NCBI GenBank assembly: GCA_016208305.1
Contig: JACQYI010000009.1
Coordinates: 620,001 to 684,000, forward strand
Direction: 5' to 3'
Origin: Oscillatoriophycideae cyanobacterium NC_groundwater_1537_Pr4_S-0.65um_50_18
Lineage (GTDB): Bacteria; Cyanobacteriota; Cyanobacteriia; Elainellales; Elainellaceae
Length of the DNA stretch: 64,000 nucleotides
The notes below the pieces were generated by a model that did not search any database, was not told the origin of the DNA, and saw nothing but the letters and a program-made list of their open reading frames with translations. Shown one piece after another: positions 1 through 64,000 of this stretch. The stretch's first letter is position 1; every line of letters starts with the position of its first letter. The position numbers and the translations under genes were made by a program.

Positions 1-159
1 ATTATTTCTGTGGTGACAGCGCCTCCTGCCCTGCAAAAGCTCAACGTGGCCTATCCCGGCCTAGTGATTTATGCCGCCTGCATTGACGAGGGACTAAACC
101 AGAAAGGCTATATTGTTCCAGGGTTGGGAGATGCGGGCGATCGCACCTTTGGCACCTGA
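1..159 (+). CDS. upp: uracil phosphoribosyltransferase, C-terminal part
   Basis: The window opens inside this gene, leaving the last 52 codons. The enzyme converts uracil and PRPP to UMP in pyrimidine salvage. The visible end carries the family's closing motif [13 protein letters not shown], the uracil-binding segment at the C-terminus of Upp, preceded by an IDEGLN stretch also typical of the family. The start, the PRPP loop and any upstream partner lie outside the window. The motif is distinctive enough for a firm call. Confidence 0.9.
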
Positions 160-249
160 TCAAATCTAAAATCTGAGGTTGTCTCGTTCAGAGCGCGTTA
201 AAATCGTCGTAGAATTGCCCTGACTAAACGCAAATGGCAGGATTTTGTT

Positions 250-585
250 ATGAGCCAGCAAGGTAACTTTTTCGGCGGTTTTTTCCTAGGGGCGATCGTC
301 GGTGGCGTAGTCGGTGGTGTTGTTGGGGTGCTGGCAACCTCACGCCTAACTCAGGCTGACAATTCTGAAGCAGAATCGTTCAAAATTGACCCCAAAACCG
401 GAAAAAAGCGCCCCCTCAAAGCCTCAGGCGATCAGGGAATTGAAGTGGCGCGTCGGGGTTTAGAAGATAGAATTGCTCAGTTAAACGATGCCATTGATGA
501 TGTCAGGCAACAACTCGGCACCGTCAACGGTACGCCTAGAGATCAGGGTAAGGGCAAGGCGATCGCACAAGATCCGCAGAATTGA
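250..585 (+). CDS. YtxH-like single-pass membrane protein
   Basis: A 111-residue protein. Residues 8-30 form a glycine- and valine-rich hydrophobic segment that should span the membrane once. A charged linker containing PKTGKK follows, then a predicted helical stretch (about 65-95) that may form a coiled coil. This layout matches YtxH/gas-vesicle-associated-like small proteins, common in cyanobacteria and without a defined function. It stands alone between upp and the convergent mscL. The ATG at 250 is the only sensible start. Confidence 0.6.
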   Translation: MSQQGNFFGGFFLGAIVGGVVGGVVGVLATSRLTQADNSEAESFKIDPKTGKKRPLKASGDQGIEVARRGLEDRIAQLNDAIDDVRQQLGTVNGTPRDQGKGKAIAQDPQN

Positions 586-620
586 ACTTTAGGCGGGAAA
601 CCTCAAGTCCAGCTTGAACC

Positions 621-676
621 CTAAAGTTCAAACACCTAAAGTTCAAACACCTAAAGTTCAAACACCTAAAGTCCAA
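621..676. repeat. 15-bp tandem repeat, 3.7 copies
   Basis: The unit CTAAAGTTCAAACAC is repeated three times without change (621-635, 636-650, 651-665) and followed by a partial copy with one substitution. It fills the space between two convergent genes. Such short identical arrays arise by slippage and can vary in copy number between strains. Confidence 0.9.
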
Positions 677-687
677 TCCTGATGGGA

Positions 688-1116
688 CTACCGCGACTCC
701 ATCACTTGGGTCAGGCGCTCGACGGCATGCGTCAGATTTTCTTGAGACACCACGATCGGATCAGGAGGAGCAGCCGCTTCTTCTGCCGCTTTCTGGCGCA
801 AAAATCTGGTTTTGGCTGCTTCTAGCGCCCGAATCGCCAGGAAGATGGACAGCGCAATGACCAAAAAGTTGAGGATTGCAGCGAGGAAAGAGCCATACTT
901 AATGCCATTAGCCGAGAGGTTCGCTAAATCATCAACATTGGCGGCTTTTAGAGCGGGGCTGAGAATGGCGGGCGTGATGATATCAGCAACAAAAGATTCA
1001 ACAATCTTGCCGAATGCGCTGCCAATAATCACGGCAACCGCCAAATCGACGACGTTGCCCTGCATGATGAATTTCCTAAACTCTGCCCAAAAGCCGCTGT
1101 TTCCTGATGCTGCCAT
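688..1116 (-). CDS. mscL: large-conductance mechanosensitive channel MscL
   Basis: A 142-residue inner-membrane channel that opens under high membrane tension to release solutes on hypo-osmotic shock. The N-terminal signature is clear: an FRKFIMQGNVVDLAVAV segment followed by the first membrane helix (IIGSAFGKIVESF), a short periplasmic loop, a second helix near 80-100 and a charged C-terminal helix. The frame stays open 25 codons further upstream, but the methionine at 1116 gives the usual family length and has AAGG about eight bases before it. The last residues include the acidic and alanine-rich bundle typical of MscL. Confidence 0.93.
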   Translation of the reverse strand: MAASGNSGFWAEFRKFIMQGNVVDLAVAVIIGSAFGKIVESFVADIITPAILSPALKAANVDDLANLSANGIKYGSFLAAILNFLVIALSIFLAIRALEAAKTRFLRQKAAEEAAAPPDPIVVSQENLTHAVERLTQVMESR

Positions 1117-1218
1117 GATAAAACCTTGTAAATTAATGTTTTCAGGGTTAATCTCCTGCTTTTGCCTGAAAATGTCAAGCCACTCAATCACGACTTTCCA
1201 GATTTGAGCAATTTGACC

Positions 1219-1869
1219 TTACCGATCTTTGAGTAATTTTGCACCTCGGTAGAAACCGTATAGCGCAATCATTTGCACCAGATGGTAGAGATCATTAGAG
1301 CTAAGGTATCGAAACAGCACTAGGCCGCTCGTTTGTACGGCGATCGCCACACCCGATATCAAGATTCCGGCAATGATCCAGCCTGAGCCGCACGATCGCG
1401 ATCGGGCAGGCAAAGCCACTCTCAGCTCTAGAAGCAGCACCAGCAGCATGGCTGACAAATAATCCACGACACCGTAGACAAAAGCATCTTCTGGCGAAGG
1501 ATTGAGAACAATCCAGCTCAAATAGGCCAAGAGCTTAACGCCTACCAGTCCCCCAGCCCAGGCTTGCCAACGCCGAGGCAGACGGCTTTTGATCGCAGCA
1601 AACAGCATAAAGTTACCTGCAAGGCTGAGGGCAAACAGCATGAGCTTCCACAGCAAGAGCAGAGTAGAAAATTCGATCAGCAGCGCAAACCCATGACAAG
1701 AGCCACCCAAGAGCGCCGCAATTGCCACGCTGCCAAAGGCGATCGCCCAAAGCTGAATGGCCATTTGCTGACGCCGCCGACCCAGCCTAAACAGCAAAAT
1801 GCCGAATCCAGAACTCTGCAAAGCGATCGCGTAATCCGTCAACATGGTCAGGGGTTCGGTGATGGTCAT
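1219..1869 (-). CDS. seven-helix membrane protein, DUF6962-like
   Basis: A 216-residue protein that is nearly all membrane helices (about seven). Polar residues sit inside helices or at their ends: SCHGF near 57-61, YGVVDY near 132-137, and DLYHLVQ near 195-201. Buried His and Asp at matching depths recall the CREST superfamily (alkaline ceramidase/PAQR-like), to which DUF6962 may be related, but this is a judgement by eye and enzyme activity is not shown. It is divergent from the CYTH gene and separate from mscL. The start at 1869 is the first methionine. Confidence 0.5.
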   Translation of the reverse strand: MTITEPLTMLTDYAIALQSSGFGILLFRLGRRRQQMAIQLWAIAFGSVAIAALLGGSCHGFALLIEFSTLLLLWKLMLFALSLAGNFMLFAAIKSRLPRRWQAWAGGLVGVKLLAYLSWIVLNPSPEDAFVYGVVDYLSAMLLVLLLELRVALPARSRSCGSGWIIAGILISGVAIAVQTSGLVLFRYLSSNDLYHLVQMIALYGFYRGAKLLKDR

Positions 1870-1989
1870 AGGATAGAGGAAGGCAGACTGATCAATACCT
1901 GAAGCCGCATCTGAATCAAGACGCTGATGCAGCGTGGGCGCAGTCAGGACTATCGCAGGCAGGATTTTTACAGGCAGGATTTTTCAAGT

Positions 1990-2454
1990 ATGGCGATCGA
2001 AATTGAGCGCAAGTTTTTAGTCAAAGATCAGTCTTGGCGGACGCTGGCAACAGGCACAGTTTACCGTCAGGGCTACATCATGTCGGGTGCGAATGGCACC
2101 GTTCGGGTGCGGCTGGTGGGCGATTGCGGCTATTTAACCATCAAAAGCGCCAGCCAGGGCATCTCGCGATCGGAATTTGAATATGTTATTCCTGCTGCTG
2201 ATGCCTTAGAGCTTTTAGAGACATTGTGCGATCGACCGTTGATTGAGAAAATGCGCTACAAAATTCCCTATGGTGATCTGCTTTGGGAAGTGGATGAATT
2301 CATGGGCGAAAACCAGGGATTGGTTGTGGCAGAAGTCGAGCTGACCTCGCCTGACCAGTCGGTTTCCCTACCGGAGTGGATTGGGCCAGAAGTCTCAGGC
2401 GATCACCGTTATTTCAACTCCAGCTTGGTAAAATTCCCCTTCTCAAAATGGTAG
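1990..2454 (+). CDS. CYTH-domain protein (triphosphate tunnel metalloenzyme)
   Basis: A 154-residue single-domain CYTH protein. The N-terminal EIERKFLV motif supplies the acidic metal-binding residues, and basic residues (RVRLVGD, KSASQG) lining the tunnel bind triphosphate. Bacterial members of this size are usually inorganic tripolyphosphatases, less often class IV adenylate cyclases; the sequence does not decide between them. The frame is open to 1927, but the methionine at 1990 lies directly before the ExExK motif as in the family, so it is preferred. It converges on holB across a strong hairpin. Confidence 0.88.
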   Translation: MAIEIERKFLVKDQSWRTLATGTVYRQGYIMSGANGTVRVRLVGDCGYLTIKSASQGISRSEFEYVIPAADALELLETLCDRPLIEKMRYKIPYGDLLWEVDEFMGENQGLVVAEVELTSPDQSVSLPEWIGPEVSGDHRYFNSSLVKFPFSKW

Positions 2455-2477
2455 AGATCGCAAATTAATTAACTTGT

Positions 2478-2524
2478 AGTAGTTGTGGAAGTGCCGCGCG
2501 GAGCGCGGCACTTCCACAACTACT
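2478..2524. repeat. perfect hairpin, 22-bp stem, loop GGA
   Basis: Arms 2478-2499 and 2503-2524 are exact reverse complements separated by three bases (GGA). The apex reads GCCGCGC-GGA-GCGCGGC. It lies between two convergent genes, so it could serve as a bidirectional terminator. Similar apices occur at 4240, 4283 and 63279 with unrelated outer arms, which points to a dispersed palindromic repeat rather than a gene-specific terminator. The motif GATCGCAAATTA lies just upstream (from about 2457), as it does beside the related copies. Confidence 0.9.
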
Positions 2525-2535
2525 GTTAGAAAAGA

Positions 2536-3492
2536 TTAAAACGCGCCTTCATCCTTAATTTTGGTCAGCGTTACTTCCCACACCAGCCGGGGTTGAACAT
2601 ATTGACGCAGATAGCGACGCGCTGCTTCTAGCTGTTGCAGAATGCCAGGGTGAGCTTGCATTTGCCAATAGCGATTTTGCAGATAGTCGATCAGCCAAAT
2701 CTGAGTTTCGCTATCTAACCCCTGAGCAATTTGCCGCGCCAAATCTAAAGCCGCTTGCAGTGAGGTCGGCGGATGCATCACGGCAGTGAGCAGCTCTGCG
2801 GGAATGGCCTGAAGCTGCTGCCAGTGAACGATCGCCTCCCCAGGGCTGCCCTGAGCCAAGGCCAACACATCCGGCTGCTGCAAGATTTCAGCGTAGCCTG
2901 CCTGCGTCAGCACTTGGGCTAGCGTGGCGGCATCCAATCGCTGAAACGCAATTTTTTGGCAGCGAGAAACGATCGTCGGCAACAGCGATTCCACACTGGC
3001 CGCAATCAAGATTAGCGTGGCGCGTCCTGGTTCTTCTAGGGTTTTCAGCAGTCCATTGGCGGCTGAGTCGGCCATGCTCTCAGCATTTTCGAGAATGACG
3101 ACCGATCGAGCAGCCTCAAGGGGCGGACGGCTGAGAAATCGCCCCACCTCGCGGATTTGCTCTAGCCGCACCTCCGGTAGCGATCGCCGCTTAATGCCCA
3201 GCTCAGCCGCTTCTGCCGCCGAAACTCGCTTGCCTTGGTGCAGATAGGTTGGCTCTACCCAAAACAAATCGGGGTGGTTGCCCTGCTGGATGCGCTGGCG
3301 CAGCGGCGCGTGAGGCTTAGAGGTTGGATTGGCCGGAGCCAAAAGCAGTTCTGCAAATCCCTGAGCGGCTAACCGCCGACCGATACCCGCCGCCCCGACA
3401 AACAGGTAGGCAGGAGCAATGCGGTTTTGGTCAACCGCGCGGGTGAGGAGTTCGATCGCCTGGGATTGTCCGAGGAGTGAGGTAAAGGGCAT
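2536..3492 (-). CDS. holB: DNA polymerase III subunit delta'
   Basis: A 318-residue clamp-loader subunit that helps place the sliding clamp on DNA. The AAA+ fold is visible: the Walker A-like GAAGIGRRLA (residues 33-42) has arginine where the ATP-binding lysine would be, as expected for the non-catalytic delta' subunit. VILENAESM marks the Walker B region and PTIVSRCQKI is the SRC motif that contacts the neighbouring subunit. There is no zinc-binding cysteine cluster, as in many cyanobacterial forms. It lies 21 bases downstream of tmk on the same strand, a common pairing. Confidence 0.9.
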   Translation of the reverse strand: MPFTSLLGQSQAIELLTRAVDQNRIAPAYLFVGAAGIGRRLAAQGFAELLLAPANPTSKPHAPLRQRIQQGNHPDLFWVEPTYLHQGKRVSAAEAAELGIKRRSLPEVRLEQIREVGRFLSRPPLEAARSVVILENAESMADSAANGLLKTLEEPGRATLILIAASVESLLPTIVSRCQKIAFQRLDAATLAQVLTQAGYAEILQQPDVLALAQGSPGEAIVHWQQLQAIPAELLTAVMHPPTSLQAALDLARQIAQGLDSETQIWLIDYLQNRYWQMQAHPGILQQLEAARRYLRQYVQPRLVWEVTLTKIKDEGAF

Positions 3493-3513
3493 GAGGAATG
3501 AGATGAAGGGAGG

Positions 3514-4185
3514 CTAGGAGAGGTACCACTGCTGTAAGTAGGTTTGCAAAACCTGCTGGATATCGTGAGAGACTGCGGTCTCGCTGCGATCGGCTGGGAT
3601 GCCCACAATCCGCTGAGGATGAGCCTGGGCGAGTTCGGTAAAGCCTTGCTGAACCCGCTGATGAAAGCTGAGGGCGGCCTGTTCGATGCGATCGCCTGTT
3701 CCTCGACTTTTGGCGCGAGCCAAGCCAATAGTAACGTCTACATCGAGCCAGAGGGTCAGATCGCTCGTCAGGCCATGCGTGGCAATCTGGTTGAGCTGAT
3801 CAATCAGTTCACGATCGAGCCTGCGTCCATACCCCTGATAGGCAATGGTGGAATCGGTAAAGCGATCGCACAAGATTAGCGCCCCTTGAGCCAGATGAGG
3901 CTTAAGGAAATTTTCTACATGCTGAGCGCGATCGGCGGCATAGAGCAGTAGCTCAGTGCGGCTATGCATCGCCTCTTGGCTGTGGGGATGCAGCAAAAGC
4001 CTGCGAATTTCCTGGCAGAGTTCGGTGCCGCCCGGTTCACGGGTGATGATTAGCTGAGAGACTTTCCCCTGATTTTGCAGCTTCGCCAAAAGACCGCTTT
4101 CTAGTAGCCAAGCTTGCGATCGCGCAATTTGGGTCGTTTTGCCACACCCCTCAACGCCTTCAAACACAATCAGTCGTCCCTGCAT
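3514..4185 (-). CDS. tmk: thymidylate kinase
   Basis: A 223-residue enzyme phosphorylating dTMP to dTDP. The P-loop FEGVEGCGKTTQ lies at residues 8-19, followed by TREPGGTELCQEIR (dTMP binding) and the signature CDRFTDSTIAYQGYGR near 106-121. The sequence LARAKSRGTGDRIEQ near 150 is the LID region. The ATG at 4185 sits close to the P-loop, as in the family. It is the first gene of a tmk-holB pair; the upstream region contains a double palindrome. Confidence 0.95.
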   Translation of the reverse strand: MQGRLIVFEGVEGCGKTTQIARSQAWLLESGLLAKLQNQGKVSQLIITREPGGTELCQEIRRLLLHPHSQEAMHSRTELLLYAADRAQHVENFLKPHLAQGALILCDRFTDSTIAYQGYGRRLDRELIDQLNQIATHGLTSDLTLWLDVDVTIGLARAKSRGTGDRIEQAALSFHQRVQQGFTELAQAHPQRIVGIPADRSETAVSHDIQQVLQTYLQQWYLS

Positions 4186-4213
4186 GTTGTTTATCCTTTG
4201 AGAACATCAGTAT

Positions 4214-4333
4214 GATCGCAAATTAGGTTTTGTGGCGCGCGGAGCGCGCCACAAAACCCTAATAGCTAGATTTCAAAGGCGCTCCGCGCCTTTGAAATCT
4301 AGCTATTAGAAAAAATAGGAGGACTTTGCGATC
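4214..4333. repeat. double-hairpin palindromic element with terminal inverted repeat
   Basis: The ends are GATCGCAAA (4214-4222) and its reverse complement TTTGCGATC (4325-4333). Inside are two hairpins. The first (4223-4262) has a GC-rich apex with loop GGA and one single-base bulge. The second (4259-4309) is a perfect 24-bp stem with loop TCC, which is GGA on the other strand. It lies in the divergent region between tmk and the gene at 4632, so it is not a plain terminator. A shortened relative is at 13299-13362. Confidence 0.88.
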
Positions 4334-4631
4334 TACTGAGCATGAATAAAATCTAAAGATGAGACATGATCTAGAATAGAGAGAGCAAGGCTAAATTCCT
4401 GGCGATCGAACGAAAAAAGCTCCTTCCAGAGGCAGAGGAAGGCGCAGCTGCCCAGAGAGTAGCATCGTTTTGTTATACTTTGGACGAATTGCATCTATCA
4501 AGACTGACTCAGATTTTTGCACCCAGGCTTTGTAACTCCTGGTGCTTACTATTTCTGATGACTGACTAGGCTTTTGGGTTCGGTTTAGATAAGATATTCA
4601 GACAGACGTAAGGCTATCGCCAGGGTTGTCT
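4334..4631. other. intergenic region, no gene seen
   Basis: About 300 bases upstream of the gene at 4632. No coding frame with family resemblance and no convincing hairpin was found. It presumably holds that gene's promoter and the distal part of the tmk promoter; I could not place one with confidence. Confidence 0.5.
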
Positions 4632-4979
4632 ATGGCTCGCTACACAGGTTTATTCACAGTTGCAGTGCCAGCTGATCGATTCTGGCAGTTGCTCGTAGAA
4701 ATCTTACGTGCATGCAGCCTCAATGTCATTTATTCGTCAGAAGACTATCTGGTGGCGCGCGAAGTCCCCGGTGGTGTCACCTATGCCAAGCTAGTTACGG
4801 TAGAGATATTGATTGAACCCGTACTCGATCGAGAAGCAGAAGTCCGGATGAATCTGGTGGTCAAAAACGAAGAACTGCCACTCCAGATCAATAATCACTG
4901 CCAGCAAGTCTTTAGATTGCTCAATCAGGCTGTAGAAGAAAACCGACATTGGCGAGTGGTTGAAAGTGCTGTGAGCTAG
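4632..4979 (+). CDS. conserved hypothetical protein, about 115 residues
   Basis: I do not recognise a named family. The product is soluble, with no signal peptide or membrane helix. It mixes predicted helix (DRFWQLLVEILRAC near 14-27) with strands (VTVEILIEPV; VRMNLVVKN) and ends in a helix, suggesting a small alpha/beta domain. It is followed after 18 bases by a histidine kinase on the same strand, so the two may be cotranscribed and it could be an accessory or input protein; that is inference. The ATG at 4632 is preferred over an in-frame TTG two codons earlier. Confidence 0.65.
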   Translation: MARYTGLFTVAVPADRFWQLLVEILRACSLNVIYSSEDYLVAREVPGGVTYAKLVTVEILIEPVLDREAEVRMNLVVKNEELPLQINNHCQQVFRLLNQAVEENRHWRVVESAVS

Positions 4980-4997
4980 CGGCAAGAGATTAGATCT

Positions 4998-7031
4998 GTG
5001 GATTTCCTTGAGGTGGCTGCTAAAGTGATGGAGTGTGATCCTTCGCTGGCTGCTAGCAACATGCCATACTCATTCCCTGAACAGCCTCCTATGACCTCTT
5101 CAGAAGAGTGGGTGGCAGATCTGCGATCGACGGTGACAGAGCTATATCAGCAGAACCAAGACTTGCTGGCGCGCTGTCATGTCTTGACCGAAGCCTACGA
5201 TCGCGATCGAGCCGTCGGAGCCATTGCCCGCCGCTTGCGACAGTCGCTAGATTTCTCGGAAATTATCGAGCAGACGGTCGAGGCCGTGAGAGACCTGCTG
5301 GATGCCGATCGAGTCGTTTTTTACCAGCTTCAATCTGAACCGGAATTGGAACTTGCCGTCGGCGGAGCTGAAGCAATCCAATTGGGTCAACATTCAATTT
5401 TGCACTCTGGACTCGATCCAGTTTGGGTGCGCCGCTGGCTGAGTTGGTTCAAAGCAGCCTCTCCTCTGGTAATTGAGAATATTCATCAGGCGGCCTTGCT
5501 GCCCTCCATTGCCAAGCTGATGGCGCAACAGCAGATTCGAGCTTTCGTCGCAGTGCCCGTCTTCCAGGAAGATCATTTATTGGGCTGGCTGGCTGTGCAT
5601 CAATGCTGTTGCGATCGCGCTTGGAAAGAGCCTGAGATTGAGGCATTGCAGCATTTGGCAACGGAAGTGGCGATCGCCCTGCAAAAGTCAGTGCTCTATC
5701 AACAGGCGCAGCAGCTCAATTTTGATCTAGAAGCCCAGGTGCAGCGGCGCACCCTTCAAATCCAAACGGCACTAAGTTACGAGTCAATGCTGAAGCGCGT
5801 GACTGACAAAGTGCGCGACTCGTTAGACGGTAGCCAAATCTTGCAGACCGCTGTGCGAGAGCTGACTTCTGTGCTGCAGCTAAGCGGCTGCAATGCGGCG
5901 CTATATGACCTCGATCAGGGCACCTCTACAGTCAGAAGTGAATTTACGCGATCGATTCCCACCAGCCAGGGGCGCGTTTCGCAAATGGATGACTTCCCTG
6001 AAATCTATCACCAGCTCAAGCAGGGACACTATTTTCAATTCTGTTCGCTGTTGCCTAATTCTGACCGGGGCAGGGTGGCCATGTTGGCTTGCCCCATTTT
6101 TGTAGATGCCCCCTCTCAGACCTTAGATCAACCCCAGCCGATCGATCCCGGAAATTCAGAGCAGGGGGTATTGGGCGATCTGTGGCTGATTCACCAGGCA
6201 GATCACATCTTTCATGAGTTTGAGATTCGGCTTGTGCAGCAGGTTGCCAACCAATGTGCGATCGCCATTCGTCAGGCTCAGCTCTACCAAACATCGCAAA
6301 ATCAAGTGCGAGAGCTAGAAAAGCTCAATCGCCTCAAGGATGATTTTCTCAGCACAGTCTCTCATGAGTTGCGGACTCCCATTACCAACGTCAAGATGGC
6401 GGTACGGATGCTGCGCATTGCCTCTACTGACGAGAAACGCCAGCGCTACCTAGATATTTTGGAGAAAGAAGCGGCACGCGAAGCCGACTTAATTGACGAT
6501 CTGCTGGATTTGCAGCGTTTAGAGGAGGCCACAGGAGCTATAGATTTAGAGGCCATTCATTTACAAACCTGGATTTTGCCGCTGATCGATGCCTTTCAAG
6601 GACGCTTTGCCGATCGCCAGCAGCAATTTCAAATCGATTGCCCTGATCACCTGCCGATCATTTTCTCTAATGCAGCCATGCTAGGCCGGGTGTTGTCAGA
6701 GCTGCTGAACAATGCTTGCAAGTACACCCAGTCTGGGGGCTTAATTCGCTTACAGATTCAACATCAGTTAGAGTCTAGAGCTTCCCTCTCTGATGCCATA
6801 CCTCAAATTATCTTGCAGGTGAGCAATCAGGCAAACATTGCCCCCGATGAGCTGCCCAAAATATTTGACAAATTTTATCGGTGTCTTCGTGCAGATCCCT
6901 GGAGTCAGGGAGGCACAGGCTTAGGGTTGGCGCTGGTGGAAAAGCTGGTCGAGCATTTGCAGGGCAGCATTCAGGTTGAAAGCGCAGCAGGCTGGACAAC
7001 ATTTGGGGTGATGATTCCTGTCCAGGCATAG
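4998..7031 (+). CDS. GAF-GAF sensor histidine kinase
   Basis: A 677-residue soluble hybrid of two GAF domains (about 70-235 and 275-435) and a kinase core. The H-box FLSTVSHELRTP carries the phosphorylated His456; the N-box is ELLNNACKYT, and the G2 box is GGTGLGLALV. No membrane helix is present, so it senses a cytoplasmic cue. The first GAF resembles phytochrome-type GAFs (LAVHQC) but lacks a Cys-His pair for bilin attachment, so photosensing is not supported. GTG at 4998 is taken as start; the methionine at codon 12 is an alternative. No response regulator is adjacent. Confidence 0.88.
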   Translation: MDFLEVAAKVMECDPSLAASNMPYSFPEQPPMTSSEEWVADLRSTVTELYQQNQDLLARCHVLTEAYDRDRAVGAIARRLRQSLDFSEIIEQTVEAVRDLLDADRVVFYQLQSEPELELAVGGAEAIQLGQHSILHSGLDPVWVRRWLSWFKAASPLVIENIHQAALLPSIAKLMAQQQIRAFVAVPVFQEDHLLGWLAVHQCCCDRAWKEPEIEALQHLATEVAIALQKSVLYQQAQQLNFDLEAQVQRRTLQIQTALSYESMLKRVTDKVRDSLDGSQILQTAVRELTSVLQLSGCNAALYDLDQGTSTVRSEFTRSIPTSQGRVSQMDDFPEIYHQLKQGHYFQFCSLLPNSDRGRVAMLACPIFVDAPSQTLDQPQPIDPGNSEQGVLGDLWLIHQADHIFHEFEIRLVQQVANQCAIAIRQAQLYQTSQNQVRELEKLNRLKDDFLSTVSHELRTPITNVKMAVRMLRIASTDEKRQRYLDILEKEAAREADLIDDLLDLQRLEEATGAIDLEAIHLQTWILPLIDAFQGRFADRQQQFQIDCPDHLPIIFSNAAMLGRVLSELLNNACKYTQSGGLIRLQIQHQLESRASLSDAIPQIILQVSNQANIAPDELPKIFDKFYRCLRADPWSQGGTGLGLALVEKLVEHLQGSIQVESAAGWTTFGVMIPVQA

Positions 7032-7226
7032 CTGTGGGCTATCTCCGTAGGCTATCTATGGGCACGACCTTTTCAGCTCATTTTGAAACACGTTAAAGTT
7101 TGTAAGAGCTGCGTTTTCCCACGGCCTAATTTGTGCTGTTGGGTTTTATGGGTGGAATGTCCCACGAATTAAGATGGGCATAACCTGACGAGAGTTCTTA
7201 GCTCCCTCGGCATAATAGCGTCTGTC

Positions 7227-8183
7227 ATGCTGTCAACTCTCATCCTCAATTACATAACCATGCGATCGCTGCGGTTTTTTCAATTTTTTCAATACCTCAA
7301 CGGGCGAACCCTGCGAAAAACGATCGCGGCAGCCTTTCGGCAGCGGCTTCCAGGGTTAGCATCAGAGATGGCATATAACGCCATGCTGTCTCTGTTTCCG
7401 GCGACGCTGGCGGTTTTGACGGCGATCGGCTTGTTTAATCCGCTGACCAGCACCTTTGAAAAGCTAGCCAATCAGATGAGCGAGGTTGCCCCGACCGAGG
7501 TCTTGGGTTTGCTCAAGGGCTTTGCCCAAGAGGTGAGCCAAGGGCAGGATGGACGGCTCTTTTCCTTTAGCTTTTTGTTTGCGTTGTGGGCAGCTTCAGG
7601 AGCGCTAGGAGCAGCTATGACGGCGCTAGATCAGATTCATCAAATTCCACCACGTCTGTCACGTCCCTTCTGGAAGTCCAAGCTGGTGGCACTAATGTTG
7701 ACCCTGGGAGCCATCGTCATGCTGCTGTTTTCTCTGGCGCTGATGCTGGTGGGCGATGTGCTGGTCAGCAATACGGCAACCGTTGTGGCCTCCCAAAATG
7801 GCTCGATCGCCTCGGAGCTACTGAAATTTTGGGGCTGGCTGGCACTGCCGCTGATTTTACTGATTATGTCGTTAGCTTTTGGGATTATCTATCGCTACGG
7901 GCCAAGCCGCTGGAATCCGGGACAGCCGATTATGCCCGGTGCCGTACTAGCTGCGGTGATTTGGGCGATCGTTTCCAACCTGTTTCGGCTGTATGTCAAG
8001 CATTTTGGCAACTACAACCGGGTTTATGGCGCAGTCGGAGCGGTGATTGTGCTGCTGCTATGGCTGTACATGAGTTCGCTGGTGCTGCTATTGGGCGATC
8101 AGCTCAATGTAACGGTGGGTGAGGCCATGCTGGGGCAGAGCCAGGAGAGACAGAGAAATGAGAAAATGCAGGGCAGGCGCTAG
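7227..8183 (+). CDS. YihY/BrkB family membrane protein
   Basis: A 318-residue inner-membrane protein with about six helices. Recognisable family features are the early segment LASEMAYNAMLSLFPATLAVLTAIG, the SFLFALWAASGALGAAMTALDQI region, and the late GPSRW-PGAVLAAVIWAI stretch with FGNYNRVYGAVGAVIVLLLWLY. The family was once called ribonuclease BN, but that activity belongs to another protein; a transport or envelope role is likelier. Two starts are possible (7227 and 7260), neither with a clear ribosome-binding site. It overlaps the convergent gene by four bases. Confidence 0.88.
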   Translation: MLSTLILNYITMRSLRFFQFFQYLNGRTLRKTIAAAFRQRLPGLASEMAYNAMLSLFPATLAVLTAIGLFNPLTSTFEKLANQMSEVAPTEVLGLLKGFAQEVSQGQDGRLFSFSFLFALWAASGALGAAMTALDQIHQIPPRLSRPFWKSKLVALMLTLGAIVMLLFSLALMLVGDVLVSNTATVVASQNGSIASELLKFWGWLALPLILLIMSLAFGIIYRYGPSRWNPGQPIMPGAVLAAVIWAIVSNLFRLYVKHFGNYNRVYGAVGAVIVLLLWLYMSSLVLLLGDQLNVTVGEAMLGQSQERQRNEKMQGRR

Positions 8184-9820
8184 CTTTTAATTTCCTCGAT
8201 CGGTAAGAGGATATGCGAAGGGCGATCGCCATCTGAGTAGACCGTGATGGTAATCACCTGGGCATCGATCAATTGACTGTCGATGGGCTGCGTTCCTGTG
8301 CCTGGGTTCATGGCATAAGCAGGGAAGCAGGCCGCACTGAGGCTAAGGCGTAGGCTGTTTCCTGCTGCAATACACATGCAGGTGGGCTGAAGGGAGATCA
8401 GATGGGACTCTGGCAAAGCAGAGGATTGGGGAATGCGCAGATAGCCTTGGCTAAAGCCGAAAACGCTGCCATTGGGCTTGACTTCAGAGAGGGTGGCACA
8501 GAGGTCAAAGCTAGGGGCATCGGCAGTGCAGTAGATTTGAACGATCGCCTCTCCAGCGATATGTAGATCGGTCTCTAGGGGGGCTGAGGTGTAGGTGAGA
8601 ACATCGGTACGGCAGTCTATAGCAGCGCGATCGAAGGAGCCAGCAGGCATAGCAGCATGTCCGCCCAAAGAGGGAACAGGTCGCCAGGAGTCATGAATTA
8701 GCAGATCGGGTGGGGCAGAGCTAGAGGAGGGCTGAGTTGTGAGCGAACCTTCGCCCATTGCCGCCAGTCCGGTGCTAGAGAGGGCATAAATTTGCGGGAA
8801 CGTGGCCGGAAATTGAGAAAATTTGCACCACTGGTTTGTGCCCATTTCAAACAGGCTGACGGGCATCTCTTCCAGGGAGCCTCTCCCTTTGAGAAAATAG
8901 TCGAACCATTGGATTTGGAGGCGATCGATCTTATTTTGCGCCTCAGCGCCATAGTCGATCGATCCGGTTTTGCGTCCCCAGGGTAAATGCGCCCAGGGTG
9001 CGACCATCAAATGCTGGGGGAATTGGCTGCGGGCTGCCATCGCTTTATAAAGTCGCACTGTGCCGCGCAGGTACGTGTCAAACCAGCCGCCAATATGCAG
9101 CATGGGCAGATCGACGGCCTGCATTTGGTGATGGGGCGACATCTGCCAGTAATAGTCGTTAGGGTCAGGATGGCTCAGCCAGTCGTGGTAGTGCGACTCA
9201 GGCGCAAGCTGTCGCAAAATGCCCGAAAGGGGGCAGACCGGATCATGCAAAGGCGGATTGCGGGCAGCCGCATAGAGGGTTTGGTATGCCTCCTGATTGG
9301 CTTTGCGCCGAGCCGTCTCTGCGGCAAGCTGCATGGCCCAGCCTAAGTTGAGCTGATAGCAGAAAGCGCCGCCTTCGTATGCCCAGTCATGATACAGGTC
9401 ATAGCCGACCATAGCAGGGGCAAGTGCCTTAAGCGCAGGAGGACGATCGATCGCTGCATAAAGCTGGGTCATGCCCTGATAGGAAAAGCCATACATACCC
9501 ACCTGTCCGGTGCTACGGGGCAGATGGGCTGCCCACTCCACCGTGTCAAAACCATCCTCAATCTCATTGACAAATAGCTCAAATTCTCCCTCGGATGTGC
9601 CACGCCCGCGCACGTCTTGAATCACCACAATATAGCCCTGATCGGCATACCAGCTGGGGTGGGCATAAACGACAGTTGAGGCGATCGCCCGTCCGTAAGG
9701 CTGCCGCATGAGCAAGACTGGAAACTTGCCCTGGTGCTTGGGATAGTAGACATCTGCATCAAGCCGCACGCCATCGCGGGTCTGCATGGACAGAGTTTGC
9801 TTAGGGCTAAAAAAGGTCAT
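8180..9820 (-). CDS. CocE/NonD family alpha/beta hydrolase
   Basis: A 546-residue protein of the X-Pro dipeptidyl-peptidase S15/cocaine esterase group. It has an N-terminal alpha/beta-hydrolase domain with nucleophile motif GFSYQG (near 149-154), a likely catalytic Asp in GGWFDTYLRG, and His in APWAHLPWG. The C-terminal part (about 340-546) is the family's jelly-roll domain. QDVRGRGTSEG, a typical CocE motif, is also present. Substrates range from acyl esters to amides, so the reaction is not fixed. No signal peptide is seen. Confidence 0.88.
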   Translation of the reverse strand: MTFFSPKQTLSMQTRDGVRLDADVYYPKHQGKFPVLLMRQPYGRAIASTVVYAHPSWYADQGYIVVIQDVRGRGTSEGEFELFVNEIEDGFDTVEWAAHLPRSTGQVGMYGFSYQGMTQLYAAIDRPPALKALAPAMVGYDLYHDWAYEGGAFCYQLNLGWAMQLAAETARRKANQEAYQTLYAAARNPPLHDPVCPLSGILRQLAPESHYHDWLSHPDPNDYYWQMSPHHQMQAVDLPMLHIGGWFDTYLRGTVRLYKAMAARSQFPQHLMVAPWAHLPWGRKTGSIDYGAEAQNKIDRLQIQWFDYFLKGRGSLEEMPVSLFEMGTNQWCKFSQFPATFPQIYALSSTGLAAMGEGSLTTQPSSSSAPPDLLIHDSWRPVPSLGGHAAMPAGSFDRAAIDCRTDVLTYTSAPLETDLHIAGEAIVQIYCTADAPSFDLCATLSEVKPNGSVFGFSQGYLRIPQSSALPESHLISLQPTCMCIAAGNSLRLSLSAACFPAYAMNPGTGTQPIDSQLIDAQVITITVYSDGDRPSHILLPIEEIKS

Positions 9821-9980
9821 CCGATTTTGAGTGGGCGATTTTGAACTAGCAGCTTTAAAGTAAGCTTCACGCCCCTGACCTGCCGCTGAGTGCTAGTCAG
9901 TAGCTTGAAGCCTTTTTACGATTTTAGAGGCTTTCGTCAATCCAAAATCTAAAATTCAGAATCGGACACCGAGGATTGTT

Positions 9981-11117
9981 TTAGTGCCGCTTCAGCTCCT
10001 CTAGGTTGGAATGCTCCTCTAGGTAATCCAGCAAATTGAGAAAATCGGCCTTAGGTAAACAGCGCCCCCCTACAGGATTAAAGGCCAACTGGTAGCGATC
10101 GCCGCTATAGATGTGATATCCCCAATAAAACAACTGCTTGCTGTTGCGAATAGCCACCTCTTCTGGATCGATGAACTTAAAGCGTTCATCCTCTTGTGAG
10201 AGTTCGGCAAAGTATCGCTGATATTCCTCTTTGAGGACACGACTGCGGTTACTTTCGTCGTCAAAGTAGTTGTTGATTAAGATAAACAGATAGGCTGTTT
10301 GGTTAACCCGACGAATCGCCTCGATCGTTCGCTTGATCACATGTCCATTTTTGTTCAGCCCTAAGGGGTTCAGCGTCGTCGGAATGATGCAATAGGAGAA
10401 TTTTTTGATCAGATCAACCGGATTCGCTTCCAAAACAGGGGAGCAGTCGCAGACCACTACATTGACATCGGGTGGATGGCGATCGTCCCATTCATCAATA
10501 CCATAAACGGTTACGGTATTCCCTAACTTATTGTTGAGTCCCGGCAGCTTAACCCCTTCTCCCAACAGCGTTGTCAGGTTTTTCTGGGGGTCTAGATCAA
10601 TCAGAGCCGCATCATATCCCGACAGCGCAAAAGCTCCGGCCAAATGGGCGCTAATCGTGGTTTTGCCCACACCGCCCTTGCAGGTAAAAACGCCCAAGTA
10701 GGTTAACTCTCGTCGGGGTGGCTCAATGCCATTTTCATGGCCTGTGATCCGGATAACCTTGTTGTCCCGATAGAGTGCAAGCTGCACCTTATCGTTATTG
10801 GCCTGCTGAAAATAGGTGAGGGCAGAGTGTGTGTAGCCACTGGACGTAATCAAAAACCCTTTAGTAAATCGTTCGGCGATCGGCAGCTCTAGAAATTCAA
10901 AAAACTTTTCAATTTGCGGGACTTTAATGGGCACTCGATAGTTTTTGAGCTGAATGGCAACCACTTCATTGCCCCGAATCGCTTCCAGATCGTATCCCTT
11001 GGGAGGCGTAGAGCCGTTGGTACCCTGCGCAGAGGGCATCTTTACCGCCCATCCTGCCTTAGCCAGGAGCAGCATGATTGCTTGCTGAAAATCATCTGAA
11101 TGCTCAAAGCTAGCCAT
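9981..11117 (-). CDS. Mrr-like nuclease domain fused to ParA-type ATPase
   Basis: A 378-residue fusion. Residues 1-125 resemble the Mrr restriction endonuclease fold: an N-terminal helix, then D43 in KGYDLEA and the Q56-x-K58 pair in AIQLKNY, matching the PD-(D/E/Q)xK active site. Residues 140-378 are a ParA/MinD-like ATPase with deviant Walker A CKGGVGKTT (146-154), ALIDLDPQ after it and a CDCSP switch motif. The architecture suggests a DNA-linked ATPase with nuclease activity, perhaps in defence or plasmid exclusion; that is inference. No ParB or other partner is adjacent. ATG at 11117 is preferred over GTG at 11129. Confidence 0.75.
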   Translation of the reverse strand: MASFEHSDDFQQAIMLLLAKAGWAVKMPSAQGTNGSTPPKGYDLEAIRGNEVVAIQLKNYRVPIKVPQIEKFFEFLELPIAERFTKGFLITSSGYTHSALTYFQQANNDKVQLALYRDNKVIRITGHENGIEPPRRELTYLGVFTCKGGVGKTTISAHLAGAFALSGYDAALIDLDPQKNLTTLLGEGVKLPGLNNKLGNTVTVYGIDEWDDRHPPDVNVVVCDCSPVLEANPVDLIKKFSYCIIPTTLNPLGLNKNGHVIKRTIEAIRRVNQTAYLFILINNYFDDESNRSRVLKEEYQRYFAELSQEDERFKFIDPEEVAIRNSKQLFYWGYHIYSGDRYQLAFNPVGGRCLPKADFLNLLDYLEEHSNLEELKRH

Positions 11118-11721
11118 AGTCGAACCCACAAACCTTCAGTGAAACGAAGACCGGAGCGAAATTTTTTTAAAAGAATGCGCGATCGTGAAACACCACTGGA
11201 CAAATTAAGGAATAAATTTTGTCGGTCTGAACTCATCCAGGGCAGGTCTATCTGAATGGGTCTATCTGAATGGATCTAGATGTCTGGAAGTATACAATAC
11301 CCAATTTCAGGTGAGACAAAATTTTCTCGCCCCCCTGTAGCTGGAAATCTCAGGCGCATTTCGACGCTGTGGCAAATGCAGTGTGAATGTGCGGGTGGGT
11401 GGGTGAGAGGGTGAGAGGGTGAATGAGTGAGTGGGTGGCTTAGGGAAAGGGAAATGGCTGTAAGAGGAGTCTTTGCAGCTCTCTAAGGTCTGTTTCAGGC
11501 GATCGCCCTCGCTTAAACGCCAAATTTTCTAGGATTTCTGGAAATTTTTGATTTGGCTAAATTTATTGGAACTAATCAGCCAGCCTTATGTCAATAGATT
11601 CAACTGTCACATAGCAAGCTGCCATAGAACAACGGTAGGAATTGGGATGAAGCCCCTCTGCCCCACTCGTTTGTTCGAGCTTGCTGGGCTTACAAACTGG
11701 CTTAGGTATCAGGAGGATCAT
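11118..11721. other. 600-bp leader region with G-rich tract
   Basis: There is no recognisable gene. The main feature is a G-rich tract at 11391-11437. Four GGG runs at 11393-11411 have spacers of 1, 1 and 5 bases, fitting a four-stranded G-quadruplex on the + strand. The rest precedes the next gene, which has a strong ribosome-binding site; a frame open from 11548 is treated as leader because of that site. Confidence 0.6.
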
Positions 11722-13290
11722 ATGTCGCAAGATTTCGTAGCTGTAGGGCAATCCCGGACGCTGCATACTCAGCCTCAACTACAGATACAGAAGAATCAGG
11801 GGCATTTCCAGAATCCACTCAAAAAATCTACCCAAAATCTCTCAAAACTTCGCACCGCATCCAGCTCGTCTAAAGCGGCTTCAGCTAAATCTACCCAAAA
11901 CAGATTTCAATATTTGTTTTCCAGCAGCTCTGAATCTTCTTTAGACACACAGGTGCAGTCTGTCAACGGTTCATCTAGCTTCGTCAAAAATACGCGGAGT
12001 ACAGCTCACAACATCGGAGATTTTAGCGGCAAATCGGGCTATAGCTGGAACGATAAGCTAGATTCCAGTAACTCAGACGACTTCTTTAAGTTTAGTTTGT
12101 CTAACAGGAGTCGAGTTTCGCTCTCGCTGGGCAATTTGGAGGGCAGCGCCAACTTACGCTTGCTCAAGGCAAATGGCACGCAAATCAAGAAATCGACGGG
12201 CAGCAGCATCAGCAGCAGTCTGCGATCGGGCGATTACTATATCCAAGTTTCTTCAGGCAGCGCCACCTATTCTCTCAATATGAAGGGATCAGGCATAGCC
12301 AACGATGCAGGTACAGCAACGCGATCGGCATTGGATGCAGGTGAGCTGACTCAAAGCAATCGCACCTTTCGGCGGATGATTGGGGGGAAAGATAAGGTAG
12401 ATGTCTATCGCTTTGACTTATCTGAAAAAAGCAATGTAGAACTGGCTCTGGGTAATCTCAAAAAAGATGCGAGTCTACACCTTTTAGATAGTCAGGGCAA
12501 CGAGATTGACCTGTCTGACTCTAGCGGCGATACCGGAGAATCTATCACCAAACAGCTAGGGGCGGGCACCTACTACGTCAAAGTTGAGACAGCCTCTAAG
12601 TCAGGCATGCGGTATGCCCTGGAAATGAATACGGGCGAGGCTAGCTCATCTAACTCTGGCTTTAATTCCGGGTCTAATGGCTCTAACTCTGGCTCTAATT
12701 CTGGATCTAACTCCGGATCCGGTAGCTCTGGTTCTGGTAGCTCTGGCTCTGGTAGTTCTGGCTCTGGTAGTTCGGGCAGCGGTTCGGGCAGCGGCAGCAG
12801 CTCAAATAACACTGTTCCCTACTTACGTCTTTCCAAAACCAATCGCACAACCTCTTCCGGCTTGGTAGAACTTCAGTTAGAGCTGATCAAAGGCAACAAG
12901 GCGGTTGACAAAGTCGTGACGGTTTCGGGTCAACCTGGTAAACAAGCCTTTAAGCTACCCAGCCAGAGCAAATCAGGATCGATGGAGCCACTGCCAGAGG
13001 GCAAATGGAGTCTGGGTGTGACGGAGTGGGCGGCTGGAAAGAATAACCTCAACGCCAGTTGGGGAGAAGGGCTAGGCCCCATGTGGGTCAGTGTAGAGCC
13101 TCTCATGAGTACCAGTCGATCGGCTATTGGTATTCACCTGGATAGCAATTCTAGCTACGCTCCGGGAACGGTTGGCTGTATCGGTGTGACCAACAAGACC
13201 GATTTACAGAGGGTTGCAAGCTGGTTTGATAACTCTCTTGCACCTAAAACTCTAATTGTAGATTGGGGTCTGGGAACCGTAGCGGCCTAA
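11722..13290 (+). CDS. PPC-domain protein with C-terminal YkuD-like domain
   Basis: A 522-residue protein with an AGGAGG site eight bases before the ATG, which decides this start over open codons upstream. Residues 1-85 are Ser/Gln-rich. Two pre-peptidase C-terminal (PPC) beta domains follow (about 88-185 and 190-300), then a Gly-Ser linker (about 310-365) made of repeated SGSGS units. The last 150 residues end in GIHLDSNS...GTVGCIGV, which resembles the His and Cys motif of L,D-transpeptidase/DUF2778-type domains. No classical signal peptide is visible, so export would need another route. A cell-wall role is plausible, not shown. Confidence 0.7.
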   Translation: MSQDFVAVGQSRTLHTQPQLQIQKNQGHFQNPLKKSTQNLSKLRTASSSSKAASAKSTQNRFQYLFSSSSESSLDTQVQSVNGSSSFVKNTRSTAHNIGDFSGKSGYSWNDKLDSSNSDDFFKFSLSNRSRVSLSLGNLEGSANLRLLKANGTQIKKSTGSSISSSLRSGDYYIQVSSGSATYSLNMKGSGIANDAGTATRSALDAGELTQSNRTFRRMIGGKDKVDVYRFDLSEKSNVELALGNLKKDASLHLLDSQGNEIDLSDSSGDTGESITKQLGAGTYYVKVETASKSGMRYALEMNTGEASSSNSGFNSGSNGSNSGSNSGSNSGSGSSGSGSSGSGSSGSGSSGSGSGSGSSSNNTVPYLRLSKTNRTTSSGLVELQLELIKGNKAVDKVVTVSGQPGKQAFKLPSQSKSGSMEPLPEGKWSLGVTEWAAGKNNLNASWGEGLGPMWVSVEPLMSTSRSAIGIHLDSNSSYAPGTVGCIGVTNKTDLQRVASWFDNSLAPKTLIVDWGLGTVAA

Positions 13291-13298
13291 GATCAGTA

Positions 13299-13362
13299 AA
13301 TCGTAAAGTCCTCTATCTATTAGGGTTTTGTGGCGCGCGTCACAAAACCCTAATTTGCGATC
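13299..13362. repeat. shortened relative of the 4214-4333 palindromic element
   Basis: A 13-bp stem (13320-13332 with 13341-13353) carries the same TTAGGGTTTTGTG arm as the element at 4223-4262, but its apex is cut to GCGCGCGT. The right end again runs into AATTTGCGATC, and the left end has AAAGTCCTC, as in the mirrored 4333 end. Sharing arms and ends at two sites shows a dispersed repeat with an internal deletion here. Confidence 0.8.
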
Positions 13363-13380
13363 TTGCGATCGAATGAAGCC

Positions 13381-13830
13381 TTATTGATCGACGATCGCTG
13401 ACTTTGGATAATTGCGATCTAGTCCTTGCTTAATCCACCGTAAGCATTCTGGCTCAGACCGAAATATTTTGGGAGCAGCGATGTTATTGAGTTCTGTCGG
13501 CGGGTAGTGATCGTAAAAATACTTTTCGGCTTGCTTATAGACAATGATCAAGTGATTTTGATAGGTGTAGCGATCCTTAAAAAAATCAGGTTGGCTGGGG
13601 AGGCTTGCCCGCCTGCTGAGATGCTCTTTGGCGATCGCAACAATGCCTTCAACGGAGTCTGAGTAAAGCCTTGAGGGATTAATAAACTTGTGCAGAGTGC
13701 CATATCGCCCTTGCTCTGACAAAAGCCTATAGGTGTAAATCGACTGTCCAGCCATCTTGCTCTGAACGTAAGGAATGATCAGATGTCCCTGATGAGAGAC
13801 AGAGTGTTCGTAAAGGAAGCGATCGATCAC
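13381..13830 (-). CDS. hypothetical protein with two tandem repeats
   Basis: A 149-residue soluble protein of unknown family. It appears to be an internal duplication: HLIIPYVQSK near 16-25 and HLIIVYKQAEK near 92-102 start two units of about 70 residues. Each continues with aromatic-rich sequence and ends in a helix (IVAIAKEHL; CLRWIKQGLD). No catalytic motif, signal peptide or membrane segment is seen. It is isolated between palindromic elements. The ATG at 13830 is the first in frame. Confidence 0.6.
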   Translation of the reverse strand: MIDRFLYEHSVSHQGHLIIPYVQSKMAGQSIYTYRLLSEQGRYGTLHKFINPSRLYSDSVEGIVAIAKEHLSRRASLPSQPDFFKDRYTYQNHLIIVYKQAEKYFYDHYPPTELNNIAAPKIFRSEPECLRWIKQGLDRNYPKSAIVDQ

Positions 13831-13985
13831 AGTTCCTAACCCTAATACTCTAGCAGGCTAATTTGGGCTGTTAGAGGCTTTAACTGACAGCAGGCAAAGC
13901 ACCGCAGGTCAGGGAAAACCTTCTATCGGACATGCTCAATCATACTTCACCTTGCCGCTGCTAGAAACTTGCTGAACCCGGCTAA

Positions 13986-14033
13986 GAAATTTATTTTGGC
14001 AGGAGCGCAGAGTGACCTGCCAAAATAAATTTC
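13986..14033. terminator. 18-bp perfect hairpin downstream of malQ
   Basis: Arms 13986-14003 and 14016-14033 are exact reverse complements around a 12-base loop (with GCGC). It lies about 60 bases past the malQ stop on the minus strand, so a transcription-ending or mRNA-stabilising role is likely. There is no clear U-run. Confidence 0.65.
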
Positions 14034-14090
14034 ATCAACAAAATCAGCTGCGCCTCACAACCTTCTGGATCTGCTCTAGTGGCCGACTTT

Positions 14091-15593
14091 TTAGCGGCTG
14101 TACAGCTTGGTCAAATGCAAGAGTCGATCGCTCACGTCCTGGCTCAGCAACTCCGAGCGGGTAAACCGCCAGCGCCACTGGCCTTCGTTAATGCTGGGGT
14201 CGTTCATCCGCGCTCGCCCATCTAAGCTCAAAAGATCCTGAAGAGGAATCACGGCCAGATCGGCAACTGAAGCCAGCGCTAGATGAATAAACTCCCAGCT
14301 AATCTCCTGGACTTCATCGGCAGAGTGATAGCCCAAGTACTGCGCCACATGCTGCTTTTCAGCATCGGCAGCGATCGTCCACCAGCCGAGTGCCGTGTCG
14401 TTGTCGTGGGTGCCGGGATAGACGACGCAGTTGCGCACATAGTGATGAGGCTGGTAGGCATTTTCGGAGCCGTTGCCAAAGGCAAATTGCAGAATCTTCA
14501 TGCCAGGAAATTGGAAGCGATCGCGCAATGCCTCGACTTCGGGGGTGATGATGCCCAAATCTTCGGCCATCACAGGCAGACTGCCGACCGAAGCTTCTAG
14601 AACTTCAAAAAATTTGGCATCCGGCCCTTTGAGCCATTCCCCGTTCATGGCGGTTGTTTCTCCGGCGGGCACCTGCCAGTAGGCTTCAAAGCCTCGGAAG
14701 TGATCGACCCGGACGATATCGACATACAGCAGGGTGGCCTTGAAGCGGTTAATCCACCATAGGAAGTTGGTTTGCTCTAGCTTGTCCCAGTCGTAGACCG
14801 GATTGCCCCAAAGCTGGCCCGTGGCGCTGAAGTAGTCGGGCGGCACCCCGGCCATAAACGCCGGATCGTAAGTTTCTGGATCGAGCTTGAAATTCTCAGG
14901 ACTGGCCCAGACATCAGCGCTGTTGTGGCAAACGTAAATCGAGACATCGCCCACAATCAAAATCTCTTTGCCGTTGGCGTAAGCCCGCAGCTTTGCCCAT
15001 TGGCTAAAAAACTTAAACTGCAAGAACTTCTGGAAGTTGATGCTATCTTGCAGTTTTTCGGTCTGCTCCTTCAGCGCTAGGGGATCTCGTCGGGCGATCG
15101 CCGTTTCCCACTGGTTCCAGGGCTTGTAGTCATGGGCTTCTAGCAACGCCATAAACAGCACAAAGTCATCGAGCCACCAGGCTTGATCTTGGCAAAATTT
15201 CTCGTAGTCAGGCGTAGGCTGAAAGCGATCGAACGCTTGCTGCAAATACTTGAACTTGTGGGGAATCACCTGATCAAACTGGACGCGGCTATAGGCCGGA
15301 TCGGAGTCAGAATCAGGCAGAGGCTCTAGCGCTGCGGCATCGAGCAAACCCTCTGCGGCCAACTGCTCTAGGCTAATCAGCAGCGGATTGCCTGCAAAAG
15401 TGCTGAAGTTCATAATGTAGGGCGAGTGCTCATACCCAGTCGGCCCAAGGGGCAAAATCTGCCAGAGCTTCTGTCCACTCTTGGCTAAGAAATCTACGAA
15501 TTCATAGGCAGATTGTCCCAGGTCGCCAATGCCAAACTGTCCGGGGAGACAGGTGGGATGAAGCAATACGCCGCTAGCACGTTGAAAAGTCAC
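14091..15593 (-). CDS. malQ: 4-alpha-glucanotransferase (amylomaltase)
   Basis: A 500-residue GH77 enzyme that transfers alpha-1,4-glucan segments between maltooligosaccharides in glycogen breakdown. The active site is readable: nucleophile Asp in IVRVDHFRGFEAYW, acid/base Glu in VMAEDLGIITPEV, and the third Asp in PGTHDNDT. The N-terminus SGVLLHPTCLPGQFGIGDLG is typical of bacterial and plant DPE1-type enzymes, and the length matches. The trehalose synthase-maltokinase gene is divergent about 1 kb away; together they link maltodextrin, trehalose and maltose-1-phosphate. Confidence 0.95.
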   Translation of the reverse strand: MTFQRASGVLLHPTCLPGQFGIGDLGQSAYEFVDFLAKSGQKLWQILPLGPTGYEHSPYIMNFSTFAGNPLLISLEQLAAEGLLDAAALEPLPDSDSDPAYSRVQFDQVIPHKFKYLQQAFDRFQPTPDYEKFCQDQAWWLDDFVLFMALLEAHDYKPWNQWETAIARRDPLALKEQTEKLQDSINFQKFLQFKFFSQWAKLRAYANGKEILIVGDVSIYVCHNSADVWASPENFKLDPETYDPAFMAGVPPDYFSATGQLWGNPVYDWDKLEQTNFLWWINRFKATLLYVDIVRVDHFRGFEAYWQVPAGETTAMNGEWLKGPDAKFFEVLEASVGSLPVMAEDLGIITPEVEALRDRFQFPGMKILQFAFGNGSENAYQPHHYVRNCVVYPGTHDNDTALGWWTIAADAEKQHVAQYLGYHSADEVQEISWEFIHLALASVADLAVIPLQDLLSLDGRARMNDPSINEGQWRWRFTRSELLSQDVSDRLLHLTKLYSR

Positions 15594-15656
15594 AATAATT
15601 CCTGCCTGTAATGTCTTAGGTTATGTTAGTTTTCCGAGGATCAAATCAGACTCAAT

Positions 15657-15705
15657 CTAGAGTAATAAAGCATCTAGAGTAATAAAGCATCTGGCGTAAT
15701 AAAGC
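15657..15705. repeat. 17-bp tandem repeat, about 3 copies
   Basis: CTAGAGTAATAAAGCAT occurs twice in perfect tandem (15657-15673, 15674-15690), and a third diverged, shortened copy starts with CTGGCGTAATAAAGC. It sits about 60 bases upstream of malQ's start, within its likely promoter region. Confidence 0.85.
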
Positions 15706-15972
15706 TGTAGAGACAGCCCTCATGTAGTTAATTTGACAGCCAAACTGCTACATACGGAGCGATCGCATCAGGTTTGAAAATCACTAACTTGTGCCGATGA
15801 TCTCAGTTAAAAAAATCACAGGTCAATCAGAGATTTCTCTGACAGTCTCTATCTTGATGACAGATTGGTATCACCTAATTACACTTTTACACTCTTATCC
15901 GGTATCCATTTCGTATCAATGAGTCTGTCGAGATAGAAGGCTTATCCAGACAGGTTTAGGCTCATTTTTTAA

Positions 15973-16006
15973 TTTTTAAGGGGGCGCACAGCACCCCCCT
16001 CAAAAA
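15973..16006. repeat. hairpin with G5/C5 stem
   Basis: TTTTTAAGGGGG is followed by a nine-base apex (CGCACAGCA) and CCCCCCTCAAAAA. The outer T/A and inner G/C runs pair with one mismatch. The apex again includes GCGC-like sequence, but it is less regular than the triloop family. Confidence 0.65.
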
Positions 16007-16661
16007 CTAAAAGCCTGTTTGAAACATGACCCAATTCAAGCTACTGATTTCTATCCTATTTATAATTCCTGCTTGATGATGATATCGTCAGCAACACATC
16101 ATAAATTTACGAAGATAAAGTGAAGGTTAGCCAAAACTCCGAGGTTATTCGGATTTATCTTCCTAGAATCAATAGAGAAGTGCATTCGGCACTACAGAAC
16201 TGATCGAATCAGGTCAGGATTTTCACGTATGAATTTTACTTCAGCTTCATATTAGAAAATTCAGATATCGGCAATTCTGAACGCCAATCGCGGTTACTTC
16301 TAGCCTTCAGGACATCTGTTTGTTTGGGCGCTGCGGCTAGGAGGGATAACTTTTTATTAGGGGCGTGTAGAGCGCTTCCCTAGTAAAAACGTTCTCTTCC
16401 AATAAAGCGATGCCCTTGTTCTAATGTTTGTTTTAACGTTAGGTTTAACGCTTTGTTTTGCACAGCAAAACTTGCAAGTGCAGGAGATATGCTGCTGCAT
16501 TTCGCCCGATTATAAGGTGGGTTGCCTCGCCCGAACGAAGCAGCCCACTTCATAATGAAGTTAGCTTTCTGTAAAACGGATATACATTCTCACATCTTCT
16601 AAACCCACGTGCAATTTGCCCGATTGGGACGCAAGACCTGTACCCCTGGAAGCCAAACGAC

Positions 16662-20135
<3,474 letters not shown>

Positions 20136-20482
20136 CGCCTCCCGTTTTTGATTGCGAGAACGGTGAAGCCGAAGGGAGCAACGGTGCAGTAGACCCGACG
20201 GTTTGACCTTGAAGGACGATCGATCAAGCTCAGAGCTTGGAAGTTGGAGCGATTTGCTCAGCATTCCGAGTTCTGAGCTTTGTTTTTGGAGTAAAAAGGT
20301 TGGAGTTTTGCGATCGGATGTTGGGATGTGGGGGTTGGAGGTTGGAAGTTGCAGATCTGAACTGGAAAGCTCTGATTTTGAGCAGGGTCGCGCCAGGTTT
20401 AAGCACTGCGATTCAACTAAAGACGATTTTTAATCCAAATGCGATAGTAGGAACAATTGCATTGTTGCTGGAACTGAGACTC
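20136..20482. other. intergenic region before NACHT gene
   Basis: About 350 bases. Frames are open, giving artificial N-terminal extensions of the next gene, but the sequence is a run of degenerate GTTGGAAG/GAGCTTGGA-like short repeats on the + strand without protein-family likeness. No clear promoter was picked out. Confidence 0.55.
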
Positions 20483-23400
20483 ATGGTGGATTGGTTAGTA
20501 GTCTGGGGGATTGCACAAGCTGCTGGGTTTGTGTTTAAGCCAATTTTGGAAGACCTAGCCAAAGAGTCTGCCAAGGATTATGCCAAAGATTTCTTCAAAG
20601 ATTGCTTGAAAAAGGTGATTCGTCTGCCTGAAAAAGATGTTCAGAAGGAAGCTTACGGCAAGGCGCTTAAGGAGTTTCTGCAATTAGTGCAGGATGAGCT
20701 AGAGGACGCGGATTATCAGGACGCGCAGATCAAACAATACATTCAACCGCTGCAAAAGTTCATTAAACAGGAAGCCGTTGCCGCTGCGCTCGGACGAGCG
20801 TTTGAGGCAGATTGCCGAGGATTAGATATTGCCCTGCTCAACCAGACTTGGCGCGGGTTGGAATTGCCCCACTTACCAGAAACCTTTGACTGGGAGCGGG
20901 TGAGCAAGCGCTATTGCCGCAAAGTAAAGGCGATCGTTCAGGAATCGGACAAGCTACGCCCGATTTTTGAGGCGCAGGCTCAGGAAAAAATGGCAGAAGG
21001 TGTGCAGGAGTTGGTAGGAATTGCGCCAGCGTTTGACTTGAGTCGCTATGCGGAGGGATTGCGAGAGCAGTATGGCAATCTAAAGCTGGAATCGCTGGAT
21101 ACAACCGGAGTTTACTACAGTGAACTGCAGCTGTGGAAAATCTTCATTCCGCAAACGGTGCGAGAGTGTCAGGAGTTTTTGCCGCAGTTCTATGAGATTC
21201 CCAAGGATCAGATGCGGCGATTGCGGCAGAGTGGGCAGGTAGATGAGATAGAAATTGCTGAGGTAGAGCTAGAGCAGCATCGCCGGGTATATGGGGAACA
21301 ACTGCCGCAATCGGTTCTGGAAGTGGTGGGTGATCCGGGAGTGGTTGCAGAGATGCGACAGACTTCGCTGATCAACCATGCGGTAATTTTAGGCGATCCG
21401 GGTTCAGGAAAATCGACGCTGCTGCAATATATGGCGCTGGTTTGGGCAGAGCGTCCGTTGATTGAGCTATCGCTGCACCCGATTCCATTGTTGATTGAGC
21501 TGCGTTCCTATGCTCGTGATAAGCAAGCGGGTCTGTGCCGGGATATGCTGACGTTTCTGCATTCCGGCAATATCACCTGTCGGCTGAATCAGCAGGAGCT
21601 GCACGATAAGCTGACCGCAGGAGAGGCGATCGCCCTGTTTGACGGCATTGATGAAGTGTTTGATCCGACATTGCGCGATCAGGTGGTGACAGATATTCAC
21701 CGTTTTACAAATGATTATCCGGCAGTGCAGGTGGTTGTCACCTCTCGCTGGTTGGGCTACAAGGCACAGCGGTTGCGCGATGCTGGCTTTCGTCACTTTA
21801 TGCTGCAAGACCTGGAAGCCGAGCAAATTGAGGCATTTATGCAGCGGTGGCATGATCTGACTTTTGTGGAAGGGGCGGATAAACAGCGAAAGCAAGCGCG
21901 ATTGCAGAAAGCGATTCGGGACTCTAAGGCAATTCGGGAACTGGCTGGGAATCCGTTGCTGCTAACGATGATGGCAATCCTCAACCGCAATCAGGAATTG
22001 CCAAGAGATCGTCCCAGGTTATATGAACGGGCTTCAGAGGTATTGCTGTATCAATGGGATGTAGAAGCAAAAGTGCTGGAAGATCCTAAGTTAAAGGATC
22101 TAAAAATTACAGTTGATTTAAAAGATAAACAGGCAATGCTGCGAAAGATTGCCTATCACATGCAGTCCAGTGCAAAAGGTTTAGCAGGCAATTTGATCAG
22201 CAGGACTGACCTAGAAAACCTTCTGACAGACTATCTGAGGACGATCGTAGAACGGGGAGAACCCAGAATGGTTGCCCGTATCATGATCGATCAGCTCCGC
22301 ACCCGAAACTTCATCCTCTGCTATTTGGGTGCAGACTCCTATGCCTTTGTGCATCGTACTTTCTTAGAGTATTTCTGCGCTTGGGAGTTTGTCTGGCAGT
22401 TTAAGGAGACACAAACGCTGACCATTGAGCAGCTCAAACAAGATGTGCTTGGTCAACACTGGCGGGATGAGACCTGGCATGAAGTGATGCGACTGATTTC
22501 AGGCATGATTGATGCAAGTTTTGCCGGAAAACTCCTTGAGTTTCTCTTGGAACAGCAGGGGCAAAAAGAGAAGTTCATCAACCTGTTCTTGGCAGCAAAG
22601 TGTCTGGCAGAAGTAAGCAAACGAGTTGAAATTCATGGCGTAGTCCAAAGGCTATTGAGTCAAATTCAAGCCCTGACGAACTACGATCTTGACTACTATT
22701 ACCAGAAGCATCTTGACGAAGAAGAAACAAAGTTAGTGTTTGAAATTCGGACTCAGGCTGTCTCTGCTGTTGCAGAAACTTGGCAGGAGGAGGGGCTAAC
22801 TTACCCCTGGCTCAAAACCCGGGCGCAAAGCGATGAAGATTCTGATGTGCGTTGTGCAGCAGTCCAAGCGTTAGCGCAGGGTTGGAAAGACGACCCTGAG
22901 ACCTTAGTGATGCTCAGAACCTGGGCGCAAAGTGATGAAGATTCCAATGTGCGTCGTGCAGCAGTCCAAGCGTTAGCGCGGGGCTGGAAAGACGACCCCG
23001 AGACCTTAGTGATGCTCAAAACCTGGGCGCAAAGTAATGAAGATCTCTTTGTGCGTTTTGCGGCAGTTCAAGAGTTAGCGCAGGGCTGGAAAGACGACCC
23101 CGAGACCTTAGTGATGCTCAGAACCTGGGCGCAAAGTGATGAACATTTTTTTATGCGTTTTGCGGCAGTTCAAGAGTTAGCGCGGGGCTGGAAAGACGAC
23201 CCCGAGACCTTGGTGATGCTCAAAACCTGGGCACAAAGCGACGAAGATTCCAATGTGCGTTTTGCGGCAGTTCAAGAGTTAGCGCGGGGCTGGAAAGACG
23301 ACCCCGAGACCTTAGTGATGCTCAAAACCTGGGCACAAAGCGATGAAGATTCCAATGTGCGTCGTGCGGCAGTTCAAGAGTTAGCGCGAGGCTGGAAAGA

Positions 23401-23725
23401 CGACCCCGAGACCTTAGTGATGCTCAAAACCTGGGCACAAAGCGATGAAGATTCCAATGTGCGTGGTGCGGCAGTTCAGGAGTTAGCGCGAGGCTGGAAA
23501 GACGACCCCGAGACCTTAGTGATGCTCAGAACCCGGGCGCAAAGTGATGAACATTTCTTTGTGCGTCGTGCGGCAGTCCAGGAGTTAGCGCGAGGCTGGA
23601 AAGACGACCCCGAGACCTTAGTGATGCTCAGAACCCGGGCGCAAAGTGATGAACATTTCTTTGTGCGTCGTGCGGCAGTCCAGGGAGTTAGCGCGAGGCT
23701 GGAAAGACTCACCTGGTATATTTGA
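20483..23725 (+). CDS. NACHT NTPase with C-terminal HEAT repeats, 3' frameshift
   Basis: As written, 1080 residues. An N-terminal domain (1-270, beginning MVDWLVVWGIAQAAGF) precedes a NACHT domain: Walker A LGDPGSGKSTLL (near 302-313), Walker B IALFDGIDEVF (near 382), VVTSRW sensor and a GNPLLLTMM helical region. Near 780 a series of 34-residue HEAT-like units with WKDDPETLVML begins. Such NLR-like proteins are often antiphage or stress sensors. An extra G at 23683-23685 shifts the frame in the ninth unit; the original C-terminus continues at 23685. The start is the family-like methionine, not the open frame from 20237. Confidence 0.85.
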   Translation: MVDWLVVWGIAQAAGFVFKPILEDLAKESAKDYAKDFFKDCLKKVIRLPEKDVQKEAYGKALKEFLQLVQDELEDADYQDAQIKQYIQPLQKFIKQEAVAAALGRAFEADCRGLDIALLNQTWRGLELPHLPETFDWERVSKRYCRKVKAIVQESDKLRPIFEAQAQEKMAEGVQELVGIAPAFDLSRYAEGLREQYGNLKLESLDTTGVYYSELQLWKIFIPQTVRECQEFLPQFYEIPKDQMRRLRQSGQVDEIEIAEVELEQHRRVYGEQLPQSVLEVVGDPGVVAEMRQTSLINHAVILGDPGSGKSTLLQYMALVWAERPLIELSLHPIPLLIELRSYARDKQAGLCRDMLTFLHSGNITCRLNQQELHDKLTAGEAIALFDGIDEVFDPTLRDQVVTDIHRFTNDYPAVQVVVTSRWLGYKAQRLRDAGFRHFMLQDLEAEQIEAFMQRWHDLTFVEGADKQRKQARLQKAIRDSKAIRELAGNPLLLTMMAILNRNQELPRDRPRLYERASEVLLYQWDVEAKVLEDPKLKDLKITVDLKDKQAMLRKIAYHMQSSAKGLAGNLISRTDLENLLTDYLRTIVERGEPRMVARIMIDQLRTRNFILCYLGADSYAFVHRTFLEYFCAWEFVWQFKETQTLTIEQLKQDVLGQHWRDETWHEVMRLISGMIDASFAGKLLEFLLEQQGQKEKFINLFLAAKCLAEVSKRVEIHGVVQRLLSQIQALTNYDLDYYYQKHLDEEETKLVFEIRTQAVSAVAETWQEEGLTYPWLKTRAQSDEDSDVRCAAVQALAQGWKDDPETLVMLRTWAQSDEDSNVRRAAVQALARGWKDDPETLVMLKTWAQSNEDLFVRFAAVQELAQGWKDDPETLVMLRTWAQSDEHFFMRFAAVQELARGWKDDPETLVMLKTWAQSDEDSNVRFAAVQELARGWKDDPETLVMLKTWAQSDEDSNVRRAAVQELARGWKDDPETLVMLKTWAQSDEDSNVRGAAVQELARGWKDDPETLVMLRTRAQSDEHFFVRRAAVQELARGWKDDPETLVMLRTRAQSDEHFFVRRAAVQGVSARLERLTWYI
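22826..23685 (+). repeat. 102-bp tandem repeat, eight full copies plus part
   Basis: Each 102-bp unit encodes one 34-residue HEAT-like repeat. Units are nearly identical in DNA, with most change in the helix-turn positions (DSN, DLF, HFF) and in the residue after VR. That pattern implies recent duplication or gene conversion, with variation kept at exposed positions. Confidence 0.93.
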
Positions 23726-23951
23726 GCTTTTTCTCGATCGCGCTCTTCATGACCCCTACGAAAGAGGAACAGGAGAATATTCAAGATATGAAACCAATCC
23801 CCGACAAACTGCACTGGAAGCAATCCTCAAAAACTATCCCGATTACTCTCAAACTCTAGAACTCCTGAACGATCGCGCCAATAACGACCCTGATGAACAG
23901 ACGAGAGATTTTGCTAAGCGAAAACGAGCAGAATTAGAGAGGCAGAAATAA
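23685..23951 (+). pseudogene. displaced C-terminus of the NACHT-HEAT gene
   Basis: In the +1 frame the HEAT pattern continues without a break (ELARGWKDSPGIFELFLDRAL), then NPRQTALEAILKNYPD and NDPDEQTRDFAKRKRAELE, to the stop at 23951. This is the usual end of cyanobacterial NACHT-HEAT proteins. It has no start codon or ribosome-binding site of its own. Either one G was inserted, or the base is a sequencing error, or the frame is switched. Confidence 0.85.
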
Positions 23952-24049
23952 AAAATCTGAGGGGCGATCGCGGAGGATGAGGAAACAGTTCACAATACTT
24001 TCTTTGACCGTAACTTTTATAAACGACAACAGCGAGGCGAGGAATCCCA

Positions 24050-24256
24050 ATGAAGATTCAATATTTTCCTGAAACAGATACCCTAGCGATCGAGCTAACC
24101 ACAAAACTCGTTGTAGCAACAGATGCCATCACGGATGATTTAATTCTGGACTATGACAGCGACGGCAAAGTAGTTGTCATTACCTTAGATAACTATTCTC
24201 GCAATGTAGAAACCATTAATTTACAAGCATTAGGAGTTCCTCTTTTGGCTGCGTAA
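24050..24256 (+). CDS. DUF2283 family protein
   Basis: A 68-residue protein with the DUF2283 pattern: an opening MKIQYFPETDTLAIEL, then DDLILDYDSDGKVVVITLDNYSR. These small beta-rich proteins are frequent in cyanobacteria, often next to DUF4258 proteins in what look like toxin-antitoxin pairs. No DUF4258 partner lies next to it, so it may be an orphan. The upstream sequence CGAGGCGAGGAATCCCA provides GAGG/AGGA about ten bases before the ATG. Confidence 0.8.
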   Translation: MKIQYFPETDTLAIELTTKLVVATDAITDDLILDYDSDGKVVVITLDNYSRNVETINLQALGVPLLAA

Positions 24257-24383
24257 TTGACCTGCTCAAAAAACTGCTGATAATTAAACTCGGCGGTATT
24301 TAGCAGAATTGCAAAAGGCAAGTTGAAGGCAGAAAAGCGATCGCCCAGATAAACAAACACCTCAAAATCAAACCCAAAACTCA

Positions 24384-24413
24384 CCCCCCTTTTGAAGGGG
24401 GGCAGGGGGGATC
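24384..24413. repeat. left GATCCCCCC-type palindrome next to DUF559 gene
   Basis: CCCCCCTTTTGAAGGGGGG followed by CAGGGGGGATC. This is the widespread cyanobacterial palindrome also seen at 24779-24811 and several times within 26875-27120. It ends three bases before the DUF559 start codon and supplies the purine-rich sequence just upstream. Confidence 0.88.
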
Positions 24414-24416
24414 TCC

Positions 24417-24791
24417 ATGCCAAATCTCAACACAACCGACTTTCATCTCCCCTATAATCCCGACCTTGTTACCAGAGCCAAAGCACTGCGGGAAAACATG
24501 ACCCCTGCCGAAAAAAAGCTTTGGTATCAATACTTAAAAACCTTTCAGTTCAGAGTTTTGCGGCAACGACCGATCGATCATTTCATTGTTGATTTCTATT
24601 GCCCAACGCTGAAGTTAGTGATTGAAGTTGATGGAGAGAGTCACTTTACAGATAAAGGTCAAGACTATGACAGAGAACGAACTCGGATAATAGAAGGGTA
24701 TGGTCTACAAGTTCTAAGATTTACAAATCATCAGGTTTTGAACTGTTTTGAGGAGGTCTGTCGAGAGATACAGGTTTTGATCCCCCCTTGA
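24417..24791 (+). CDS. DUF559 endonuclease-like protein
   Basis: A 124-residue protein of the DUF559 family (Vsr/very-short-patch-like PD-(D/E)xK fold). Motifs include ENMTPAEKKLWYQYL, the core FRVLRQRPIDHFIVDFYCP, LVIEVDGESH (catalytic Glu-Asp-Gly) and GLQVLRFTNHQV. Both flanks are GATCCCCCC palindromes, and the right one encodes the final Ile-Pro-Pro and stop. This suggests gene and repeats move together. The natural role of these proteins is unknown; homing or mobile-element nuclease is one idea. Confidence 0.88.
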   Translation: MPNLNTTDFHLPYNPDLVTRAKALRENMTPAEKKLWYQYLKTFQFRVLRQRPIDHFIVDFYCPTLKLVIEVDGESHFTDKGQDYDRERTRIIEGYGLQVLRFTNHQVLNCFEEVCREIQVLIPP

Positions 24792-24811
24792 TCCCCCCTT
24801 CAAAAGGGGGG
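24779..24811. repeat. right GATCCCCCC-type palindrome, overlapping DUF559 stop
   Basis: GATCCCCCCTT occurs twice in a row, then CAAAAGGGGGG. It is inverted relative to the copy at 24384-24413 and contains the last codons and the TGA of the DUF559 gene. Confidence 0.88.
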
Positions 24812-24819
24812 CAAATTGG

Positions 24820-24897
24820 ATGACTGCTGGAAAACGAGAGATCGAAGAAGATGAGGAGCGGGCGATCGACTGGATGAACAAACAACTTAAAGCATAG
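24820..24897 (+). CDS. possible 25-residue peptide or gene remnant
   Basis: An ATG frame of 25 codons encoding a charged helix (MTAGKREIEEDEERAIDW...), 13 bases before the next gene's ATG region. It could be a tiny antitoxin-like peptide, but more likely it is the tail of a gene cut by the DUF559 insertion. No family is recognised. Confidence 0.25.
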   Translation: MTAGKREIEEDEERAIDWMNKQLKA

Positions 24898-24910
24898 GAG
24901 TAGATCTGAA

Positions 24911-25225
24911 ATGACTATTACTGCGATCAAACTGCCGATGGAAAAGATTATTGAGTTTTGCGATCGCTGGCAAGTGACCGAATTTGCCCTCTTCGGTTCC
25001 GTTCTGAGAGATGACTTTCGTCCCGACAGCGATATAGATATCTTGATTAACGTTTCCCCAAACGCAAAGCGTGGCTTAACCGAAACGCTACAAATGCGTG
25101 ATGAACTTGAAACCATCTTTGATCGTAAAGTAGACCTAATGATTAAGGCTGCGATCGAACGCAGTGAAAACTGGTTAAGGCGCAAAAATATTTTAGAGTC
25201 TGCACAAACAATCTATGCCGCGTGA
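24911..25225 (+). CDS. mntA: MntA-type nucleotidyltransferase antitoxin
   Basis: A 104-residue minimal nucleotidyltransferase. FALFGSVLRDDFRPDSDIDILI holds the GSx10DxD catalytic motif, and a third Asp is in KVDLM. MntA antitoxins AMPylate a tyrosine next to the HepT active site to silence it. The stop overlaps the hepT start by 11 bases, the usual arrangement. The protein looks intact, while its partner carries a stop codon. Confidence 0.9.
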   Translation: MTITAIKLPMEKIIEFCDRWQVTEFALFGSVLRDDFRPDSDIDILINVSPNAKRGLTETLQMRDELETIFDRKVDLMIKAAIERSENWLRRKNILESAQTIYAA

Positions 25226-25541
25226 TCCAGAATCCCTAATCGATATTGCAAATGCCATCAGACGAATTCTTCGTTATACCAATGGCATCAACCAAGTTGA
25301 ACTAGAAGCAAACGATGAAAAGCTGTCTGCTATTCTCTACCAAATTACAATCATTGGTGAAGCCACTAAACGCTTGTCCCAAACTTTTCGTCAGTAACAT
25401 CCAGAAATTCCCTGGCGTGAAATGGCGGGAATGCGAGATGTGCTTGTTCATGAATATGACCAGCTTGATTTTGATGTGATATGGGATGTAGTTCAAAATA
25501 AATTAGCAGAACTTCTAAGCTTGATTGAGCCTTTGCTTTAG
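25215..25541 (+). pseudogene. hepT: HepT-like RNase toxin with internal stop codon
   Basis: The frame reads MPRDPESLIDIANAIRRIL... through TIIGEATKRLS, then a TAA at 25395-25397. It continues in the same frame with HPEIPWREMAGMRDVLVHEYDQLDFDVIW to a TAG at 25541, which gives the normal 108-residue length. The RNase motif Rx4H (RDVLVH) and the nearby tyrosine that MntA modifies lie after the internal stop, so the 60-residue product would lack the active site. A single base change in one codon explains it. Confidence 0.88.
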
Positions 25542-25747
25542 TAGCAATCTTTAACAACTGTTGGAAATTGCCAAAATAGAAGTAGAGCAAGTGATCAAAG
25601 AAGGAGAAACCGTAGCCTCGCTCTTAGCAAGCGCCGAGACCAGAAGGGCGATCGCGTGAACCTGTATTAAAAACTACTTGCGAAAAGCCTCATTCTCCAG
25701 TACTCTCGTATCTCAGTACAAAAAAGAGATCCGTAACTAAAGCGTCA

Positions 25748-25946
25748 CCTGAAGCTGCGCGAACAGCGACAGGCGACTAACCCTCAAAACTGCACGAACA
25801 GTTCGGAGGGCTAGAGGGCAGTTTATCACTCCACTAGCCACCCTGACTTTGCTATGTCTAAAAAACACGGCAAGAAAGCAGCAGGGTGGCTTTGGTTTTG
25901 GGCATCTCCTCAACCCAATTCCTCAACCCAATTCCTAAGTGGAGTG
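25748..25946 (+). promoter_or_regulatory. structured 5' leader, candidate riboregulator
   Basis: Four pairings can be drawn. P1 (25748-25773) is CCTG/GCTG paired with CAGC/CAGG around loop CGCGAA. P2 (25781-25810) is CCCTC/ACTG paired with CAGT/GAGGG around loop CACGAA, so it repeats P1's design. P3 pairs AGCCACCCTG (25836-25845) with CAGGGTGGCT (25882-25891). P4 pairs CACTCCACT (25827-25835) with AGTGGAGTG (25938-25946) and so covers GGAG, the likely ribosome-binding site of the gene at 25956. Direct 13-base repeats lie at 25908-25933. Confidence 0.5.
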
Positions 25947-25949
25947 TAA
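25854..25949 (+). CDS. possible Trp-rich leader peptide, 31 residues
   Basis: An ATG frame inside the folded leader encodes MSKKHGKKAAGWLWFWAS..., with three Trp codons in five (TGG CTT TGG TTT TGG). Its stop is six bases before the next gene's ATG. The Trp codons overlap the 3' strand of P3. A basic start and aromatic block could suit a leader or a small membrane peptide. No good ribosome-binding site is seen. Confidence 0.3.
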   Translation: MSKKHGKKAAGWLWFWASPQPNSSTQFLSGV

Positions 25950-25955
25950 CCCTCT

Positions 25956-26165
25956 ATGACCGATAGTTCTGCCTCAATTCAGCCGATCAACCCCGATCCA
26001 CGCATTCTTACCCTGCTCGTCATCGGCACCGAAGACAACGTCAGAGCGCACATTTTGCGACAGCACAGCCTTGGCGTTGCCGAAGTTAGCGCATGGAGCC
26101 GACCCATCCCTGTGCCTCACTGTCCCGATAAAGTCCTGTGCGTTCTCAACCGCATCATGATCTAA
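25956..26165 (+). CDS. small conserved cyanobacterial protein
   Basis: A 69-residue protein of unknown function. The sequence PRILTLLVIGTEDNVRAHILRQHSLGVAEVSAWSRP..P resembles a small family seen in many cyanobacterial genomes and sometimes mislabelled as a transporter component. One hydrophobic strand, ILTLLVIGT, suits a small alpha/beta fold. The structured leader directly upstream suggests translational control, and a terminator hairpin follows. Confidence 0.65.
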   Translation: MTDSSASIQPINPDPRILTLLVIGTEDNVRAHILRQHSLGVAEVSAWSRPIPVPHCPDKVLCVLNRIMI

Positions 26166-26188
26166 CGGGGATATTGCCTGTTATTGAA

Positions 26189-26223
26189 GGTGTTGAAAGG
26201 GCACGCAGCACTCTTTCAACACC
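26189..26223 (+). terminator. hairpin after the 69-residue gene
   Basis: GGTGTTGAAAG (26189-26199) pairs exactly with CTTTCAACACC (26213-26223) around a 13-base loop. It starts 23 bases after the stop. There is no U-run, so it may protect the 3' end instead of ending transcription alone. Confidence 0.6.
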
Positions 26224-26339
26224 CCTCGCCTTCGATCACCCGCTACCCCTTGAGCCAATCTAACTATATTATTGAGTCTAAAAGTAATACAGCGCGATCG
26301 CAGGTTAGATCACTCGGCTTGAATCATTCTTGAATCACT

Positions 26340-26687
26340 ATGGATCTGGAAATTTCTACCAATCCCCAAGGGCTGCTGCCGCTAGAGGCCGTTCAAAAAA
26401 TTCTCAATCGCTCACGGGCTTCAGTCTACCGCTATGCCAATACCGATCCCGAAGTTTTGAATCCGCCTTATGATCCCCGCAAGCTCAACCCTGAGCATCG
26501 CACCAGCAAGGATGACCTATTGCTGTTTCACCCCAACGAAGTGACTCGGTTCGCCAAAGACATTCTAGGCATTAAGCCTGTAACCATTACGATTCAACAA
26601 GCCCCGCCGTCAGCAACTCAAGACTTGCTAGAGGCGATCCTGACCGAGCTTCAGAGTATTCATCAACTGTTGCAATCTCGCTACTGA
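26340..26687 (+). CDS. conserved protein with putative helix-turn-helix
   Basis: A 115-residue cyanobacterial protein. GLLPLEAVQKILNRSRASVYRYAN (residues 11-34) looks like a helix-turn-helix of the MerR/excisionase type. It is followed by a basic linker (PRKLNPEHRTSKDDLLLFHPNEVTRFAKDIL) and a C-terminal helix (LLEAILTELQSIHQLL) that may mediate oligomers. A DNA-binding role fits but its targets are unknown. ATG at 26340 is the first in frame. Confidence 0.6.
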   Translation: MDLEISTNPQGLLPLEAVQKILNRSRASVYRYANTDPEVLNPPYDPRKLNPEHRTSKDDLLLFHPNEVTRFAKDILGIKPVTITIQQAPPSATQDLLEAILTELQSIHQLLQSRY

Positions 26688-26828
26688 TTCAGGACGGTTT
26701 TCCTCAGCATCCTCTCATTCTTTCAGAACCGAATGGACGTTAAGATAGTGACTGCTGGAAAAACGGCAATTGCTAACCTCGTACCGTTGCCCTGCTATCA
26801 ACCGCTTCTTTAAGCCCACTGTTCTCTA

Positions 26829-27167
26829 AGAGGATATTTGAAAAAGGATCGGCTGTGACCTTAGCCTCTGTTGATCCCCCCTGCCCCCTTCAAAAGCTAC
26901 CGTGTACACACATTTCGGATAAGGTATCCAAGTGCTGCAAGATCCCCCTAAATCCCCCTTAAAAAGGGGGACTTTGAGTCCGGCTCCCCCTTTTTAAGGG
27001 GGGTCAGGGGGGATCAAACCCAGTTGGCTCTGCATCAGAGGACTTGTGTGTACACGGTAGCCTTAAAAAGGGGGAATCTGAAATCAAAGTCCCCCTTTTT
27101 AAGGGGGATTTAGGGGGATCTGAAACGTTTCGCTACCCATAGTTGGACTTTTCAAACATCCTCTAAG
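26829..27167. mobile_element. nested MITE-like element
   Basis: Layers of inverted repeats without coding capacity. Outer ends: AGAGGATATTTGAAAAAG (26829-26846) versus the complement of CTTTTCAAACATCCTCT (27148-27164). Next: GATCCCCC...AAAAAGGGGG palindromes near 26872-26895 and 27062-27120. Inner element: perfect 17-bp ends GCTACCGTGTACACACA (26896-26912) and its complement (27045-27061). Within it is a further palindromic pair (26941-27015). The inner element appears to have inserted into the middle of an older palindrome. The outer-end motif recurs alone near 38930 and, less exactly, 53160. Confidence 0.8.
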
Positions 27168-27270
27168 CCCACTGTTCGCTAAGCCCAAGTCTCTAAGCCC
27201 AAGTCTCTAAGCCCAAGTCTCTAAGCCCAAGTTCTCTAAGCCCACTGTTCTTTAAGCCCATTGTCTAAGC
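27161..27270. repeat. tandem array of CTAAGCCCAAGTCT-like units
   Basis: About seven units of 14-16 bases (CTAAGCCCACTGTTCG, CTAAGCCCAAGTCT repeated, CTAAGCCCACTGTTCT). Matching units also lie at 26808-26830, left of the MITE-like element, so the element seems to sit inside the array. It lies directly upstream of cysE. Confidence 0.85.
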
Positions 27271-27283
27271 GGGGTAATTACCT

Positions 27284-28057
27284 GTGTTGAGCACGCTACT
27301 AGATACTCTAACCACTGACTTCCGCATTGTTTTCGATCGCGACCCTGCGGCACGTAACTGGCTAGAGGTTCTCTTCTGTTATCCCGGCATTCAAGCGCTC
27401 TTCTTTCATCGCTTTGCCCACCTCCTCTATCGTCTGCATCTGCCCTTTATTCCTCGCCTGATCTCTCACATTGCGCGGTTCTTGACAGGCATCGAGATTC
27501 ACCCTGGAGCCACGATCGGCAAAGGGGTCTTTATCGATCACGGTATGGGTGTGGTGATTGGTGAAACGGCAATCATTGGCGACTATGCACTGATCTACCA
27601 AGGCGTGACTCTAGGCGGTACGGGTAAAGAAAGCGGTAAACGCCACCCCACCCTTGGAGAAAACGTCATTGTCGGAGCGGGTGCCAAGGTCTTAGGCAAT
27701 ATTACGCTGGGCGACAATGTGCGGATTGGAGCAGGGTCGGTAGTTCTGCGCGATGTGCCCTCTGACTGTACGGTGGTCGGCATTCCTGGCCGAATTGTCT
27801 ACCGAGCCGGAGAGCGCGTTGACCCGCTAGATCATGGTCGCCTGCCTGACTCTGAAGCTCAAGTCATCCGGGCTTTGGTCGATCGCATTGAAGGGTTAGA
27901 GCGGCAGGTGCAAAGTTTGCAGGACATGCGCCAGCCTGTTGAGGCTCATGCCTTAGCCCACGCGTCAAATCGTTCCTTTATGCTGATGCCAGATTTGGCT
28001 GACCATCGCGCTCAAGACAAGATTATTGAGCAATTCCTGGATGGTGCAGGCATCTAG
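27284..28057 (+). CDS. cysE: serine O-acetyltransferase
   Basis: A 257-residue enzyme making O-acetylserine from serine and acetyl-CoA, the first step of cysteine synthesis. The N-terminal helices lead to a left-handed beta-helix of hexapeptide repeats with [28 protein letters not shown], containing the catalytic His-Asp, and [15 protein letters not shown] closing the helix. The C-terminal tail (200-257) is longer than in the short bacterial forms and ends in a helix. The start is GTG, with GGGG about 14 bases upstream. Confidence 0.93.
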
Positions 28058-28452
28058 AGTCAGCCTGTCTCGCTGAGTCTTTTCTAGCTGAGCCTTTGAG
28101 TCTGGCAGATCATTTGTGAGCGTTGTGCGCAGCCCTCAGAAATGATCTGCCACACCGTTTTAAAGGGTAATTTAGATTTAGGCGGTTGCGAGTGACGCTC
28201 CCGCTGAGCTTTCTATGGAGCTTTGAGGATACAGCGTCTAAAAATCACCGTGACGAGTAAGCCGCTCCCTCAAAACTAAGCTAAGGTGATGACGAGCAAT
28301 ATTTTTGCGGTCAGTCTTCTTAATAGCCTCTTGGTCATCGTCCCCCAGGTGCGATCGCCTACAGAGTGTCAGATGCAAAAACAGCAGTTTCTTGAGCAAC
28401 GATGCGTATGGCAGAGAAAATAATGATCATTGAGCTATCCACGATTCGGGCT
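28058..28452. other. intergenic region between cysE and clpS
   Basis: No gene recognised. Contains one long hairpin (28103-28152). The frame of clpS is open from 28402, but that stretch does not match the family and is treated as leader. Confidence 0.55.
28103..28152 (+). terminator. hairpin downstream of cysE
   Basis: TGGCAGATCATTT (28103-28115) pairs with AAATGATCTGCCA (28140-28152). A G-G mismatch and TGAG/CTCA extend the stem. It begins 45 bases after the cysE stop. The apex contains GTGCGC, as in other palindromes here. Confidence 0.65.
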
Positions 28453-28749
28453 ATGGCGTCTACTGCGCCCACTATTGCCCCCGATCGCACCACACAGACG
28501 GTACCCAAAACCTACCCCAACTACAAAGTCATTGTCCTCAACGATGATTTCAATACGTTTCAGCATGTCTCTGAGTGTTTGTTGAAGTACATCCCTGGCA
28601 TGACGAGCGATCGCGCCTGGGATTTGACCAACCAGATCCACTTTGAGGGACAGGCGATCGTTTGGGTGGGGCCACAAGAGCAGGCCGAACTCTACCATCA
28701 GCAGTTAAGTCGAGCTGGATTGACTATGGCACCCCTAGAAGCTTCCTAA
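28453..28749 (+). CDS. clpS: ATP-dependent Clp protease adaptor ClpS
   Basis: A 98-residue adaptor that delivers N-degron substrates to ClpAP/ClpCP. KVIVLNDDFNTFQHV holds the N-end-rule pocket (Asn-Asp-Asp), GMTSDRAWDLTNQIHFEGQAIVWVGPQEQAELYHQQLSRAGLTMAP the conserved body and C-terminus. The ATG at 28453 gives the usual cyanobacterial N-terminus MASTAPT; an upstream ATG at 28402 would add 17 residues with no family match. It is followed by DUF2103 after 19 bases. Confidence 0.93.
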   Translation: MASTAPTIAPDRTTQTVPKTYPNYKVIVLNDDFNTFQHVSECLLKYIPGMTSDRAWDLTNQIHFEGQAIVWVGPQEQAELYHQQLSRAGLTMAPLEAS

Positions 28750-28768
28750 TCTTTATTACCTCTCCCCT

Positions 28769-29059
28769 ATGGGCACTCCCTCTAAAGGCCGAATCGTCTG
28801 GAACCACTCCACCCACCTTCCCGGACTGATTCCGATCCTGGAGCGGCTAACCTATTGTGAGGGGATTAGCACCATTACGCCTGCTGTAATTGGCAACACA
28901 AAGTCGAACATCCCCCTGCTCAAGATCAAAATCTCTGTGCCGATTCGGGGTGGCTTTAAGCTGATTGCCCGCAAAGGCAAGACTTTTCAAGAGGTATTTA
29001 TTTTGACTAGCCTGGGGCAAGAAGATTTGGCAGCGGCGATCGCCCAAGCCCTGCGATAG
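28769..29059 (+). CDS. DUF2103 family protein
   Basis: A 96-residue protein of a conserved cyanobacterial family described as predicted metal-binding. Recognisable parts are GRIVWNHSTHLPGLIPIL, with its two histidines, ITPAVIGNTKS and VPIRGGFKLIARKGKTFQEVF. The role is unknown. It lies close behind clpS on the same strand and may be cotranscribed with it. Confidence 0.85.
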   Translation: MGTPSKGRIVWNHSTHLPGLIPILERLTYCEGISTITPAVIGNTKSNIPLLKIKISVPIRGGFKLIARKGKTFQEVFILTSLGQEDLAAAIAQALR

Positions 29060-29135
29060 CCATTTTTTAGGGGCGCTTGCTCTGGCAGGGATTGAAGCAG
29101 AGCGTTCCGCCAGCCCGAAATGAGAGTAGCTGCGG

Positions 29136-30353
29136 CTACAGGTAGTTGAGCGGATCGACAGGTTCGCCGCTGACGCGCACCTCAAAATGCAGATGAGGGC
29201 CAGTCGAGAGTCCGCTAGAGCCAACGGCTGCGATCGTCTGGCCGCGCTGCACCGCCTGACCTTCCGACACATACATTTCGCTGGTGTGCGCATACAAGGT
29301 CGTGATGTTTTTGCCATGATCAATAATGATTGCTTGACCATAGCCGCCATACCATCCGGCAAAAATCACCATCCCCGCATCTGCGGCATGAATTGGGCTG
29401 CCATAATCAACGCCAAAATCAATTCCGGCATGAAAACGGCTATAGCCCAAGATAGGGTGCATCCGATTGCCAAAGGTGCTCGTAATTTCGCCATCGCTGG
29501 GGAAGGCTATCTTGCCTGTGCCGCGCAGCATGTATTTGTTGCGAGACTGGACAACGATGCGCTGCTGAATTAAAGCCGTCAAGCTAGCAGAGTCTCGAAC
29601 GAGCTGATCTTCAGCCGCTTCTAGCGCCTTGCTATCTTGTCGTAGATGGGTGATCAAGCCCTGCTGATAGCGGGCTGCTTCCTGTGCCTGAGCTTTTTGC
29701 GCCAGTAGCTCCTGCGTCAGGATAGCAATGTCATTTTTCTGCGTTTCAATCTTGCGGCGGCGCTGGTTCAAATCATTGGCTTCGGCTTTTAGGTCTGCTA
29801 GGATTTGGCGATCGTGCCCATAGACCAAGCGCAACTGCTGACGGCGATCGAGAAATTCATTGAGGTTTTGGCTTTGCAGCAGCACCGCCCAGCCCTGACT
29901 GCTTTGCTGCCGCTGCAAAAATCGCAGCCGCGCCACAGTGGAGTTCTGCTTACCCATGTAGCTTTTCTCAGCTTTTGCCAGTTCAGCTTCCAGCGTTTTC
30001 AGGGTGCGGTTGGCATCAGCAATCTGCTTTTCGTTGGCGGCAATCTGCTGGCTGGTCGCTTTAATATCTTTTTGTAAGCCGCCTAGCTTTTTTTGCGCTG
30101 CCTGCTCTTGCTGCTGCAACTGCTTTTGCTTTTGGTTAAGGTTCGATCGCTCTTGCTCAATTTTCTGCTGCTGCTGCCGGAGTTGCTCAACCGGGTCTGA
30201 GGCTTGCGCCAAGGTGAGCGTAGGGATCTGGGGGAAGGCGATCGTGGGCAATGCCAGCATCAGGCTCAGCGCGCCTACGGCCAAAGCGCCCCTAGCTAGC
30301 GCCGTAGCCTCCCGCAAGGTTTTTTTGAGCCAGCCTAACCCGTTCGCCCGCAT
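29136..30353 (-). CDS. M23 peptidase with coiled coil, EnvC-like
   Basis: A 405-residue exported protein. After a basic N-terminus and one hydrophobic segment (about 20-42, signal peptide or anchor), residues 50-265 are Gln/Lys/Glu-rich coiled coil. The C-terminal LytM domain has HAGIDFGVDYGSPIHAADAG and GPHLHFEVR, with the metal-binding His, Asp and HxH motif. It has the parts for an active endopeptidase, or could activate amidases as EnvC does in cell separation. The methionine at 30353 has GAGG upstream, so it is preferred over 30419. It follows lysE on the same strand. Confidence 0.88.
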   Translation of the reverse strand: MRANGLGWLKKTLREATALARGALAVGALSLMLALPTIAFPQIPTLTLAQASDPVEQLRQQQQKIEQERSNLNQKQKQLQQQEQAAQKKLGGLQKDIKATSQQIAANEKQIADANRTLKTLEAELAKAEKSYMGKQNSTVARLRFLQRQQSSQGWAVLLQSQNLNEFLDRRQQLRLVYGHDRQILADLKAEANDLNQRRRKIETQKNDIAILTQELLAQKAQAQEAARYQQGLITHLRQDSKALEAAEDQLVRDSASLTALIQQRIVVQSRNKYMLRGTGKIAFPSDGEITSTFGNRMHPILGYSRFHAGIDFGVDYGSPIHAADAGMVIFAGWYGGYGQAIIIDHGKNITTLYAHTSEMYVSEGQAVQRGQTIAAVGSSGLSTGPHLHFEVRVSGEPVDPLNYL

Positions 30354-30422
30354 CCTGCCCTCTCTAACTTGGGTGCTAAATTTTGGTGCTAAAGATAAAT
30401 GTATCCTCGATCGATCCATGCC

Positions 30423-31067
30423 CTAACTTTTGGCACTGAGGGCAATTATGCCAAAGGTTAGAAGAATCAGCCCAGAAATTCTGTTGAGTGCTCTCAAACT
30501 CTGAGGTGTAATTTTACGCCGCAGCAGGTTGGCACCGCTACTGAGCAACAGCCACCACAGCGCCGAGCCGCAAAACACGCCTGCTACCAAAACGGAAGCT
30601 GTGAGGTAGTTGCTACCCATCTGTGCCAGCCCTAAACCGACAAATACAGCCGCAAACGAAAGAATGGTTGCGGGATTGGTCAAGGTGAGTAAGACCGTAG
30701 AAGCATACATCGATAAATAGGCCATAGACACATGAGTCCTAGATAAATGGGCAGGCTGGTCGTCTACTGCCGCTGCTTCGGCAGGCTGGCTCATAAAAGT
30801 TTTGATCCCCAAATAGCACAGAAATATGCCGCCCACCAACTTGAGCCAAAACGCTTGATCGATCAGTAGCTCTGAAATAGCAGTGAGGCCAAATCCGGCA
30901 ATACAGCCATAGAGAGCATCTGCTGTGGCTGCCCCCAGACCCGTGAGCAACCCCGCCCATCGGCCCAGGGTCAGCGTCCGCCGAATCGCCAAAATACCAA
31001 TGGGGCCGACCGGAGCGGCGATCGAGAAACCAATCAACAATCCGCGTAGAAAGAAAGCAAGATCCAT
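30423..31067 (-). CDS. LysE/RhtB family amino-acid exporter
   Basis: A 214-residue membrane protein with six predicted helices. The N-terminus FLRGLLIGFSIAAPVGPIGILAIRRTLTLGRWAGLLTGLGAATADALYG is the family signature (PxGP). It starts three bases after the stop of an Lrp-type regulator, the usual coupling of this transporter with a substrate-sensing regulator. The substrate cannot be read from the sequence. Confidence 0.9.
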   Translation of the reverse strand: MDLAFFLRGLLIGFSIAAPVGPIGILAIRRTLTLGRWAGLLTGLGAATADALYGCIAGFGLTAISELLIDQAFWLKLVGGIFLCYLGIKTFMSQPAEAAAVDDQPAHLSRTHVSMAYLSMYASTVLLTLTNPATILSFAAVFVGLGLAQMGSNYLTASVLVAGVFCGSALWWLLLSSGANLLRRKITPQSLRALNRISGLILLTFGIIALSAKS

Positions 31068-31070
31068 CGT

Positions 31071-31544
31071 TTACTCCTGCTGAGTCAAGGGTTCAATCGG
31101 CAGCACAGGCGTTTCTTTAACCGTCGATAGGGCGATCGTGGTGCGGGTTTTTTGGATTCCGGGCAGCTCTTTTAACTCTTCGCTAATCAGCCGCTCTAGC
31201 GCCTGCGTGGTCTGGCAGCGCACCTTCAGCAGGTAGTCATCGTCTCCGGTGACGTGATGGCATTCCTGAATTTCGGGTAAGTCCACCACCTTTTGCAAAA
31301 AGGCAGAACGGTGGCGCGGATGCTCTAGGGTCACGGCAATGAAGGCCGTCAGGTGACAGCCGATCGCCGCCGGATCGACCAGGGCAGCAAAGCCTGTGAT
31401 CACCTGTCGCTCTTGCAGCCGTCGCACGCGATCGCCTGCGGCAGGGGTAGAAAGCTCTAACTTCCCGGCCAACTCCGACCAGGTCATCCGCCCCTCAGCC
31501 ATGAGATGCCGCAGAACTTTAAAGTCTATTTCATCCAGGCTCAT
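31071..31544 (-). CDS. Lrp/AsnC family transcriptional regulator
   Basis: A 157-residue regulator with an N-terminal helix-turn-helix (LDEIDFKVLRHLMAEGRMTWSELAGKLELSTPAAGDRVRRLQ) and a C-terminal RAM domain for amino-acid binding (VTGDDDYLLKVRCQTTQALERLI). It is the first gene of the lrp-lysE operon and probably controls export of an amino acid in response to its level. A family-typical length supports the ATG at 31544. Confidence 0.92.
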   Translation of the reverse strand: MSLDEIDFKVLRHLMAEGRMTWSELAGKLELSTPAAGDRVRRLQERQVITGFAALVDPAAIGCHLTAFIAVTLEHPRHRSAFLQKVVDLPEIQECHHVTGDDDYLLKVRCQTTQALERLISEELKELPGIQKTRTTIALSTVKETPVLPIEPLTQQE

Positions 31545-31786
31545 AGTCTTATTTTTTTAAGTTATTACATTTTAAACCTAAAAATAAAAGGCCTGGCAAG
31601 GCATTTCTTAAATTAATTATGTTTTAATGGTCGATCGTTGCCTTTTATATCGCTGGACTCCCTCAGCGGCTAAACCAGGGATCTTTTTGGGACGATGGCT
31701 ATAGCTCTAGGGATAGTGAGGGCGATCGCGCCCTTTTTAATCAGTGGGCTATCCTAAATGGAGAATTCTCTTTGGCTGCGCTTTCA

Positions 31787-32440
31787 ATGAGTCTATTGCC
31801 CGATGCCCGTCAATTTGCCCCTGCCACTCAGCGAAACCAAGAACCCATTCTGGCGGTTTTGCGGGAAGTGCTGCCGCCTACGGGCACCGTTTTAGAGATA
31901 TCCAGCGGCACAGGAGAACATGCCGTCTTTTTTGCGCCGCAGCTCCAGCCTCGCCAATGGCTGCCTTCCGATCCCAGCCCTGAGGCAAGAGCCAGTATTG
32001 CTGCATGGCAAGCCGATCGCCCCACAGATAATCTGCATCCGCCGATCGCCCTAGATGTGCGAGATCCCATCTGGCCTGTCGAGCAAGAATCGCTGCCGTC
32101 CTCTAGCCTGGATCTGCAGCGCTATCCGATCGCAGCGATCGTCAATATCAACATGATCCATATCGCGCCTTGGGCAGCTTGTCTGGGTCTGATGGCCGGA
32201 GCCAGCCGCATTTTGCCCCCTGGCGGAATTTTGTATCTCTATGGCCCCTTTAAGCAATCGGGGCAGCACACCGCCGCCAGCAACGCAGCCTTTGATGCCA
32301 GCCTGAAGCAGCGCCATCCCGAATGGGGGGTGCGCGATCTGGAAGAGGTGATGGCGATCGCCCAGTCGCAGAGTCTTGCGTGGGTCAAAACTTACCCGAT
32401 GCCCGCCAATAATCTATCTGTGGTCTTTCAAAAGCAGTGA
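31787..32440 (+). CDS. DUF938 SAM-dependent methyltransferase
   Basis: A 217-residue class I methyltransferase-like protein. PDARQFAPATQRNQEPILAVL opens the family, VLEISSGTGEHAVFFA is the SAM-binding motif I, and INMIHIAPWAACLGLMAGASRILPPGGILYLYGPF follows. Substrate unknown. An in-frame TTG five codons earlier is possible, but the ATG at 31787 fits better. It converges on the kinase gene with 15 bases between stops. Confidence 0.88.
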   Translation: MSLLPDARQFAPATQRNQEPILAVLREVLPPTGTVLEISSGTGEHAVFFAPQLQPRQWLPSDPSPEARASIAAWQADRPTDNLHPPIALDVRDPIWPVEQESLPSSSLDLQRYPIAAIVNINMIHIAPWAACLGLMAGASRILPPGGILYLYGPFKQSGQHTAASNAAFDASLKQRHPEWGVRDLEEVMAIAQSQSLAWVKTYPMPANNLSVVFQKQ

Positions 32441-32455
32441 TGCAAAAGCAGTGAT

Positions 32456-34651
32456 CTAGCGCCACAGCTTAATCGTGGTGTCGCTACTGCTGCTGACCAG
32501 GGCTTGCGTCGCGGGTTGCACCGTTACCGATAAGATCCCGCTGGCATGGGCGGGAATATTTTGCAGAGATTGCCCCGTTTGGGTGTCCCAAATCTTGAGG
32601 GTTTTATCAGAGCTGGCGCTGGCCAGCATGCGATCGTTAATGAACGCGACAGAATCAACGCGATCGCTATGTCCCTCAAAGGTTTGCAGCAGTTGCCCGG
32701 TGGCGGCATCCCACGACTTCACAAAGCCATCCCAGCCTGCACTCGCTAGCTGTTTGCCATCGGGGCTAAAGGCAACGGCTCTGACGGTATCCCGATGTCC
32801 GCCCGGTTCTCCCAACGTCCGGATTAGCTCTCCGGTTGCCACATCCCACATGCGGATCGTTTTGTCGGCGCTGCCGCTGGCGATCGTCTCTCCGTCAGGG
32901 CTAAGCGCTACGGCATAGACTACTGCTGTATGCTCGGCCAGCACCCGGCTACCTTCGGTGCGCAAATCCCAAACTCTGACGGTAGTATCTTCGCTGCCGC
33001 TAATCAAAGTCTGTCCATCTTGGCTCAAGGCCACCGACCAAACAGGGCCAGTATGCCCTTCTAGCGTATGCAGTAATCGTCCTGTGGGCACATCCCAAAC
33101 TTTGATGGTGTTATCGCTACTGCCACTCGCGAGAATTTGACCATTTTGGCTCAGGCTGAGCGATCGAACAGCGGCAAGGTGTCCATCTAAGGTGCGCTGT
33201 ACCTTCCCCGTTTTGACATCCCAGATTTGAATTGGGTAGAACTGACCTGCGGCATCTTGAGCTTCGCCGCCGCTCATCAGGGTTTGGCCATCAGGACTCA
33301 GAACCGCTGACCATACCGCCAGCGAGTTGCCCGCCAGGGTTTCGGCTAAGGCTAGAGGGCGGATAGGGCTGAGCTGCGCGCTAGAGGTTTCAGGCGTTAG
33401 GGAAGCAGACTGCAAAACGCGAGGAATAGCGTAAAAGCCGATCGCCAGCGCTAGCAAAAGACCACCCCCCACCAGCAAGCGGGGAAACTTGCGGGACGGC
33501 TGTGCCTCTGCGCTCGGAGAGCTGACAGGACTAGCGGCAGGGCTAGGGGCAGGACTGGCGGCGGCAGGATTCGCTAGGAGGGGTCGAGCAACCGTAGACA
33601 AATCAGCAGCCCGATCAGCAGCCCGATCGCCCTGAGCCACAGGTGGCGGTAGGGGAGTAGGAGCCAGCAACAGAGGATTAATCGGCGTTTCATTGGCGGC
33701 TTGCAGCGCTTCACTTAAGGCTGCGACAGAGGCAAAGCGATCGCCCGGAGATTTTTCGAGGCAGCGCATTACAATGGCCTCTAGCTCTGGGGAAATATGT
33801 CCACAGTCCAGTTGCGATCGCAAAGGCTTTACAGGCTGGGTGGCATGAGCGGTGAGCCAGGTATCGTTGCTAACGCGCTGGGTGCGGAAGTCAAAGCCAA
33901 ACGGATCGATCCCGGCTAACATCTCGTAAAGGATGACGCCCAAACTGTAAATATCAGAGCGCTCATCTACCTCTCCCCGAAAGTCAAATTGCTCTGGCGA
34001 AGCATAGTGGCAGGTGCCCAAAAAAACGCTGGTGGCACTGGTAAACTCAGCCTGGAGAGAATGAATCTTGGCAATGCCAAAGTCAATTACTTTGACGAAT
34101 TCGCCCAAGGCAGAAGGCACTAAAAAGATATTGGCAGGTTTCAAGTCTCGGTGGATAACCTTGATGCGCTCACTAGAGGCCACCTCGCCGCTCCAGAGCA
34201 CGACCCCTTCATGCGCCAACTGCAATCCTGCACAAATCTGAGTCATGATGTTGCAAGTTCGAGCCACAGACAGGCGCGGCTGATTATACAGCAATTGATC
34301 GAGGGGCTGCCCTTGCAGATACTCCATCACATAGAAGGGATAGCCTTCAGGCGTTACCCCATAATCGCTGACTTGGACAATGTGCGGACTCTTCAAGGCG
34401 GCACAGATGGCGCATTCCCGCTCAAATCGCCGTTTAAAGTCCAGATCTTCAGCCAGCGCTAGAGACTCTCGCAAAAGCTTGACGGCAACGGGTTTACCCA
34501 GACGGGTATCAGTTGCCAAAAATACTTCTCCCATGCCTCCACCGCCCAGACGATCGTCAATACGATAGCGGTTGCGATCGCCCACTAAACGACCGCTCCA
34601 GGGATTAGGCTGACCTGTTGAAGAATTAGGCTGACTCAAGGCTATCACCAT
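32456..34651 (-). CDS. Ser/Thr protein kinase with seven WD40 repeats
   Basis: A 731-residue membrane kinase. The kinase domain (28-310) has a glycine-rich loop GGGGMGEV, Lys58 (PVAVKLL), HRDLKPANI and DFGIAK, so it should be active. A Pro/Ala-rich linker and one membrane helix (near 392-410) follow. The C-terminal part (about 435-731) has seven WD40 units, a complete propeller that would sit on the far side of the membrane if the topology is simple. It may read an extracytoplasmic or lumenal cue. Its neighbour combines WD40 with a caspase fold. Confidence 0.92.
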   Translation of the reverse strand: MVIALSQPNSSTGQPNPWSGRLVGDRNRYRIDDRLGGGGMGEVFLATDTRLGKPVAVKLLRESLALAEDLDFKRRFERECAICAALKSPHIVQVSDYGVTPEGYPFYVMEYLQGQPLDQLLYNQPRLSVARTCNIMTQICAGLQLAHEGVVLWSGEVASSERIKVIHRDLKPANIFLVPSALGEFVKVIDFGIAKIHSLQAEFTSATSVFLGTCHYASPEQFDFRGEVDERSDIYSLGVILYEMLAGIDPFGFDFRTQRVSNDTWLTAHATQPVKPLRSQLDCGHISPELEAIVMRCLEKSPGDRFASVAALSEALQAANETPINPLLLAPTPLPPPVAQGDRAADRAADLSTVARPLLANPAAASPAPSPAASPVSSPSAEAQPSRKFPRLLVGGGLLLALAIGFYAIPRVLQSASLTPETSSAQLSPIRPLALAETLAGNSLAVWSAVLSPDGQTLMSGGEAQDAAGQFYPIQIWDVKTGKVQRTLDGHLAAVRSLSLSQNGQILASGSSDNTIKVWDVPTGRLLHTLEGHTGPVWSVALSQDGQTLISGSEDTTVRVWDLRTEGSRVLAEHTAVVYAVALSPDGETIASGSADKTIRMWDVATGELIRTLGEPGGHRDTVRAVAFSPDGKQLASAGWDGFVKSWDAATGQLLQTFEGHSDRVDSVAFINDRMLASASSDKTLKIWDTQTGQSLQNIPAHASGILSVTVQPATQALVSSSSDTTIKLWR

Positions 34652-34767
34652 GGGAAGCTCTCAGACATTTACAATACAGCCAACACAAAACAAGAGAGAC
34701 AATCCAAATTAAAAATTAAGCTTGATGAAACGGGCGTCGCTGAATTGCAGGATAAATCTGTAATGGC

Positions 34768-37101
34768 TCACGGCTGCAATTTCCAAACGGCAACTGTTCC
34801 ATCTCGACCGCCGCTGACCAGAGTCTTGCCATCGGGGCTAAACGTGACCGATAAAATCCAGTCCAGATGTCCCTTAAGACTCGCAAGCAGGGTTTGACTC
34901 TCTAAGTCCCAAATCTTGATGGTATTGTCAATGCCGCCGCTGGCGATCGTTTTGCCATCGGGGCTAAAGGCCACAGAGACAACATTATTTACATGTCCGG
35001 TAAAGGTGTTCAGCTCCTCGCCTGTTTGGACATCCCACAGCTTGACTGTCCCGTCCCAGCTGCCACTCGCCAGTCGTTCGCCCTTGGCATCAAAGACCAG
35101 CGCCCTGACGGTATCTGTATGTCCTGGCAAATTACGCAGCATTTTTCCGGTTTGCCAGTCCCAAATCTTGATGGTGGTATCTTTGCTGCCGCTAGCGAGG
35201 GTCTTGCCATCGGGGCTAAACACGACCGGGAAGAGACGGTCTTTATGGCCTGAAATGGTGCGCAATAGCTGGCCGCTGTTTAAATCCCACAGTCGAATGG
35301 TGCTATCGCCGCCGCCGCTGGCCAGAACTTGTCCATCAGGATGAAAGGACATTGACCACAGCACGCCTGCATGTCCGACCAGCGTTTGCAGCAGTGCCCC
35401 AGTTTGCACATCCCATAGCTTAATGGTTTTATCGGCACTGCCCGTTGCCAAAGTTTTGCCATCGGGACTCATGGCGATCGCATGAATAATCTCTGTATGG
35501 CCTTTAAGCACATGCTGGATTTCTCCAGTACGGAGGTCGCGAACTTCAACAGCATTACCGCTGACGCTGGCTAAGGTGTTGCCATCGGGAGTCAGCACCA
35601 CCCACCAGGCAGCACCCAAGCGCCCCATAAACGTTTGCACCTTGACCTGCTCCCAGGCGGCTCCGGCCTTGCAGTTGGGTAGCGAAAGCTGAGCCTGCAT
35701 CGGCTGTTTAGAGCCAGGCAAGGTTTCAAGAGGGCGATCGCAAGCTTCTTTGTTTCCGGCAGTTTCGGTTGCAGGATTAAAGCTATTCAGCAGATTGGGA
35801 TTGACCAGCCCTGTCAGGCCGCTTAAGGCAAACCCAGCGCCCAGAATCGCCAGCGCTATTCCGGCATAGCCAAAGACAGATAGCTGCTTGAGCGAAATAG
35901 TGGTGGTGTCATTTTGCGAAACAGGCTGGGGCGCGTTGGTTTGAGAATCGGGGGAAGGGGGTTGAGGGTTCATTGGCGTAGCGGGGACAGGAATCCGCGT
36001 AGGAGGAACTTCAGGAGCGATATTTAATTGGGGGGTCGGGAGTTCTGCCTTGTCATTTCCGGGTCGGGATGCGCCCATAAGCGCAGTCGCAGCGGCAATG
36101 CCCGTCAGGGGACTGCCACTCCCGGCCTTGACTGTCTCAGAACTATCAGGACTATTAGAACTATCAGGATTAGAAGTACCAGAGCTTTCTGGAATGAGTC
36201 CGAGGACTAATTCGCCCACCCCTTCCACGATGCGCTTGGGCGTTTGAGGCGGATATTCGGGGTGGAGGGGGCTTTCTTTACGCAGTTTTTTCTCTTCATT
36301 GAGCACCCGTAACTGCTGGTTTTTTTGACTCAGGTACTCTACGGTCTGGCGGTAGACATATCGGTAGAGCGCATCGGCTTCAATTACCCCTTGGGCATCG
36401 GCAGCTTCGCCGCGCAAGCCTTGAATCAGATAGTAGGTAAACACACCATGTCCTAGCTCAGGAAATTCCCAAGATCGCTGCCCTTCGCCACAAGACAGCA
36501 GGGCATAAAAGCCTCGGCTCTGAGCCGCACGGGTGCGCAAAACCTTGACCATCTGCACAGTCGGTTCAAACGAGCCGATCGCCGTTGGTTCATCCATGCC
36601 TCTGGCTCCCCGCAAAACCAGACTGCCGCTGTGGCAGGCATCGAGCCATAGCAGCTGATGACGAGCCGCACAGCCTTCTAGAAGCTGTAATAGCTCTTGC
36701 ATCTTTAAGCCTGTGGTCAAGAGCGAGTCATTTTGCGTGTCGCTCAGACACAATACGGCCTGCTGGGTGGTTTGCTCAATAACGCCATGCCCAGAGAAAT
36801 AGAACAATACAGTGTCTTGCGGTTGAGCGGCTGAAGTAATGCGTTTCAGGCTGTTGTAGACGGACTCAAAGGTGGGGAAAGCGGCAAAATCGTGATGAAC
36901 AATGACCTGCTTACGGGGAAATTCTCTTGTCGCTTCGTTCAGCGCTGCTCCTAATTCCTGGCAGTCGATCGCGGAGTAGTCTAACGCTGGAAATTGCTCA
37001 TCCTGATATTGATTGACGCCCACGAGAAGAATCCACATCTTCGCTTTTCCGGTCGCCAGGATTTGAGTGGAGTCGCTGGTTTTAAGGCTCAGAGGACACA
37101 T
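34768..37101 (-). CDS. caspase-fold (C14) protease with seven WD40 repeats
   Basis: A 777-residue protein. Residues 22-240 are a caspase/metacaspase domain with catalytic His105 (FYFSGHG) and Cys156 (LDACHSGS). A Pro/Thr/Ser-rich linker follows, then one membrane helix (about 411-432), a Cys-containing stretch and seven WD40 repeats (about 490-777). Cyanobacterial orthocaspases of this type have been linked to stress and cell-death responses. It is on the same strand as the kinase-WD40 gene, 117 bases upstream of it. The methionine at codon 22 is a possible alternative start. Confidence 0.92.
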   Translation of the reverse strand: MCPLSLKTSDSTQILATGKAKMWILLVGVNQYQDEQFPALDYSAIDCQELGAALNEATREFPRKQVIVHHDFAAFPTFESVYNSLKRITSAAQPQDTVLFYFSGHGVIEQTTQQAVLCLSDTQNDSLLTTGLKMQELLQLLEGCAARHQLLWLDACHSGSLVLRGARGMDEPTAIGSFEPTVQMVKVLRTRAAQSRGFYALLSCGEGQRSWEFPELGHGVFTYYLIQGLRGEAADAQGVIEADALYRYVYRQTVEYLSQKNQQLRVLNEEKKLRKESPLHPEYPPQTPKRIVEGVGELVLGLIPESSGTSNPDSSNSPDSSETVKAGSGSPLTGIAAATALMGASRPGNDKAELPTPQLNIAPEVPPTRIPVPATPMNPQPPSPDSQTNAPQPVSQNDTTTISLKQLSVFGYAGIALAILGAGFALSGLTGLVNPNLLNSFNPATETAGNKEACDRPLETLPGSKQPMQAQLSLPNCKAGAAWEQVKVQTFMGRLGAAWWVVLTPDGNTLASVSGNAVEVRDLRTGEIQHVLKGHTEIIHAIAMSPDGKTLATGSADKTIKLWDVQTGALLQTLVGHAGVLWSMSFHPDGQVLASGGGDSTIRLWDLNSGQLLRTISGHKDRLFPVVFSPDGKTLASGSKDTTIKIWDWQTGKMLRNLPGHTDTVRALVFDAKGERLASGSWDGTVKLWDVQTGEELNTFTGHVNNVVSVAFSPDGKTIASGGIDNTIKIWDLESQTLLASLKGHLDWILSVTFSPDGKTLVSGGRDGTVAVWKLQP

Positions 37102-37176
37102 AGGAGAGAACCTCAGGGGTAGGGAATGAATGACGATCGAGAAGGACTACCGTATGCTGGTTTCAATCTTTAGCAA

Positions 37177-37256
37177 TCAATACGCTTTAACTATCAATAC
37201 GCTTTAACTATCCATGCGCTTTAACAAGCGGACTTTAACTACCAATGTGCCTTAAC
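37177..37256. repeat. degenerate 17-bp tandem repeats
   Basis: TCAATACGCTTTAACTA occurs twice exactly (37177-37193, 37194-37210), followed by related units with spacing 16-17 that end in CTTTAAC or CCTTAAC. The last overlaps the stop of the next gene on the minus strand. It lies just upstream of the caspase gene. Confidence 0.8.
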
Positions 37257-37521
37257 AATACTGTGTAACATCTTCACCGCATTGATCCGCTAAGAAAGAT
37301 AAACATTTGAACCGTAAACCTGCGATCTGGTCGTATAGGGGATTCAACTTGCAGAGCGGCGGAATGCGAAGACGATAGCCCAGACAACTAATCGTTCGTT
37401 CGAAGGGGCAATGGGCTGGAATTGTTTGACAGATCAAGCGAGCGAGCCGAGGGTTATGAATTTCGATCGCATCCAGCGCTTGACGAATGGGATTCCATAG
37501 ATTGAATTGCTCTAGCATCAT
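37252..37521 (-). CDS. Mo-dependent nitrogenase C-terminal-like protein
   Basis: An 89-residue protein matching the small cyanobacterial family named after a Mo-nitrogenase C-terminal extension. EIHNPRLARLICQTIPAHCPFER, PPLCKLNPLYDQIAGLRFKCLSFLAD and CGEDV are the conserved parts, with several cysteines. Despite the name, many members occur in genomes without nitrogenase, and no nif gene is in this window. Function unknown. ATG at 37521 or 37518. Confidence 0.88.
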   Translation of the reverse strand: MMLEQFNLWNPIRQALDAIEIHNPRLARLICQTIPAHCPFERTISCLGYRLRIPPLCKLNPLYDQIAGLRFKCLSFLADQCGEDVTQYC

Positions 37522-37698
37522 TAGCCTTCCTAATTTAAAAAAGTTTGGGTTAAACAGGCAGCAAGAAAGACTTCTCCCCTAGCCCTCTTGATCATTCAAG
37601 AGAGAAGTCACAAATGGGGGTGGAGAGAAGTCAAGTTGGCAATCTACGAACGGTTTGATTCTCGACTGAGAGAACTCAGATAAGAGAAGTCAGGAAAC

Positions 37699-38607
37699 TT
37701 AGACTACTGCAAAGTTGTTGGCAGAGAAGGTGTTCAAGGCAGTGATGCCGTTTTGGCCTGTTTGGTTGGTCAAGTTAGCCAGAACGCTGATGCCGCCACC
37801 ATCACCCAGATCCTGAGAATGAACCAGTCGGCTAAAGCCCAGGTTGACGTTGAAGTAGACGAATACGCCTTCATCAGCCTGGATGTTGTTGTTGTTCTGA
37901 ATCGCTTTTGCAGCAGCAGCAGCATTGGCAAAAGGATCGGTCAGGACAATAATGTTGCCATTGCCTGCAATCTGAGCAGAGTTGCCTTTTTGGAAGGCGG
38001 CATTGACCAGTCCGAGGTCGCTGCCAATCAAGGTGAACTGATCATCTGCGATCGAGAAGTCGGAGATAGCATCAGGGGGCAAGTTTGAAACATTGATCAG
38101 GTTAGCTGCCGGAGCAAACGCCGCGCCTCTAAAGGAATCAGCGTTATAAACAAAGCGATCTTTGCCGAGTCCGCCCGTGAGCAAATCTGCACCTTCGCCT
38201 CCAACCAGAATGTCGTCGCCTAGCCCGCCGTTGACCGTATCAAGACCTACGCCGCCTAGCAGCACATCATTGCCTGCTTGACCGAAGATAGAATCATCGC
38301 CTAGATCACCAAGCACGACATCATTGCCTGCTTCAGCCAAGATGAAATCGTTGCCAGCGCCTGCAAAGACCAAATCGGCACCGCCACCTGTAATTAAGAT
38401 GTCATCGCCCTTGCCCGCAAACACGGTGTCATCTTTATCAGAGCCTTGAAAGATATCTACCCTTTTGCTTCCTCTCCAGTCGGGTGTGTCAGGTTTGTTG
38501 TTATCGAGAGCGTCGATCGCTTGGTTCTTTACCCAAGTTCCGACTTTTTGATTTTTTAGGTCATCGCTTTGTTCAGATTGTTGAGCAGCTCTAGTTAGTC
38601 TAGCCAT
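37699..38607 (-). CDS. RTX calcium-binding repeat protein
   Basis: A 302-residue protein with six or more glycine-rich nonapeptides (GKGDDILITGG, GAGNDFILA, GLGDDILVGG) near 65-150 that form a calcium-binding beta-roll. The C-terminal 140 residues are a domain common in cyanobacterial RTX proteins and probably carry the type I secretion signal. No N-terminal signal peptide, which fits type I export. There is no protease or lipase domain, so it may be a surface or S-layer-type protein. Confidence 0.88.
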   Translation of the reverse strand: MARLTRAAQQSEQSDDLKNQKVGTWVKNQAIDALDNNKPDTPDWRGSKRVDIFQGSDKDDTVFAGKGDDILITGGGADLVFAGAGNDFILAEAGNDVVLGDLGDDSIFGQAGNDVLLGGVGLDTVNGGLGDDILVGGEGADLLTGGLGKDRFVYNADSFRGAAFAPAANLINVSNLPPDAISDFSIADDQFTLIGSDLGLVNAAFQKGNSAQIAGNGNIIVLTDPFANAAAAAKAIQNNNNIQADEGVFVYFNVNLGFSRLVHSQDLGDGGGISVLANLTNQTGQNGITALNTFSANNFAVV

Positions 38608-39003
38608 GATGATTAATTCCTGTCGTTTTGTTGAATGTTGAGGTGATTAATAGGTGGAACTGTTTTTATCACGAACCTCTCACGGTGTGAACAAATTCTT
38701 CAGTTCCTTCTTTCCCTTAAGACGATCGCTTTTTACTCGTTATGCAGTCGGTTGTCGAACAAATTTTGAGAACTGAGCGATCGCTTGGGGTGGGTCGTTG
38801 CTTGACCACAAAAACTAGATTAAATGGCATGTCTCGACTTGCCAGCCTGAAAAAGTCAGAAAAAGTCAGGAGGTTTTCAATTTCAAGACTGAGGCTTGTC
38901 AAGGAGGGGATCAAGCCGACCCCTTTTCAAACATCCTCTAAAGCTGCGGTCACACATCCTATCAACTCGTGATATGGTGCTCTAAACGTTACACCGTTGA
39001 GCC
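38608..39003. other. intergenic region between RTX and sigma-factor genes
   Basis: No supported gene. It contains a lone copy of the motif CTTTTCAAACATCCTCTAAA (ending near 38940) that also bounds the MITE-like element at 26829-27167. Two short frames overlap here on opposite strands, without family resemblance. Confidence 0.5.
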
Positions 39004-40194
39004 ATGCGTCCTCGCCAAGAAATCGTTGAGATCTTTTCAACGTTTCTACAATTTGATGCAGATCGCGTTCAGGGTTGGCTGACTGACCCCAAGCTGCGTC
39101 GTAGCTTGGAGCGTTGTTTGACTCAATTACCTGAAACAGAACGTTCAGACACTTTTTTAGTCATCTACTGGCACAAGGCTTGGCAGATGCAAACCAGTCC
39201 ACTGGCACAGAGCCATCTTGCCGCCTATCTGCAAGAGGTTTGCTACTGGGCAGCGCAAAAAACGAGCCGCTATTTTGAAAACGCTCAGTTTCAGATGTCT
39301 GACTGCTTTCAGGTGGCGATCGCAGCTCTCGACAAGGTGTTAAAAGGCTTTGATGCCAAGCGCAGCATTTCGTTAAAGGGTTACGCCAGCCTCAAGTTTG
39401 GCAGCGTGATTAAAGATATCTTGCGCCAGCGGCAAATTGCCGACATTTGCACGCCCTGGGCTTTGCTGCACAAGCTCAGCAAAAAGAGGCTGATCGAGTC
39501 ATTGCAAAGTGCAGGCATCTCGCCGGAGATGATTCAGCGCTATGTTCTCGCCTGGACATGTTTCAATGCCATCCATGCCCCAACAGAAGTGCCCAACCGC
39601 ACAGCAACCAGCCGCAAGCTGATCAAGCCTAGCCCAGAAACCTGGACAGCGATCGCCACGCTTTATAACCAGCAGCGCCAGACGCAACTGCCTGCCCCAA
39701 CGCCCGCCATCTCTGCCGAAACGATCGAGAAGTGGATCACCGCTTGTGCCACCGCAGGCCGTCAATATCTCTACCCCACCTGGACTTCGATTAACGCTCC
39801 CAAACCCGGTCAAGAAGAAGGGGAGTTGCTAGATAACTTACCTCAACCGGACGCAGCACCCGCCCTGGCCGAAATGATTGCGGCAGAGGAAAGGACGCAG
39901 CTTGACCAGATTAATGCTGTGCTGCTGGAGGCGATCGCCCAACTGGAACCCGACCTTCAGCAGCTCTTGCACCTCTATTACCGAGAAGAGTTCACGCAGC
40001 AGCAGGTTGCCCAAGCGCTACAGGTGCAGCAATATACGATCTCGCGCCAGTTGACCAAAATTAAGCGATCGCTCCAGCGCCGTTTGGTCGAGTGGAGCCA
40101 AGAGACTCTGCATATCACTCCCAACCTAGACGTTATTGAATCTATCAGCGGAGTGCTGGAAGAGTGGCTCAAAGTCCATTACGGTCGAGCCTAA
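39004..40194 (+). CDS. sigma-70-like factor, group 3/4 type (locus A)
   Basis: A 396-residue protein. The middle (about 100-165) resembles region 2 of sigma70 factors (FQVAIAALDKVLKGFDAKRSISLKGYASLKFGSVIKDILRQR), followed by a region 3-like helix block. The C-terminus (about 300-360) has region 4 with a helix-turn-helix, EFTQQQVAQALQVQQYTISRQLTKIKRSLQRRL. The long insert between regions is typical of non-canonical cyanobacterial members. It begins a run of same-strand genes: polyferredoxin, FHA-ferredoxin fusion, DUF1822. A regulatory link to these is inferred from position. Confidence 0.82.
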   Translation: MRPRQEIVEIFSTFLQFDADRVQGWLTDPKLRRSLERCLTQLPETERSDTFLVIYWHKAWQMQTSPLAQSHLAAYLQEVCYWAAQKTSRYFENAQFQMSDCFQVAIAALDKVLKGFDAKRSISLKGYASLKFGSVIKDILRQRQIADICTPWALLHKLSKKRLIESLQSAGISPEMIQRYVLAWTCFNAIHAPTEVPNRTATSRKLIKPSPETWTAIATLYNQQRQTQLPAPTPAISAETIEKWITACATAGRQYLYPTWTSINAPKPGQEEGELLDNLPQPDAAPALAEMIAAEERTQLDQINAVLLEAIAQLEPDLQQLLHLYYREEFTQQQVAQALQVQQYTISRQLTKIKRSLQRRLVEWSQETLHITPNLDVIESISGVLEEWLKVHYGRA

Positions 40195-40290
40195 CAACAC
40201 CTGACTTTTTAGGACTTTTTCAGGCTGGCAAAGCCGGAAAATCCGTTTATTTTGTTTTTGTTGGCAAAAAGATATTTGAGGGAAGTTTTT

Positions 40291-42105
40291 ATGTTTGCAA
40301 AAGTTCCAGAAAAGTATATGCATTTGACCCGATGGGGGTTAGTCATTGGCTGGCTCATCTTGATCGTGTCTATGTTTTATGATCCGATCTCAGCCCAACT
40401 CACCGAATCCAAACAGCTCTTTGCAGCTTCCACCCCAACAGGTTGCTATCAGTTTCAAGGGGAGTGTCGTCCGCTAACGGCTTATCCCTTAGGGGCAAGA
40501 ATTTTTTGGGGCATGGTGCTGCCTCTATCGATCATTACTCTTCTGGTTTTTGGGCATGAAGCTTGGCGGCGAATTTGTCCGCTCTCTTTTCTGTCACAAA
40601 TTCCTCGATCTCTGGGATGGCAGGGCAAACGCACAATCGACGAAAATTCCTGGCTAGGACGCAATGCCCTGTATCTTCAGTTTTCTCTCTTATTTGCTGG
40701 GCTAAACCTGCGGCTGCTGCTGGTCAATTCCGATCGCTTTTTATTGGGAATATTCTTAATCTTTACCATTCTCACAGCTATCACCGTTGGGTTCCTCTAC
40801 GACGGTAAAACTTGGTGTAACTACTTCTGCCCGATGGCACCTGTGCAAATGATTTACAGCGAACCCAGCGGGCTGCTGGGCAGCGAAGCGCACCGCACAC
40901 CCCCCAAGACCATCACCCAGTCGATGTGTCGCACTGTCGATAAAAGCGGTCAAGAAAAAAGCGCTTGTGTGGCTTGTAAGGTGGGCTGTATCGATATCGA
41001 CGCAGAAGGGGCTTATTGGGAAGGCATTAAAAAACCAGACCGCAAGCTGCTTTACTATGCCTATGTTGGCCTGGTGATCGGATTTTACTCTTATTTTTGG
41101 CTGTACTCTGGAAGCTGGAGTTTTCTATCAGCCGGGGTTTGGAATGAAACAAACCAGATGGCGACTCTGCTTCAGCCGGGGTTCTTTATCGCAGGTCAGG
41201 CGATCGCTGTTCCCAAACTAATCGCTGTTCCGCTCACGATGACGGTCACAGCAGGCGTCACCTATGCGATCGGTTTATGGGCAGAATGGTACTACAAACG
41301 CCATAACAAACGGCAAAGACATCCGCTCAGCTCAGAGCAAGTACAAAGCCGGATGTTTGCCATCACTACATTTATTGCGTTTAATCTGCTGTTTTTTATG
41401 GGAGTTCGACCCACGCTGGGCTACTTCCCGGTTGCTATCCAGCACCTCTTGAGTTGGGCGGCGATCGTTATCAGCAGTTTGTGGGTGGTCAAATCCTGGA
41501 ACCGCAGTATGCAGCGCTATAACCGGGAGCGCGATGCCAATCTTCTCCGCCGACAGCTCAGCAAACTCAATATTGACCTTTCGCAATTTCTCGAAGGCCG
41601 TTCGATGGAGCAGCTCAAACCCGATGAGCTATATGCACTAGCCAAAGTGCTGCCGGGTTTTAGCAATAACTACCGTCTGCAAGTCTATCAAGGCACCTTA
41701 AAAGAAGCCTTAGAACAGGGCAGCGTCACACCAGCCAGAAGTCTAAAAGTCTTTCACACCCTGCGCCAAAAGCTGGAGATTTCTGAAGAACTGCATTGGT
41801 CAATCCTAGACAAGCTCCAGGCAGAAGAACCCAACCTGTTTCACCTTTCTCGCTGGCAAACCCAAGATTCTGATACCACGGTTGTAAGACCTTCTTCTGA
41901 ACGTCGAGCAACCGCCGAAGAGACGCTCTATCGCCCCGCCGATCGCCCCCCCAATCGCCCTATCGATCGCCGCCCCGAAGCTCCACCCACTCAAAAAAAT
42001 CCGGATGCCCAACCCGATCGCAACCCTAGCTTCCATGATCTTGATCCGACGGTGGTCAAACCGAATCCTCAAGATGTTCCGCCTTCTGACTCTCGTCCAG
42101 ACTAG
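40291..42105 (+). CDS. NapH/CcoG-like membrane polyferredoxin with Thr-motif tail
   Basis: A 604-residue protein with about eight membrane helices. WCNYFCPMAPVQMIYS and CVACKVGCIDID supply cysteines like those of NapH/NosR/RdxA-type 4Fe-4S proteins. GCYQFQGECRP near 52 adds two more. A soluble domain (415-530) follows the helices, then a disordered Pro/Arg-rich tail (about 530-604). The tail repeats a motif: TVVRP, TLYRP and TVVKP, each after an acidic residue. It probably passes electrons across or along the membrane. GAGGG before the ATG at 40291 decides the start. Confidence 0.82.
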   Translation: MFAKVPEKYMHLTRWGLVIGWLILIVSMFYDPISAQLTESKQLFAASTPTGCYQFQGECRPLTAYPLGARIFWGMVLPLSIITLLVFGHEAWRRICPLSFLSQIPRSLGWQGKRTIDENSWLGRNALYLQFSLLFAGLNLRLLLVNSDRFLLGIFLIFTILTAITVGFLYDGKTWCNYFCPMAPVQMIYSEPSGLLGSEAHRTPPKTITQSMCRTVDKSGQEKSACVACKVGCIDIDAEGAYWEGIKKPDRKLLYYAYVGLVIGFYSYFWLYSGSWSFLSAGVWNETNQMATLLQPGFFIAGQAIAVPKLIAVPLTMTVTAGVTYAIGLWAEWYYKRHNKRQRHPLSSEQVQSRMFAITTFIAFNLLFFMGVRPTLGYFPVAIQHLLSWAAIVISSLWVVKSWNRSMQRYNRERDANLLRRQLSKLNIDLSQFLEGRSMEQLKPDELYALAKVLPGFSNNYRLQVYQGTLKEALEQGSVTPARSLKVFHTLRQKLEISEELHWSILDKLQAEEPNLFHLSRWQTQDSDTTVVRPSSERRATAEETLYRPADRPPNRPIDRRPEAPPTQKNPDAQPDRNPSFHDLDPTVVKPNPQDVPPSDSRPD

Positions 42106-42127
42106 CGTTCTGCTCGTCAAACCATCC

Positions 42128-42170
42128 GGTCGTCAAACCATCTGGCATCGCTGAACATGGTTTGACGACC
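42128..42170 (+). terminator. 14-bp perfect hairpin after polyferredoxin gene
   Basis: GGTCGTCAAACCAT (42128-42141) pairs with ATGGTTTGACGACC (42157-42170). The sequence CGTCAAACCATC also occurs just upstream (42115-42126) as a direct repeat. It separates the polyferredoxin and FHA genes, so the two may have separate or attenuated transcription. Confidence 0.65.
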
Positions 42171-42365
42171 AACCCTAGCCTCGCTCGCAACCTTCTGCAT
42201 TAGACTCCTGCATAAAGGCTCAATACCCATCGTTAAGTAATAAGTAAGGCGTTGAACCCCAACGCATTTTCTCAAAAACAAGTCGATCGCCTGTTTCGCA
42301 TCTACCCATGCTTTTCCCAGACCCCATCATTCCCCTTTTCTAATTACTGACTTAGGAGACCGAAA

Positions 42366-43895
42366 ATGCTCAAGCTCAAAGTATTCAACTCTCAGACTGG
42401 CGAATTTCAAGAAGCGGCTCTATCGCCAGACTCGACCCCTCAGGGGGAATGCTTGGTAGGACGAGCCTCCAACTGTGATTTGGCACTAGAGAGTCCGGAT
42501 GTGAGCCGGGTGCATGGCCGGATTAAGGCGCAAAAGGGAGAGTATTTTTACACCGATCTGGGCAGCGCCAATGGGTCGCATATCAATAACGAACAGGCGC
42601 AAGCGCACCAAGGCTATGTCCTCAAGGTGAATGACCTGCTTCGGATTGCCGACTTTGTGCTGTTGGTAGAAGCGATCGAACCGGGTGTAGCCAGTGGAGA
42701 AGATTCGATTTGGAAAAAGTTGGGAGGCGATCGCTATTGGACAAAGGGTGACTTAACCGTTCGCTGTGTCCGCATCACCGACGAAACTGCTGATGTCAAA
42801 ACCTTTACCTTTGTGGCAGAGCCGCTGGTTTTGTTTGACTACAAGCCCGGTCAATTTGCCACCCTAGAGCTAGAAATCAATGGAGAACAGGTGCTGCGCT
42901 CCTACTCTATTTCATCGACGCCCTCTCGTCCCCACACGCTAGAAATTACGGTGAAGCGCGTCCCTGCCCCAGCAGGAGTCTTGCAGGCTGGGCTGGTGTC
43001 TAACTGGCTGCATGACAATCTCAAAGTGGGCAGCCAAATTAAGTTGAGCGGCCCCCTAGGAAAATTTACCTGCCAGCCTGACCCCGCCCCAAAACTCCTG
43101 TTTATTTCAGCAGGCAGCGGCATTACGCCCGTCATGTCAATGTCGCGCTGGATTGCCGATACAGCGCAGCAATCTGATATTGTGTTTTTCCACTGCGCTC
43201 GCACCCCCCGCGATGTCGTCTTTCGGCAAGAGTTGGAAATGATGGCGGCACGCCTACCCAATTTTCGGCTAGCGCTGAGCACCACTCGCCCAGAGCCAGG
43301 TCAGCCCTGGTTTGGGTTTACAGGCAGAATCACGGCTTCTCTGCTACAAATGGCGGCCTCAGACTATCAGGAACGCACGGTCTATGTTTGCGGCCCCAAT
43401 GGGTTTATGCAAGAAGTGAAAGCGCTGTTAGAAGGCTTGGGTTTCCCCATGCAGAACTATCACGAAGAGAGCTTCGGCGCACCGAAGAAGGTCAAAGCTG
43501 CGAAAGCTGATGCTGCTAGTCCGGTAGCCAGTCCGGTAGCCAGTCCGGTAGCCGGAGGAGCAGCGATCGCCACTCACCGCCCCGCTGCTCCTCCGGTCAG
43601 CGCTCCCGCACCCGCCGCAGGAGCCGCCGCTCAGCCCCTCGTGGTGTTTTCTCAGTCGGGCAAACAGGTGTCCTCCGATGGCTCAGAATCTGTTTTAGAA
43701 CTGGCTGAGCAGGAAGGCATTAAAATTCGCAGCAACTGCCGTCAGGGGGTTTGTGGCGCTTGCAAAAAGCGTAAGCTAGAAGGCGAAATCAAGTATGAAT
43801 CAGAGCCGGATGCTCTGGAGCAAAGCGAGCAAGACGCAGGCTTTATTCTCTGTTGTGTTGCGGCTCCGGTGGGTCGGGTGGTCATCGAAGCCTAA
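42366..43895 (+). CDS. FHA-flavin reductase-2Fe-2S ferredoxin fusion
   Basis: A 509-residue soluble protein with three modules. Residues 1-98 are an FHA domain (GRASNCDLAL, VSRVHGRI, LGSANGSHIN), which binds phosphothreonine. Residues 118-375 are a ferredoxin-NAD(P) reductase-type unit: RSYSISSTP binds FAD, SAGSGITPVMSM and YVCGPNGFM bind NAD(P). An Ala/Pro linker leads to a plant-type 2Fe-2S domain (420-509) with CRQGVCGAC and a fourth Cys in ILCC. The layout resembles hybrid-cluster protein reductases (Hcr) plus FHA. It could dock by phosphothreonine to a membrane partner, perhaps the polyferredoxin upstream. Confidence 0.9.
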   Translation: MLKLKVFNSQTGEFQEAALSPDSTPQGECLVGRASNCDLALESPDVSRVHGRIKAQKGEYFYTDLGSANGSHINNEQAQAHQGYVLKVNDLLRIADFVLLVEAIEPGVASGEDSIWKKLGGDRYWTKGDLTVRCVRITDETADVKTFTFVAEPLVLFDYKPGQFATLELEINGEQVLRSYSISSTPSRPHTLEITVKRVPAPAGVLQAGLVSNWLHDNLKVGSQIKLSGPLGKFTCQPDPAPKLLFISAGSGITPVMSMSRWIADTAQQSDIVFFHCARTPRDVVFRQELEMMAARLPNFRLALSTTRPEPGQPWFGFTGRITASLLQMAASDYQERTVYVCGPNGFMQEVKALLEGLGFPMQNYHEESFGAPKKVKAAKADAASPVASPVASPVAGGAAIATHRPAAPPVSAPAPAAGAAAQPLVVFSQSGKQVSSDGSESVLELAEQEGIKIRSNCRQGVCGACKKRKLEGEIKYESEPDALEQSEQDAGFILCCVAAPVGRVVIEA

Positions 43896-44001
43896 TGTGA
43901 AGCCTAATTGAAGCCTAAAAGCCAGATCAACCGCAAAACGGACTGATGTGAGTCTGGGCACAGGCTCTACACCCTTAAACCCTTTACCCCCGACAGCCAC
44001 T

Positions 44002-45201
44002 ATGACCCGATCGCCCCTTTTCATCGAAACTGAACCGACGCAGATTCTCTTAGAAATTTCGCCGGAAGAACAAGCTCAACTCTCGCAGCAGCGATACTCT
44101 GGGTCAAGCCGCCGCTGGAATGCCTACCTCAACCAAATATGCCTGAACACCGTTCTAGCATGGCTGCGCCAAGACTATCCCCAGGCAAAAGCCTGGACGC
44201 AAGCCACCCAACACCCCAGCTTTTGGGAAGTGGTGGAGGGTAGCGCCATTACCCTAACGGGAGCCGCTAATGCGCTGCATGCCATTCGCCTGGTTCTGAT
44301 TCCCAGTGCTGCGATCGACCATAGCGAACTGCGGGTGCCGCAAGAATGGGTCGATCTGCCCAGTTGGGCTGGCGATTATTATCTAGCCGCAGAGGTCGAA
44401 CCCGACGAAGGCTGGGTGAGGATTTGGGGCTTCACGACTCATGCACGACTTAAGGCAAGAGGAACCTATGATGCGGGCGATCGCACCTATGCGCTGGATG
44501 CCCATGATCTAATTCAAGATCTCAATGTTTTGTGGGACGCTCAACAGCTTTGTCCCGAAGATCCAACGCGATCGACACTTCAGCCGCTCCCTGATCTGTC
44601 AGTACCGCAAGCAGAAAACCTGATGGCTCGCTTGGGCAACCCTCAAGTGCTACTGCCCAGATTAGAAGTTCCCTTCACCCTGTGGGGGGCGCTGCTAGAG
44701 CATCCCGCTTGGCGACAGCGCCTCTATCAGCATCGGTTGCAGATGCCAGAGCAATGGTCTGTGCTGCAATGGCTGACTGATGGGGTGTCAACGATCGCGC
44801 AACAGATGGGCTGGCAACAAGTTGCGTTGCAGCCTAACGCAGCCGGGGCGCGCAGCATAGAAGTCTCTCAGTCTCCTGCGTCCCTTTTGGTGCGCCCGTT
44901 GGTAATTGCAGCGCAGCCCTACGAATTGCGCATTATTCCCCAAGATGCCCCTCAATCGGGAATCTGGCGATTTGAATTATGTAAGCTGCCAACCGCCGCA
45001 GATCCGACTCCTGCCCTTCCCAGAGGCATGAAGCTAAGGCTGCTGACGGAAGACCTACAGCCCTTTGACAATAATGAAGCCACGGCAACCGCTGCTGTAG
45101 AACGACTTTATGTGGTGGTGGCTCTAGAGCCTGGGGAAGGTCTGGTGTGGGAAGTTGACCCAACGCCAGATGATTATGAGCAGGAGGTCTTGCGGTTTTG
45201 A
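44002..45201 (+). CDS. DUF1822 family protein (locus A)
   Basis: A 399-residue protein of a cyanobacterial family of unknown function. Typical parts are SRRWNAYLNQICLNTVLAWL, SFWEVVEGSAITL, WAGDYYLAAEVEPDEGWVRIWGFTTH and the later LWGALLEHPAWRQRLYQH. No signal peptide or membrane helix. It ends the run sigma factor-polyferredoxin-FHA fusion. A second DUF1822 protein follows a second sigma-like factor at 55750. The ATG at 44002 is preferred over GTG at 43948. Confidence 0.88.
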   Translation: MTRSPLFIETEPTQILLEISPEEQAQLSQQRYSGSSRRWNAYLNQICLNTVLAWLRQDYPQAKAWTQATQHPSFWEVVEGSAITLTGAANALHAIRLVLIPSAAIDHSELRVPQEWVDLPSWAGDYYLAAEVEPDEGWVRIWGFTTHARLKARGTYDAGDRTYALDAHDLIQDLNVLWDAQQLCPEDPTRSTLQPLPDLSVPQAENLMARLGNPQVLLPRLEVPFTLWGALLEHPAWRQRLYQHRLQMPEQWSVLQWLTDGVSTIAQQMGWQQVALQPNAAGARSIEVSQSPASLLVRPLVIAAQPYELRIIPQDAPQSGIWRFELCKLPTAADPTPALPRGMKLRLLTEDLQPFDNNEATATAAVERLYVVVALEPGEGLVWEVDPTPDDYEQEVLRF

Positions 45202-45764
45202 CTTGCAGGTTTAAAGAAGCGTTGGAGCGAGCGTCTAGAGATAGAGTACGATCGCTTTATCAAAGCTCAAGTGGACTCTGTGCTTCATGACCACCGCAAT
45301 TTAAGACGTGAGTATAAATCATCGTCCTAGGCAAAGATAGCGTTGAACTCCACTAGGTGTCTTGCCGTGCTTATGAACCTTCAAGTGCCCGCATAGCGGG
45401 CATTTCATAGGCTGAGCAAGAGGGTAACTGTTCTTCTACTTTCTCAATAGAATATAGAGAGATGAGCAAACCTCCGTAGATCTGAGTTACTGGAGAGTGA
45501 CGATCGCCCCTAAAAGAGGCATTCTTTTGTCATGAAGCAAATCTTTGCAGGCTACGTGTTGGAGGTAAACCGAATCGGTTGGTAGCGTTGTACCGGGAGA
45601 GCGATCGCTAAGATCAAGTTATATTTCACTGTTCCCCACCATCCACTCATTTCTGAGCAATTGTAATGACACGGTGACGAAGCAACCAGACCGAAGGTTT
45701 AACTGGTGTTTCCTTTTGCCGATTGTCTACTAAAACTCTGGCACCACTAGCTTCTAATTATTTC
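45202..45764. other. intergenic region with IS remnant
   Basis: 560 bases with no intact gene. A transposase fragment lies at 45319-45408. The remainder shows no family resemblance on either strand. Base composition turns AT-richer from about here to 48 kb. Confidence 0.6.
45319..45408 (-). pseudogene. IS1-like transposase (InsA zinc finger) remnant
   Basis: The minus strand reads MKCPLCGHLKVHKHGKTPSG then VQRYLC before a stop, 29 residues in all. Two CxxC-type cysteines followed by a Gly-rich turn and QRYLC is the zinc-finger start of IS1-family InsA proteins. Nothing recognisable follows, so only the N-terminal scrap survives. Confidence 0.65.
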
Positions 45765-46835
45765 TCAATTATTTGGAAGATTGCAAATATTGACAGTTTT
45801 CCTGTCTAAGCTGTAGACAGCTAACTTGCCATCTTCTCTAAAATCAACGTTTGTTCCCTGAACCTGTATTATTTGATTACCTGATAGGTCATAAACGTTA
45901 ACAATGTCTCGTCGTTTTTTTCCATTGGTCAGCGGTAAGGCTATAAATTGCCCATTTGGGCTGAGCTTAGGTATTGACCCTTCAACTTCAAGCAGCAACT
46001 TTCCAGAGGAGTCATATAGATAGAAAAAGTCGTTATCGTAATAACTCCCAATCGTTAGGATCCGTTGCCCATCAGGACTAAATCCTCCAGGTATTCCTTT
46101 AAGCTCTAGTGGTTCCTGGTCGAGTTGCCTGTAATAATTAGTTGTTATTGTTCTATTAAATACTTCTTGAGGAGTTGTGAATGATGCAAGAATACTCCTT
46201 TCTGTGGGACTATGAGCGCCAATCATGCCGTCTAAATTGTATATTCTTCCAGTTGCAAGCTCGTAATATTGACTTTTAGGGCTGTCTAATTTCACAACAA
46301 AGAAGTACTTTCTATCTGGACTAAACCTTCCTCCGTCACCAGAGAATCTCTTGCGTAAACGACCACCTTGGTCGTATAAATAAACTTCCCTTTTGATTGG
46401 AGAATATGTAGCCATGAAGTGGTTATCAGAACTAAATAAACGAAAATCTCCTTCTAATTGGAACAGGTATTTACCCGACTTGTCATAAACATGGCTTATT
46501 TCCTTTCCAATAAGCTGTGTAACCTCGCCCTTCTCGAACCTCCAATCCTGAGCTTCAGAGAGGGCGAATCGATCGCCATTAAGACTCCATCTGCGTTGAT
46601 TCCAACTGCTTACAGTTCTGGGTAGCCTAGAAGAATACAGATCATGAGCAAACCCGCTATTGAGAATTGAGCCAGAGACAAGTGCTACGCCACCTGGCGA
46701 TCGACTTTCGGATCGTTTCATTGGTATAGTAGTGCAGTTTTGAGACGTTTGAATTATTGCACTAATGCTACAGCTAGTGGTAAAAACTACGACGATACAA
46801 GGCAGGGCAAGGTGTATAACTGTTCTTAGATTCAT
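45765..46835 (-). CDS. WD40-like propeller lipoprotein
   Basis: A 356-residue protein with an N-terminal lipoprotein-type signal (hydrophobic stretch, then TTSC). The body repeats units such as YDKSGKYLFQLEG, YDQGGRLRKRFSG, YDSSGKLLLEVEG and YDLSGNQIIQVQG, alternating with FSPDG motifs, so it is a degenerate beta-propeller. No catalytic motif. Its DNA is AT-richer than the neighbours, which fits acquisition. The methionine at 46835 starts a clean signal sequence; 46898 would add 21 polar residues. Confidence 0.7.
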   Translation of the reverse strand: MNLRTVIHLALPCIVVVFTTSCSISAIIQTSQNCTTIPMKRSESRSPGGVALVSGSILNSGFAHDLYSSRLPRTVSSWNQRRWSLNGDRFALSEAQDWRFEKGEVTQLIGKEISHVYDKSGKYLFQLEGDFRLFSSDNHFMATYSPIKREVYLYDQGGRLRKRFSGDGGRFSPDRKYFFVVKLDSPKSQYYELATGRIYNLDGMIGAHSPTERSILASFTTPQEVFNRTITTNYYRQLDQEPLELKGIPGGFSPDGQRILTIGSYYDNDFFYLYDSSGKLLLEVEGSIPKLSPNGQFIALPLTNGKKRRDIVNVYDLSGNQIIQVQGTNVDFREDGKLAVYSLDRKTVNICNLPNN

Positions 46836-47480
46836 TGGTATAAAGTGTGCTCCTTGAGCAGCTTCAGAGCATAATTTAGCAACAGTTGACCTTGGCAATT
46901 AATATTACGTCCATCAACTGTTAAAGCTCGAGGCAAATTTAACTTATATGAAAGTATCTGTTTTTTTTGCTGTCAGCAATCGTGAAAATACGTGATTTCA
47001 AATAATAGAGTTATATTTTGTGCTGTTCATTAATACTTCGATATATAGTAATATCCCCCATATACCACTCTGGGGAGGAAAAATCATTTTGTATACTGTG
47101 TGATTTTTGTATCATCTCACTAATTAACATAACCATCAGTCTCTAAAAACCTTGCATCAAAGGACTTTCAAAAATCCTGGCATCGTCCATTTCATGTCTA
47201 ATAAGTATCATTTAATTGACAATTTATCGTTCACAGACCATTCGCAGCAAGTCAGGGGTGTCAAGGAAAGATTATGAATACTAAATTACCATCTAAATGA
47301 TGATAAATAGATATGAAATGGATAATTCTATAACTGCTGAAAGCTATGTAGAATATGCTTTTAAGCTGCTATGACAAGCATACGTAAATGGTGCTCTTAT
47401 AGATAATTTTTACAGCACAACTTGTTTTTCTTTTCTAGAGTGATATATGAGGGATATGGATCAGACAACTCAACCAACAA
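46836..47480. other. AT-rich intergenic region
   Basis: About 645 bases, markedly AT-rich, without a supported gene on either strand. It separates the propeller lipoprotein from the DUF6883 cassette and may contain promoters for both. No long inverted repeat was noticed. Confidence 0.55.
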
Positions 47481-47714
47481 TTGACACCACATCAAGCCTA
47501 TCTGGTTATGTGTGAGTTTCTGCGCCGATATTACGAGCGGGGTCATTCCGATGAAATTGGTGGGCTGTTGGGTGGCTTACAACTCCTACCCAATGGTCAA
47601 TCTGCCGATCCAGCTTATTACTCTTGTGACTGGGAGATGGCAGTCAGAGATATTTTGGCGGCTGAATCTACACCTACGGGATATCGTGAGGCAGATTTCA
47701 AGCTAATATCATGA
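47481..47714 (+). CDS. small acidic protein, immunity-like
   Basis: A 77-residue protein reading MTPHQAYLVMCEFLRRYYERGHSDEIGGLLGGLQLLPNGQSADPA. It resembles small proteins found with polymorphic-toxin and contact-inhibition loci as candidate immunity proteins; I cannot name the family. The start is TTG, and the ATG frames upstream are out of phase. It precedes DUF6883 and DUF4926 genes on the same strand. Confidence 0.55.
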   Translation: MTPHQAYLVMCEFLRRYYERGHSDEIGGLLGGLQLLPNGQSADPAYYSCDWEMAVRDILAAESTPTGYREADFKLIS

Positions 47715-47778
47715 GCCGAATTTCAAGTATTTGAAGTATGCTCTAGGCTCTGGCTCCCGTGGAAAGCTTTCAACCCAA

Positions 47779-48111
47779 ATGCTGATTCCCAACGCAGAAA
47801 ATGCAATTGTTGATATTCGCAAATTGCGTGATTACTGCCTCAGCCTAGAACATGATGATGGAAAGCATAAAGCTCGACTTTTTTCATCAATTCTTGGAAT
47901 GACGGCTGACAATGCCGAAGAACTGGGTCAAATTCTACTTGAAGTCATCAAAACTCACGAGGCTCAATCGGGAAGGCAGGATGAGTTCGGGCAGCGCTAC
48001 ACTTTAGACTTTACGATTGAGTGGCAAAATAGAAGTGCAACCCTTCGGAGTGGCTGGATCATTGAGCATGGTTCGGAGACTCCCAAATTAACGACTTGCT
48101 ACCCTCTATGA
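47779..48111 (+). CDS. DUF6883 family protein
   Basis: A 110-residue protein with the DUF6883 pattern: MLIPNAENAIVDIRKLRDYCL, GKHKARLFSSILGMTADNAEEL, a variable linker, then FGQRYTLDFTIEWQNRSATLRSGWII and CYPL at the end. DUF6883 occurs free-standing and as the last domain of polymorphic toxins, and often sits next to DUF4926, as here. An open frame extends to a TTG at 47731, but the methionine at 47779 matches the family start. Confidence 0.85.
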   Translation: MLIPNAENAIVDIRKLRDYCLSLEHDDGKHKARLFSSILGMTADNAEELGQILLEVIKTHEAQSGRQDEFGQRYTLDFTIEWQNRSATLRSGWIIEHGSETPKLTTCYPL

Positions 48112-48147
48112 TTAGTTAAGGTACAAAGATTAGTTAAGGTACAAAGC

Positions 48148-48396
48148 ATGACAAACAACACAATCAAGTTGCTAGATGTTGTCGCCCTGACTGTTGACCT
48201 TCCTCAGTACAATCTGTGGCGCGGGCAGGTTGGAACGATTGTTGAGACACTGTCCGAAGGAGCTGCATTTGAAGTTGAATTTAGCGATCGTGACGGACGG
48301 CCATATGAGTCTATTGGGTTGCGCCCAGAGCAAATAATGGTGTTGCATTTTGTTCCAGCATCACCTGATTTGAAGCCCGAAATGGTCACAGCATAG
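48148..48396 (+). CDS. DUF4926 family protein
   Basis: An 82-residue protein typical of DUF4926: KLLDVVALTVDLPQYNLWRGQVGTIVETL, then AFEVEFSDRDGRPYESIGLRPEQIMVL. It has a small beta-barrel, SH3-like look. DUF6883 and DUF4926 commonly form pairs and may be a toxin-antitoxin-like unit, which is inference. The 18-base sequence GATTAGTTAAGGTACAAA is duplicated directly upstream and may include its ribosome-binding site (AAGG). Confidence 0.85.
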   Translation: MTNNTIKLLDVVALTVDLPQYNLWRGQVGTIVETLSEGAAFEVEFSDRDGRPYESIGLRPEQIMVLHFVPASPDLKPEMVTA

Positions 48397-48422
48397 CGCA
48401 GCACAACAGCGCCGTTGCTGGA

Positions 48423-49451
48423 TCAAACCATTTGCCAAGTCATGTCTTGACCTGCCCGCAAGGGCACAAGTGCCGATTCCATCAATGGAACTTCATCAGG
48501 AACACGCCAGGTCGTTTTAGTTAACGTAATCTGTTCCGTATTGCGTGGAAGTTGATAAAAATCTGGCCCATAGAAGCTGGCGAACGCTTCCAGTTTATCA
48601 AGGGCGTCGACACTCTCAAACGCTTCTGTATACAACTCCATCGCATGCAAAGCCGAATAACAGCCCGCACAGCCACAGGAACTTTCCTTACTATTGCGAG
48701 GATGGGGAGCGCTATCGGTGCCTAGAAAAAACTTAGGATTACCGGAGGTTGCTGCTTGCAAAAGAGCCGATCGATGCTCCTCTCGTTTCAAAATTGGTAG
48801 GCAATAAAAATGAGGGCGAATGCCACCCTGAAATAGGCTATTGCGGTTAAATAACAAATGTTGAGGTGTGATCGTTGCAGCGATGTTGTTTGCAGATAGG
48901 ACATACTGCACCGCATCTGAGGTGGTAATGTGTTCAAGAATCACGCGCAGCCTGGGAAATCGTTGTCTCAGAGGGATCAACTGTCGCTCGATAAAAACCT
49001 TCTCGCGATCGAACATATCAACACCATGATCGGTCACTTCGCCATGCAGGAGTAAAGGCAGGTCTACCTGCTGCATCACTTCAAAGACGCGATCGCACTT
49101 GCGAATGTCTGTCACCCCAAGATCTGAATTGGTCGTTGCTCCGGCTGGATAGTACTTGACCGCTTTGACAAACTGAGAAGCTTTCGCCGCGATAATTTCT
49201 TCGGGGCTGGTGTTATCGGTGAGGTAGAGCGTCATCAGTGGCTCAAACTGTTGACCCTCTGGAACTGCGGCAAGGATGCGATCGCGGTAGGCGGCAGCAT
49301 CAGCGACCAGGCGTACTGGAGGCTTCAAATTGGGCATGATAATCGCGCGGGAAAACTGACGTACCGTATGGGGCAGAACCGCTTTCAATGCCGCGCCGTC
49401 GCGTAGATGGAGATGCCAGTCGTCAGGTCGGGTGATCGTGAGCTTTTGCAT
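48423..49451 (-). CDS. pyrC: dihydroorotase, type II
   Basis: A 342-residue enzyme cyclising carbamoyl-aspartate to dihydroorotate in pyrimidine synthesis. Metal-binding motif [10 protein letters not shown] lies near residue 10, the carboxylated lysine is in [12 protein letters not shown], further metal histidines are in LLLHGEVTD and LEHIT, and the catalytic Asp is in LGTDSAPH. Homodimeric PyrC length. It is alone between the DUF4926 cassette and a 500-bp gap. Confidence 0.95.
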
Positions 49452-49954
49452 GCCTCAATTATAAATTGCAACCCAACTTTTGAATCTCGATGCCTCAGGC
49501 TTTTTGCTGTCACTTATCGCCGTATTTGTTCTTTTTCTAGGCATTAATAGCGAACGTTGATTATCTGAGTATATGTCTAGATATATGCGACGTGCAAAAG
49601 AAATCGAATCAGAATATGGAATGCGGTTGTTATCTTCTGGTATACAAGTTTTGAAAAACAAGAAGCTATTAATGTCCAATTCCGTGATTTTCCCGCTCTA
49701 CTATGCCTTCTTTTTTGGGGCATGAATGATCATCTGGATTCTAAATATCTTTTGACTACTGGATATTTATAGGCAGGTTCAGTCTATCTTTACCAGTTCC
49801 AACCCGTAAGATTGCCTACAATTTGCGTCCTAACAGGCGTGGCTGCGTTGATTCAGGCATTGAGTTAGAAAAGCGCCATCAAATATTGAATGACAGATAT
49901 TGATTTTTGTCATTCACCTTGTTATAGTGATGCCATCGCTATAGCGGAGAGAGA
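49452..49954. other. intergenic region upstream of AKR-tetR operon
   Basis: 500 bases without a supported gene. A frame at 49455-49679 on the minus strand lacks family resemblance. The last 70 bases hold a promoter and an operator-like inverted repeat. Confidence 0.6.
49887..49928 (+). promoter_or_regulatory. sigma70-type promoter with operator-like inverted repeat
   Basis: TTGATT (49900-49905) and TATAGT (49923-49928) are spaced by 17 bases, close to the sigma70 consensus. The perfect inverted repeat TGAATGACA (49887-49895)/TGTCATTCA (49908-49916), spacer 12, covers the -35 box. It should control the aldo/keto reductase-TetR operon, with the TetR protein as probable repressor. Confidence 0.7.
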
Positions 49955-50956
49955 ATGATGGTATTGCAGCAGCTTGGAATAAATGGCTCAACAGCATTGC
50001 CCTTGGGGCTGGGCTGTATGGGAATGTCTGACTTTTACGGGTTTGCCGATCGCACAGAAAGCATTGCAACGATTCACAGTGCGCTAGAGGCAGGCATTGC
50101 TCTGCTAGATACGGGTGACTTTTACGGCATGGGACACAACGAACTGCTATTGCAGGAAGCCCTGGCAGGGCGGCAGCGGCAGGAGGTGTTTATTGCCGTC
50201 AAATTTGGCGCTATGCGATCGCCCGATGGCAGCTTTATCGGGTTTGATGGTCGGCCTGCGGCTGTCAAAACCGCTCTGGCCTATACGCTAAAACGTCTAG
50301 GAACAGACTATATTGACCTCTATCAGCCCGCTCGCATTGACCCAACGGTGCCCATCGAAGACACGATCGGCGCGATCGCTGAAATGGTGCAGGCTGGATA
50401 TGTGCGCCATATTGGGCTGTCAGAGGCAGGCACAGAGGCGATTCGGCGTGCCCATGCTGTTCATCCCATCACCTGGCTGCAAATCGAATATTCTCTGCTG
50501 AGCCGAGGCATTGAGGCTGAGATCTTGCCGACAGTTCGTGAGTTGGGCATTGCGGTCACGGCCTATGGTGTCCTGTCGCGCGGGTTGCTCAGCGGTCACT
50601 GGTCAAAGCAGCGCTCTGATCAGACCCAAGATTTTCGCGGTCATTTGCCCCGTTTCTCTGGAGAAAATCTCGATCGCAATTTGTCGCTAGTCGAAGCACT
50701 GCGCCAGATTGCCCAAGAACACGATGCAACAGTGGCACAAGTGGCGATCGCCTGGGTATTGTCCCGCGGAAATGATATTATGCCGCTGATTGGAGCAAGG
50801 CGACGCGATCGCCTAACAGAAGCCTTGGGTGCGCTAGATTTGCACTTGAGCGCGGATGACTTGGCTCAAATTGAGGTCGCCATTCCTGCAGATGCTGTAG
50901 CGGGCGATCGCTATGATCCAGGGCAGATGGCGCTATTGGACAGTGAAAGGAGCTAG
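49955..50956 (+). CDS. aldo/keto reductase
   Basis: A 333-residue NADPH-dependent reductase with a TIM-barrel fold. LDTGDFYGMG supplies catalytic Asp and Tyr, AVKFG the Lys. The usual His position reads DLYQPARIDP, so the fourth catalytic residue is replaced, as in a known subgroup. YGVLSRGLLSG and IPLIGARR-like PLIGARRRDRL bind the cofactor. Substrate unknown, perhaps reactive aldehydes. GGAGAGAG precedes the ATG. It is followed after nine bases by a TetR-type regulator. Confidence 0.9.
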   Translation: MMVLQQLGINGSTALPLGLGCMGMSDFYGFADRTESIATIHSALEAGIALLDTGDFYGMGHNELLLQEALAGRQRQEVFIAVKFGAMRSPDGSFIGFDGRPAAVKTALAYTLKRLGTDYIDLYQPARIDPTVPIEDTIGAIAEMVQAGYVRHIGLSEAGTEAIRRAHAVHPITWLQIEYSLLSRGIEAEILPTVRELGIAVTAYGVLSRGLLSGHWSKQRSDQTQDFRGHLPRFSGENLDRNLSLVEALRQIAQEHDATVAQVAIAWVLSRGNDIMPLIGARRRDRLTEALGALDLHLSADDLAQIEVAIPADAVAGDRYDPGQMALLDSERS

Positions 50957-50965
50957 ATAAACCGA

Positions 50966-51565
50966 TTGAGCGATTCAGCGTTGACACCAGAGCGGATTCT
51001 TGACGCAGCCGAAGAGGTTTTGCGGCGTTACGGCCCTGCAAAAACAACCGTCGTGGATGTGGCTCGCTTTTTAGAAGTGAGCCACGGCACGATTTATCGG
51101 CATTTTGCCAGCAAAGCGGCGCTGCGCGATGCCGTAGCCGAACGATGGCTGCATCGGGTGTCTTTGCCCTTGGCGGAGATTGCAGCAGAACAGGGGGCGG
51201 CAGCAGAACGACTGCACCGTTGGCTGCGGCAGCTCATGGTTTTAAAACGTCAAAAAGTGCTGGATGATCCAGAGTTGTTTGCCACCTACTCAGCGATCGC
51301 TGAAGAAGCCAGAGAGGTGGTGCAAGCCCATATCGGTGAACTGGTCACACAGCTGACTCAAATCATTGAGAGCGGTATTTCCACTCAAGCCTTTAAAGTT
51401 ACGGATGCCCATCAGGCAGCAAAGGCTGTTTTCAGCGCCACCGCTCGATTTCACCATCCTGCCCATGCTCTAGAGTGGCGCGATCCCAATATCGACGCTG
51501 ACTTTGCTCAAGTCTGGCAGTTGTTGCTGGTTGGACTGGTGGTAGGCGAGACTTTCAAACAATAA
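50966..51565 (+). CDS. TetR family regulator
   Basis: A 199-residue regulator. The N-terminal helix-turn-helix is RILDAAEEVLRRYGPAKTTVVDVARFLEVSHGTIYRHFASKAALRDAV. The C-terminal half is the ligand-binding helical domain. It starts with TTG nine bases after the aldo/keto reductase stop and probably represses the operon through the inverted repeat at 49887-49916. It converges on an MFS gene, which might also be a target. Confidence 0.9.
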   Translation: MSDSALTPERILDAAEEVLRRYGPAKTTVVDVARFLEVSHGTIYRHFASKAALRDAVAERWLHRVSLPLAEIAAEQGAAAERLHRWLRQLMVLKRQKVLDDPELFATYSAIAEEAREVVQAHIGELVTQLTQIIESGISTQAFKVTDAHQAAKAVFSATARFHHPAHALEWRDPNIDADFAQVWQLLLVGLVVGETFKQ

Positions 51566-51569
51566 CGGC

Positions 51570-52826
51570 TCAGGGTCTTTCTGCGATCGCAGCAGGTTGA
51601 TCGCAGTAGGTGGCGCGAACAATGCGCCGCAGTTTAGGCAGTTGAGACGCAAACAGCATCGCGCCCACCATACAAATACCGCCGCTCAGCGCTACCTCGG
51701 CTGAAGCGCCCATAAGGCTAATGAGACTGCCCGTAAAAAGATTGCCCAAAGAGCCGACACCTAAAAAAGCCATCAGATAAAAGCTCATCACCCGTCCGCG
51801 CTTGTCATCTTCTACCAAAGTTTGAATCACCGTATTGCTAGAGGCCATTTGCAGGAGCGTTCCGAACCCAACCAAAACCAGCAGCAAGGTCGAGAGCCAC
51901 AGAACTTTAGATTGGGAAAAGGCAATCATGCTGGCACCCATTAGAGCAGGGGCGATCGCAATCAGCCGTCCGAGTCCGGCAATACCTTGACGTTGGGTAA
52001 GGCCGATGGCGGCAATGAGTGCCCCCACCCCCAGAGCAGCCATGAGAATGCCAAGAACATGCGCGCCACCCCCCAGCATTTCAGCCGCAAAAACGGGCAA
52101 AACTACCGTAGGACTCAATCCCATGAAGCTGGTGAGCGCAACAAGCAGCAGAATTGACCGAATCGGAGGAGAGTCTAAGATGTAAACAAATCCTTCCTTG
52201 AGCGTTTGCCGCATGGGTAATTTGACTTTTGGCACTGCACTCGGCGGTTTCGGCTTGAGCCGCATGGCTAGCAAACTCGCTAAAACTGCCACATAGCTAA
52301 ACCCGTCAATCAAAAAGCAAAAGCCTGCCCCCATCCCAGCAATGATCAATCCGCCGATCGCTGGCCCCAGTAGCTTTGCCCCATTCACCATTGAAGAATT
52401 GAGGGCGATCGCATTCACCAAATTGTCTTTGCGCCCGACAATTTCTGGAATAAAGGCTTGACGTGCCGGAGAGTCGATCGCATTGATCAAGCCCTGACAT
52501 AGCGCCAGCACCAGGATTTGCCAAACCTGGATATGGCCTGTCAGTGTCAGAGCGGCAAGCGCCAAGGATTGCAGCATTGCCAAGCTTTGGGTAATTAGCA
52601 GCGTTCGGTGATGGTTCCAGCGATCGACCAAAACGCCTCCAAAGGGCACTAAGACTAAATTAGGGAGCTGGCTGACAAAACTAACGACGCCTAACAGGAG
52701 AGGCGATTGCGTCAGGTGATACACCAACCAGGCAGTCGCTAACTGCGTCATCCAGGTGCCTGTTAGGGAAAGTCCTTGCCCCATGAAGTACAGTCGGTAG
52801 TTTCTGGATTGGAAAGCTGGTAACAT
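51570..52826 (-). CDS. MFS exporter, EntS/MFS_3 type
   Basis: A 418-residue transporter with about 12 helices. SRNYRLYFMGQGLSLTGTWMTQLATAWLVYHLT and LVDRWNHHRTLL are typical of the MFS_3/enterobactin-exporter group; DSPARQAFIPEIVG and NLVNAIALNSS follow. It probably exports a drug, siderophore or metabolite; the substrate is not readable. The ATG at 52826 is preferred over TTG at 52838. It ends four bases from the tetR stop. Confidence 0.9.
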   Translation of the reverse strand: MLPAFQSRNYRLYFMGQGLSLTGTWMTQLATAWLVYHLTQSPLLLGVVSFVSQLPNLVLVPFGGVLVDRWNHHRTLLITQSLAMLQSLALAALTLTGHIQVWQILVLALCQGLINAIDSPARQAFIPEIVGRKDNLVNAIALNSSMVNGAKLLGPAIGGLIIAGMGAGFCFLIDGFSYVAVLASLLAMRLKPKPPSAVPKVKLPMRQTLKEGFVYILDSPPIRSILLLVALTSFMGLSPTVVLPVFAAEMLGGGAHVLGILMAALGVGALIAAIGLTQRQGIAGLGRLIAIAPALMGASMIAFSQSKVLWLSTLLLVLVGFGTLLQMASSNTVIQTLVEDDKRGRVMSFYLMAFLGVGSLGNLFTGSLISLMGASAEVALSGGICMVGAMLFASQLPKLRRIVRATYCDQPAAIAERP

Positions 52827-53210
52827 AAACTCTGTCAATTTCAGTCTGAAGATTTTGCCTTAATCCTTCATTATATTTAGGCCAACAACTGAGCCGATAT
52901 TGGGCAGCGATTCAGACAATAGGCTGTTTCTGCTCCCCAAAGTTGAAAACGGGGCTTGACGGTGCCTTGCAACCGGACGAACGGCGATCGCCCTCTGCAC
53001 CCAGAGCATCCAACTCTGTTAGCAACAAAGTTGCCAATACTCAGAAAAGGGTCAGCTTTTCATGCCTGGAGCAGATGAAAAGCTAACCCTTTTCTAAATA
53101 GAACCTGTGCGATCGATACCTCAATATTTCCTCAATTGCGAGATACGCAACGATGGCAATAGAGGATGTTTGAGAACGGGTAGATGCAATAAACCTAACA
53201 GAACTTTGCC
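52827..53210. other. intergenic region with long hairpin
   Basis: No supported gene. A 21-bp hairpin lies at 53043-53095, and a motif related to the MITE-like outer end (AGAGGATGTTTGAGAACGGG) lies near 53161. Confidence 0.6.
53043..53095. terminator. 21-bp hairpin, one mismatch
   Basis: Arms 53043-53063 and 53075-53095 pair with a single mismatch around an 11-base loop that contains GGAGC. It is about 115 bases past the peptidoglycan-binding gene's stop on the minus strand and may end that transcript. Confidence 0.65.
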
Positions 53211-53465
53211 TTACAGATTTGGATTGCTAAAAGGATAAGCTAAGGCTTTCCAAGTCAGCGCTCCTACTTTCCCATCTTTCAGCAAATAGTGATCGCCTTG
53301 GAAAGCTTTAACAGCCTTCAAGGTACCTTCGCCAAAGATACCATCTACATCAGCAGGTTGTAGAAGCTGATCATATCCGTAGAGAACGAGTAGTCGCTGT
53401 AGGATTGCAACTGCCATCCCGCGATCGCCCTGAACTAAGTTAGGTAGATTCACCAGAGTTAACAT
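53211..53465 (-). CDS. small peptidoglycan-binding-domain protein
   Basis: An 84-residue protein that is just one PG_binding_1 domain: LVQGDRGMAVAILQRLLVLYGY, DVDGIFGEGTLKAVKAFQ and VGALTWKAL. No signal peptide is present, so it may act in the cytoplasm, or export is non-classical. Similar stand-alone domains are frequent in cyanobacteria. AAGGAG lies about nine bases before the ATG, which firmly sets the start. Confidence 0.88.
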   Translation of the reverse strand: MLTLVNLPNLVQGDRGMAVAILQRLLVLYGYDQLLQPADVDGIFGEGTLKAVKAFQGDHYLLKDGKVGALTWKALAYPFSNPNL

Positions 53466-53767
53466 TTTAGGGTCTCCTTGTTGGTCTAGAGTATCAATTT
53501 TGTTTGGTGGAGTTCATCTTTCGTGCTCTCCATAAACAAGATTCAGCTAGACCAACTATCATTTCGGAAGGGTTAGTCAAAGGTACCCAAGGGGGGTATA
53601 AGGTGAGAATTCGTTGCGTCAAAAATCTGATGAAGCCCAGAAAAAATAACGTTCTCAAATAACCCCTGAGAACGTTAATAAGATATGGAATTGTCTCAAA
53701 TCTGAATGCGTCAACTCAGCCACAGGCTGCCAATAGCCTATCTGAGTTGTGCTGCTCAAGCGCTATC
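53466..53767. other. intergenic region, no gene seen
   Basis: 300 bases upstream of the peptidoglycan-binding gene and downstream of the Cys-repeat gene. It contains AACGTTCTCA...TGAGAACGTT (about 53649-53677), an inverted repeat that could be a terminator or operator. Nothing else noted. Confidence 0.55.
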
Positions 53768-54295
53768 TTAACGCGGTGCTACTGCGGGGGTAATCGTTCT
53801 GACTTCCCGGCAGTCAGGAACCCAACCTTGGGTATCTTGATGGCGTGTCGTGGTAAACGCCACGGCACCTTGGCTATTGAGGCACTCGTAGTACACAGGC
53901 TGGATGCGCACAGGCGTACTGTCTCGATAGCCGATTTTTCGGCAGTCATCCCAGGCATCCGCCACATCTTCGCTGGTGGTGGTTAGGGCAATGTTGCCGA
54001 CGCCATCGTAGCACTGATAGTACGTGGCACGAGACTCAGCCTCTGCCTCAGAGATGTAAGGTACTTCGCGGCATCCCATCTGCCAGCCTATCGTTTCTTG
54101 GGGGTTAATCGTGACGTAGGAAATATTGCCGCTGCGATCGTAGCACTCGTATCGAATGACTTGTTCAGATGAGGATTTTATCTCTTCTGCTTGGGCATAG
54201 GGCAGGAAGCTTAAGCCCCCTGTAACCGTTACAAGGGCGATCGCAACCGCAGATTTAAGGTTGATCATCATAGGTTTCTTGAAGGCGACTCTCAT
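53768..54295 (-). CDS. exported protein with three Cys-containing repeats
   Basis: A 175-residue protein with a signal peptide (hydrophobic 15-30, AQA cleavage site). The mature part has three units of about 37-40 residues with the pattern YxCYDxxGNIxxxT...GWxxxCRxV: RYECYDRSGNISYVT, YYQCYDGVGNIALTT and YYECLNSQGAVAFTT. Each has two cysteines, likely one disulfide per unit. I do not recognise the family. It may be a periplasmic or surface binding protein. Confidence 0.65.
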   Translation of the reverse strand: MRVAFKKPMMINLKSAVAIALVTVTGGLSFLPYAQAEEIKSSSEQVIRYECYDRSGNISYVTINPQETIGWQMGCREVPYISEAEAESRATYYQCYDGVGNIALTTTSEDVADAWDDCRKIGYRDSTPVRIQPVYYECLNSQGAVAFTTTRHQDTQGWVPDCREVRTITPAVAPR

Positions 54296-55069
54296 GAATT
54301 CGGGCTGGAATCTGGCTTATTGAAGAGGCGATGAACCCTGGTAGCTATGTTTCGATATGCTTCATCATAAATTCCACAGCAGTCAAAAGCCGATCGGGGC
54401 AATCTGGCTTCTAGGTTGGGCTGGGTGATGGTTTAAATCCAGACGTTTATTTTGGAAAAAGGTCACCTATAGCCCCTGGGCAAAAAATAAACGGGTCTAG
54501 AGCCTTGCCCTAGTCTGGATTGCCCTAGTCTGGATTGCCATAGCGTGAATAGACTGTCTTGTATTATCTTGCATTCATCAGATATTCGTCTAGGCGATCG
54601 GCCATGCTTCAAACTATCTACATGCAAGACAGCCCACATGCAGGATAGCGCTCTCAAGTTTAGGCAAAATGGCAGGCTTACCCACATTTGCAGTCAGACA
54701 TGGGACAATCAGAGCCAGCAGATCAAAAATTGGAATTTCGTGGTGCGCTACGAAACCCCAAGAAATTGATTTTCTGAGGCGTAAAACACCTTGGAAAATC
54801 GAGTTTTTAGAACATAGAGAAAAAGTCTTGATCTCCTGAGATTCTTTGATATTTTGATATCTCTGATATCCCGTGGTTAAGTATATGAGCAACATTATTG
54901 ACAAGTCCAACTTTGGCCTTGTGCGCCGCTGCCGAGCACTCGCTCCCGACGTTGGTCAATCTATAGCTGTATTCACAGCGATGAGGACAGCGGCATTCTG
55001 TACAAATTCGTATCCCCCAGATCGCAAATCAACTAGATCGCAAATCAACTGTTCCTCAGAGGAGCGTCA
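54296..55069. other. 770-bp region upstream of locus B
   Basis: No supported gene. It holds a 15-bp tandem repeat (54505-54540) and short direct repeats ACATGCAAGACAGC/ACATGCAGGATAGC near 54620-54650. It should contain the promoter of the sigma factor gene. A frame at 54873-55073 has no family resemblance. Confidence 0.55.
54505..54540. repeat. 15-bp tandem repeat, 2.4 copies
   Basis: TTGCCCTAGTCTGGA occurs twice (54505-54519, 54520-54534), then TTGCCA. Probably replication slippage. Confidence 0.8.
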
Positions 55070-55720
55070 ATGAGTGAACTGGATGTCCAACTTCGTCAAC
55101 TCGTCAAAGAGGCTTGTCGCCATCCGCCCGGAAGCCCAGCCCGGCAGCGGCATCTAACTCAAGTCATTCGGCTTTCGTCAGGCAAGCTGTGGCGCGAAAG
55201 CGTGCCCTACTATCAAGATGCTTTGCAGCAGACCTGGGTGTATTTTTGTCAAAATGTCTGTGAAGCCAAAACGGGCGATCGCTACAATCCCGATCGCAGC
55301 AGCGTTTCCACCTGGCTTAACTCTTACTTAAGACGGCGGCTCCAAGACTTTTTCATTGACGGACAGAAACAGCAGGCGAGTCGAGCCACAGGGCTGGCGC
55401 GAGGTTCGCGATCGGGTGAAACAGGCGAAGTCGTAGACCCAATTGATAATCTTGCCGCCCAGCCCGATGTGCCGCCTATCCTGCAAGAGGTGAAAACCTG
55501 GGCTGAGACAGATATTACCGGAGAGCTGCGGCGCGTCCATATTGAAGGATATCCTCAAATCACCTGCCAAATGCTGATTTTGCGGAGGCTACCGCCAGAG
55601 ACCGGATGGAAAGAGCTTTCTGCTGAGTTGGGGCTGTCGGTTTCTACCTTGAGCAGCTTTTATCAGAGGCAATGTTTGCCGCGTTTGCGTAAATTTGGTC
55701 AATCGGAGGGATATCTATAA
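55070..55720 (+). CDS. sigma-70-like factor, short (locus B)
   Basis: A 216-residue protein. SVPYYQDALQQTWVYFCQN and YNPDRSSVSTWLNSYLRRRLQDF resemble sigma70 region 2 with its core-binding helix, and ETGWKELSAELGLSVSTLSSFYQRQCLPRLRKF is a region 4-type helix-turn-helix. It is short, like ECF factors. GAGGAG precedes the ATG. It leads the run DUF1822, CHAT-CHASE2, DUF928 with gaps of 29, 171 and 180 bases, and probably controls them. Confidence 0.85.
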   Translation: MSELDVQLRQLVKEACRHPPGSPARQRHLTQVIRLSSGKLWRESVPYYQDALQQTWVYFCQNVCEAKTGDRYNPDRSSVSTWLNSYLRRRLQDFFIDGQKQQASRATGLARGSRSGETGEVVDPIDNLAAQPDVPPILQEVKTWAETDITGELRRVHIEGYPQITCQMLILRRLPPETGWKELSAELGLSVSTLSSFYQRQCLPRLRKFGQSEGYL

Positions 55721-55749
55721 AGCACTGGAGGACTTAAAGAGCTTTTACT

Positions 55750-56703
55750 ATGACATACACTACCTCGTCTGCACTACCACTTCCCATTACCCGCCAAGCA
55801 ATCGCACTCGCTGACCAGTTTGCCCACCGACATCCGGCAGGGAAAGCAGCTCAAGTTCGGTTGAATACGCTAGCGGTTTGTGTCATGAATGACTATCTGC
55901 ACATGATGGGCATCGCGACCGACTTGACAGCCAGCGATAGCTGGAATCCGGTTAGCCAGCTGGGTGCCGATGTGGCAGATCTGGAAGTTGCAGGCGTTGG
56001 TAAGCTAGAATGTCGCCCTTGCCTATCTACAAGCGAGAGCTGTTTTGTGCCGCCAGAAGTGTGGGAAGACCGGATAGGCTATGTCGTCATCCAAATTGAT
56101 GAAACGACTCAAGAAGCCAGCCTCTTAGGGTTTGTCGAACGGGCAATCGAGACATTGCCAATTAGTGAGCTGCAATCTCCTGAGGCTTTGCTGGATCACC
56201 TCGATCGCCTGATGCATCCTGTGGCCGCTGCTGCAATGGCCGGATCACGGGTGGTTAACCTCAGCCAATGGCTGCAAAATAGCTTTGAAACAGGCTGGCA
56301 AACCGTCAATTCCCTGCTCAATCCTCCCAACCTTGCCTATGGCTTTCGGGGCATGGAATCAGATCAGGATGCGCTTCAGGGGGAGAGCCAAGGCAGCTTC
56401 CGTCGTGCCAAGCTCATTGATCTCAGTATCCAAATGCCCAATCCTGTTGCGCTGGTGGTGGAACTGACGCCAGAAGGACAGCGGACTGAGATTTGCCTTC
56501 AGGTGCATCCTACGGGCACTGCCTATCTCCCGGCAGATTTGCGGCTGTCGGTGTTAGATGAAGCCGGAGAACTCTTTCTAGAAGCGCAGTCTCGCGGAAC
56601 GGATAATTATATTCAGCTTCAGTTTAGCGGCAGCTCCGGCGAGACATTCCAAGTTCAGGTGGCGATCGCTGATACCCATGTCACAGAAACTTTCGTGATT
56701 TAA
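55750..56703 (+). CDS. DUF1822 family protein (locus B)
   Basis: A 317-residue protein matching DUF1822: RLNTLAVCVMNDYLHMMGIATDL, SDSWNPVSQL, VAGVGKLECRPCL and PPEVWEDRIGYVVIQIDE..EASLLGFV. The C-terminal 100 residues are beta-rich. No signal peptide. It follows the sigma-like factor by 29 bases, the same pairing as locus A, where the two genes are farther apart. GGAGG lies about 20 bases before the ATG. Function unknown; an anti-sigma or scaffold role would be speculation. Confidence 0.9.
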   Translation: MTYTTSSALPLPITRQAIALADQFAHRHPAGKAAQVRLNTLAVCVMNDYLHMMGIATDLTASDSWNPVSQLGADVADLEVAGVGKLECRPCLSTSESCFVPPEVWEDRIGYVVIQIDETTQEASLLGFVERAIETLPISELQSPEALLDHLDRLMHPVAAAAMAGSRVVNLSQWLQNSFETGWQTVNSLLNPPNLAYGFRGMESDQDALQGESQGSFRRAKLIDLSIQMPNPVALVVELTPEGQRTEICLQVHPTGTAYLPADLRLSVLDEAGELFLEAQSRGTDNYIQLQFSGSSGETFQVQVAIADTHVTETFVI

Positions 56704-56724
56704 CGCTGCAACATCTTTGAGCGG

Positions 56725-56774
56725 TTGCAGACCAGTTGCAGACCAGTTGCAGACCAGTTGCAGACCAGTTGCAG
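56725..56774. repeat. 11-bp tandem repeat, 4.5 copies
   Basis: TTGCAGACCAG is repeated four times without change from 56725 and ends in TTGCAG. It lies between the DUF1822 stop and the CHAT-CHASE2 start. An 11-base period is close to one helical turn, so it could space protein-binding sites, or it is simple slippage. Confidence 0.9.
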
Positions 56775-56874
56775 AAAAAGCACATACAAGCCGCAGCTTT
56801 TGCAATCTTGCCCCCTTGATTTCAGCCCGTTAACCAGCACCTGAACAATATCCTAAAGCCGTGAGGAAGCCCTG

Positions 56875-59433
56875 ATGGCGGGTAAGTTAGTTGTCCTAAA
56901 ATTTGGCGAAGGCAGCGTTGAGACAGGCTTCTCAGTCACGCTGCAAATTAGTGAAGAACAAGACGCACAACCTGGCTTGGCCTACTATCCCGTGGCAGAA
57001 GTTGCAGGCAAACTGCCCCCCGCGCCCGATCTGCTGCGCTATTACCAGCTTTGGCAAACCACCTATCGGCAGATGGGCACCCTAACCCGCCTCGAAGCCC
57101 CCAAAGCACAAGTCACCAATGTTTCCATCCTGGCGGACTGTCAAAGCGCAGCCGAGGCGCTAAGCGATCGCTTTAACACCTGGCTGCGATCAGAGTCCTT
57201 TCGCCCGCTACGGGAAAAATGGCTGGAGCAGCTCTCGCCTCAGGATTCGATCCGGGTGATTTTGCAAACCGACAATCCGCTGCTGCAACGGCTACCCTGG
57301 CAAACCTGGGAGCTAGGCGATCGCTATACCTATTCAGAACTTGCCCTCAGCTTACCCACCTATGAGCAAATTGGCAAAGTGTCTCCTGCCAAAGATAAGC
57401 TCAAAATTCTGGCGGTCTTGGGCAACAGCCAGGGCATTGATGTGCAGAGCGATCGCGCTTTGCTAGAGCAACTTCCAGATGCCGATATTCACTTTCTGGT
57501 AGAGCCGCAGCGGCAAGAGCTAACCGATCAGCTTTGGGCACAGTCTTGGGACATTCTATTTTTTGCCGGACATAGCTCAAGTCAGGGGACAGGCATTCTG
57601 TCCGATCAAGCAGGGGCAGAGCCAGCATCAGGCACTCGCGAAAGCCACATCCCTGCTGAGTTTCCTCCCGCCATTCCCATCTCCTCCATGCCTACCGAAC
57701 TGGGGCAAATCTCGATCAATGCCACCGATAGCCTTACCATTCGCCAACTCCGCTACGGACTGCGCAAAGCCGTTGAACGCGGACTGAAGCTGGCAATTTT
57801 CAACTCTTGCGATGGCTTGGGGTTAGCGCGCAACCTGGCAGATTTACAGATTCCTCAAATGATTGTCATGCGCGAACCCGTACCCGATCGCGTGGCGCAA
57901 GAATTCCTCAAGTCATTTCTGGCAGGCTTTTCCCAGGGCGAACCGTTCTATCAGTCTGTGCGTCAGGCTCGCGAACGTCTGCAAGGGTTGGAAGATCAGT
58001 TTCCCTGTGCCACATGGCTGCCAATCATTTGCCAAAATCCAGCCGAAGCGCCCCCCACTTGGCAAAAGCTCATTGGGCGAGAAAGGCTGCCCTCAGCGGC
58101 GATCGCCCTGCTTCCAGATGCGCCCCAGACGCTGAGCGAGGCTCAACCCAGAGAACCATCAAGCCAACGCCTCAGAAGCGCATCGACGCGATCGCTTGTC
58201 CTCCAGCATTTGCGCCAGTTTTCCAAAGTGGCGATGGCGAGTCTGTTGGTGACGGCAACGCTAACGGGTCTGCGCTATACCGGACTGCTGCAATCCTCAG
58301 AGCTACAGGCCTTTGATCAACTGATGCGGCTGCGCCCTGCTGAAGCCGAAGATTCGCGGCTGCTAATTGTCACGATCAGCGAGCAGGAGCGGCAGCAATA
58401 TGGGGCAGAGATACCTGGAGTGGGGCGCGTGTCTTTGAGCGATCGCTACCTCAATCAACTCCTGACTCAACTCAAGCAAGCCCAACCCAGCGTCATTGGC
58501 TTAGATTTATACCGCGATTTTCCGGCTGAGCCTGCTATGGCGCAGCAGTTTCGCCAAAGTCAGCAGCTTATTTCTGTTTGCAAAGCCCGCTATAGCGGAG
58601 GGGACAGCGTTCCGGCTCCGCCTGATGCCGCTCCTGAGCAGGTTGGCTTTAGCGACTTTGTTGCCGATGAGGATGGCAAGCTGCGCCGTCACCTGTTGGC
58701 TATGACAACGCCTTACATCGATCCTAAAACTGCCTGTACGGCTGTCCATGCCTTTAACCTGCAACTCGCCTCACGCTACCTCATGGCGCAGCAAATTCCG
58801 CTTGTGGGTGATGCCGAAGCCGATTTGTGGCTTGGCAAAGTTGCCCTCCGACGGCTCAAGGCGCGGATGGGAGGCTACCAGCCTGTAGACGATCGCGGCA
58901 ATCAAATTTTGCTGAATTACAGAGCTGCGCCCTTTCTAGACAATCGGGTGTCGTTGACCGATGTGCTGTCAGGCAATGTCAATCCTGGCATTATCAAAGA
59001 TCGGATTGTGCTCATAGGCGTAACGGCTGAAAGCAGCTCAGATGTATGGGATACGCCCCTTGACGCTCACATGCCCGGAGTGGTGGCGCAAGCCCATATG
59101 GTCAGTCAAATTATTAGCGCTGTGCTAGATGGGCGATCGCTGCTCTGGGTATGGTCGCTCTGGCAAGAGATCCTCTGGCTGCTGGGCTGGGCGCTGCTGG
59201 GGGCTGGGCTAGGTTGGGGGCTGCGATCGCCCTGGAAGCTGGGATTGGCGATCGCTGTTAGCACGCTGACGCTCTCAGGTCTTTGCGGGGTGATGCTGCT
59301 CCAGGGCGGCTGGATTCCGCTGATTCCTCCCCTAATCGCGCTGATGATGGCTGCCAGTGCGATGTCAATTCTCAGTCGCTTGACGGCTAGAACTCGTCCT
59401 GATCCGGCTCAGGCTTTGCCGGAGGATAGGTAA
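56875..59433 (+). CDS. CHAT protease-like and CHASE2 sensor protein
   Basis: An 852-residue membrane protein. Residues 1-415 include a CHAT domain (caspase-like) with the His in FFAGHSSS (near 230) and Cys in FNSCDG (near 310), so the protease dyad is present. A membrane helix near 445-465 leads to a CHASE2 extracytoplasmic sensor (about 470-740), and three more helices close the protein (750-840). There is no output kinase after CHASE2, so the CHAT domain is probably the output. It follows DUF1822 and sigma-factor genes. GAGGAAG precedes the ATG. Confidence 0.92.
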   Translation: MAGKLVVLKFGEGSVETGFSVTLQISEEQDAQPGLAYYPVAEVAGKLPPAPDLLRYYQLWQTTYRQMGTLTRLEAPKAQVTNVSILADCQSAAEALSDRFNTWLRSESFRPLREKWLEQLSPQDSIRVILQTDNPLLQRLPWQTWELGDRYTYSELALSLPTYEQIGKVSPAKDKLKILAVLGNSQGIDVQSDRALLEQLPDADIHFLVEPQRQELTDQLWAQSWDILFFAGHSSSQGTGILSDQAGAEPASGTRESHIPAEFPPAIPISSMPTELGQISINATDSLTIRQLRYGLRKAVERGLKLAIFNSCDGLGLARNLADLQIPQMIVMREPVPDRVAQEFLKSFLAGFSQGEPFYQSVRQARERLQGLEDQFPCATWLPIICQNPAEAPPTWQKLIGRERLPSAAIALLPDAPQTLSEAQPREPSSQRLRSASTRSLVLQHLRQFSKVAMASLLVTATLTGLRYTGLLQSSELQAFDQLMRLRPAEAEDSRLLIVTISEQERQQYGAEIPGVGRVSLSDRYLNQLLTQLKQAQPSVIGLDLYRDFPAEPAMAQQFRQSQQLISVCKARYSGGDSVPAPPDAAPEQVGFSDFVADEDGKLRRHLLAMTTPYIDPKTACTAVHAFNLQLASRYLMAQQIPLVGDAEADLWLGKVALRRLKARMGGYQPVDDRGNQILLNYRAAPFLDNRVSLTDVLSGNVNPGIIKDRIVLIGVTAESSSDVWDTPLDAHMPGVVAQAHMVSQIISAVLDGRSLLWVWSLWQEILWLLGWALLGAGLGWGLRSPWKLGLAIAVSTLTLSGLCGVMLLQGGWIPLIPPLIALMMAASAMSILSRLTARTRPDPAQALPEDR

Positions 59434-59613
59434 GGTTCTCAACTCATGATCTATATTTTGAAAAATAAGCTTTAAAACAACACGTTATCAACTTGTAATA
59501 TATTTTGCTACAAATGTAGTATTACCGAAACATTGCCCCATCGAAATAGCGTCTCTTGAAAATGTAGTCTGCTTACAGCACAGCCCCATAGCATCCAAAG
59601 ATTTTTAACCGCC

Positions 59614-60363
59614 ATGAAATCACATTTCTCCATCACGGTGCTTTTCACGCCTGCCCTTGCCCTAGCGCTCACCCTGCTAACCAGTCTCCCGACTCTGGCA
59701 CAGTATGCGCCAGAGGGGCGCGCGCGCGGGGGAGCCACCTACATCAAGTTTGAGCCACCTGCCCTGGGCAATGCACCCGGCGGGCGATCGCGCGGGGGAG
59801 CCAGCCGAGGCGAATGCTTACCTGCAACGCTGCCGCTCACGGCAATTGTGCCCACCATTGACGGCTCTGTCGGTGGATTAACGACAGCTGACCATCCGAC
59901 CCTTTGGTTCTATGTGCCCTATACCTTAACAACCGATCGCCCCGCAGAATTTGTTTTGCTAGATGACCAAAATAAATATGTCTACCAGACCACCGTGGTG
60001 AACAGTACAAGAGAGGCAACGGGGATTGTCAAAGTCACGCTTCCCACGACAGTGACGCTAGAAAAAGACAAGGTTTATCAATGGGTATTCATGGTCAATT
60101 GCGAAATTGACAACCCCATCTTTACAAGGGGCAGCATTCGCAAAGTGACGCTCGATCCGGCGATCGGAAACCCCCTCAAACAATCTACAGAGCTAGAAAA
60201 AACCCGAATCTATGCCGAAAATGGCATCTGGTTTGACGCCTTAACGACTTTGGCAGAGCTAAAAATCGCCAGCCCCGAAGATGCGGCGATCGCGGCTGAA
60301 TGGCAAAGCTTACTAGAATCGGTTGATCTGGCAGATGTCGTCGATCAGACTTTTGTCCCCTGA
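59614..60363 (+). CDS. DUF928 family exported protein
   Basis: A 249-residue protein with a signal peptide (hydrophobic 8-27, TLAQ cleavage). The mature start has two Arg-Gly-Gly motifs (GRARGGA, GRSRGGASRGEC) typical of DUF928. The core follows: LTTADHPTLWFYVPY, AEFVLLDDQNKYVYQT, DKVYQWVFMVNC and YAENGIWFDALTTLAELK. DUF928 genes often accompany CHASE2, CHAT-TPR and two-partner-secretion genes in cyanobacteria. Function unknown; it probably acts in the periplasm or outer membrane. Confidence 0.9.
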   Translation: MKSHFSITVLFTPALALALTLLTSLPTLAQYAPEGRARGGATYIKFEPPALGNAPGGRSRGGASRGECLPATLPLTAIVPTIDGSVGGLTTADHPTLWFYVPYTLTTDRPAEFVLLDDQNKYVYQTTVVNSTREATGIVKVTLPTTVTLEKDKVYQWVFMVNCEIDNPIFTRGSIRKVTLDPAIGNPLKQSTELEKTRIYAENGIWFDALTTLAELKIASPEDAAIAAEWQSLLESVDLADVVDQTFVP

Positions 60364-60471
60364 GCAGCAGAATTTTTGAGAAATATAGAGAAGCGTTTAT
60401 TCTCTACGGGATCTGGGTATGTTTTTTTGAAGGGCTAGCGAAATAGCCTGACACAAATGGCAGCTTAATCG

Positions 60472-61440
60472 ATGGAAATTCTAGAGCAGACCCCTCAGCG
60501 GCTATCCCTGCGCGATCGCGCCATTTCGCTATGGGTAGTAGGGGCAGGTCTCGTCCTAGGAGGTCTCTTCGTCATCGGTCAGGGTCAGATGACCACCTTC
60601 AACTGTCGCCGCAATCTGTCGGAGCAAAGCCAGTGCTACCTCAGCAAATTTGGGACGTTGGGCGTTGGGTCTAGCCAGCAGTCGATCAATAGCCTCCGAG
60701 GCGCTATAGTTGACAGTCACCGTAGCAGCAAAGGCCGACGGACTTATTGGGTGGTGCTAGCCACAGATGACGGCAATCTTCGACTCACCCACAGTAGCTC
60801 TAATTCATATGAGCAGGAAGCGATCGCCGATCAAATTAATGCCTTTGTGATCAACCCCAAGGCGCAATCACTGCAAATTCAGCAAGACGATCGGGCTTGG
60901 ATGCTGCTGTTTGGCGGTCTGCTGCTGGGGCTAGGAGCCATCTTTGTCATGGTTATTTGCCGAGTCACATACTGCGATTTAGACCGAACTACAGGAAAGC
61001 TGCGCATTGCGCGATGGGGCTTTAGAGGAACGAATGTGCATGAATATCCTCTGCATCAGGTTGCCTCAGCTAATCTAGATACCCGCATTGAGAAATATAA
61101 AGGTCAACTGCGTACAACCTATCGTATTACCTTTCGTCTGCTGTCCGGCAAACAGATCCCCTTAAATCAGTTTTATGCTCAAGATCGGATGCGAGCAAAA
61201 GCTGCCTATGCTCTTTCTTCTTTCTTAGCGACCCGCCCTGCCGTCCTAGAGGAGGCGATCGAACCGCAGCTTGACGAAGCCGAGAGACTGTATCGCCTGG
61301 GTATGGAGCAGTATCGGCAACAGCAAATGCAGGAAGCTGGAACAAACCTGAAACAGGCCAGAGATTTGTTCAAGCAGCAGCACAGTACCCAACGGGTGAT
61401 GGAGATTCAGACATTGCTGTGGCAGCTCAGTTTAGAGTGA
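60472..61440 (+). CDS. two-helix membrane protein with PH-like and helical domains
   Basis: A 322-residue protein. One helix near 18-38 and one near 140-160 enclose an extracytoplasmic part with two cysteines. A beta-rich part (about 165-250: YCDLDRTTGKLRIARWGFRG, TYRITFRLLSGKQIPL) resembles bacterial PH-type domains. The C-terminus (260-322) looks like a TPR-type helical pair (AERLYRLGMEQYRQQQMQEAGTNLKQARDLF). I do not recognise a named family. It follows DUF928 by 108 bases and may belong to locus B. Confidence 0.6.
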   Translation: MEILEQTPQRLSLRDRAISLWVVGAGLVLGGLFVIGQGQMTTFNCRRNLSEQSQCYLSKFGTLGVGSSQQSINSLRGAIVDSHRSSKGRRTYWVVLATDDGNLRLTHSSSNSYEQEAIADQINAFVINPKAQSLQIQQDDRAWMLLFGGLLLGLGAIFVMVICRVTYCDLDRTTGKLRIARWGFRGTNVHEYPLHQVASANLDTRIEKYKGQLRTTYRITFRLLSGKQIPLNQFYAQDRMRAKAAYALSSFLATRPAVLEEAIEPQLDEAERLYRLGMEQYRQQQMQEAGTNLKQARDLFKQQHSTQRVMEIQTLLWQLSLE

Positions 61441-61468
61441 AAACGGGGTGCTGTGCGTGTTCTTAAGC

Positions 61469-61882
61469 CTAATCTTCTGAAGTTTGGCTCACCTCTTTTG
61501 CGATCGAGGGTTCAAACACAACATCTTCATAAAGCTCAGCGATCGCCCTTTCGAAGCTAAGGCTATCCAGCCGAAAAGTTGTTTGTGAGGGTGTGTAGGA
61601 TTGCAGCACCCACAACCCGGCCTCACTGCGCCGGAAGCACTCAACTCGCTGCCGTTTAGCATTGATTAAGACATACTCTTGCAGGCTTTCTAAGGTTTGG
61701 TAGTCGGCAAATTTGTCTCCCCGGTCAAAGGCTTCAGTAGACGGTGAGGGTGACATGCTGATCGGATGCCCCACCATCGCATAAACTTGCCCATCCCGAT
61801 ATTCATGCTTGACAGGACTATTTTCCTCTAAATGAAGGTATTCCTCACAGGTGAGAGGAAAGGGCTGGGAAGAAGCGACCAT
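61469..61882 (-). pseudogene. Uma2-type endonuclease lacking its core
   Basis: The 137-residue frame begins like a Uma2/DUF820 protein (LTCEEYLHLEENSPVKHEYRDGQVYAMVG) and ends like one (SPSTEAFDRGDKFADYQTLESLQEYVLINAKRQRVECFRR). It jumps from one to the other at HPISMSPSPST, missing about 60 residues. The missing part normally carries the PD...ExK active-site residues, so it should be inactive though still in frame. Full-length members are near 190-200 residues. Confidence 0.85.
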
Positions 61883-62176
61883 AAATTATCTTGCGGTCTT
61901 CTGGGATAGACCTATTCTAAGGAAGTTTTCTGCTACAGCAGGCGATCGTCACAGGCTGCCCCAGTTACCACCAATAGCAAAGCCCAGCATGAGTTTGAGT
62001 ACTGCCCTAGATCGAACCTGAGCCTCAGCCTCAAAATTATTTTCCCGATCGCTGCGTAAAACTGGCGAATATCTGTGAAGAATCATTAGATTTGTACGTC
62101 AGCATACCCTGCAATAACATGGGGTAGGGTAACTTTCCACGCTGCTGTTTTTAACATTCACCCCATTCGCTAAATT

Positions 62177-63184
62177 ATGAAACTTAAGAGATCTGCTCAA
62201 TTCATCCGCCTGTCTTGCAGCACTTTGTTGATCGCGACGTTGGCCGTTCCGCTTCTGCCCGCTCTACCCACAGTGGCAGGACAGCCTGTGACGATCGCCC
62301 AAACACAGACTCAAGAACGGATGCGGATTGCAGTTCTAGACTTCGACTTTGCCAGCACAGGCATTACCACCTCTGGATGGGGATATTGGGGCGACATTGG
62401 CCCTGCTCAAGGGGTGAGCGATCTATTGACCAACAAACTGGTGGAAGGCGGCTCTTACAGCGTCATTGAGCGCAGCAAGGTAGAAGCAGTGCTTGCAGAA
62501 CAAAATCTGGCCGCCGATGGCCGGATTGAGCCAGCAACGGCTGCCCAGATCGGACGAATTTTGGGCGTTGATGCCGTAGTGGTGGGTTCAATCACGCGCT
62601 TTAACCTACAAGAGGGCGGCACAGGCGGCAGCATCTTGGGCATTGGCGGCAATAGTCGGCGGCAGATTGCCGAGGTTCAGCTGACAGCCAGAATCGTCAA
62701 CACCACAACGGCAGAAATCTTGGCTACGGCACAGGGCACCGGAGAAGCCAAAGAAGGCGGCGGCGGCTTTTCGGTAGGTGGACTCATCACGTTTGGCGAT
62801 GGGGACAACAAAACAGACGGCCTACTCAGCGAAGCAGCAGATGAGGCAGTAAACCAAATTGCCACCTCCTTTGCTGCCGAATCATCGCGACTGGCAGCTT
62901 TGCCCCCCTCCTTGCCTAATGTGGAGGCGATCGTGGCCGATGTGGCAGGCAGTCAGGTAATTATCAACAAAGGTACGCGGGATGGCTTCCGCACGGGCAT
63001 GACGCTCTCGATCGAGCGGGTCGTGCGCGAGGTCAAAGATCCAGCAACGGGAGCTGTTTTGCGCACGGTAACTTCTCCGGTAGGCAGCATCGAGCTAACC
63101 GAAGTGGATGCTGGCTCAGGCATCGGTCGCATTGTCAACGGCACAGGCTTCCGAGTGGGCGATCGCGCAGTCGCAGCACAATAG
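62177..63184 (+). CDS. CsgG/HfaB family exported protein
   Basis: A 335-residue protein with a signal peptide (about 1-34). The CsgG-like domain covers RIAVLDFDFAS, GVSDLLTNKLVEGGSYSVIERSKVEAVLAEQNL, AQIGRILGVDAVVVGSITRF and ARIVNTTTAEILATAQG. The last 90 residues (VIINKGTRDGFRTGMTLSIERVV...) are an OB-like domain common in cyanobacterial forms. CsgG makes the curli secretion pore, but no lipobox Cys and no curli genes are seen, so another envelope role is likely. Confidence 0.88.
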   Translation: MKLKRSAQFIRLSCSTLLIATLAVPLLPALPTVAGQPVTIAQTQTQERMRIAVLDFDFASTGITTSGWGYWGDIGPAQGVSDLLTNKLVEGGSYSVIERSKVEAVLAEQNLAADGRIEPATAAQIGRILGVDAVVVGSITRFNLQEGGTGGSILGIGGNSRRQIAEVQLTARIVNTTTAEILATAQGTGEAKEGGGGFSVGGLITFGDGDNKTDGLLSEAADEAVNQIATSFAAESSRLAALPPSLPNVEAIVADVAGSQVIINKGTRDGFRTGMTLSIERVVREVKDPATGAVLRTVTSPVGSIELTEVDAGSGIGRIVNGTGFRVGDRAVAAQ

Positions 63185-63225
63185 GGACAAATTGGGCAAC
63201 AGGGATAAATTAAGTTGAGAGCACT

Positions 63226-63253
63226 AAAAAAGGAGGCTACGCCTCCTTTTTTT
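63226..63253 (+). terminator. intrinsic terminator after CsgG-like gene
   Basis: AAAAAAGGAGGC-TAC-GCCTCCTTTTTTT: a 12-bp stem with three-base loop ending in seven T. It lies 42 bases after the stop and is the clearest factor-independent terminator in the window. Confidence 0.88.
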
Positions 63254-63259
63254 GGAAAT

Positions 63260-63300
63260 GACGTTTTTGGTGGCGCGCAATGCGCGCCACCAAAAACGTC
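63260..63300. repeat. perfect hairpin, 19-bp stem, loop AAT
   Basis: Arms 63260-63278 and 63282-63300 pair exactly. The apex is GGCGCGC-AAT-GCGCGCC, like the hairpins at 2478 and 4223. It lies right behind the terminator and before the next gene. Confidence 0.9.
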
Positions 63301-63362
63301 CCCGTCCGTAACCTCGCTGTCTACAGCTATAGAATAGAGATTCAAAAGAATCAGGTGAGGAC

Positions 63363-64000
63363 ATGCTGCCGCGAGAAGAGTTGCTAAAGGGAATTGAAGA
63401 ACGCGAAACTGCGGTGCGGGTGATTGATCAAGCCGAGCAGGCCATTAAAACCTGGGAGGTCGTCTGCACTGATTTTGTGTCGCCACCCGAGTTGGCAGAT
63501 ATCCAACGGATATTTCAACGATTGGCAGATGTGGTGACAATGCCTTGGGGCGGCTATCCTCAAGCAGAACGGCAACGTGTGGCGATCGCCCGTTCAGAAT
63601 TACCCATCGAAACGGCACAGGTAGCGATCGCCGCAATTGAGATTTCGGGTAATTTTTTGTTTGATCAGGCCACCCATCGAGATTTTTTAGGGGCGCTGCT
63701 GGGTACTGGAATTGTCCGCGAAAAGGTAGGAGACATTCTGGTTCTCGGAGAGCGGGGGGCACAGGCGATCGTTGTCCCAGAAATGGTGGAATTTCTGGAG
63801 ATGAGCTTAAATCAGGTGCGATCGGTTCCTGTAAAAACTCGTCGGATTGAGCTGAGTGAATTAAAGCTACGAGAACCGAAGAAGAAAGAAATGACGACCG
63901 TAGAAGCGTCAATGCGGCTAGATGCGGTGGCATCAGCAGGGTTTGGGATGTCGCGGAGCAAGATGGCAGACCTGATTAGCACAGGCGATGTGCGGGTCAA
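63363..64000 (+). CDS. photosystem II S4-domain protein, start of gene
   Basis: The reading frame opens at 63363 and runs off the window end, giving 212 codons. MLPREELLKGIEERETAVRVIDQAEQAIKTWEVVCTDFVSPPELADI, then FLGALLGTGIVREKVGDILVLGERGAQAIVVPEMV and MRLDAVASAGFGMSRSKMADLISTGDVRVN match the YlmH-like cyanobacterial protein annotated as photosystem II S4 domain protein. The visible end is within the RNA-binding S4 domain. The precise role in PSII or ribosome quality control is not settled. Confidence 0.9.
   Translation, partial: MLPREELLKGIEERETAVRVIDQAEQAIKTWEVVCTDFVSPPELADIQRIFQRLADVVTMPWGGYPQAERQRVAIARSELPIETAQVAIAAIEISGNFLFDQATHRDFLGALLGTGIVREKVGDILVLGERGAQAIVVPEMVEFLEMSLNQVRSVPVKTRRIELSELKLREPKKKEMTTVEASMRLDAVASAGFGMSRSKMADLISTGDVRV

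Follow-up and report, generated by a model that had tools for sequence, protein, structure and literature searches.

A possible protease-controlled sigma factor switch in a cyanobacterial cassette of sigma, DUF1822, CHAT-CHASE2, and DUF928 genes

How a divergent sigma factor may be controlled when it is encoded beside a DUF1822 protein and a membrane protein with a caspase-like domain is the question raised by locus B, a group of genes in the window analyzed here (the whole stretch of 64,000 nucleotides from a cyanobacterial contig). The genes for the sigma factor, the DUF1822 protein, a protein composed of an N-domain, CHAT, and CHASE2, and a DUF928 protein form one cassette, all on the same strand (Table 1).

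Composition of the cassette and its sigma factor

An earlier sequence-only reading had predicted this set of genes; the open reading frames were found where it had placed them, and their identities were confirmed by Pfam, with NCBIfam and homologue profiles as further indications for the sigma gene. The cassette is also carried on plasmid C of the laboratory cyanobacterium Trichormus variabilis ATCC 29413. The same reading had included the gene at 60472-61440, which had no relative among the genes of other cassettes. It had also described locus B as an echo of locus A, and sigma and DUF1822 genes were indeed present at both loci, although two redox genes separate them in locus A. Relatives were gathered with the CHAT-CHASE2 alignment; DUF1822 has no conserved stretches fit for collection scans. 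DUF928 was encoded at position +2 after DUF1822 in 25 loci.

The window sigma factor is divergent, with matches to Pfam Sigma70_r2 (E=0.009) and NCBIfam TIGR02937 that were both below the cut-offs. Since Pfam alone left the sigma assignment insecure, homologue profiles were used, and a profile of 57 homologues matched the solved ECF sigma structures SigK, SigE, and SigH (E=0.002-0.015). Putative sigma2 and sigma4 regions were recognized, while sigma3 was undetected in this protein. The short-type sigma was present in 21 of 40 relatives.

Table 1. Positions of the cassette features and of the related locus A genes in the window
Feature	Position	Strand	Evidence
Short-type ECF-like sigma factor, 216 aa	55070..55720	+	TIGR02937 E=3e-4, residues 29-200; 57-homologue profile matches ECF sigma structures
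DUF1822 protein, 317 aa	55750..56703	+	Pfam E=5e-73; AlphaFold2 model pLDDT 86.8
DUF1822 disordered linker, residues 194-212	56329..56385	+	pLDDT <50
Arg200 codon in DUF1822 linker, candidate cleavage site	56347-56349	+	Near-invariant Arg/Lys
DUF1822-CHAT intergenic region, 171 bp, ~5 tandem GTTGCAGACCA units	56704..56874	+	Direct sequence reading
EACC2-like N-domain + CHAT protease + CHASE2 membrane sensor, 852 aa	56875..59433	+	Pfam; model pLDDT 86.7
Catalytic His233 codon	57571..57573	+	H in 62/63 CHAT alignment rows
Catalytic Cys312 codon	57808..57810	+	C in 62/63 CHAT alignment rows
Helix 438-468, first transmembrane segment	58186..58278	+	Model secondary structure; topology inferred
DUF928 protein, 249 aa, N-terminal hydrophobic export signal	59614..60363	+	Pfam E=4e-53; hydrophobic 4-28
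Locus A long-type sigma factor, 396 aa	39004..40194	+	TIGR02937 E=5e-27
Locus A DUF1822, 417 aa	43948..45201	+	Pfam E=2e-103

The sigma-DUF1822 pair and a putative promoter motif

Rare adjacency of DUF1822 to sigma genes, which the sequence-only reading had named as an outcome that would speak against it, was not what we found across cyanobacteria. A sigma gene lay at position -1, directly upstream, of 93 of 107 DUF1822 genes, versus only seven cases (six on the same strand and one on the opposite strand) at other places within five genes, and the adjacency is thus not attributable to chance. The long genes directly 5' of DUF1822 in L123, L128, and L129 were not confirmed as sigma genes. The gap between the two genes had a median of 23 bp, with 56 pairs overlapping or separated by 30 bp or less, and the distances among sigma factors correlated with those among DUF1822 proteins (r=0.90, n=75 for the long type and 0.76, n=56 for the short type; 0/500 permutations), with species descent being a confounder of this correlation.

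The N-domain and CHAT module followed 56 of 106 DUF1822 genes. DUF1822 occurred in 48 of the 64 sampled genomes of the class, in up to 11 copies per genome, and EACC-CHAT was found in 45 of these 48 genomes versus none of the 16 genomes without DUF1822 (p=2e-12). The sequences show that the pairing of sigma with DUF1822 is conserved and that the same genomes carry a predicted CHAT protease, which retains its dyad and in the window bears CHASE2.

A putative promoter motif, TTTGTAACAA-N13/14-CGTAAAA, had 15 exact matches in 146 genomes and none for the reversed control, and all 15 were located in seven genomes with short-type sigma genes. Five matches were upstream of sigma genes or a sigma-DUF1822 operon, others preceded genes for EACC-CHAT, for trypsin-like proteases, for a subtilase, and for an RTX protein, and a looser pattern also detected a TPS adhesin gene. 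The occurrence of this predicted motif of a sigma subclade upstream of sigma, exported protease, and adhesin genes is a new finding of the present study. The motif was derived from a subclade other than that of the window sigma and was absent from the window even with three mismatches; for the clade of the window sigma, inspection by eye and genus footprinting of the upstream region revealed no promoter. Activation by the sigma factor of its own operon, as proposed earlier, is thus indicated by the motif for the related subclade, but not for the sigma factor of the window itself. A TTTAG...TGAT dyad upstream of EACC-CHAT genes was dropped as a candidate element because it seems to fall within the coding end of DUF1822.

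The CHAT-CHASE2 protein and the DUF1822 linker

The CHAT (residues 103-381, E=2e-14; 54 bits vs a Pfam cut-off of 24) and CHASE2 (461-777, E=2e-68) domains reside in one protein, in which residues 1-119 form an alpha+beta region preceding CHAT that is assigned as EACC2-like from the architecture. The only one of the 63 aligned CHAT rows that lacked the His-Cys dyad is probably misaligned. In the model, the helix at 438-468 is followed by CHASE2 and then by three C-terminal membrane helices (762-782, 786-809, and 817-840), from which the topology is predicted, and residues 238-268 and 407-438 are disordered. A sequence search of the profile of this protein against solved structures gave no match, and matches were obtained by fold comparison alone: EACC2 and CHAT (residues 2-402) superposed as a single unit on separase with Z 24, on Csx29/TPR-CHAT with Z 21-22, and on gingipain R, an Arg-specific protease, with Z 18. 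This joint superposition, made on a predicted model, is new here. The CHAT domain, described earlier as the caspase-like output of a membrane sensor, keeps its dyad and has a separase/Csx29-like fold in the model. Separase, which was the best fold match (over 299 residues), cleaves after Arg; it is, however, a eukaryotic protein with approximately 15% identity over the aligned part, and the locus contains no securin-like or cohesin partner.

The DUF1822 protein was modeled as an alpha+beta N-domain (residues ~1-190), a disordered linker, and a beta-sandwich C-domain (217-317). This predicted two-domain organization is new relative to the earlier label of a TPR protein (Kaur 2021), which we rejected because the confident model is not a helical repeat and Pfam finds DUF1822 only. 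Pfam also found no known anti-sigma domain in the protein. The C-domain had many Ig-like fold matches with Z <8, which were uninformative; Csx30 was absent among the matches listed for the DUF1822 folds, which covered little of the N-domain, and a similarity may still exist. At the position of Arg200 in the linker, 65 of 74 clusters had Arg and 5 had Lys, and the linker motif was found in 139 of 173 DUF1822 linkers vs 39 in shuffles. This near-invariant Arg/Lys, likewise new here, is a good candidate cut site, and cleavage of DUF1822 is plausible. The Arg is also kept in DUF1822 of three genomes in which no EACC-CHAT was detected (G054, G078, and G143), and thus its link to the EACC-CHAT protease is not specific.

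Proposed mechanism, alternatives, and known systems

We tentatively propose, at somewhat below an even chance, that a protease controls the sigma switch of this cassette, with CHAT cutting DUF1822 to free the sigma factor. DUF1822 would keep sigma inactive in the cytoplasm, CHASE2 would read a cue from outside the inner membrane, and CHAT, facing the cytoplasm, would cut the DUF1822 linker, most likely after Arg200, thereby parting the two domains and releasing sigma. The freed sigma may then drive transcription of the operon that encodes it and of further genes whose products are exported, namely DUF928 and, among relatives, proteases that are secreted, an adhesin of the two-partner-secretion type, and an RTX protein. 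The earlier model of similar outline gains partial support, in that the sigma-DUF1822 pairing is strong, whereas a promoter of the window sigma was not found. A precedent is Csx29, which cleaves Csx30, an inhibitor of an ECF-like sigma (Strecker et al. 2022, PMC10028731). Points that speak against the switch are the CHAT-CHASE2-DUF928 loci with no sigma or DUF1822 nearby, the retention of Arg200 where EACC-CHAT was undetected, the promoter motif coming from another subclade, and the lack of a Pfam anti-sigma domain in DUF1822. The wider view that a membrane-embedded separase-like protease frees an ECF sigma by an Arg/Lys cut in the DUF1822 linker, as a sensor-driven, CRISPR-free cousin of Csx29-Csx30-sigma that is widespread in cyanobacteria and induces secreted proteases and adhesins, appears doubtful in its entirety.

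DUF1822 may instead be a positive partner of sigma, acting as its chaperone or adaptor or tethering it to the membrane sensor, with CHAT cutting another protein and the linker Arg being a motif at which sigma or RNA polymerase docks. Conserved short motifs within disordered linkers are frequently docking sites, some sigma-DUF1822 pairs have trypsin-TPR, TPS, or other genes rather than an adjoining EACC-CHAT, and Arg200 is kept in such pairs as well as in genomes without detected EACC-CHAT. Nevertheless, we consider this explanation unlikely: anti-sigma factors are mostly encoded beside their sigma, the R-to-K swap at the linker site suits a cleavage residue, and Csx29-Csx30-sigma is a close functional precedent for cleavage. 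The operon may also comprise two separate modules, with sigma-DUF1822 as a regulator, CHAT-CHASE2-DUF928 as its target, and a protease that never acts on DUF1822. The composition of the 80 CHAT-CHASE2 loci, which contained DUF928 in 75, DUF1822 in 66, and a nearby sigma in 48, is consistent with such a division, as is the promoter motif preceding the EACC-CHAT gene in one genome (L229). A target gene may, however, also feed back on its own regulator, and no sampled genome of the class had EACC-CHAT without DUF1822, which argues for dependence; we regard the two-module explanation as improbable, and the least probable of those weighed here.

Kaur et al. class EACC2-caspase-sigma-DUF1822 loci as counter-invader systems, in which a sensor would trigger autoproteolysis of the EACC2-caspase effector and sigma would spread a defense response. 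Residues 238-268 and 407-438 could be autocleavage stretches, and CRISPR and SAVED systems, which are served by CHAT proteases, were among the fold matches. On the other hand, PADLOC defense-system models matched none of the four cassette proteins, the cassettes include an exported DUF928 protein, and in relatives most putative targets of sigma are exported or envelope proteins, all of which makes a role in conflict or cell death quite unlikely. If DUF1822 is a caspase-cleaved sigma inhibitor, one mechanism would apply to many uncharacterized cyanobacterial signaling loci, and cyanobacterial caspase-like proteases would gain a role in gene control beyond cell death. DUF1822 was named by only two papers in the searched literature despite its wide occurrence; direct tests of the model could target Arg200, the catalytic dyad, and the promoter motif.

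The arrangement of the cassette is not new. A system of EACC2, caspase, and a variable C-terminus with an ECF sigma and DUF1822 was predicted by Kaur et al. 2021 (eLife e70394, PMC8195603), in which most neighborhoods lacking TRADD-N contain ECF sigma and DUF1822 genes. The window protein resembles this system in its alpha+beta N-domain followed by a caspase-like domain with His233/Cys312, in CHASE2 as the variable C-terminus (CHASE2 being named in that paper), and in the adjoining ECF-like sigma and DUF1822 genes, and differs in that DUF1822, termed a TPR protein there, was not a helical repeat in our model. In the portion of the paper considered, we found no mention of the linker Arg, DUF928, or sigma promoters. 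The CASP/Craspase system (PMC10028731) similarly brings together genes for a CHAT protease, an ECF-like sigma, and, as its third component, a two-domain protein; however, its protease is soluble, has a TPR N-terminus, and is activated by guide RNA through Cas7-11, whereas the window protein is a predicted membrane sensor. Its assignment as a Craspase/CASP TPR-CHAT was rejected because Pfam finds no TPR. HetF, a cyanobacterial CHAT membrane protein and putative protease with an active site required in vivo (PMC8406250), differs in having TPR repeats and a single predicted TM segment, and identity with HetF was rejected at 14.4 bits vs the NCBIfam NF045509 cut-off of 1200. Residues 706-991 of the transmembrane anti-sigma factor DdvA (PDB 8rot) also matched EACC2 and CHAT (Z 15.5); DdvA is thus a further protein of sigma control with a CHAT-like fold, although it is itself titled an anti-sigma factor, whereas here separate genes encode the CHAT protein and DUF1822.

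Gene content and distribution of the locus B cassette

The kind of system to which locus B belongs has already been predicted: Kaur et al. (eLife 2021, PMC8195603) propose autoproteolysis and a transcriptional output for loci that combine an EACC2-caspase, an ECF sigma factor, and DUF1822. No experimental work on this kind was found in the literature searched, in which DUF1822 is hardly named; it does not come up in a recent survey of cyanobacterial sigma factors (PMC11119718). A WD40 survey had recorded that a CHASE2 and a DUF928 gene adjoin in Nostoc punctiforme (PMC5587647).

Genes of the locus B cassette (positions in the window)
Gene	Position	Strand
Sigma factor	55070-55720	same as rest of cassette
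DUF1822	55750-56703	same as rest of cassette
CHAT-CHASE2	56875-59433	same as rest of cassette
DUF928	59614-60363	same as rest of cassette

All four gene positions of the sequence-only reading were confirmed on a single strand, with successive intergenic gaps of 29, 171, and 180 bp; in the second gap (56704-56874), the 11-bp unit GTTGCAGACCA is repeated in tandem about five times. The same reading had extended its range to a fifth gene at 60472-61440, which encodes two hydrophobic stretches, and we place this gene outside the cassette because no relative was found at any other fetched locus. The locus B sigma protein is divergent and scores below the Pfam and NCBIfam cut-offs; the top matches of a profile built from 57 homologues were solved ECF sigma factors.

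In the window's genome, five of the six DUF1822 genes have a sigma gene directly 5', the exception being locus A, the other sigma/DUF1822 place in the window, where two redox genes intervene. This insert (40252-43895) encodes a membrane Fe-S protein and an FHA-flavin-2Fe2S oxidoreductase between the long sigma factor and DUF1822; unlike locus A, the other mapped long-type pairs are directly adjacent.

When approximately 100 DUF1822 genes of the same class were fetched and mapped together with their surroundings, the sigma-DUF1822 adjacency that had been put forward for checking proved to be frequent, with a same-strand sigma gene at position -1 in 93/107 and otherwise within five genes (seven cases). 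EACC-CHAT, an EACC2-like N-domain with a caspase-like CHAT protease, was at +1 in 56/106, and DUF928 at +2 in 25 loci. The mapped sigma factors are of two types, short (as in locus B) and long (as in locus A), and long sigma factors accompany long DUF1822 in 43/51 pairs and short ones short DUF1822 in 30/42; the evolutionary distances of both proteins are strongly correlated, to which common descent contributes. Of 64 genomes of the class, 48 have DUF1822, and 45 of these also carry EACC-CHAT; none of the 16 genomes lacking DUF1822 does. In relatives of the window's genome, 19 loci centred on the nearest sigma genes were read to 1.5 kb per side; DUF1822 was found in 18 and the CHAT N-terminus in 17. 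The cassette also occurs on plasmids. Of 80 CHAT-CHASE2 loci collected independently, 75 contain DUF928, 66 DUF1822, and 48 sigma, so that CHAT-CHASE2-DUF928 and sigma-DUF1822 look like two combining units.

TPS adhesin genes lie near 14 of these 80 loci. At three fetched loci (L059, L144, L148), a single sigma gene is flanked by two DUF1822-CHAT-CHASE2 cassettes pointing away from each other; at five others (L061, L063, L071, L100, L109), TPR-CHAT proteins, some apparently exported, adjoin or sit inside cassettes. In L197 and L205, the short-type sigma match is part of a longer reading frame of 858 aa and may belong to a fusion protein.

Proposed proteolytic release of the sigma factor

His233 and Cys312, the CHAT dyad, are kept in 62 of the 63 rows of the alignment; the odd one resembles an alignment failure. 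The CHAT-CHASE2 model (852 aa; pLDDT 86.7) begins with the N-domain and a caspase-like core; a single membrane helix then leads to CHASE2, and three more membrane helices follow. Given the usual CHASE2 topology, this order would place the protease on the cytoplasmic side and the sensor on the opposite side of the membrane. In fold comparison, residues 2-402 match separase (Z 24), Csx29 (Z 21-22), and gingipain R (Z 18) as a single unit. This suggests that EACC2, instead of being an unrelated add-on, forms the non-catalytic half of a module of the separase/Csx29 type; the same residues also align to residues 706-991 of the anti-sigma factor DdvA (Z 15.5).

The DUF1822 model (pLDDT 86.8) consists of an alpha+beta N-domain, a disordered linker (194-212), and a C-terminal beta-sandwich; by this predicted fold it is not a TPR protein. 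The linker varies from 14 to 108 residues across the alignment, with longer inserts in some family members; position 200 is nevertheless Arg in 65/74 and Lys in 5/74 clusters, whereas conservation at neighbouring positions peaks at about half. The motif [FMLATVIG]R[SGNQ] occurs in 139/173 linkers versus a mean of 39 and a maximum of 50 in shuffled linkers. That one basic position is kept while the rest of the linker joining the two folded domains is unconstrained suggests either cleavage or docking there. Separase and gingipain R cleave after Arg, which fits, but does not prove, Arg200 as the cut site. Csx29 cleaves Csx30 near Met427 (PMC10028731). The Arg site is also present in DUF1822 of three genomes with no detected EACC-CHAT; either docking or another protease would account for this.

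By analogy with the Csx29-Csx30-CASP-sigma system (PMC10028731), CHASE2-triggered proteolytic release of sigma from DUF1822 is the most likely mechanism: CHASE2 would activate the CHAT protease, DUF1822, the putative sigma inhibitor, would be cut at Arg200, and the freed sigma would act on its targets in the window's organism. What the analysis establishes is gene content, conservation, co-occurrence, the dyad, and the predicted folds; the inhibition by DUF1822, the Arg200 cut, the direction of sensing, and the targets are inferred from these.

In f24, a family of another class of the phylum with small genomes, the N-terminal half of DUF1822 has weak matches inside reading frames of ~500-1300 aa, and the N-domain may occur there in fusions.

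Promoter-like motif and other genes of the window

A motif search of regions upstream of short-type sigma genes yielded TTTGTAA...CGTAAAA in seven genomes. A looser pattern gave 26 matches in nine genomes versus 13 for the reversed control, and matches with the common AACAA extension always had a total length of 30 or 31. The exact form, TTTGTAACAA-N13/14-CGTAAAA, had 15 matches in 146 genomes, confined to 7 genomes (reversed control, 0); five are the sites from which the motif was derived, 5' of sigma or its operon, and the remainder lie elsewhere in the same genomes. The AAC and CGT blocks are ECF promoter-like. Across the two scans, the downstream genes include those for EACC-CHAT, a TPS adhesin, trypsin-like proteases, a subtilase, M50-domain proteins, an RTX/CAP protein, and an exosortase; at the fetched loci L224-L249, the exact form lies 5' of a sigma-gene subclade and of exported protease, adhesin, and exosortase genes.

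These matches support autoregulation of sigma and a regulon linked to secretion in the motif-bearing subclade. For the window's sigma the support is only indirect, because the motif is absent from the window and the sigma upstream region, compared within the genus, has no clear conservation; the proposal that sigma switches on its own operon gains from the related subclade and not from the window itself.

Elsewhere in the window, 20237-23725 encodes a NACHT protein with an NNH2 domain and HEAT repeats, possibly a STAND-type immune protein, and 32456-37101 (minus strand) two adjoining large WD40 proteins, one with a protein kinase domain.
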